A stretch of DNA of 21,123 bases from a virus. The stretch is from IMG/VR virus record IMGVR_UViG_3300042691_033176, positions 1 to 21,123 of that record; one strand, written 5' to 3'. Numbering within the stretch: position 1 is the stretch's first letter; every line of letters starts with the position of its first letter. Below the pieces are notes generated by a model. It ran no database searches and was not told where the DNA came from. It saw only the letters and a list, made by a program, of their open reading frames with translations. The position numbers and the translations under genes are program-made. Shown here in pieces: positions 1 through 21,123 of this stretch.

Positions 1-9
1 TTTAAGAAA

Positions 10-17
10 GCTAAATA
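10..17 (+). promoter_or_regulatory. candidate T4-like late promoter box (GCTAAATA)
   Basis: The octamer resembles the T4 late box TATAAATA. Counting its last A as -6 puts the start near position 23, giving a leader of about 48 nt that carries the AAGGAG ribosome binding site of the downstream peroxiredoxin. A TATAAT at 25-30 has no good -35 in front of it. Motif match only. Confidence 0.4.
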
Positions 18-70
18 ACTAGATTATAATAGTCAAATATTATATTTCATTCACACATAAGGAGACACAA

Positions 71-604
71 ATGAAAACAGTAGGACACAAACTCGAAAAA
101 TTTGCCGTAACAGGCGTCAACCCAGGTAGCGATCAGTTTTTTGATATTACCGACGAATCATTCTCAGGTAAATGGAAAGTAATCGTTTACTACCCAAAAG
201 ATTTCACATTCGTTTGCCCAACAGAAATTGTAGCATATGACAAACTAACTAACGATTTTAAAGACCGTGATGCAGTTTTGCTCACGGGTAGCACCGACAA
301 TGAGTTTTGCAAACTAGCATGGCAGAAGGCACATCCTGATCTTGCAAAGATCACACACACTCAATTTGCCGACACACAGCGCGGTGAACTAAGTTTGATC
401 AATCAACTTGGTATATTCTATGCACCTGCAGGAGCAGCACTACGTGCAACATTTATTGTTGATCCAGACAACGTTATCCAACATGTTACTGTTAACAACT
501 TGAACGTTGGTCGCAGCCCAGAAGAAACACTACGTGTATTAGATGCATTGCAAACCGGTGAGTTGTGTGCATGTAACCGTGCAGTTGGCGGCGAAACACT
601 ATAA
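71..604 (+). CDS. ahpC: 2-Cys peroxiredoxin (alkyl hydroperoxide reductase C)
   Basis: A thiol peroxidase that reduces H2O2, organic hydroperoxides and peroxynitrite in the cytoplasm. The peroxidatic motif is intact: Pro42, Thr46 and Cys49 in YPKDFTFVCPTE, with the conserved Arg125 in ALRATFIVDP. The C-terminus carries Cys166 and Cys168 (GELCACNRAVGG), in the place of the resolving Cys of typical AhpC, so the catalytic cycle should work. At 177 aa it is slightly shorter than the usual 187 aa. The start has a strong AAGGAG 7 nt upstream. It opens a tight run with an SGNH hydrolase (9 nt gap) and AhpD, which ends at a terminator at 1528-1550. The AhpD partner suggests that reduction goes through a lipoyl/AhpD route rather than AhpF; no ahpF is present in the window. 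Confidence 0.95.
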   Translation: MKTVGHKLEKFAVTGVNPGSDQFFDITDESFSGKWKVIVYYPKDFTFVCPTEIVAYDKLTNDFKDRDAVLLTGSTDNEFCKLAWQKAHPDLAKITHTQFADTQRGELSLINQLGIFYAPAGAALRATFIVDPDNVIQHVTVNNLNVGRSPEETLRVLDALQTGELCACNRAVGGETL

Positions 605-613
605 GGAAACACT

Positions 614-1009
614 ATGATAGAGTGCCTTATCTTAGGAGATAGTATTGCAAAAGGTGTTAGCGACATACGCACAGAATGTGTTGCGTATGTTAAAAGCGGC
701 ATCAATAGTCGTGATTGGAACGATGCGTATGTTAAAAAAATCAAACCTGCTAAATCTACAATTATCAGTTTAGGTAGCAATGATTATAAAAATTTAAATA
801 CCGAAATTGAATTAGTTGCACTTAGAAGTTTTGTTAACTCAGATAAAGTATTTTGGATCGTTCCTGCTATTAAACCTGAAAAGCAAGAAATTGTTAGAAA
901 GATTGCTAGACATTATGGTGATACTTTTATAACAATTCCAGAACTATCTCCTGATAAGATTCACCCTACATATAAAGGATACAGACAATTAGGAGCATTA
1001 ACAAAATGA
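614..1009 (+). CDS. small SGNH/GDSL-family hydrolase
   Basis: A 131-aa protein with the blocks of the SGNH fold: block I LGDSIAKG with nucleophile Ser10, a block II Gly near residue 29, block III GSND (Gly54, Asn56), and block V DKIHPT with the Asp114/His117 pair near the C-terminus. Families with this fold are esterases, lipases, deacetylases or carbohydrate esterases; the substrate cannot be told from the sequence. There is no signal peptide, so it probably acts in the cytoplasm. The start follows an AAGGA site, and the stop overlaps the ahpD start in an ATGA, so the two are translationally coupled. Its place between ahpC and ahpD is unusual and may be only positional. Confidence 0.8.
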   Translation: MIECLILGDSIAKGVSDIRTECVAYVKSGINSRDWNDAYVKKIKPAKSTIISLGSNDYKNLNTEIELVALRSFVNSDKVFWIVPAIKPEKQEIVRKIARHYGDTFITIPELSPDKIHPTYKGYRQLGALTK

Positions 1010-1524
1010 CAGCATGGGTAGATGCATTAAAGGAACAAAGTATTCCTGAATACGCAAAAGATACAAAATTAAATATAGATGCAGTAATTAAACGTAGCTC
1101 ATTGCCAGTTGAGGAAGCAGAAGCAATAGCATTAGCAGCAGCATTTGCAACTGGCAATAGTAAGTTTTGGACATGGGTTCATAGTCAACTGGCTAATCGC
1201 ACCGAGGCTGACGCAGCACTGACGGCAGCAAGTCTTATGGCACAAAACAACATTTGGTATCCATATGTTGAAATGGCAGATGACGAACAACTTAAAGGTT
1301 TACCTGCACAATTGCGCATGAATGCTATCGCAAGTCACGGTGGCACAACTAAGGCAAGATTTGAAGCATATAGTCTTGCAGCAAGTATTGTAGGTAAGTG
1401 TCATTTTTGCGTGAAAGCTCATTACGAAACGCTCAAGCAAGAGGGATATACAGTAGAACAATTGCGTGACATTGGACGAATAGCAGCAGTTATAACGTCC
1501 GTGGCAAGAGTATTAAGTAATTAA
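1006..1524 (+). CDS. ahpD: AhpD-like alkylhydroperoxidase (carboxymuconolactone decarboxylase fold)
   Basis: This 172-aa protein carries the AhpD active site near the C-terminus: Cys132-x-x-Cys135-x3-His139 in KCHFCVKAHYETL, with Glu120 in the place of the proton-relay Glu. In Mycobacterium AhpD this CxxC disulfide links dihydrolipoamide to oxidised AhpC, and the protein is close to that length (about 177 aa). The N-terminal half is Ala-rich and helical, as expected for the all-alpha fold. It overlaps the upstream SGNH gene by 4 nt and ends just before a strong terminator, closing an ahpC-SGNH-ahpD operon. The likely role is to recycle the phage AhpC using host lipoylated dehydrogenase subunits (inference). 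Confidence 0.92.
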   Translation: MTAWVDALKEQSIPEYAKDTKLNIDAVIKRSSLPVEEAEAIALAAAFATGNSKFWTWVHSQLANRTEADAALTAASLMAQNNIWYPYVEMADDEQLKGLPAQLRMNAIASHGGTTKARFEAYSLAASIVGKCHFCVKAHYETLKQEGYTVEQLRDIGRIAAVITSVARVLSN

Positions 1525-1527
1525 AAC

Positions 1528-1550
1528 AGCCCCGAAAGGGGCTTTTATTT
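1528..1550 (+). terminator. intrinsic terminator after ahpD
   Basis: A perfect 6-bp stem AGCCCC/GGGGCT with a GAAA tetraloop is followed by TTTATTTT. It lies 4 nt after the ahpD stop and separates the antioxidant operon from the next gene. Confidence 0.9.
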
Positions 1551-1560
1551 TGGAGATAAA

Positions 1561-1740
1561 ATGGAAACACATAAGAGAACAATAGTAAGAGCCATCAGTT
1601 GGAGAATAGTAGCTACTCTAGTAACAGCAGCCTATACAGGAATAAGTGGTGCAATTATAATCAATATATGGATGACATTGGCTCACTACATACATGAACG
1701 TGTTTGGTTAAAGTTTAATTGGGGTAAAATTTCAGACTAA
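1561..1740 (+). CDS. DUF2061-family small membrane protein
   Basis: A 59-aa protein matching the DUF2061 pattern: an N-terminal ETHKRTIVRAISWR, a hydrophobic centre (about residues 15-42, one or two membrane spans) and the C-terminal HYIHERVW...WG signature. The molecular function of the family is unknown; in bacteria it occurs as a short inner-membrane protein. The start has GGAG with a 5-nt spacer. It begins 10 nt after the terminator, and its stop TAA lies inside a late-promoter-like box that serves the next gene. Recognised from the family pattern, not by a search. Confidence 0.8.
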   Translation: METHKRTIVRAISWRIVATLVTAAYTGISGAIIINIWMTLAHYIHERVWLKFNWGKISD

Positions 1741-1743
1741 ATA
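1736..1743 (+). promoter_or_regulatory. candidate late promoter box (ACTAAATA), predicted leaderless start
   Basis: The box overlaps the stop codon of the DUF2061 gene. Counting its last A as -6 places +1 exactly on the A of the ATG at 1749, and that gene has no Shine-Dalgarno sequence. Confidence 0.4.
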
Positions 1744-1748
1744 CACTT

Positions 1749-2249
1749 ATGAAAAACATAGGTGATACAGTCGGCTCTTATGCAATCAATTGCATTAAGC
1801 CAAATGAAGCTAATCCAAATGCTAGAAAACTAGTAAATGAGAAAACCTTTGAAGGTGCTTGGAAAATATTTGTTTTTTATCCAAATAATTTTGCGTATGT
1901 GCATCCAGATGAATTGATTGGATTCCATAAAATATCGCAACAATTAGCACAAAATGGCATTATTCTAATGATAGGATCTAAGGATAAGGGATTCGCAGAG
2001 GCAGCTTGGAGTGTAATCAGTCAAAAAGAAGGTAATTCTAGTGTGTACCTTTTTACAGACCATCCTCAAGCACATGCAAGTTTAGCAAATAATTTAGATA
2101 TCATATTTGATGAAGATAGGTTAACAAGAATCTTGTGCATAGTCGATGATAAAGATATAATACAATTCATATCTGAGGACGATTTAAATATTGTAGGTTC
2201 AGTCACAAAAATGTTATCAGAATTGAAAAAAATAAGTGGGCAAATTTAA
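1749..2249 (+). CDS. peroxiredoxin-like protein lacking the peroxidatic cysteine (pseudo-AhpC)
   Basis: A 166-aa AhpC paralogue. It aligns with AhpC through FYPNNFAYVHPDEL, where the active-site pattern T-x-x-C has become A-x-x-H: His52 sits at the peroxidatic Cys and Ala replaces the catalytic Thr. The Arg equivalent (Arg127) is kept, but the C-terminal resolving-Cys segment is missing; the only cysteines are Cys15 and Cys130. It should therefore have no Prx activity. The frame is open and the fold-defining segments survive, so it looks like a maintained, repurposed protein rather than a decaying gene. Possible roles are binding the active AhpC as a hetero-oligomer, binding a host thioredoxin/AhpD partner, or a structural function (all inference). 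There is no SD; a late-like box predicts a leaderless mRNA. Confidence 0.85.
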   Translation: MKNIGDTVGSYAINCIKPNEANPNARKLVNEKTFEGAWKIFVFYPNNFAYVHPDELIGFHKISQQLAQNGIILMIGSKDKGFAEAAWSVISQKEGNSSVYLFTDHPQAHASLANNLDIIFDEDRLTRILCIVDDKDIIQFISEDDLNIVGSVTKMLSELKKISGQI

Positions 2250-2251
2250 AA

Positions 2252-2280
2252 TTGACATTTTTTGCAAGAAAAAGTATAAT
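2252..2280 (+). promoter_or_regulatory. consensus sigma70-type promoter
   Basis: TTGACA (2252-2257) and TATAAT (2275-2280) are both perfect consensus with 17 bp between them. Transcription should start near 2287 and run into the structured leader ending at about 2497. Confidence 0.9.
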
Positions 2281-2286
2281 ATTTTG

Positions 2287-2497
2287 CAACAGGACTAAAT
2301 AAAATTACTATGAGAAACTTTACTTGTAAACATTTAACCAGAAAGCAGCCAACGATAATGGCGTGGCTACCTGTAGGGTTTTATGCCTCAACAAGTGACC
2401 GCAATATTAATGAGGTTTCGGAGGGTTTAGGTAAGTAGAAGTTTCGTAGTACGATTATCTAAACCCTGGTACACAAAAGTCCCAGGGTTTTTTATTT
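2287..2497 (+). ncRNA. structured leader / attenuator RNA with antiterminator and terminator
   Basis: From the sigma70 start near 2287 the RNA can form AGCCA/TGGCT and CCTCA/TGAGG helices, then an 8-bp helix GGGTTTAG (2423-2430) with CTAAACCC (2459-2466). The second arm of that helix overlaps AAACCCTGG (2461-2469), which pairs with CCAGGGTTT (2482-2490) before a T-rich run: an intrinsic terminator. The two helices cannot coexist, the usual layout of an attenuator or riboswitch expression platform. A 42-codon ORF (ATG 2310, stop 2436-2438; no SD) ends just after the antiterminator arm, so a terminating ribosome could block it. I recognise no known riboswitch class. A terminated sRNA of about 210 nt is the alternative. 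Confidence 0.6.
2461..2497 (+). terminator. intrinsic terminator of the leader RNA
   Basis: A 9-bp stem AAACCCTGG/CCAGGGTTT with a 12-nt loop is followed by TTTATTTT. It overlaps the competing antiterminator helix and lies just ahead of a small CDS with GGAG at 2501-2504. Confidence 0.8.
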
Positions 2498-2510
2498 TAT
2501 GGAGAGTATA

Positions 2511-2663
2511 TTGACTTATCAAAATGATAACTTTGTCAATGACCATGTGTTAACAGATGAGCAACTTGACAGTTTGATAAGAGAAAAATTTGAAAGATTG
2601 CGAATTTATTATGGTTACATTGATAAGGTTGACAATAAACCAGATAACATGTTAGAATCCTAA
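2511..2663 (+). CDS. small hypothetical protein (TTG start)
   Basis: Fifty codons from TTG at 2511 with GGAG 6 nt upstream. The protein is polar and partly acidic (MTYQNDNFVNDH... ...DNKPDNMLES) with a central amphipathic stretch (EQLDSLIREKFERLR, residues 18-31). It is not recognised. It lies directly behind the leader terminator, so read-through would express it. The next promoter is embedded in its last codons. The TTG start and short length keep confidence moderate. Confidence 0.5.
   Translation: MTYQNDNFVNDHVLTDEQLDSLIREKFERLRIYYGYIDKVDNKPDNMLES
2629..2658 (+). promoter_or_regulatory. sigma70-type promoter for structured RNA
   Basis: TTGACA (2629-2634) and TAGAAT (2653-2658, 5/6 of the -10) with an 18-bp spacer beginning ATAAACC, similar to the ATAAATCC seen after other -35 boxes here. 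The predicted start is near 2665. Confidence 0.65.
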
Positions 2664-2664
2664 T

Positions 2665-2906
2665 ATGTTAAAGTGTGAGAGAAACGAGGTCTCAATAGCG
2701 CACTATAAACATACTATGAACGGGCGGAGTCGAGGATGAAAATGCTGGCGGTAACAGCACAGTAAAATTCGAATGATAAAGCAAATTAGCTCAACAATAT
2801 GAATCGCACCGATAAGGCGGTACTAGTTTGCTTTACCATACACTTTTAATAGATGAACACTTCGTTGCCTTTCGACGGCAAAGTGAATGACCCACTATAA
2901 GAGTGT
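2665..2906 (+). ncRNA. structured RNA upstream of the HNH gene
   Basis: No convincing ORF. A chain of helices can be drawn: AGTGTG (2672-2677) with CGCACT (2699-2704); TGCTG/CAGCA hairpin (2743-2759); a 12-bp helix AAAGCAAATTAG (2778-2789) with CTAGTTTGCTTT (2823-2834, one G-U) enclosing an ACCG/CGGT hairpin; and a 9-bp helix ACACTTTTA (2840-2848) with TAAGAGTGT (2898-2906) enclosing the CACTT..TTGCC/GGCAA..AGTG stem. It starts at a promoter and ends at a late-promoter-like box. I see no match to tmRNA, RNase P RNA or a group I intron core. Confidence 0.55.
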
Positions 2907-2913
2907 CTAAATA
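2906..2913 (+). promoter_or_regulatory. candidate late promoter box (TCTAAATA)
   Basis: It lies upstream of the HNH gene; predicted +1 at about 2919, leaving the AAGGAG Shine-Dalgarno inside a leader of about 19 nt. Confidence 0.4.
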
Positions 2914-2937
2914 TAATTAACTTTTAAGGAGAGAATC

Positions 2938-3498
2938 ATGTCAGTACTAGCGTTGGACATCGGTGGAATCCCTAGACAATGGATTTCGCACGAAAATGCA
3001 ATCACATATTTTGCGAAGGATATGGTTGCATGGTCGCTAGGTGAGGTTGTTGCAAAGTTTCATGGTGGTGTGCAGAATGATGGCAAGCTTAGCTACATTG
3101 AAACTCCTAGTATCATTGCAATCAAAGGACATGGATTCGACCCTAGCAAGCATGGTAAAGTAGCACTATCAAATAAAACATTGTTTGGTCGTGATCGCCA
3201 TGTTTGTGCATATTGCGGAGACCATTTTCCTAATCCAAATACTCTGAGCCGTGACCATATTATGCCAAAAAGCAGAGGTGGTGAGAATACTTGGATGAAT
3301 GTTGTTACTGCATGTAGAAGTTGCAATAACAAAAAAGATAACAAAACATTAAAGGAAAGTGGTATGGAATTACTGTACGTTCCATATGTACCTAATCATT
3401 TTGAAGCAATGATTTTGCAAAATCGCAACATCCTTGCTGATCAAATGGATTATTTGAAGTCTGGTATTCCTAAACACAGTAGAGTACTATTGTCATAG
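2938..3498 (+). CDS. HNH endonuclease
   Basis: A 186-aa protein of the widespread stand-alone HNH family. The nuclease lies at about residues 79-135: RDRHVCAYCG (Cys90, Cys93 zinc knuckle), SRDHIMPKSRGG (the catalytic Asp106-His107), NTWMNVVTACRSCNN (Asn121, Cys126, Cys129, Asn130). The N-terminal 75 residues are the region that in this family precedes the nuclease. It has no RuvC domain, so it is not IscB- or Cas9-like. An AAGGAG site precedes the start. In phages such genes are often free-standing homing endonucleases that target intron-less relatives. A non-coding structured RNA lies directly upstream and a tRNA cluster downstream. Substrate unknown. Confidence 0.85.
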   Translation: MSVLALDIGGIPRQWISHENAITYFAKDMVAWSLGEVVAKFHGGVQNDGKLSYIETPSIIAIKGHGFDPSKHGKVALSNKTLFGRDRHVCAYCGDHFPNPNTLSRDHIMPKSRGGENTWMNVVTACRSCNNKKDNKTLKESGMELLYVPYVPNHFEAMILQNRNILADQMDYLKSGIPKHSRVLLS

Positions 3499-3499
3499 G

Positions 3500-3528
3500 T
3501 TGACATTAATCCACAGTTGAGATATAAT
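3500..3528 (+). promoter_or_regulatory. consensus sigma70 promoter of the Arg-Ala-Pro tRNAs, overlapped by a palindrome
   Basis: TTGACA (3500-3505) and TATAAT (3523-3528), 17 bp apart. A perfect 11-bp inverted repeat ATTAATCCACA (3505-3515) and TGTGGATTAAT (3528-3538) begins at the last -35 base and brackets the spacer and -10, so it could be an operator. Confidence 0.88.
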
Positions 3529-3541
3529 GTGGATTAATTAT

Positions 3542-3616
3542 CTGGCCGTAGTACAATGGACAGTACAGAAGCCTTCTAAGCTTTTGATCCAGGTTCGATT
3601 CCTGGCGGCCGGACCA
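3542..3616 (+). tRNA. tRNA-Arg(TCT)
   Basis: Acceptor CTGGCCG/CGGCCGG, anticodon loop CTTCTAA, T-arm CCAGG-TTCGATT-CCTGG, encoded CCA. Reads AGA/AGG. First gene of the promoter at 3500. Confidence 0.93.
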
Positions 3617-3621
3617 AATTT

Positions 3622-3695
3622 GGGGGATTAGTTAAATGGGATAACATCGGCTTTGCAAGCCGAGATTAACAGTTCGATTCTGTTATCCTCCACCA
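3622..3695 (+). tRNA. tRNA-Ala(TGC)
   Basis: Acceptor GGGGGAT/ATCCTCC (one G-U), anticodon loop TTTGCAA, T-arm AACAG-TTCGATT-CTGTT, encoded CCA. The only Ala tRNA in the window; U34 would have to read all four GCN codons. Confidence 0.94.
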
Positions 3696-3703
3696 AAACA
3701 ATT

Positions 3704-3782
3704 CGGGGTGTAGCTTAGTCTGGCTTAAAGCGCCTGCTTTGGGAGCAGGAGATCGTGAGTTCGAATCCCACTTCCCCGACCA
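3704..3782 (+). tRNA. tRNA-Pro(TGG)
   Basis: Anticodon stem CCTGC/GCAGG with loop TTTGGGA, T-loop TTCGAAT, encoded CCA. The acceptor CGGGGTG/TTCCCCG has one T-T mismatch, and the T-stem GTGAG/CCCAC one A-C mismatch. Confidence 0.88.
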
Positions 3783-3791
3783 ATTTTTTTA

Positions 3792-3820
3792 TTGACATTA
3801 AATCCAAAACGAGATACAAT
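3792..3820 (+). promoter_or_regulatory. sigma70-type promoter
   Basis: TTGACA (3792-3797), a spacer starting TTAAATCC, and TACAAT (3815-3820), 17-bp spacing. Drives tRNA-Glu and the structured RNA elements behind it. Confidence 0.85.
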
Positions 3821-3860
3821 GTCTGAATCGTAGTAGTTTCTTTAACAATTTAAGTTTTAT

Positions 3861-3936
3861 GCACCGTTAGACATCTGGTTGAGGTCACCACCCTTTCAAG
3901 GTGGCTAGATGGGTTCGAATCCCATACGGTGTACCA
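3861..3936 (+). tRNA. tRNA-Glu(TTC)
   Basis: Acceptor GCACCGT/ACGGTGT, anticodon loop CTTTCAA in stem CCACC/GGTGG, T-arm ATGGG-TTCGAAT-CCCAT, encoded CCA. Its 3' ACCA is also the first part of the 16-bp helix that closes the next RNA element, so the two structures compete for these four bases. Confidence 0.93.
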
Positions 3937-4070
3937 TATTGAAACACATTTCTGTCATTGCCGTGCCAGCTTCACGGTGAGTACAAGAGTACGGGAGTAG
4001 CTACCCGACAGGTTGTACAAAGTTACAAGTGGGTTAATGACAGCCCCTTGGGAGTGTGTTTCAATATGGT
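3933..4070 (+). ncRNA. long-helix RNA element A
   Basis: Closed by a perfect 16-bp helix ACCATATTGAAACACA (3933-3948) with TGTGTTTCAATATGGT (4055-4070). Inside, an 8-bp helix CTGTCATT (3952-3959)/AATGACAG (4036-4043) encloses four hairpins: CCGTG/CACGG, GTAC/GTAC, a GTAGCTAC-centred hairpin, and TTGTA/TACAA. The design is that of a multi-branched RNA. First and largest member of a family of five (also 4158, 4462, 4942, 5987). Function unknown. Confidence 0.7.
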
Positions 4071-4080
4071 TAAACAGTTA

Positions 4081-4157
4081 TGTCCACTCAACGAGAGATT
4101 CGTAGAGACAAGATCGCATCTTGTTTTTGGAGTGCGGTGAGATACCGACGGTGGACG
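4081..4157 (+). ncRNA. structured RNA segment between elements A and B
   Basis: Closed by TGTCCAC (4081-4087) with GTGGACG (4151-4157, one wobble). Inside are hairpins ACGA/TCGT, CAAGAT/ATCTTG and CGGT/ACCG; CACTC/GAGTG is an alternative pairing. It has no tRNA signature and no likely ORF. Element B starts at the very next base. Confidence 0.5.
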
Positions 4158-4228
4158 CCATATTGAAGCACATTAGGCTGGTCGTAAACTCGTCGTTGGA
4201 CTTTAATGCTTAGTGTGTTTCAATATGG
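4158..4228 (+). ncRNA. long-helix RNA element B
   Basis: An 18-bp closing helix CCATATTGAAGCACATTA (4158-4175) with TAGTGTGTTTCAATATGG (4211-4228) contains two G-U pairs where element A has A-U, so pairing survives base changes. The interior is only 35 nt. The last GG also pairs in the next stem (4227-4233 with 4271-4277). Confidence 0.68.
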
Positions 4229-4388
4229 TAGCCCGACTAACTGTGATACGAGCGTCAAATGCTCGGTAGCGGTTACCATAAAAAATGCACAGTGTCGCTT
4301 TACGCTGTGGCAGGATGTGCCTCTCCTTCCTAGGATGGATGCCTCTCAAACTGCAACTAGAGTTCTCGCAAAAGAACATAGCAATGAT
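4227..4388 (+). ncRNA. structured stretch upstream of tRNA-Ile
   Basis: The 5' part (4227-4278) folds as GGTAGCC/GGTTACC, ending ACCA, with an inner GAGC-GTCAAAT-GCTC hairpin that has a 7-nt loop: a tRNA-like miniature without a T-arm. Further on are CACAGTG/CGCTGTG (about 4289-4310) and a GTTCT/AGAAC hairpin just before tRNA-Ile. No likely CDS on either strand. Confidence 0.4.
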
Positions 4389-4465
4389 GCCCACTTAGCT
4401 CAGTCGGTTAGAGCATCGTCTTGATAAGGCGAGGGTCCTTGGTTCGATTCCAAGAGTGGGTACCA
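4389..4465 (+). tRNA. tRNA-Ile(GAT)
   Basis: Acceptor GCCCACT/AGTGGGT, D-arm GCTC/GAGC, anticodon loop TTGATAA, T-arm CTTGG-TTCGATT-CCAAG, encoded CCA. As with tRNA-Glu, the CCA overlaps the closing helix of the next RNA element. Confidence 0.96.
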
Positions 4466-4571
4466 TATTGAAGCACATTAGGCAAAGTACAAGCCTTGCT
4501 CGGTGCAGCCGGGATGCCGCAAGGGATCCTTTAAGGCGGACGGTTCGATTCCGTTAGTGTGTTTCAATATG
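4462..4571 (+). ncRNA. long-helix RNA element C with a tRNA-like T-arm
   Basis: A 17-bp helix CATATTGAAGCACATTA (4464-4480) with TAGTGTGTTTCAATATG (4555-4571) includes two G-U pairs. The interior ends in a canonical T-arm, GACGG-TTCGATT-CCGTT, directly against the helix, as in a tRNA whose acceptor stem has been extended. The rest is not a normal tRNA: GGC/GCC flank a 9-nt loop, and CCTTGC/GCAAGG encloses a CGG/CCG hairpin in place of an anticodon arm. Either a tRNA remnant or a deliberate tRNA mimic. Confidence 0.6.
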
Positions 4572-4572
4572 T

Positions 4573-4601
4573 TTGACATTAAATGTGTTTAGTGTTATAC
4601 T
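4573..4601 (+). promoter_or_regulatory. sigma70-type promoter for the long structured RNA
   Basis: TTGACA (4573-4578) followed by TTAAAT, and TATACT (4596-4601), 17-bp spacing. It starts right after the last bases of element C's closing helix. Predicted start near 4608. Confidence 0.85.
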
Positions 4602-4607
4602 AGTGGC

Positions 4608-4938
4608 AAATAAAGATTGTAGCAGTAAAGAGCAGAGCCTGATACACATAGGGAAGCCCATTCTATAAGATGGTACCTCAGGATGAAGGGATTAAGTTCC
4701 TGTGAAAACTGTGTAAGATTTCCGGTTACTACTTTCCATAAAGTAGCGTTTGGTAATACGATAAAGTCCAGGTGGCTATGGCACCTTTAGCGAGACATAG
4801 ACTCTGCATTTCGATGTGGTGTCTCCGGTGTTTCAGACAACATAGCAGCGTGGACACTTCGTCGGCAAATCGCCAAACAGTGTTCGGACAGGGTAACAAC
4901 TCAGCTTGGGGGCGACCGTGGAAAAGCGTGGCCTAAGC
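4608..4938 (+). ncRNA. large structured RNA, about 330 nt
   Basis: Promoter-driven and without a likely ORF. Visible helices: TACACA (4643-4648)/TGTGTA (4710-4715) around a multi-branch with GGG-AAG-CCC, CCAT/ATGG and CAGGA/TCCTG; a 7-bp hairpin CTACTTT-CCAT-AAAGTAG (4729-4746); AGGTG/CACCT; a long-range GCAGAG (4632-4637)/CTCTGC (4802-4807); and a 3' domain with the block GGACAGGGTAACAACTCAG (4886-4904) followed by GCTTGGG (4904-4910)/CCTAAGC (4932-4938). The 3' domain recurs at 15075-15123. It has no tmRNA or RNase P signature. Large ornate phage RNAs near tRNAs (GOLLD, ROOL) are the nearest precedent I know; membership is untested. Confidence 0.65.
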
Positions 4939-4941
4939 AAT

Positions 4942-5023
4942 TATATTGAAGCATTTTGTAGGAAGCTCCCATTGAAAGTGCTAGCATACGCGGTGGGGCT
5001 GTGCGACAGAGTGTTTCAATATA
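4942..5023 (+). ncRNA. long-helix RNA element E
   Basis: TATATTGAAGCATTTTGT (4942-4959) pairs with ACAGAGTGTTTCAATATA (5006-5023), 18 bp with three wobbles. An inner stem AGC(T)CCCA/TGGGGCT is visible. It follows the 3' end of the large RNA by 3 nt, as other members follow tRNA 3' ends. Confidence 0.65.
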
Positions 5024-5027
5024 GTTT

Positions 5028-5150
5028 ATATTAGTTTTGTAGCTTGTAAGCTCAGAGGCAAGCGCAGGCGTTATGTAACCGAAACAATAAACAGTAATCA
5101 CGTGTAAAGCTGTTGAGTTAGGCATATAGTGCAGGCTACAAAACTAATAT
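5028..5150 (+). ncRNA. RNA element closed by a perfect 16-bp inverted repeat overlapping a start codon
   Basis: ATATTAGTTTTGTAGC (5028-5043) and GCTACAAAACTAATAT (5135-5150) are exact inverted repeats around 91 nt with small internal hairpins (for example GTTA/TAAC). The helix sequence is unrelated to the ATATTGAA family but the architecture is the same. The 3' arm covers the first two bases of the ATG at 5149, so the helix would hide that start unless it is opened or cut. Confidence 0.65.
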
Positions 5151-5613
5151 GAAATACATTCTTTTATTTTTATTATTTGTATCACAAAATTGTTTTAGTT
5201 GTGACAAATATGTTATTGGATTTAAAGGCATCAATGATTTGTTTGATAGTCATGCCTTTAATCAATATGCTAAAAAAATTAATGCGTGTGCAATGACATA
5301 TAGTTGGAATCAACCACACATTGCAGTTAAATTTATTAACAGTAACAAAAAACAATATCAGTTGTATGGCTATAGTAAAGGTGCCGAAAGCATCAAGCAT
5401 GTTTTAAAAAATGTAAAACATAAGCCTTACTCTATTATAACAATTGGTGCGTATCATACAGCACAGGTTAATTATAGTGTGTATGGCATAGAAACAAGAA
5501 ATTATTTTGATAGTTCAGGTAGGCGTAATATTGCTCCGGGTGTACACATTAACAATGTCAGTCATCAAGCAATACAATCGTATGTGAATAAAAAGTATTT
5601 AGGCGTAAAATAA
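5149..5613 (+). CDS. secreted alpha/beta-hydrolase-like protein
   Basis: A 154-aa protein with an N-terminal hydrophobic signal peptide (about residues 1-17, MKYILLFLLFVSQN, then CFSC). It has a nucleophile-elbow motif GYSKG (Gly74, Ser76, Gly78), an early FKGIND loop that could be an oxyanion region, candidate acid Asp121 and a late His139 (NNVSHQ), in the order expected for a small lipase/esterase. Export implies action in the periplasm or on the envelope. There is no SD, and the ATG is partly inside a 16-bp RNA helix. The next gene, tRNA-Asp, begins 4 nt after the stop. The fold assignment rests on motifs only; the protein is shorter than most of this class. Confidence 0.65.
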   Translation: MKYILLFLLFVSQNCFSCDKYVIGFKGINDLFDSHAFNQYAKKINACAMTYSWNQPHIAVKFINSNKKQYQLYGYSKGAESIKHVLKNVKHKPYSIITIGAYHTAQVNYSVYGIETRNYFDSSGRRNIAPGVHINNVSHQAIQSYVNKKYLGVK

Positions 5614-5616
5614 ATT

Positions 5617-5694
5617 GGCACTTTAGCATAGCTGGCCTAATGCGCATGCCTGTCACGCATGAGATCACGGGTTCGAATCCCGTAAGTGTCGCCA
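5617..5694 (+). tRNA. tRNA-Asp(GTC)
   Basis: Acceptor GGCACTT/AAGTGTC, anticodon stem CATGC/GCATG with loop CTGTCAC, T-arm ACGGG-TTCGAAT-CCCGT, discriminator G, encoded CCA. Confidence 0.95.
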
Positions 5695-5703
5695 AGTTTT
5701 AAA

Positions 5704-5791
5704 GGGTGTTGCCCCCGTCGGCGGTCTGTAAAACCGTTACTCTGAGAGATGGGAAGTTGAGTTCGTGGAGCGTTACCATCAGCACCCACCA
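5704..5791 (+). tRNA. atypical tRNA-Tyr(GTA)-like gene
   Basis: Acceptor GGGTGTT/AGCACCC with discriminator A and CCA, and an anticodon arm GCGGT-CTGTAAA-ACCGT giving GTA. Total length 88 nt suits a class II tRNA. The rest is abnormal: only 10 nt separate acceptor and anticodon stems, a tiny GCC/GGC D-hairpin can form only by sharing bases with the anticodon stem, and no TTCRANY T-loop is in place. Either CGTGG/CCATC forms a poor T-stem with loop AGCGTTA, or GATGG/CCATC closes a 23-nt loop. The only Tyr candidate in the window. Confidence 0.55.
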
Positions 5792-5816
5792 TTAATTTTC
5801 AAAAGGAGATCCTGTT

Positions 5817-5924
5817 ATGGATAGTGATAAGAAAGGCTTGTTTAGATATGGTTGGACATATCTTGATAAACATAAACGAGCAAGATTGATGTTCCAACTA
5901 TATGGTGTATCTATGGGAGTATAG
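5817..5924 (+). CDS. 35-aa hypothetical protein
   Basis: An ATG with a strong AAGGAG 8 nt upstream opens 35 codons (MDSDKKGLFRYGW... ...LYGVSMGV), basic and aromatic. It ends inside the first 10 nt of tRNA-Lys. Not recognised. The good ribosome binding site is the main support. Confidence 0.5.
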   Translation: MDSDKKGLFRYGWTYLDKHKRARLMFQLYGVSMGV

Positions 5925-5990
5925 TCAAACGGTTAAGACAGCGGACTTTTAATCCGTCAGGTCAGGGTTCGAATCCCTGTGCTCCTACCA
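5915..5990 (+). tRNA. tRNA-Lys(TTT)
   Basis: Acceptor GGGAGTA/TGCTCCT, anticodon stem GCGGA/TCCGT with loop CTTTTAA, T-loop TTCGAAT, encoded CCA that doubles as the start of the next RNA element's helix. Confidence 0.95.
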
Positions 5991-6059
5991 TATAAAAACA
6001 CATTCTCTACTGGGCACGAATAAAATTCTCTAGTGGGTACGAGTGTGTTTCTATATGGT
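5987..6059 (+). ncRNA. long-helix RNA element D with an internal duplication
   Basis: ACCATATAAAAACACA (5987-6002) and TGTGTTTCTATATGGT (6044-6059) pair over 16 positions with one A-C mismatch. The interior holds two near-identical 18-nt units, TTCTCTACTGGGCACGAA (6003-6020) and TTCTCTAGTGGGTACGAG (6026-6043), in tandem. It follows tRNA-Lys and shares its ACCA. Confidence 0.65.
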
Positions 6060-6125
6060 AACTTTAATGATTTTACTTAGCTATCGTTCATTACATTGCG
6101 TATGTTCAGAACCATTTTTGTGTTG

Positions 6126-6160
6126 TATACTCTCTTAAATACATGTGCAGTACATGTATT
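6126..6160 (+). promoter_or_regulatory. pqqA upstream region: -10 box and palindrome
   Basis: TATACT (6126-6131) is a likely -10, though the -35 is weak. A perfect 9-bp inverted repeat AATACATGT (6138-6146)/ACATGTATT (6152-6160) with a 5-nt centre begins at about the predicted +1 and ends 8 nt before the AAAGGAG of pqqA. It may be an operator or a 5' mRNA hairpin. A late-like CTTAAATA overlaps its left arm. Confidence 0.5.
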
Positions 6161-6178
6161 AACTTAAAGGAGATTAAC

Positions 6179-6250
6179 ATGTGGACAACACCAAGTGCAA
6201 CTGATATGCGTTTTGGATTTGAAATCACCATGTACATTGCAAATCGCTAA
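6179..6250 (+). CDS. pqqA: PqqA, precursor peptide of pyrroloquinoline quinone
   Basis: A 23-aa peptide that fits the PqqA family along its length: [15 protein letters not shown] then ITMYIANR. It has the crosslinked Glu15-x3-Tyr19 pair, the Arg-Phe-Gly core and the conserved terminal Ala-Asn-Arg, and the length equals the 23-aa Klebsiella PqqA. The radical-SAM enzyme PqqE with PqqD links Glu and Tyr, and the crosslinked pair becomes PQQ, the cofactor of periplasmic methanol and glucose dehydrogenases. AAAGGAG lies 6 nt upstream of the ATG, and a terminator follows at 6280, so the gene is a monocistronic unit. No pqqB-E is in the window, so the peptide would feed the host pathway (inference). 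Confidence 0.9.
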
Positions 6251-6279
6251 TAGCTGATTTACAATTTACGTGTAGCGTG

Positions 6280-6305
6280 AAAGGGTAGCATTGCTACCTT
6301 TTCTT
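6280..6305 (+). terminator. intrinsic terminator after pqqA
   Basis: A 10-bp stem AAAGGGTAGC (6280-6289)/GCTACCTTTT (6293-6302) with a 3-nt loop and a T-rich tail. It isolates pqqA from the tRNAs behind it. Confidence 0.75.
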
Positions 6306-6315
6306 ACCTGTTGAA

Positions 6316-6391
6316 TGGGGATTCGCCAAGTTGGTAAGGCATCGGATTTTGATTCCGACATTCGGTGGTTCGAGTCCATCATCCCCAGCCA
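6316..6391 (+). tRNA. tRNA-Gln(TTG)
   Basis: Acceptor TGGGGAT/ATCCCCA, anticodon loop TTTTGAT in stem TCGGA/TCCGA, T-arm GGTGG-TTCGAGT-CCATC, discriminator G, encoded CCA. Confidence 0.95.
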
Positions 6392-6397
6392 ATATAA

Positions 6398-6474
6398 GCC
6401 CCAGTAACTCAGTGGACTAGAGTACTGTGCTACGAACGCAGGAGTCGGAGGTTCGAATCCTTCCTGGGGTACCA
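6398..6474 (+). tRNA. tRNA-Arg(ACG)
   Basis: Acceptor GCCCCAG/CTGGGGT, anticodon loop CTACGAA in stem CTGTG/CGCAG, T-arm GGAGG-TTCGAAT-CCTTC, encoded CCA. It needs A34-to-inosine editing by TadA, presumably the host's, to read CGU/CGC/CGA. Confidence 0.95.
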
Positions 6475-6493
6475 GTTGTTTAGGAGACGTAAC

Positions 6494-6673
6494 ATGGAAA
6501 ACAAATTTAAAAGATTTATGCCAATTGGGCAAGTTGCACTTATCAAAATTAATGAACTTGTACAAAGAGGCGGCGAAATTATTACAGAAAAGCGTGAATA
6601 CGTTGAAATAAAACGTATGCAAAGCATTGCACACATTGACCAACATGGTCGTGTTGAATGGCGTGCTGAATAA
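6494..6673 (+). CDS. 59-aa hypothetical protein
   Basis: The start chosen is the ATG at 6494, which has GGAG 7 nt upstream; an earlier in-frame ATG at 6476 has no binding site and abuts the tRNA. The product (MENKFKRFMPIGQVALIKIN... ...HGRVEWRAE) is mixed-charge without membrane segments, with a possible small beta-rich fold. It sits between tRNA-Arg(ACG) and tRNA-His with a 4-nt gap to the latter. Not recognised. Confidence 0.65.
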   Translation: MENKFKRFMPIGQVALIKINELVQRGGEIITEKREYVEIKRMQSIAHIDQHGRVEWRAE

Positions 6674-6677
6674 CTAT

Positions 6678-6754
6678 GGTGTCGGTAGCTCAATTGGTAG
6701 AGTCCAGGATTGTGATTCCTGTTGTTGCGGGTTCGAATCCCGTCCTTCACCCCA
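6678..6754 (+). tRNA. tRNA-His(GTG)
   Basis: Anticodon arm CAGGA-TTGTGAT-TCCTG, T-arm GCGGG-TTCGAAT-CCCGT, and the His-specific extra G(-1) opposite C73, then CCA. The acceptor GTGTCGG/CCTTCAC has two adjacent mismatches (T-T and C-T), unusual for a working tRNA. Confidence 0.88.
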
Positions 6755-6768
6755 AATAAAAGGATAAT

Positions 6769-7380
6769 ATGAAAGGTTATCAATCTGCAATTTTTGATCC
6801 AATAAATTTGGATCACGCAAAAGATATTGTGTTGACACCTGATCCAAAATTTCCGAACAGGTTTGAAAACGATACAAACTATTTTATTGAAATAATTGAC
6901 AATGAACATCTTATAGATCAAAATACTTGTGTAATTGACTTTGGTGTTGGTATGGGTAGAATTAGTAAAAAACTGATTGATAAATTTAATTGTAAAATAG
7001 TTGGCACCGATATAAGCTTAAACATGTTAATATATGCGACCCAGTATATTAATAATCCTAATAATTTTGTAACATGTAATAAAGTTTCTTATACGAACTG
7101 TTTTGATGTGTGTATTGCTGCATTTGTTTTACAACATGTAGAACATCCTATACAAGAAATAGAGAATATATACTCTATTCTTAAACCACATGGATATTTA
7201 ATTTGTTTAAACAATTATAAACAACGATTAATTCCAGGTGATTGGAGAGAAGATAAAAGTGTAATTTGGTTTGACGATCATCTTGATATTTTTTCAGTTT
7301 TAGATAAAAAGTTTCAAAAAATTAAAGAATTTGACTACCCACTTGCAGATCACAAGATTGTAATCTATAAGAAAAATTAA
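6769..7380 (+). CDS. class I SAM-dependent methyltransferase
   Basis: A 203-aa protein with a Rossmann methyltransferase core: motif I VIDFGVGMGR (residues 55-64), the acidic end of strand 2 in VGTDIS (Asp81), motif IV-like CIAAFVLQHVEH (115-126) and the post-motif KPHGYLICLNN. The first 50 residues have a short PDPKFPNRFEN segment that may be a substrate-binding part. The substrate cannot be told. An AAAGGA site precedes the start. Its stop overlaps by 3 nt the stop of the convergent minus-strand gene, so the two genes meet end to end with no room for a terminator. Confidence 0.85.
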   Translation: MKGYQSAIFDPINLDHAKDIVLTPDPKFPNRFENDTNYFIEIIDNEHLIDQNTCVIDFGVGMGRISKKLIDKFNCKIVGTDISLNMLIYATQYINNPNNFVTCNKVSYTNCFDVCIAAFVLQHVEHPIQEIENIYSILKPHGYLICLNNYKQRLIPGDWREDKSVIWFDDHLDIFSVLDKKFQKIKEFDYPLADHKIVIYKKN

Positions 7381-8102
7381 TAAATTTGTCTTTCATTGAT
7401 GTATTGAAATAACATTTCGGCAAGTTGTGTGTGCATTTTGGCTTCATAGTGTCCAAATTCTGTATATGCAAACTTTTCGTGATTACACCAATTCAACATA
7501 AAGTTATGATTATCAAAATTAAATAGGTGTTTAGGTTGAAAGTTAGTAGTTGCGTATTCAATTACAGGAATATGAATTACATCTAGATTATTGTAATGAC
7601 ATAATGATTCTACTAACATACACGTTTCATTTAAGTTATTATAAACACTAGTGAGTAAGTTATCGAGATAGATTTTATTTAATTCTGTAGTGCGCTCTGC
7701 GTATGGCATATCTTCCCAGTGCAATCCTAAAGAGAGAAATCCAGTGTCATCAACACCAAACATTCCTTGCATATCTGGTCTATAGAATTCTTGTTCAAAA
7801 CAATGAGTAAGGGCAAATAAAATCAAACAGTTATCTAATTCATTAATTGTGTTGGTTAATTTTCGTAAACCTCTTTTGTGCCCAGTACCGCTCATTGCAA
7901 AATTATAACATGGTACGTTTAATTTTTTTGCAAGTAAATTTGGAAAACTAAATGGTTTAGTTAAATTATCAACTTCTGGAATTGAAATTTTGCCTGAAAA
8001 AACATCGATAAAACTAGGAGAATTTTCGATTGGAATTTCGCATCCTGCAAAAGAACAATCTCCGAATGCAGCTATGGACGTGAATTTTTTTAATTTATTC
8101 AT
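7377..8102 (-). CDS. SGNH-hydrolase-like protein
   Basis: The only minus-strand gene that I accept. It is 241 aa with SGNH-like blocks: AAFGDCSFAG (residues 11-20; the nucleophile would be Ser17 in a DCSF form, as in the GCSFTYG type of phage proteins), YNFAMSGTGHKRGL (66-79, block II Gly), LILFALTHCFEQEF (93-106, a degenerate block III) and GHYEAKMHTQLAE near the C-terminus with His218 and His224 as block V candidates. No signal peptide. Proteins of this type occur in large marine phages with unknown substrate. A perfect TATAAATA box lies upstream on the same strand and predicts a leaderless mRNA. Confidence 0.7.
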   Translation of the reverse strand: MNKLKKFTSIAAFGDCSFAGCEIPIENSPSFIDVFSGKISIPEVDNLTKPFSFPNLLAKKLNVPCYNFAMSGTGHKRGLRKLTNTINELDNCLILFALTHCFEQEFYRPDMQGMFGVDDTGFLSLGLHWEDMPYAERTTELNKIYLDNLLTSVYNNLNETCMLVESLCHYNNLDVIHIPVIEYATTNFQPKHLFNFDNHNFMLNWCNHEKFAYTEFGHYEAKMHTQLAEMLFQYINERQIY

Positions 8103-8107
8103 TAGAA

Positions 8108-8115
8108 TATTTATA
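8108..8115 (-). promoter_or_regulatory. late promoter TATAAATA on the minus strand
   Basis: An exact T4 late consensus. With its last A (8108) as -6, +1 falls on 8102, the A of the minus-strand ATG; no Shine-Dalgarno is present there. Confidence 0.6.
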
Positions 8116-8166
8116 GAAAAGGTTTTTTCATTTTAAAAAATCATGAAGTTATGTGTTAAATAAAAA

Positions 8167-8244
8167 GGAGAGTGAGCTAGTGTGGTCATTCAGCAGCGGT
8201 TTGAAGAGCCGCGGAACTAGGTTCGATTCCTAGACTCTCCGCCA
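8167..8244 (+). tRNA. tRNA-Phe(GAA)
   Basis: Acceptor GGAGAGT/ACTCTCC, anticodon stem GCGGT/GCCGC with loop TTGAAGA, T-arm CTAGG-TTCGATT-CCTAG, discriminator G, encoded CCA. The D-loop is long. Confidence 0.93.
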
Positions 8245-8260
8245 AATATAGGAGTGTAGT

Positions 8261-8566
8261 ATGTCAGACGAAAAAGATAAACTTAGACACAGTGAGAGAC
8301 TACATCAAAAAGAAACAAAAATTAAAAGACAATTGCAATTAGCAAAAAACTATGGTTATCATAAACTTAGTTCTGTTATGAGCAAAATGCCTTTCATGTT
8401 ACAACCACACCGTCATCACAAAACAAAAATATTTAATTGTGGCGACCCTAAATGTTATATGTGCGGCAATCCTCGCAAGTTTTTTGGTGAAGAAACTATG
8501 CAAGAAAAGAAACATAAACAAGAAAAGTTTTATAAAGACGACGGAAAAGATATAGATGAAAGCTGA
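8261..8566 (+). CDS. hypothetical phage protein with Cys-rich knuckle
   Basis: A 101-aa, highly charged protein. Residues 1-30 are helical and Lys/Glu-rich; residues 58-73 hold NCGDPKCYMCGNPRK with Cys60, Cys65 and Cys68, a possible zinc- or metal-binding knuckle; the tail is again Lys/Glu-rich. The CGxPxCxMCGNPRK pattern recurs in small proteins of T4-like marine phages and some bacteria, all without known function (from memory, not searched). GGAG precedes the ATG. The last five bases, including the stop, lie within tRNA-Thr(GGT). Confidence 0.75.
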   Translation: MSDEKDKLRHSERLHQKETKIKRQLQLAKNYGYHKLSSVMSKMPFMLQPHRHHKTKIFNCGDPKCYMCGNPRKFFGEETMQEKKHKQEKFYKDDGKDIDES

Positions 8567-8637
8567 TGTAGCGTAGCTGGTAGCGCAACGCCTTGGTAAG
8601 GCGTAGGTCACCGGTTCAAATCCGGTCATCAGCACCA
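8562..8637 (+). tRNA. tRNA-Thr(GGT)
   Basis: Acceptor GCTGATG/CATCAGC, anticodon loop TTGGTAA in stem ACGCC/GGCGT, T-arm ACCGG-TTCAAAT-CCGGT, encoded CCA. Overlaps the preceding CDS by 5 nt. Confidence 0.95.
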
Positions 8638-8638
8638 T

Positions 8639-8713
8639 GGTAGAGTAGCAAAGCGGTAATGCACTTCCTTCATACGGAAACTATCGGGGGTTCGATTCCC
8701 TCCTCTACCACCA
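8639..8713 (+). tRNA. tRNA with CAT anticodon (Met, or Ile2 reading AUA)
   Basis: Acceptor GGTAGAG/CTCTACC, anticodon loop TTCATAC, T-arm GGGGG-TTCGATT-CCCTC, encoded CCA. It begins 1 nt after tRNA-Thr. Three CAT tRNAs are present; this one differs most from the elongator and initiator types and is my candidate for the lysidine-modified tRNA-Ile2 (inference). Confidence 0.9.
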
Positions 8714-8742
8714 GTTACATTGTTTTTTTATGGAAAACAAAG

Positions 8743-8750
8743 TATAAATA
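8743..8750 (+). promoter_or_regulatory. late promoter TATAAATA upstream of dnaK
   Basis: An exact T4 late consensus. Predicted +1 at about 8756 gives a leader of about 59 nt, with an ATCAG/CTGAT hairpin and an AAAGGAG site before dnaK. No sigma32-like heat-shock boxes were seen. Confidence 0.6.
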
Positions 8751-8814
8751 TATATATCAGATGCGCCTATCGGGCACTGATTAAAAAAATCTTGCTTATT
8801 TAAAGGAGAAAAGT

Positions 8815-10725
8815 ATGTCTAAGATTATAGGTATTGACCTAGGTACAACCAATTCGTGTGTCGCCATTATTGATGGCAAAACCCCAAAAGTAATAGAAAA
8901 TAGTGAAGGTGCAAGAACTACGCCAAGTATTATCGCCTACATCAATGATGGTGAAATTATGGTGGGTGCTCCTGCAAAACGCCAAGCTATTACTAATCCA
9001 AAAAACACTGTATATGCTTCTAAGCGACTTATCGGTCGCAAATTTAATGAAGAAGCAGTGCAAAAAGATATTGACCTTATTCCATACAAAATCATTAAAG
9101 CAGACAATGGTGACGCATGGGTAGAAGTTAATGACAAAAAATTAGCACCACCTCAAATTAGTGCAGAGGTTCTTCGTAAGATGAAGAAAACTGCAGAAGA
9201 TTTTTTAGGTGAGGAAGTAACACAAGCAGTTATTACAGTACCTGCATATTTCAATGACAGCCAACGTCAAGCAACAAAAGACGCTGGTAAAATTGCTGGA
9301 CTTGAAGTATTACGTATTATCAATGAGCCAACTGCAGCAGCATTGGCATATGGAGTAGACAAGAGTGAAAAGAAAGACCGTAAAATCGCTGTGTATGATC
9401 TTGGTGGTGGTACTTTCGATATATCTATTATCGACATCGCTAATGTGGATGATGATAAACAATTCGAAGTACTTTCCACTAATGGGGATACATTCTTAGG
9501 TGGTGAAGATTTTGACCAACGCATCATGGATCATCTTGTTGATGAATTCAAAAAAGAAAGTGGTGTCGATCTAACTAAGGATGTATTAGCATTACAGAGA
9601 CTTAAAGATGCAGCAGAACGTGCTAAGATTGAATTGTCAAGTTCAACACAAACGGATGTAAGTTTACCGTACATCACTGCCGATGCAACTGGACCTAAGC
9701 ATTTAAATGTCAAAATTACACGTGCTAAATTTGAAGGACTAGTTGAAGATTTAATTCAACGTAGCATCAAGCCATGTGAAGTTGCAATTCGTGATGCAGG
9801 TGTTAGTGTCAGTGATATTGATGAAGTCATTCTTGTTGGTGGTATGACACGTATGCCACGTGTACAAGAAGCAGTTGAAAAGTTTTTTGGCAAAGCACCT
9901 CGTAAAGATGTAAATCCTGACGAAGCAGTTGCAGTTGGTGCTGCTATTCAAGGTCAGGTGTTAGGCGGTGATCGAAAGGATGTATTGCTACTTGACGTTA
10001 CGCCACTAAGCCTAGGTATCGAAACACTAGGTGGAGTGATGAGTAAGCTTATTAAAAAGAATACTACTATTCCAACCAAGGCTAGTCAAACTTTTAGTAC
10101 AGCAGACGATAATCAGCCTGCGGTTACTATCAAAGTGTTCCAAGGTGAACGTGAAGTGGTAAGCGGTAATAAGGCTCTGGGAGAATTTAACCTTGAGGGA
10201 ATTGAACCTGCACCGCGAGGAATGCCACAGATCGAAGTAACCTTTGATATTGATGCGAATGGCATCTTGTCTGTAAAAGCAGTTGACAAGAAAACCAATA
10301 AAGAGAAAGAAATTACAATCAAGGCTAATTCTGGATTAAGTGATGACGAGATTGACCGTATGGTTAAAGATGCAGAAGCTAATGCAGAGGAAGATAAGAA
10401 AGTAGTTGAACTTGTTCAAGCACGTAATAGTTTAGATGGTAGTATTAGTAATTTAGAAAACCAAATTACAAATCTTGAAGGTTACATTCCTGAAGAAGAA
10501 AAAACTAAAATGCTTGATGCATTGACTAAGTACAAAGAAACTGCTAAAGGTGATAGTAAAGAGGATATGGACAAAGCTACCGAAGAGTTAGGTAATCTAT
10601 ATCGTGAAACTATTAAGTACGAAGCAGAAAAGCGTAACAAAGAAATGCCAAATGGTGATCCAAACGCTGAAGTTAAGCCAGGTGATCCAACAGTAGTAGA
10701 TGCAGAAGTAAAAGAAACTAACTAA
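8815..10725 (+). CDS. dnaK: DnaK (Hsp70) chaperone, full length
   Basis: A complete 636-aa Hsp70, near the E. coli length of 638. The ATPase domain has phosphate-1 motif [10 protein letters not shown] (5-14), Lys70, phosphate-2 motif YDLGGGTFD (194-202) with Thr200, and the adenosine motif LVGGMTRMP. The linker [14 protein letters not shown] leads to the substrate-binding domain, then the helical lid and a C-terminal tail DAEVKETN resembling the DAEFEEV tail of bacterial DnaK. All catalytic residues that I can check are present. The sequence looks beta/gammaproteobacterial, suggesting acquisition from a host. No dnaJ or grpE is in the window, so it would use host cochaperones. It stands alone behind a TATAAATA box, with a tRNA starting 8 nt after its stop. 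Confidence 0.98.
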
Positions 10726-10733
10726 GGTTTCAA

Positions 10734-10807
10734 GCGGGTATGATGTAAAGGTAACCTGAATCCTTGCCAAGGATTATTTGCGAGTTCGATTCTCGCTACC
10801 CGCTCCA
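10734..10807 (+). tRNA. tRNA-Gly(GCC)
   Basis: Acceptor GCGGGTA/TACCCGC, anticodon stem AATCC/GGATT with loop TTGCCAA, T-arm GCGAG-TTCGATT-CTCGC, encoded CCA. Confidence 0.93.
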
Positions 10808-10812
10808 ATTTT

Positions 10813-11049
10813 ATGATAATTGTTGAAATTTGCAAAACAACTAATCCACATTATGCTATGCCTGCAAGGGTAAAACATAGCAGAGAAAAATTGTTTGAGT
10901 GGCAACAAGAACATCCAAACTGTAAATTTGATGAGTCCGAAAATTCAAGATATATACTTTTTCACGACGAAAAAGATTATGTCTATTTTGTGTTAGCATA
11001 CCCATACTATCAACAAAGAGTAGAAATTAGTCCTTCGTCTAATGGATAA
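10813..11049 (+). CDS. 78-aa hypothetical protein
   Basis: The start ATG lies 5 nt after the tRNA-Gly CCA and has no Shine-Dalgarno, so translation may depend on tRNA 3' processing. The product (MIIVEICKTTNPHYAMPARV... ...SPSSNG) is mixed alpha/beta, with aromatic clusters near SRYILFHDEKDYVYFVLAYPYYQQ, and is not recognised. The last 22 nt run into tRNA-Arg(CCG), so the C-terminus is encoded by tRNA bases. Confidence 0.65.
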   Translation: MIIVEICKTTNPHYAMPARVKHSREKLFEWQQEHPNCKFDESENSRYILFHDEKDYVYFVLAYPYYQQRVEISPSSNG

Positions 11050-11102
11050 GACACTGCATTCCGATTGCAATGATGCAGGTTCGATTCCTGCAGGACTAAC
11101 CA
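11028..11102 (+). tRNA. tRNA-Arg(CCG)
   Basis: Acceptor TAGTCCT/AGGACTA, D-arm GTC/GAC, anticodon loop TTCCGAT (CCG), T-arm GCAGG-TTCGATT-CCTGC, encoded CCA. The anticodon stem CTGCA/TGCAA has one C-A mismatch. Third Arg tRNA; it reads CGG. Confidence 0.9.
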
Positions 11103-11104
11103 TT

Positions 11105-11344
11105 ATGGACTACTTAATAACATTTTTTGCAGTATTCATTACTGATATAGTAAATACCTACTATATAAAAGCAATTACTAATGACAGACCCATGCTTGCT
11201 AGTACACTTGCAAGTACAGTAATGCTTTTATATAGTGTTGCGGTAATTAATTTTACAAATGATAACCTTATGTTGATACCTGCATTGCTTGGAGCATTTA
11301 CAGGTACTTATGTAGCAATGATTTTAAAAAGGAAGAATGGCTGA
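11105..11344 (+). CDS. small membrane protein, three predicted spans
   Basis: I start it at the ATG at 11105, 2 nt after the tRNA-Arg CCA; an upstream in-frame start at 11042 would lie within the tRNA. The product is 79 aa with hydrophobic segments at about residues 3-17, 32-50 and 55-74, a Lys/Arg-rich C-terminus (LKRKNG) and a conserved-looking TDIVNTYYIKAI. It resembles small unassigned membrane proteins of large phages (memory, not searched). There is no SD, so a processed leaderless mRNA is likely. A holin role cannot be excluded, but no lysis gene is adjacent. Confidence 0.7.
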   Translation: MDYLITFFAVFITDIVNTYYIKAITNDRPMLASTLASTVMLLYSVAVINFTNDNLMLIPALLGAFTGTYVAMILKRKNG

Positions 11345-11376
11345 ACGCAGTAATTTGACGAATTTTTGCGTTAAAG

Positions 11377-11384
11377 CATAAATA
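11377..11384 (+). promoter_or_regulatory. candidate late promoter box (CATAAATA)
   Basis: Seven of eight match TATAAATA. Predicted +1 at about 11390, just before GAGGA and the HNH start at 11403. An AACGCA/TGCGTT hairpin precedes it. Confidence 0.5.
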
Positions 11385-11402
11385 ATAGTAGAGGATACTA
11401 TT

Positions 11403-11888
11403 ATGAACTGCATACATTGTCAACGAGAAATCAACAATAAAGGGTCGCTTTCTGCACATGAAAAGGTATGTGCGGACAATCCTAACAGAGTAAAATATAC
11501 TAGATCACCTAACGCAGGCAGAAAAAAAGGTGCTATACCATGGAATTCAGGACTAAAAACAGGTAGACCTGCTCACTTTGATGAAAAATATCCAGACGAA
11601 GTTGTTTTCTGCGAAAATTCAACTATGGCTAGGCACAGTGTAAAAGCTAGAATAAAAACTAGAAATCTTATTGAATACATATGTGGTATATGCGGTATAG
11701 GACCTGTATGGCAAGATAAGCCTATGACTTTAATTTTAGACCATATCAATGGTGTAAATAATGATAACAGATTAAGCAACTTAAGATTTGTTTGTAGTAA
11801 TTGTGATTCACAATTGCCTACATATAAAGCCAAAAATAAAAGGAAGCGCAAACCGATTGGCGACGGTACCTGTCTTGAAAACAGTTGA
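11403..11888 (+). CDS. HNH homing-type endonuclease with N-terminal zinc finger
   Basis: A 161-aa modular protein. Residues 3-23 form a CxxC...H...C zinc-finger-like unit (Cys3, Cys6, His19, Cys23). Residues 39-52, GRKKGAIPWNSGLK, resemble a NUMOD-type DNA-binding module. The HNH nuclease occupies residues 92-140: ICGICG (Cys94, Cys97), LILDHINGVNNDNRLSNL (Asp113-His114, Asn122, Asn126) and FVCSNCDSQ (Cys131, Cys134). This is the phage free-standing HNH architecture. GAGGA precedes the start. The last 47 nt lie inside tRNA-Ser(TGA), so the natural C-terminus has been extended or replaced by tRNA sequence, consistent with insertion next to the tRNA. Confidence 0.88.
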   Translation: MNCIHCQREINNKGSLSAHEKVCADNPNRVKYTRSPNAGRKKGAIPWNSGLKTGRPAHFDEKYPDEVVFCENSTMARHSVKARIKTRNLIEYICGICGIGPVWQDKPMTLILDHINGVNNDNRLSNLRFVCSNCDSQLPTYKAKNKRKRKPIGDGTCLENS

Positions 11889-11932
11889 GCGTTAATAGCG
11901 CCTTGGGGGTTCAACTCCGCCCGCTTCCGCCA
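11842..11932 (+). tRNA. tRNA-Ser(TGA)
   Basis: Class II tRNA: acceptor GGAAGCG/CGCTTCC, anticodon loop CTTGAAA, long variable arm built on GCG/CGC, T-loop TTCAACT, discriminator G, encoded CCA. The T-stem GGGGG/CCGCC has a central G-G mismatch. Overlaps the HNH gene by 47 nt. Confidence 0.9.
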
Positions 11933-11939
11933 AAATATT

Positions 11940-13085
11940 ATGACACCAGACGAATTAGTACATATAGGAAACAATTATAGAAATAACACAGAGCCTGATA
12001 AAGCTTTAGAGTGTTATGCAGAAGCTTTTATAAAAGAACCATTAAACATACATGCATGGAATAATTATGGTAATGTATTACGTGAAATGGGTGAACCTAA
12101 ACGTGCGATACCTTTCTTACAACATGCAGTCGCATTAGATGAAAATTATGTAACAGCACAATTTAATCTAAGCGTGGCATATTTGTTAGCTGGTGATTTA
12201 GAACGTGGATTCAAACAGTATGAGTGGCGTTGGCAATATGAACACTTAGCAGGCACACTTCCACAATTAGATAAACCTATGTGGGAAGGACAAGATTTAC
12301 GTGATAAAAAGTTACTTGTTCTTTGGGAACAAGGATTAGGTGACACGATACAGTTTGTTCGTTTTTTTAAAAATATACATGAATTAGGCGGTAAAGTTGT
12401 ATTTCATACGCACATGGGCATGTGTGAGTTATTTGAAAATAATCCTTATGTATATCAAATTAGCGATAACCGTGATGATTTAACTGATTACGATTATTAC
12501 ATCACTACCATGTCATTAGCAAGAGTATTAAACATTACACTAGATAATTTAGATAGTAGACCTTATATTGAAGCTTTACCAAAATATATTGAGCCTTGGC
12601 GTAGTAGATTAGGACCTAAAACTAAGATGCGTGTTGGCGTGTGTTGGAGTGGTAGAAAAGACAGTTGGATAAATCAACACAAAGGCATGCATGTCGCTAA
12701 AATGCTTTCATTAGTGGATGCAAGACCCGATATTGAATGGATAAACTTATTAGCGGATGCAAATGAAGAAGAAACACCTTATATACTTAATTCACCATTA
12801 CGAGTGTTTCCCAGCAGCATACGACATTGGGGTGATACAGCAGGATTGTTGCATCACTTAGATTTAGTGATAAGTGTAGATACTGCTATCGCACATTTAG
12901 CAGGGGCAATGGGAAAACCACTATGGATTCCATTGAACAATTATGCAGTAGATTGGAGATATTTGTTAGGTACTAGCTTGCATCCTTGGTATAATAGTGC
13001 TAGAATATTCAGACAACCAGTTATAGGTGACTGGGATAGTGTGTTGCAAAGTATGCAACACTTTTTGGATAAAGTTAAAATTTAA
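11940..13085 (+). CDS. TPR protein with GT9-like glycosyltransferase domain
   Basis: A 381-aa protein. Residues 2-100 form about three tetratricopeptide repeats (AWNNYGNVLREMGEPKRAI is one, FNLSVAYLLAGDLERGF another), ending in the QYEWRW motif that precedes the catalytic part in this bacterial family. Residues 120-375 match the glycosyltransferase-9-like domain: EQGLGDTIQFVRF (130-142), VGVCWSG (232-238), and ISVDTAIAHLAGAMGKPLW (311-329) with the DTAxAH signature. In bacteria such proteins glycosylate surface or flagellar structures; in phages they may decorate virion or host surface components (inference). It starts 7 nt after the tRNA-Ser CCA with no SD. Confidence 0.88.
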   Translation: MTPDELVHIGNNYRNNTEPDKALECYAEAFIKEPLNIHAWNNYGNVLREMGEPKRAIPFLQHAVALDENYVTAQFNLSVAYLLAGDLERGFKQYEWRWQYEHLAGTLPQLDKPMWEGQDLRDKKLLVLWEQGLGDTIQFVRFFKNIHELGGKVVFHTHMGMCELFENNPYVYQISDNRDDLTDYDYYITTMSLARVLNITLDNLDSRPYIEALPKYIEPWRSRLGPKTKMRVGVCWSGRKDSWINQHKGMHVAKMLSLVDARPDIEWINLLADANEEETPYILNSPLRVFPSSIRHWGDTAGLLHHLDLVISVDTAIAHLAGAMGKPLWIPLNNYAVDWRYLLGTSLHPWYNSARIFRQPVIGDWDSVLQSMQHFLDKVKI

Positions 13086-13100
13086 ACAATATTTAAATGC

Positions 13101-13129
13101 TTGACAATAAATCCTATCTGTTATACAAT
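13101..13129 (+). promoter_or_regulatory. sigma70-type promoter with ATAAATCC element
   Basis: TTGACA (13101-13106) followed directly by ATAAATCC, and TACAAT (13124-13129) with a 17-bp spacer. Serves the small membrane protein and the Ser-Asn-Thr tRNA group. Confidence 0.85.
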
Positions 13130-13158
13130 CACTATTAATGATTGATGAAAGGCATATC

Positions 13159-13362
13159 ATGAACATGAGATTAAAAGCAGTATTGCAAACGATTGCATTC
13201 TTTATAGTAGTTTTTGTATCAGCCATGGTAGCACATTTTCTTCCTATTACTGTAGTTGGTGCATTGGCTTTTGCAGGAATGTTTTACTTAGTTTATAGTT
13301 TGTTTTATAACCGTTTAGAATTCGATAAAAAAATAGAAGATATAGGTACTAAAAGTAAATAA
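13159..13362 (+). CDS. 67-aa small membrane protein
   Basis: The start chosen is the ATG at 13159 with GAAAGG 7 nt upstream; the earlier in-frame ATG at 13138 would lie too near the promoter start site. Two hydrophobic segments at about residues 8-25 and 30-48 are followed by a charged tail NRLEFDKKIEDIGTKSK, so a hairpin membrane protein with both ends inside is likely. Not recognised. First gene of the promoter at 13101; tRNA-Ser(GCT) starts 6 nt after its stop. Confidence 0.7.
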   Translation: MNMRLKAVLQTIAFFIVVFVSAMVAHFLPITVVGALAFAGMFYLVYSLFYNRLEFDKKIEDIGTKSK

Positions 13363-13368
13363 TTTTAA

Positions 13369-13460
13369 GGAGCGTTGGCCGAGTGGTCGAAGGCAGCGGT
13401 TTGCTAAACCGTCGTATACAGAAATGTGTACCATTAGTTCGAATCTAATACGCTCCGCCA
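13369..13460 (+). tRNA. tRNA-Ser(GCT)
   Basis: Class II: acceptor GGAGCGT/ACGCTCC, anticodon stem GCGGT/ACCGT with loop TTGCTAA, long variable arm around TACAGAAATGTG, T-loop TTCGAAT, discriminator G, encoded CCA. Confidence 0.96.
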
Positions 13461-13483
13461 AGAATTTTGTAGTAAAAGTTTAT

Positions 13484-13560
13484 TGACCAGTAGCTCAGTT
13501 GGTAGTAGCATCTGACTGTTAATCAGAGGGTCACAGGTTCGAGCCCTGTCTGGTCAGCCA
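13484..13560 (+). tRNA. tRNA-Asn(GTT)
   Basis: Acceptor TGACCAG/CTGGTCA, anticodon stem TCTGA/TCAGA with loop CTGTTAA, T-arm ACAGG-TTCGAGC-CCTGT, discriminator G, encoded CCA. Confidence 0.96.
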
Positions 13561-13579
13561 AATTTATAATGAGGATTAT

Positions 13580-13741
13580 ATGAGTGTAAAAAAAGATAGT
13601 AAACGTGATCCAATGAAAACAAAAACAGGTAAACCTAAATTAGGTCCTCTTAATATAGAACAACTTACCAAAATGCTTGAAACTTGTCGCCCTAAACATC
13701 GTGGAAAAATTCAACGTGCGATAGACAGTAGAAGTAAATAA
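13580..13741 (+). CDS. 53-aa basic hypothetical phage protein
   Basis: Start ATG with GAGG 5 nt upstream. The protein is Lys/Arg-rich at the N-terminus (MSVKKDSKRDPMKTK), followed by KPKLGPLNIEQLTKMLETC and RPKHRGKIQRAI. That second half is a pattern I associate with small proteins of T4-like marine phages (memory only). The basic character would suit nucleic acid binding, but nothing more can be said. It lies between tRNA-Asn and tRNA-Thr(TGT). Confidence 0.75.
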   Translation: MSVKKDSKRDPMKTKTGKPKLGPLNIEQLTKMLETCRPKHRGKIQRAIDSRSK

Positions 13742-13747
13742 GAATAC

Positions 13748-13821
13748 GCCCTTTTAGTTAAATGGTATAACAGTTGATTTGTAATCATCTATTGGCAGTT
13801 CGATTCTGTCAAAGGGCACCA
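13748..13821 (+). tRNA. tRNA-Thr(TGT)
   Basis: Acceptor GCCCTTT/AAAGGGC, anticodon loop TTTGTAA, T-loop TTCGATT, encoded CCA. The anticodon stem GTTGA/TCATC has one T-T mismatch. Confidence 0.9.
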
Positions 13822-13831
13822 TTAATAAACT

Positions 13832-14059
13832 ATGCCACATCCTAGTGATCTAACTAAACAAGTAATTGATAGATTAATGAACCTTAAAGAATACACAATT
13901 AAGGTTCGTGTAGAGGATAACTGGTTACCTGTTGGTGTAGTACCCTTTAATATTCATATCAAAGATAATATTGCAACTGTTTCACTTCCTGCACTAAACG
14001 AAGAGGAAGCAAAACAAAAAGTAAGTGAATATTTTGGGTCAGATGATTTTATAGAGTAG
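13832..14059 (+). CDS. 75-aa hypothetical phage protein
   Basis: It starts 10 nt after the tRNA-Thr CCA with no visible SD. The sequence has the order helix (SDLTKQVIDRLMNL), two or three beta strands (YTIKVRVEDNWLPVGVVPFN, HIKDNIATVSLPAL) and a final helix (NEEEAKQKVSEYF). The WLPVGVVPFNIHIKDNIATV block looks conserved among small proteins of T4-like phages from marine and fresh waters (memory, not searched). Function unknown. The stop codon lies directly against the next TTGACA. Confidence 0.75.
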   Translation: MPHPSDLTKQVIDRLMNLKEYTIKVRVEDNWLPVGVVPFNIHIKDNIATVSLPALNEEEAKQKVSEYFGSDDFIE

Positions 14060-14088
14060 TTGACAATATAAGTAGTAGGCAGTATAAT
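14060..14088 (+). promoter_or_regulatory. consensus sigma70 promoter of the main tRNA operon
   Basis: TTGACA (14060-14065) and TATAAT (14083-14088) with 17-bp spacing. No terminator is seen until 16087, so one transcript could carry eight tRNAs, rpoZ, a structured RNA, ppiC and a phosphoesterase. Confidence 0.9.
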
Positions 14089-14125
14089 ATCTATATTGCT
14101 TGATTGTTCTTTTAAAAGTTAGATT

Positions 14126-14202
14126 GCCTCTGTAGCTCAATTGGTCAGAGCAGCGGACTCATAATCCGTTGGTTACAGGTTCGAGTCCTGTCGGAGGCAC
14201 CA
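14126..14202 (+). tRNA. tRNA-Met(CAT), elongator type
   Basis: Acceptor GCCTCTG/CGGAGGC, D-arm GCTC/GAGC, anticodon stem GCGGA/TCCGT with loop CTCATAA, T-arm ACAGG-TTCGAGT-CCTGT, encoded CCA. Closest to bacterial elongator Met. Confidence 0.93.
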
Positions 14203-14205
14203 AAT

Positions 14206-14279
14206 GCGGGGTTCGTATAATGGTAATACCTTAGCCTTCCAAGCTAAAGCCGAGAGTTCGATTCTCTTACCCCGCTCCA
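14206..14279 (+). tRNA. tRNA-Gly(TCC)
   Basis: Acceptor GCGGGGT/ACCCCGC, anticodon stem TTAGC/GCTAA with loop CTTCCAA, T-arm GAGAG-TTCGATT-CTCTT, discriminator T, encoded CCA. Confidence 0.96.
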
Positions 14280-14288
14280 AAATTGTAT

Positions 14289-14372
14289 GCCCGGGTGGTG
14301 AAATGGTAGACACAAAGGACTTAAAATCCTTCGCCGCAAGGCGTGCCGGTTCGAGTCCGGCTCCGGGTACCA
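14289..14372 (+). tRNA. tRNA-Leu(TAA)
   Basis: Class II: acceptor GCCCGGG/TCCGGGT, anticodon loop CTTAAAA in stem AAGGA/TCCTT, variable arm CGCC-GCAA-GGCG, T-loop TTCGAGT, encoded CCA. Confidence 0.96.
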
Positions 14373-14380
14373 AGTTTTTT

Positions 14381-14462
14381 GCGCATGTGGTGGAATGGTA
14401 GACACGCTAGTCTTAGGAACTAGTCTTACGGGGTGGGGGTTCAAGTCCCTCCATGCGCACCA
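14381..14462 (+). tRNA. tRNA-Leu(TAG)
   Basis: Class II: acceptor GCGCATG/CATGCGC, anticodon loop CTTAGGA in stem CTAGT/ACTAG, short variable arm, T-loop TTCAAGT, encoded CCA. Reads CUN. Confidence 0.95.
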
Positions 14463-14467
14463 GTAAC

Positions 14468-14542
14468 AGGGGATTAGCTCAGTGGTAGAGCAGCGCCCTT
14501 ACAAGGCGAAGGTCAATGGTTCGACCCCGTTATCCCCTACCA
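14468..14542 (+). tRNA. tRNA-Val(TAC)
   Basis: Acceptor AGGGGAT/ATCCCCT, D-arm GCTC/GAGC, anticodon loop CTTACAA, T-arm AATGG-TTCGACC-CCGTT, encoded CCA. The only Val tRNA here. Confidence 0.95.
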
Positions 14543-14554
14543 ATAAGGAAATTT

Positions 14555-14758
14555 ATGAGTGATAGAACAAGTGAAAGAGCAGCAAAAAATGTTGGTGGGA
14601 TTTATGATTTAGTTTTAATAGCAAGTGCTAGAGTACGTGAATTAAAAAATAAACATGCACCTAAAATAGTTACAAAAAACGGTACTACTATGACTGCACT
14701 TGAAGAAATTGAACGAGGGTTAATTAACCCAAAAGAGTATTTAAAAAAACTTAAATAG
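14555..14758 (+). CDS. rpoZ: RNA polymerase omega subunit homologue
   Basis: A 67-aa protein that follows the RpoZ core: NVGGIYDLVLIASARVRELK (residues 12-31) matches the N-R-F-x-L-V-x-x-A-x-x-R-A-R-x-L signature of omega, followed by a short loop ending KIVTKNGTTM and the ALEEIERGLI helix (49-57) equivalent to AL-x-EI-x-x-G-x-I. Omega binds the C-terminal part of beta-prime and helps assemble RNAP. E. coli omega is 91 aa, so this copy is the core with a short tail. The start chosen is the ATG at 14555 with AAGGA upstream; an earlier in-frame codon lies inside tRNA-Val. It lies within a tRNA operon. It could replace host omega and retune host RNAP for the phage (inference). Confidence 0.8.
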   Translation: MSDRTSERAAKNVGGIYDLVLIASARVRELKNKHAPKIVTKNGTTMTALEEIERGLINPKEYLKKLK

Positions 14759-14766
14759 TATATTAT

Positions 14767-14840
14767 TCCGGTGTAGTATAATGGCAGTGCGACGGTCTCC
14801 AAAACCGTTAGTGGGAGTTCGATTCTCTCCACCGGAGCCA
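14767..14840 (+). tRNA. tRNA-Trp(CCA)
   Basis: Acceptor TCCGGTG/CACCGGA, anticodon stem ACGGT/ACCGT with loop CTCCAAA, T-loop TTCGATT, discriminator G, encoded CCA. Confidence 0.95.
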
Positions 14841-14846
14841 AACATT

Positions 14847-14924
14847 GCATCGGTGCCTGAGTGGCCCAAAGGAACGGTCTGCAAAACCGTAAAGTCGCAG
14901 GTTCAAATCCTGCCCGATGCTCCA
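14847..14924 (+). tRNA. tRNA-Cys(GCA)
   Basis: Acceptor GCATCGG/CCGATGC, anticodon stem ACGGT/ACCGT with loop CTGCAAA, T-arm GCAGG-TTCAAAT-CCTGC, discriminator T, encoded CCA. Confidence 0.94.
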
Positions 14925-15128
14925 AGTATCCCGCAGGCCCTTCTGCGTTATGAAAGGGGGTAATTAGCTTCACCATAATGCTAGGGCGCATACGATCAAC
15001 TGCCTCAAAGCCCGCTTACATGGGTGCAAGAAAAATCGTAGGTTTAGCTGGCACAATCCATAAGGATCGTCAGTGGACAGGGCAACAACTCAGTGAGGGG
15101 CTTACGGGAGTAAGTAGCCTTACAATTA
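14925..15128 (+). ncRNA. structured RNA sharing its 3' domain with the 4.6-4.9 kb RNA
   Basis: About 200 nt without a likely ORF between tRNA-Cys and ppiC. Visible helices: CGCAG/CTGCG just after the tRNA, TACGAT (14991-14996)/ATCGTA (15035-15040), and ATCC/GGAT. Then comes the block GGACAGGGCAACAACTCAG (15075-15093), one base different from 4886-4904, followed by GTGAGG (15093-15098)/CCTTAC (15118-15123) capping a CTTAC-GGGA-GTAAG hairpin. In both copies the helix starts with the last G of the block, while the stem sequences differ and still pair. It lies in the operon started at 14060. Function unknown; it could act in cis on ppiC, whose SD lies 8 nt further on. Confidence 0.6.
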
Positions 15129-15143
15129 CAAAAGGATTATAAA

Positions 15144-15416
15144 ATGCAAACTATACGTGCAAGTCATATTTTAGTAGAAAGCCTTGACAAGGCAGCAGGT
15201 TTACGTAATGATATTATATCAGGTAGAAAATTTGAAGATGTTGCAAGAGCGAATTCAAAATGTCCTAGTGGATCACAAGGTGGTGATTTAGGAACATTTA
15301 CACGTGGTCAAATGGTTAAGCCATTTGAAGATGCAGCATTTGGACTTGATGTAGGGCAATTAAGTGAGCCAATTCAAACAAACTTTGGTTATCACATAAT
15401 TCATAGAACAGGTTAA
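15144..15416 (+). CDS. ppiC: parvulin-type peptidyl-prolyl cis-trans isomerase
   Basis: A 90-aa single-domain parvulin, close to the 93 aa of E. coli PpiC. It has the opening ASHILV (His8), the active-site Cys40 in SKCPSGSQGGDLG, the GQMVKPFEDAAF segment with Met58 and Phe61 in the proline pocket, and the closing FGYHIIH (His84, His87). It catalyses cis-trans isomerisation of prolyl bonds and needs no cofactor. There is no signal peptide, so it is cytoplasmic and may act with the phage DnaK in folding. AAAGGA precedes the ATG. It lies between the structured RNA and the initiator-like tRNA. Confidence 0.93.
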   Translation: MQTIRASHILVESLDKAAGLRNDIISGRKFEDVARANSKCPSGSQGGDLGTFTRGQMVKPFEDAAFGLDVGQLSEPIQTNFGYHIIHRTG

Positions 15417-15422
15417 AACAGA

Positions 15423-15499
15423 GGCGGGAGGGAGAAACGGTTTACTCGCTGGTCTCATAAGCCAGAAACATCAGGTTCGATTCCTGTTTCCCGCAACCA
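15423..15499 (+). tRNA. tRNA-Met(CAT), initiator-like
   Basis: The loop CTCATAA sits in stem CTGGT/GCCAG, and the 3' end CCCGCAACCA is that of bacterial tRNA-fMet. Read as an initiator (77 nt), base 1 (G) faces A72 without pairing, positions 2-7 GCGGGA pair with TCCCGC, and the D-stem GAG/CTC is in register. The three G-C pairs of a classic initiator anticodon stem are only partly present, and the T-stem has one T-T mismatch and an extra pair. Confidence 0.8.
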
Positions 15500-15515
15500 T
15501 TTATAGGAGTTAATT

Positions 15516-16088
15516 ATGCCAGCAAATTTTTTAGTTTCTGACACACATTTTGGTCACGCTGGCGTATGTAAATTCCTGCGTGATGATGGTACAAAACTAC
15601 GTCCATGGGATGACCCAGATGAAATGGATGAAGAAATGGTAAAACGTTGGAATGAAACAGTTCGACCCAACGACAAAGTGTACCATTTAGGTGATGTAGT
15701 TATCAATCGTAAAGCATTAAAGACATTAGCTAGGTTAAACGGAGATAAGGTACTAATCAAAGGTAATCACGATATCTTTAGATTGGAAGAATACACTCCT
15801 TATTTTCGTGACATTCGCGGTTATCATGTAATGAATGGGATGATACTAAGTCACATTCCAATGCATAGTGAAAGCCTAGCACGTTTTGGTACTAACATTC
15901 ACGGACATCTGCATTATAATAGAGTAAAAGCAGAAATCTTTGGAGAATATGTGATTGATCCAAGATATCACTGTGTATGTGTAGAACATACAGATTATCG
16001 TCCAATACTGTTTGAAGAGGTAATCAAACGTATCAAAGAGGAAGGTGGTACTGTAGGATTTAGGAACGGTAACGGTCCAGTTATGTAA
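15516..16088 (+). CDS. calcineurin-like metallophosphoesterase
   Basis: A 190-aa protein with the full set of metallophosphoesterase motifs: SDTHFGH (Asp9, His11, His14), LGDVV (Asp60), GNHD (Asn84, His85, Asp86), SHIPMH (His113) and HGHLH (His129, His131, His133), which bind two metal ions. The compact form is the type found in phages and bacteria that hydrolyses phosphodiesters, cyclic nucleotides or nucleoside polyphosphates; the substrate cannot be told. The C-terminal 30 residues (FEEVIKRIKEEGGTVGF) add a helix. GGAG precedes the ATG. It is the last gene of the 14060 operon, and its stop lies in the foot of the terminator stem. Confidence 0.93.
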   Translation: MPANFLVSDTHFGHAGVCKFLRDDGTKLRPWDDPDEMDEEMVKRWNETVRPNDKVYHLGDVVINRKALKTLARLNGDKVLIKGNHDIFRLEEYTPYFRDIRGYHVMNGMILSHIPMHSESLARFGTNIHGHLHYNRVKAEIFGEYVIDPRYHCVCVEHTDYRPILFEEVIKRIKEEGGTVGFRNGNGPVM

Positions 16089-16117
16089 AATAGACCCTTT
16101 GGGGTCTATTTTTTTGG
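16087..16117 (+). terminator. intrinsic terminator of the tRNA operon
   Basis: AAAATAGACCC (16087-16097), loop TTTG, GGGTCTATTTT (16102-16112) and more T. The stem takes in the last bases of the phosphoesterase stop codon. Confidence 0.92.
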
Positions 16118-16180
16118 CTATTTTTTATAGTCCTATTCACTAGTATTTTAACTGCGTATATTGTACACTGCAACATACGT

Positions 16181-16188
16181 GTTAAATA
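16181..16188 (+). promoter_or_regulatory. candidate late promoter box (GTTAAATA), predicted leaderless start
   Basis: With its last A as -6, +1 falls at 16194, within 1 nt of the ATG at 16193; there is no SD. An imperfect inverted repeat CGTATATTG/CAACATACG lies just upstream (about 16155-16179). Confidence 0.4.
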
Positions 16189-16192
16189 CTAT

Positions 16193-17044
16193 ATGAAGAA
16201 ATTACTATTATTTACCCTACTAATTTTTGCAACTACTTGTGTTGAAGCAAAACAACACAAAGTTAAAAAAACAAAAAAATATCATAAACACCAAGTAGTT
16301 AAACAATACAAAAAAAGAGGTCATGTAATACAAACAAGTCCTACTGTATTATTGGTTAACGTAACTGATAACGATATTTTAGAAAACACACTACCAGAAC
16401 ATCGCGGCAGTATTGCCAGCATTAGTAAACTTATGACGGTTTATACTGTTATTAATGCTAAACAGGATATGAATGAAATTATTCCTGTGACCAGCACACT
16501 TTCTAATAACACACGCATTAGCAAAGGCATGCGTCTTTCAAGAAAAGACTTAATAATGCTTTCTCTTATACATAGTGATAATCTAGCAGCTAAAACACTT
16601 GCAGATAACTATGTAGGTGGTTACGATATGTTTATAGCACAAATGAACAAAAATGCTAAAGATTTGTTTATGAACAATACAGTATTTTATGATCCAACAG
16701 GTTTACATGCAGGAAATGTAAGTTCAAGTAAAGATATTATATTTTTGACGAATGCAGTAAGCCAGTTTAACATTGTTAGAGAGGCAGCACAAAGTCAAAG
16801 TTATAAAGTGCAGGCAACAAAAGGTAAAAAAACGTACACAATTACAGCAAGACCAACTATTAATTTCTTTGGAAAAGAAGGTATGGTAACACTAAAAACT
16901 GGATTTACTAATGCAGCCGGTTTTTGTATAACAATGCTAGTAAGCAAACACGACAAATTATATAACCTAGTTATTTTAGGTGCTAGGTCTAGCCAAGAAA
17001 GAAAATATTTAATTGAAAGAAGTCTGAGAAGCATACAGATATAA
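16193..17044 (+). CDS. D-alanyl-D-alanine carboxypeptidase (peptidase S11, PBP5-like)
   Basis: A 283-aa serine penicillin-binding protein. It has an N-terminal signal sequence (about residues 1-19, MKKLLLFTLLIFATTCVEA), a Lys/His-rich linker to residue 45, then the catalytic domain with SxxK (Ser76, Lys79 in ASISKLMT), SxN (Ser128-Asp-Asn130 in HSDNLAAKTLA) and KTG (Lys235-Thr-Gly in LKTGFTNAAGF). All active-site residues are present. Such enzymes trim the terminal D-Ala from peptidoglycan stem peptides in the periplasm, or act as D,D-endopeptidases (PbpG type). It lacks the C-terminal amphipathic anchor domain of PBP5, so it is closer to the short S11 enzymes. In a phage it could prepare or protect the wall during infection or aid lysis (inference). 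Confidence 0.9.
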   Translation: MKKLLLFTLLIFATTCVEAKQHKVKKTKKYHKHQVVKQYKKRGHVIQTSPTVLLVNVTDNDILENTLPEHRGSIASISKLMTVYTVINAKQDMNEIIPVTSTLSNNTRISKGMRLSRKDLIMLSLIHSDNLAAKTLADNYVGGYDMFIAQMNKNAKDLFMNNTVFYDPTGLHAGNVSSSKDIIFLTNAVSQFNIVREAAQSQSYKVQATKGKKTYTITARPTINFFGKEGMVTLKTGFTNAAGFCITMLVSKHDKLYNLVILGARSSQERKYLIERSLRSIQI

Positions 17045-17047
17045 ATA
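17040..17047 (+). promoter_or_regulatory. late promoter TATAAATA
   Basis: An exact T4 late consensus overlapping the carboxypeptidase stop codon; predicted +1 at about 17053, 27 nt before the next ATG. Confidence 0.55.
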
Positions 17048-17079
17048 ATAATGTAGTACTTAACTTAGTGAGTCCAATC

Positions 17080-17367
17080 ATGAGCAAAATAACTGAAGTA
17101 GAAGAATTAGAAGAAGAAGTTTATGAAGATTGGCAGTATGAAGAAAGCGGTAAAAAGGCAAGTGAATTTATAGAAACAAAGATAATGCCATTGTTGCATG
17201 AATTCGACTTTGGAAACGAAGATGAAGATTACATATATGGCACAGCAGTATTTGGTGTTCTAGTAGAAATATTACCGTTACTAGCACAATTAGGCTACAA
17301 CAAAGATGATATAATTGAACAAGTGCATCAGTATTATGATTTTGTTGATAGTAGGATTTTACATTGA
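17080..17367 (+). CDS. 95-aa acidic hypothetical protein
   Basis: The start chosen is the ATG at 17080; an in-frame GTG at 17068 is possible, and neither has a clear SD. The first 25 residues are strongly acidic (SKITEVEELEEEVYEDWQY). The rest is helical, with a leucine-rich stretch AVFGVLVEILPLLAQLGY and a final DDIIEQVHQYYDFVDS. Not recognised. The stop overlaps the TTG start of the next gene, so the two are probably coupled. Confidence 0.65.
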   Translation: MSKITEVEELEEEVYEDWQYEESGKKASEFIETKIMPLLHEFDFGNEDEDYIYGTAVFGVLVEILPLLAQLGYNKDDIIEQVHQYYDFVDSRILH

Positions 17368-17831
17368 TTGAAGTAAGTTTTTATTATCAAAACACCCCGC
17401 GAAGCCCAGTGCATGAGCAAATGATTAAATCGCTTGCAAATGCATTGGGTTCTCTTATTGAACTTCCAAATAAATTACAGGTGTGTTTATATCCTTTCTT
17501 AGATAATGTATATGGTGGTATCGATCAACGTGTTAAAAATAGGTTTGGAATAAATGTAAATTTGTCATTAGATCAAGTTCCTAAAATTGTAGTGCATGAA
17601 TTAATTCATATACATCAACGACATGTGGGCATGTTAGATATAAAAGGTGGTCATTACTATTGGAGAAACATTCCTTATGGAAATAAACTGCCAGAAGAAA
17701 TGAGTTATGATGACTATAAAAATTGCCCATGGGAAATAGATGTGGACAATCGTGTTGACAAATTGTTAACAGAATGTCTACAGTTAGCAAAAAAGCAACA
17801 TTTATCCAAACTTGACAATAATTGCAATTAG
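17364..17831 (+). CDS. zincin-like metalloprotein (HExxH), TTG start
   Basis: A 155-aa protein. HELIH (His78, Glu79, His82) in IVVHELIHIHQRH is a zincin active-site helix, and Glu124 in CPWEIDVDNR could be the third zinc ligand. Between them is the GGHYYWRNIPYGNKLPEEMSYDDY segment, a layout that I recall from small proteins of large phages (memory, not searched). The start is TTG at 17364, overlapping the upstream stop as TTGA, which suggests coupling. No signal peptide. Peptidase activity is plausible but the substrate is unknown. The sigma70 promoter of the next gene begins within its last codons. Confidence 0.75.
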   Translation: MIEVSFYYQNTPRSPVHEQMIKSLANALGSLIELPNKLQVCLYPFLDNVYGGIDQRVKNRFGINVNLSLDQVPKIVVHELIHIHQRHVGMLDIKGGHYYWRNIPYGNKLPEEMSYDDYKNCPWEIDVDNRVDKLLTECLQLAKKQHLSKLDNNCN

Positions 17832-17840
17832 TGCTATAAT
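17812..17840 (+). promoter_or_regulatory. consensus sigma70 promoter, predicted leaderless mRNA
   Basis: TTGACA (17812-17817) and TATAAT (17835-17840) with a 17-bp spacer. The expected +1 (17846-17848) coincides with the ATG at 17847. Confidence 0.88.
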
Positions 17841-17846
17841 TATGGC

Positions 17847-18161
17847 ATGATGAGAAAACGTAGATCAGACCGTAATCATGTCATTTATGTAATTACTAAT
17901 ACTGCAACAAACGAGCAGTATATTGGTATTACAGGAGTGAATAGTACAGTCAAAAAATCACTACATGTACGTATACGCAAGCATGTACAACGAGCCTACG
18001 CTGAAAACAAAGCTTGGGGCTTGTATGACAACATTCGTAAATATGGCACTGAAGTTTTTAACTACGGCATTGTCGAAATTGTACGTGGTAAGGCTTTAGC
18101 ACACAAACGTGAGGTTGAACTTATCAAACAATATTCACCAAAACTCAATACATTTAAATAA
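17847..18161 (+). CDS. GIY-YIG endonuclease
   Basis: A 104-aa single-domain GIY-YIG-like nuclease. IYV (13-15) and YIG (25-27) form the name motif within HVIYVITNTATNEQYIGITG. Arg42/Arg44 and His46 (VRIRKH) follow in the place of the catalytic Arg, and the metal-binding Glu is in KREVELIKQYSPKLN (Glu89 or Glu91). Only the catalytic domain is present, without a DNA-binding extension, similar to small Seg-type or repair-type nucleases of phages. The promoter start site falls on the ATG, so the mRNA should be leaderless; a second ATG at 17850 is possible. Confidence 0.82.
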   Translation: MMRKRRSDRNHVIYVITNTATNEQYIGITGVNSTVKKSLHVRIRKHVQRAYAENKAWGLYDNIRKYGTEVFNYGIVEIVRGKALAHKREVELIKQYSPKLNTFK

Positions 18162-18181
18162 AAATAATATATAATATCAAT

Positions 18182-18388
18182 ATGCGTAGATTACAAATGC
18201 AATTATTCCTTACCACTTGTGCCTTGATTGTATCTTGGTTGTTGTTTTTTGGTTTTGGTGTTTACAGTTGGTTAAGACTAAATGACATTGAAAAGTATAG
18301 TGTTACCTATGATTGTGAACTAGCAGAAAAATTAGACAATACTCCACTTGAAGTCAGGGCAAAGTGTGCGAGGTTAAAAAAACAATAA
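18182..18388 (+). CDS. 68-aa single-span membrane protein
   Basis: One strong hydrophobic segment (about residues 8-31, LFLTTCALIVSWLLFFGFGVYSW interrupted by few polar residues) follows a basic start (MRRLQMQ), giving an N-in topology. The soluble tail has two cysteines (TYDCELAEKL and RAKCARLKKQ) that could form a disulfide in the periplasm. Not recognised. No SD; TATAAT at 18170-18175 and TTTAAATA at 18153-18160 lie just upstream. A spanin or holin role has no support here. Confidence 0.65.
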   Translation: MRRLQMQLFLTTCALIVSWLLFFGFGVYSWLRLNDIEKYSVTYDCELAEKLDNTPLEVRAKCARLKKQ

Positions 18389-18389
18389 A

Positions 18390-18701
18390 ATGAACAAATT
18401 AGTAAGAGATGGGAAGGTAGCTGTAATTGTGTCAGCAGGATTTGGTGCTGGGTGGTATTCTTGGCATAATATTCCTGAATTGTTGTTTGATCCTGATGTT
18501 GTAAAAATGATTGAACTTGATTGGCCTGATGAAATGATACTAAAACACATTGAAAAGTTTTATGGCAAAGATGCGTACTTTGGTGGTATTGATGGACTGC
18601 ATATAGTTTGGGTACCTGAAGGTGAGAAGTTTCGTATTGACGAGTATGATGGGGCTGAAACCCTTGTTTTGCAAAAAGATGATAATTGGATTACAGCATA
18701 A
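18390..18701 (+). CDS. 103-aa conserved hypothetical protein
   Basis: It opens with LVRDGKVAVIVSAGFGAGWYSW and continues LLFDPDVVKMIELDW, a pattern that I recall from small conserved proteins in T4-like phages and some bacteria, with no function assigned. The later part has a GGIDGLHIVWVPEGEKFRIDEYDG beta-rich segment. It starts 1 nt after the upstream stop, so the genes are probably co-translated. Confidence 0.75.
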   Translation: MNKLVRDGKVAVIVSAGFGAGWYSWHNIPELLFDPDVVKMIELDWPDEMILKHIEKFYGKDAYFGGIDGLHIVWVPEGEKFRIDEYDGAETLVLQKDDNWITA

Positions 18702-18710
18702 AGGAAAATT

Positions 18711-19253
18711 ATGGTTACATTGGTTAAACACGAATGGCATCAAGTAGATAGTCAATTTGCACTTGAATTCACCAAGGATATGTTAGAAGAAATTTATCCA
18801 GACATGGATGAAGATGAACTAGAAAAACTGTGGCAAGAAGTTGAAGCAGGCGAAGCGGATATTGATTCTATCATTCAAGATGCCTGGGACAATGATGTTG
18901 AATTAGAATGGGATCGTCAATACGACGATTGGTGGACAGACCGTAAGGGTGGGTACGAAATTACATACGAGTATGGTGATGACGATAGTTGGCATCACGA
19001 ACCTCCTCCGCCTGAGCCTACACATAAATGTACGAAGTGTAAATGGACTGGACAAAGTTATGATGCTGAATGGTTTTGGGAAGATAAAGAGGGTAATGAA
19101 ATTGATGACCCCCGAAAGATTTGTCCTTATTGCGAAAGTGATGTAGAATTGACTGAACATGGCATTAAAGAAGAAAAAGAGCGTGAAGAACGCTACGCCA
19201 AAATTAAAGATGAACTAGATAAAATTCAGTTGGAGAATGATGATGAAAATTGA
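18711..19253 (+). CDS. acidic phage protein with zinc ribbon
   Basis: A 180-aa, very acidic protein. Residues 1-65 are helical and Glu/Asp-rich, residues 66-95 are Trp/Tyr-rich (EWDRQYDDWWTDRKGGYEI), and residues 105-142 form a zinc ribbon with CTKC (Cys107, Cys110) and CPYC (Cys138, Cys141). The tail is a charged helix (EEKEREERYAKIKDELDKI). Similar zinc-ribbon proteins occur in T4-like phages without known role. AAAGGA precedes the start. Its stop overlaps the next start region. Confidence 0.75.
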   Translation: MVTLVKHEWHQVDSQFALEFTKDMLEEIYPDMDEDELEKLWQEVEAGEADIDSIIQDAWDNDVELEWDRQYDDWWTDRKGGYEITYEYGDDDSWHHEPPPPEPTHKCTKCKWTGQSYDAEWFWEDKEGNEIDDPRKICPYCESDVELTEHGIKEEKEREERYAKIKDELDKIQLENDDEN

Positions 19254-19500
19254 ACTTAGTAATGATGCAGTTGATAATATTTTCCGTAGCGTAATGATCC
19301 AAGATTACAAAATGCTTAAGGAAGATATTAAACGGCTTAAGGATCAAAAACCCAATCTCAAAGAGTATCAAAAAGAGGATCTTAAAGCAAACAAACGATA
19401 CAAAAAAGCAATGGAAGTGCTGCTCGAATATTATGTAGGTATGGATTGGAAAGAAGCCACAGAAGATGAAACCTCTGCAGATATTCCAGACGAGTACTAA
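19243..19500 (+). CDS. 85-aa charged helical hypothetical protein
   Basis: Three consecutive ATGs occur at 19237, 19240 and 19243; the GGAG at 19232-19235 is correctly spaced only for the third, giving MKIELSNDAVDNIF. The centre (KMLKEDIKRLKDQKPNLKEYQKEDLKANKRYKKA, given here as its general run) is a long Lys/Glu helix with coiled-coil character, and the C-terminus is acidic. It overlaps the preceding gene by 11 nt. Not recognised. Confidence 0.72.
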   Translation: MKIELSNDAVDNIFRSVMIQDYKMLKEDIKRLKDQKPNLKEYQKEDLKANKRYKKAMEVLLEYYVGMDWKEATEDETSADIPDEY

Positions 19501-19633
19501 ACGAAGTATTATTTTTAAGGAAAACGACAAAAAGTTTTTTGTTGTTGTGACTAATGATATGGGACATAGTTTTGTCACAAATTTTGAAAACTATGATTTA
19601 GCCCTACACTATGCGGAGAATTATATAAAGTGA
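19466..19633 (+). CDS. 55-aa hypothetical protein overlapping its neighbours
   Basis: An ATG at 19466 within the preceding gene opens 55 codons. The part beyond the overlap (KRSIIFKENDKKFFVVVTND, then MGHSFVTNFENYDLALHYAENYIK) reads like a folded beta-beta-alpha protein with sensible codon use, and it fills what would otherwise be a gap. The SD is weak. Its stop overlaps the GTG of the next gene as GTGA, a typical coupling junction, which supports it. The true start may lie further in, since no other ATG occurs before residue 32. Confidence 0.55.
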   Translation: MKPLQIFQTSTKRSIIFKENDKKFFVVVTNDMGHSFVTNFENYDLALHYAENYIK

Positions 19634-20067
19634 TATACGGACAAATGGAAGTTTTTCTCAATGAAGATGGTGAACATGCCATACAGCTACCAGACGGAAT
19701 TATTAAGGACCTTAATCTAAAAGAGGGTGATGAATTACATTGGGATATCAAAGAAAACGGAAGTGTAATCCTATCAAAAGTAGAAAAAAGTGTAAATACA
19801 GAGTGGGTCTTGGTTGAAACTGTACAAATGTTTAGACATAGATATTGTGTTCAAGTACCAGCTGGTAAAACAGAATGGGCATTGGATACTGTAACTATGG
19901 AAGAAGCAAAAGAATTTAGTCAGTTGCATTTAGGAGAGACAATATCCAGTCATCGTGTTATTTCAGAGGAAGATGCAGTTAAACTTTGTTATAGCGACAA
20001 TGACTATCTAAAGTCATGGACACCTGAAAAGATCAAGGACGCATTTTTCACACCTATGAAAGAATAA
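19630..20067 (+). CDS. AbrB/SpoVT-like DNA-binding-fold phage protein (GTG start)
   Basis: A 145-aa protein. Residues 6-52 (VFLNEDGEHAIQLPDGIIKD, LNLKEGDELHWDIKENGSV, ILSKVE) follow the swapped-hairpin AbrB pattern: a beta strand with a Gly/Asp turn, a PxxxxxxL segment, then G-D-x-(L/I). Domains of this type bind DNA in transition-state regulators and antitoxins. Residues 60-145 are a second part (MFRHRYCVQVPAGKTEWALD) that I recall from T4-like phages. No toxin gene is adjacent. The start is the GTG coupled to the upstream stop; the ATG at 19645 is an alternative. Confidence 0.7.
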   Translation: MIYGQMEVFLNEDGEHAIQLPDGIIKDLNLKEGDELHWDIKENGSVILSKVEKSVNTEWVLVETVQMFRHRYCVQVPAGKTEWALDTVTMEEAKEFSQLHLGETISSHRVISEEDAVKLCYSDNDYLKSWTPEKIKDAFFTPMKE

Positions 20068-20378
20068 TGGCAAAATCTATTAGAATGAGACACCCTAATA
20101 CGGGTATAATAAAAAGAGGTTACTATGGGTTCAGCTGGACCTATTTGTTTTTTGGCTTTTGGGTGCCAGTATTTCGTGGGCACTATCCACTAGCATTGAT
20201 GCATTTTTTAATTTGGTTGTTTGGTGTAATAACACTTACATGGTTACCCGTACAAATATTAATGGCATTTTTCTTCAATAAGTTTTATACACGGCGACTT
20301 ATAGAAGATGGTTATAGATTTTTTGATGACATGGTAAAAATTAATGAAGCAACTGAAGTTTTAGGAGTAGAACAATGA
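20067..20378 (+). CDS. 103-aa membrane protein
   Basis: Two or three hydrophobic segments (about residues 23-36, YLFFGFWVPVF; 42-70, LALMHFLIWLFGVITLTWL and on to FF) sit between a basic N-terminus (AKSIRMRHPNTGIIKRGYYG) and a cytoplasmic helical tail. The GFSWTYLFFGFWVPVFRGHY stretch resembles small bacterial and phage membrane proteins of the DUF2628 sort (family call uncertain). The start overlaps the upstream stop as TAATG. No function known. Confidence 0.75.
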   Translation: MAKSIRMRHPNTGIIKRGYYGFSWTYLFFGFWVPVFRGHYPLALMHFLIWLFGVITLTWLPVQILMAFFFNKFYTRRLIEDGYRFFDDMVKINEATEVLGVEQ

Positions 20379-20677
20379 CAGTATCAAAAAACGTAACAAA
20401 AGATTGGAATGATAATGATTGGAAACGTTTTGACCAGTGGATAAAAGTTTTACTCTCTGAAAGAAATGTTAAAATTACATTTACTAAAAAAGATGGTACT
20501 GAACGTACTATGAATTGCACACTTAGTCCTGATGTAATACCATTGGTTGAAAGCGTACAAGATAAACGAGAGAAAAATAAAGATAAAGATTACATTGCAG
20601 TTTATGATACCGATATCAAAGCATGGCGTAGTTTTATTATCAAAAGTGTAAAAGAATTTGAATTTACTTTGGATTGA
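20375..20677 (+). CDS. WYL_2/DUF2693-like SH3-fold phage protein
   Basis: A 100-aa protein. The central KITFTKKDGTERTMNCTLSP (residues 34-53) and the C-terminal YDTDIKAWRSFIIKSVKEFEF fit the Sm/SH3-like family found in many T4-like phages and in some bacteria (DUF2693, WYL_2). That fold often binds nucleotides or nucleic acid, but no role has been shown for this group. The start overlaps the upstream stop as ATGA. Family named from pattern memory. Confidence 0.75.
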   Translation: MTVSKNVTKDWNDNDWKRFDQWIKVLLSERNVKITFTKKDGTERTMNCTLSPDVIPLVESVQDKREKNKDKDYIAVYDTDIKAWRSFIIKSVKEFEFTLD

Positions 20678-20702
20678 CAATAAATCCAAATATTGCTATA
20701 AT
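20674..20702 (+). promoter_or_regulatory. consensus sigma70 promoter with ATAAATCC element and palindrome
   Basis: TTGACA (20674-20679), ATAAATCC, TATAAT (20697-20702), 17-bp spacer. TTTGGATT and AATCCAAA form an 8-bp inverted repeat around the -35, a possible operator. Confidence 0.9.
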
Positions 20703-20737
20703 AATGGTATTGTGAACATTGTTACTATTTTATTATC

Positions 20738-20893
20738 ATGAAGCGAGAAGTTATTACTTTTGCAACACCAATCAAAACAAGGGCACACCGTGTTCTTTTT
20801 GATAACGACCTCCCTTTCAAGCCAAAAGTTGTCAAAAGTAAACTGTTGTACAAAAGACAACAAAAACATAAAAAATCTTTTCCCGAAATTTGA
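20738..20893 (+). CDS. 51-aa basic phage protein
   Basis: ATG at 20738, 51 codons, strongly basic: MKREVITFATPIKTRAHRVL, then FDNDLPFKPKVVKSKLLYKR and QQKHKKSF. The AHRVLFDNDLPFKPKVV stretch is of a type that I recall in small proteins of T4-like cyanophages (memory, not searched). No clear SD, although a consensus promoter lies about 35 bp upstream. Its stop codon lies within the next -35 hexamer. Confidence 0.7.
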   Translation: MKREVITFATPIKTRAHRVLFDNDLPFKPKVVKSKLLYKRQQKHKKSFPEI

Positions 20894-20918
20894 CAATAAA
20901 TCCGTTTGGCAGTATACT
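20890..20918 (+). promoter_or_regulatory. sigma70-type promoter with ATAAATCC element
   Basis: TTGACA (20890-20895), ATAAATCC, TATACT (20913-20918), 17-bp spacer. Drives the gene that runs off the window. Confidence 0.88.
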
Positions 20919-20948
20919 ATCGTTATAGTCACTGATAAGGAGATTCAA

Positions 20949-21123
20949 ATGTCTAAGCTTACTGCATATACCCTAGAGATTTACAAGACCGACAAGCGTA
21001 CCAAAGAAGGTCGCCGCTTGTATGCAAAACAAGATTTTGCTCCTAGCACCAAAGATTACATTCAAGTGGTTGCTGAAGGCAAGCGTAAGTTGGGTTTTAT
21101 TGTTGAAGTTTTTGAAACTTATG
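20949..21123 (+). CDS. phage hypothetical protein, 3' truncated by the window
   Basis: It begins with AAGGAG 9 nt upstream of the ATG and runs open to the end of the window (58 codons seen). The visible part is SKLTAYTLEIYKTDKRTKEG, then RRLYAKQDFAPSTKDYIQVV and AEGKRKLGFIVEVFETY, which resembles small conserved proteins of T4-like phages. No function known. Confidence 0.8.
   Translation, partial: MSKLTAYTLEIYKTDKRTKEGRRLYAKQDFAPSTKDYIQVVAEGKRKLGFIVEVFETY

Follow-up and report, generated by a model that had tools for sequence, protein, structure and literature searches.

The DNA analysed here (the window) is a linear virus fragment of 21,123 bases from IMG/VR. Its gene of interest is a short open reading frame whose predicted product is a full-length PqqA, the peptide precursor of the cofactor PQQ. 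The peptide scored 41.3 bits against Pfam PF08042 (cut-off 21.1, E 1.5e-10) and 40.7 bits against the NCBIfam equivalog TIGR02107 (cut-off 20). A six-frame search of the whole record returned it with an E value of 2.3e-11, and the same search gave no PqqA match in 14 control genomes. Both residues that are crosslinked during PQQ synthesis, Glu15 and Tyr19, are in place. An earlier note, made from the letters of the window, had described a 23-codon PqqA with this residue pair, a good Shine-Dalgarno sequence, an upstream palindrome and a terminator of its own. These descriptions hold, the terminator as a probable one. The features are collected in Table 1.

Table 1 Features of the pqqA locus and the flanking lineage markers in the window.
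Feature	Position	Strand	Description
AhpC-like peroxiredoxin	71..604	+	Lineage marker 5' of pqqA; Pfam match
-10-like box TATACT	6126..6131	+	6 nt 5' of the hairpin; promoter role inferred from sequence
Inverted repeat AATACATGTGCAGTACATGTATT	6138..6160	+	Two 10-nt arms, 3-nt loop
Shine-Dalgarno AAAGGAG	6166..6172	+	6 nt 5' of the ATG; kept in close relatives
pqqA	6179..6250	+	23 codons then TAA; PqqA peptide with Glu15-x3-Tyr19
Downstream hairpin	6279..6303	+	11 bp, short T-run; fold -15.0 kcal/mol, z -5.5
DnaK	8815..10725	+	Lineage marker 3' of pqqA; Pfam, 855.7 bits

The inverted repeat occurs once in the window against an expectation of 0.01, folds at -8.6 kcal/mol and is probably either a 5' mRNA hairpin or an operator. 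The TATACT box would start the pqqA mRNA at about position 6138; it lacks a -35 element and was not called by a sigma-70 scan, and a TATAAT lies at a comparable place in several relatives. The hairpin downstream of the gene was missed by a terminator scan because its T-run is short, and for the same reason its role as the pqqA terminator is probable rather than certain. Between a tRNA-Lys gene and pqqA, an imperfect direct repeat, TTCTCTA(C/G)TGGG(C/T)ACGA, lies at 6007-6048.

No structural genes were recognised among the scanned open reading frames of the record and no terminase was found; it is the relatives of the window that settle the question of its origin. Its AhpC is 97% identical to that of a 357,559-bp record (G070), which has a PqqA of its own in a separate unit directly 3' of the gp23 major capsid gene (329 bits), with a prohead protease nearby. 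Terminases are present in three large pqqA-bearing records, G070, G006 and G088 (357, 356 and 278 kb); that of G070 has PA5oct-like jumbo phages as its nearest named relatives, at 55% identity. An HrgC-type protein of the window matches 121Q-like jumbo phages of about 350 kb. These gene matches place the window, a genome fragment, in a lineage of jumbo phages, and pqqA is carried by genuine phages and not, as the earlier note had allowed for, by a bacterial chromosome. DnaK is 84-96% identical in the phage relatives with pqqA, the order ahpC-pqqA-dnaK is common to the close relatives, and six close loci (L211, L213, L214, L216, L294 and L296) have pqqA with ahpC or dnaK as the window does; over the aligned pqqA region, L294 and L296 are the same as L214 and L211. 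The record also contains homing-endonuclease-like open reading frames and 27 tRNA genes, the latter spread over 3542-15495 with small open reading frames between them and covering most amino acids. Linkage of pqqA to tRNA genes is not enriched (5 of 131 loci within 300 bp versus 4 of 138 controls).

Conservation of the locus was examined at two distances. The six close loci keep the pqqA coding sequence together with the inverted repeat and the hairpin 3' of the gene. The repeat is identical in five other loci and was found only at pqqA. In the L216 variant one pair of the upstream stem is A-T in place of G-C, with both arms changed, which fits a 5' mRNA hairpin and a dyad-symmetric operator equally well. 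Relatives at a greater distance have other hairpins at this upstream place, several of them just 3' of a TATAAT-like box, and most of their loci have a hairpin 3' of pqqA. Downstream hairpins with z < -2 were found at 63% of 131 distinct phage pqqA loci versus 0.8% inside coding sequence. The pN/pS ratio over these 131 loci is 0.18; phage pqqA is under purifying selection. These data bear on the view that a host pqqA was picked up by chance and rides along without benefit. Patchy carriage is what such a passenger would show, and the Pfam profile detected pqqA in 14 of 50 related records, a low count in part because many of these are fragments. We consider this explanation very unlikely, given the pN/pS value, the invariant active residues, the many unrelated phages that carry the gene, and its own promoter-like and terminator-like signals.

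As most of the 131 loci were fetched by a PqqA pattern, conservation at fixed positions is inflated among them, and the crosslink pair was therefore tested separately. At least 120 IMG/VR copies have both Glu15 and Tyr19 intact. Scans of IMG/VR with nearly the same pattern returned no copy with Glu15 replaced (codons with a first base other than G, or Asp; GBN codons lay outside the scan) and none with Tyr19 replaced (first base other than T, or TBN). Both residues are also kept in all 14 records found by the Pfam profile, in which no one position is fixed. The exact motif of the window, in turn, had 0 matches in about 85,000 bacterial genomes; we rejected it as a phage signature because bacterial relatives have an extra residue (MQW, MKW) that escapes the pattern.

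The genes that would act on the peptide were not found with it. The earlier note had seen no pqqBCDE nearby, and our search of the window for pqqB-E was likewise negative. PqqE reached the cut-off in no IMG/VR record tested, nor in three true phage records; PqqD was absent at cut-off from all 37 phage records tested, PqqC from the first phage record set tested, which did not include G070, and neither PqqE nor PqqD was found at cut-off in the 357-kb G070. PqqB was searched by local tblastn on loci only, and that search found no PqqB-E in the loci fetched by then, 120 viral ones included. Linkage of pqqA to pqqB-E, as in the PQQ operon, was not found in the phage loci and records tested. Since pqqE, pqqC and pqqD are absent at cut-off from the phage records tested, phage pqqA appears as a precursor-only gene. 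Phage candidates for PqqE were weak model matches of 15-42 bits against a cut-off of 381 and represent other radical-SAM proteins. The sole PqqE match over the cut-off came from 'Acinetobacter phage MD-2021a' (CAKLQF020000010.1, L124), a mislabelled bacterial contig with molybdate transport genes, ppk and a whole pqqABCDE. The 278-kb phage G088 has six radical-SAM domain matches within 11 kb (79725-90754), none of them PqqE by the cut-off. A full-length quinoprotein dehydrogenase of the methanol/ethanol type was found in one phage with pqqA, the 72-kb G011 (L037); none was found in the jumbo set.

A precursor without its enzymes could in principle compete with that of the host, and a phage peptide might thus bind host PqqD or PqqE as a decoy, block PQQ synthesis and shut down host respiration. 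Such an inhibitor would not need both crosslink residues, yet Glu15 and Tyr19 were lost in no scanned phage copy, which argues for a working substrate. Moreover, the most frequent phage peptides match those of hosts exactly, and the pairing of PqqA with a methanol/ethanol-type dehydrogenase in one phage points to promotion rather than inhibition. A decoy is accordingly quite improbable in our judgement.

We also considered that PqqA or PQQ might serve something other than a dehydrogenase, such as antioxidant protection, lanthanide handling or signalling. The neighbours of pqqA in the window include dnaK, the AhpC gene and genes for an AhpD-like and a second AhpC-like protein, and orphan pqqA genes of M. 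extorquens respond to the form of lanthanide and have been proposed to belong to an uptake system (PMC11317620). This neighbourhood is not conserved, as the pqqA of other phages sits with recombination, capsid or unknown genes and has no stress genes near it, and we regard such a use as unlikely. The redox island itself (71-2249) consists, in a row, of the AhpC-like, a GDSL-like, the AhpD-like and the second, diverged AhpC-like protein.

Similar genes are present in cultured phages. The earlier note had suggested a scan of methylotroph phages for short open reading frames of this kind, and a tblastn search of INPHARED with the peptide returned 23-24-residue PqqA peptides in nine Methylophilales or Methylophilaceae phage records (P19250A, Venkman, MEP301, MEP401, MEP402 and four Melnitz), as well as in a Manatee Spring podovirus. 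Its suggestion that gene callers miss the gene is borne out: pqqA lies under no annotated feature in P19250A, Venkman, MEP301 and MEP402, and under an annotated antisense open reading frame in Melnitz and the podovirus. Among the OM43-phage papers searched, those describing Venkman, MEP301, MEP401/402 and Melnitz make no mention of a phage pqqA. The window is not the first phage pqqA, since PqqA together with methanol dehydrogenase was reported in 2020 for the Lake Baikal phage population VP_266 (PMC7678222); pqqA is also listed for viruses of reservoir sediments (PMC13188868). Phage pqqA is apparently more widespread than is on record. We lean towards the view that unrelated phages of PQQ-making bacteria, with genomes of about 35 kb up to the 357 kb of jumbo phages, have repeatedly adopted one general strategy, the supply of nothing but the consumed precursor peptide of a ribosomally made cofactor, and that it has been overlooked because the gene is only 23-24 codons long.

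Bacteria themselves often carry pqqA in more than one copy. PqqA was found in 80 of 399 sampled genomes from the order of Methyloversatilis, with up to 8 copies each, and for 18 of 68 bacterial pqqA loci no pqqB-E turned up within a distance of about 1.5 kb. Three genomes (G448, G419 and G299) have 7-8 scattered copies apiece. Some genomes of about 1.3 Mb have three copies; in the one of this class examined more widely (G330), no pqqB-E was detected within about 4 kb of any of the three. The commonest phage peptide, MWTTPAATEMRFGFEVTMYVMNK, is identical to that of two of these three-copy genomes. We infer that these three-copy bacteria are methylotrophs, and the identity of their peptides to the commonest phage peptides fits methylotroph hosts for the phages concerned.

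For the window, the methylotrophic host proposed in the earlier note is a possibility. Its PqqA is of a different subtype from the commonest phage peptide, and the nearest bacterial peptides are general Burkholderiales ones, from genome G111 and Burkholderia; in G111, pqqA adjoins pqqBCDE and a PQQ alcohol dehydrogenase. The DnaK of the window is 55-69% identical to that of many Burkholderiales among the matches listed; as a means of host assignment DnaK was set aside, for among those matches it indicated only Beta- or Gammaproteobacteria. Judged from its peptide subtype, the phage likely has a PQQ-making Burkholderiales host. With other Burkholderiales nearest to this subtype, the phage could be serving a dehydrogenase for glucose, ethanol or another alcohol.

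We propose, with a probability of roughly three in four, that pqqA in the window is a precursor-only auxiliary metabolic gene that feeds the PQQ pathway of the host. The phage would make PqqA from a small mRNA of its own, with a promoter-like box, a 5' hairpin, a strong Shine-Dalgarno sequence and a terminator-like hairpin. Host PqqD would present the peptide to host PqqE, which would crosslink Glu15 to Tyr19, with PQQ then completed by proteases, PqqB and PqqC of the host. The proposal thus predicts that the gene is expressed, that host enzymes process the peptide, that PQQ rises and that the phage benefits: added PqqA alone would give more cofactor for the periplasmic quinoprotein dehydrogenases of the host and so support respiration during infection. 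One PqqA is consumed for each PQQ made, while the enzymes turn over; extra precursor alone can therefore raise the supply where precursor limits. Most likely, the phage gene copies a dosage trick of its hosts, with their up to 8 copies per genome.

Reports on bacteria show where precursor may limit. In Methylovorus MP688, PqqA availability has been described as rate-determining, and orphan copies of pqqA are present in M. extorquens (PMC11317620); in a Hyphomicrobium strain three of five pqqA copies are separate (PMC9851590). Overexpression of pqqA alone lifted PQQ in Gluconobacter and ranked second among single genes, as cited in a later paper (PMC7936290). PqqA is not always limiting, since in Acetobacter the whole pqqABCDE gave 8-fold PQQ as against 29% for pqqAB (PMC7936290). 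The pqqA gene of M. extorquens was reported dispensable in an examination that did not cover the orphan copies (PMC11317620).

Phage pqqA would rank among the smallest auxiliary metabolic genes, one overlooked by annotation even in cultured phages. If the proposal is right, about 100-200 bases are all that a phage spends to raise a host cofactor, providing nothing of the peptide-modification pathway but its substrate. The idea can be tested directly in phage-host pairs that are in culture (P19250A on IMCC19250, and Venkman or Melnitz on H5P1), and it has a bearing on how methanol is turned over in seas and lakes.

Among known systems, VP_266 (PMC7678222) is alike in its phage-borne PqqA precursor and the proposed boost to PQQ-dependent oxidation. 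It differs in that a methanol dehydrogenase lies alongside and in being a T4-like phage assigned to Methylophilaceae, whereas the window has pqqA alone, in a jumbo-phage lineage, with no methanol dehydrogenase found. G011, with PqqA and a PQQ dehydrogenase of the methanol/ethanol family, resembles VP_266. P19250A, Venkman, MEP301, MEP401, MEP402 and Melnitz share with the window an unannotated orphan PqqA of 23-24 residues on a phage, but these cultured phages have known Methylophilales hosts and peptides that end differently at the C-terminus (VMNK in Venkman, IMTR in Melnitz). The orphan pqqA genes of methylotrophs (M. extorquens pqqA2/A3, Methylovorus MP688, Hyphomicrobium pqqA3-5) likewise stand alone, away from pqqBCDE, and have been read as added dosage; they are chromosomal, whereas that of the window is viral.
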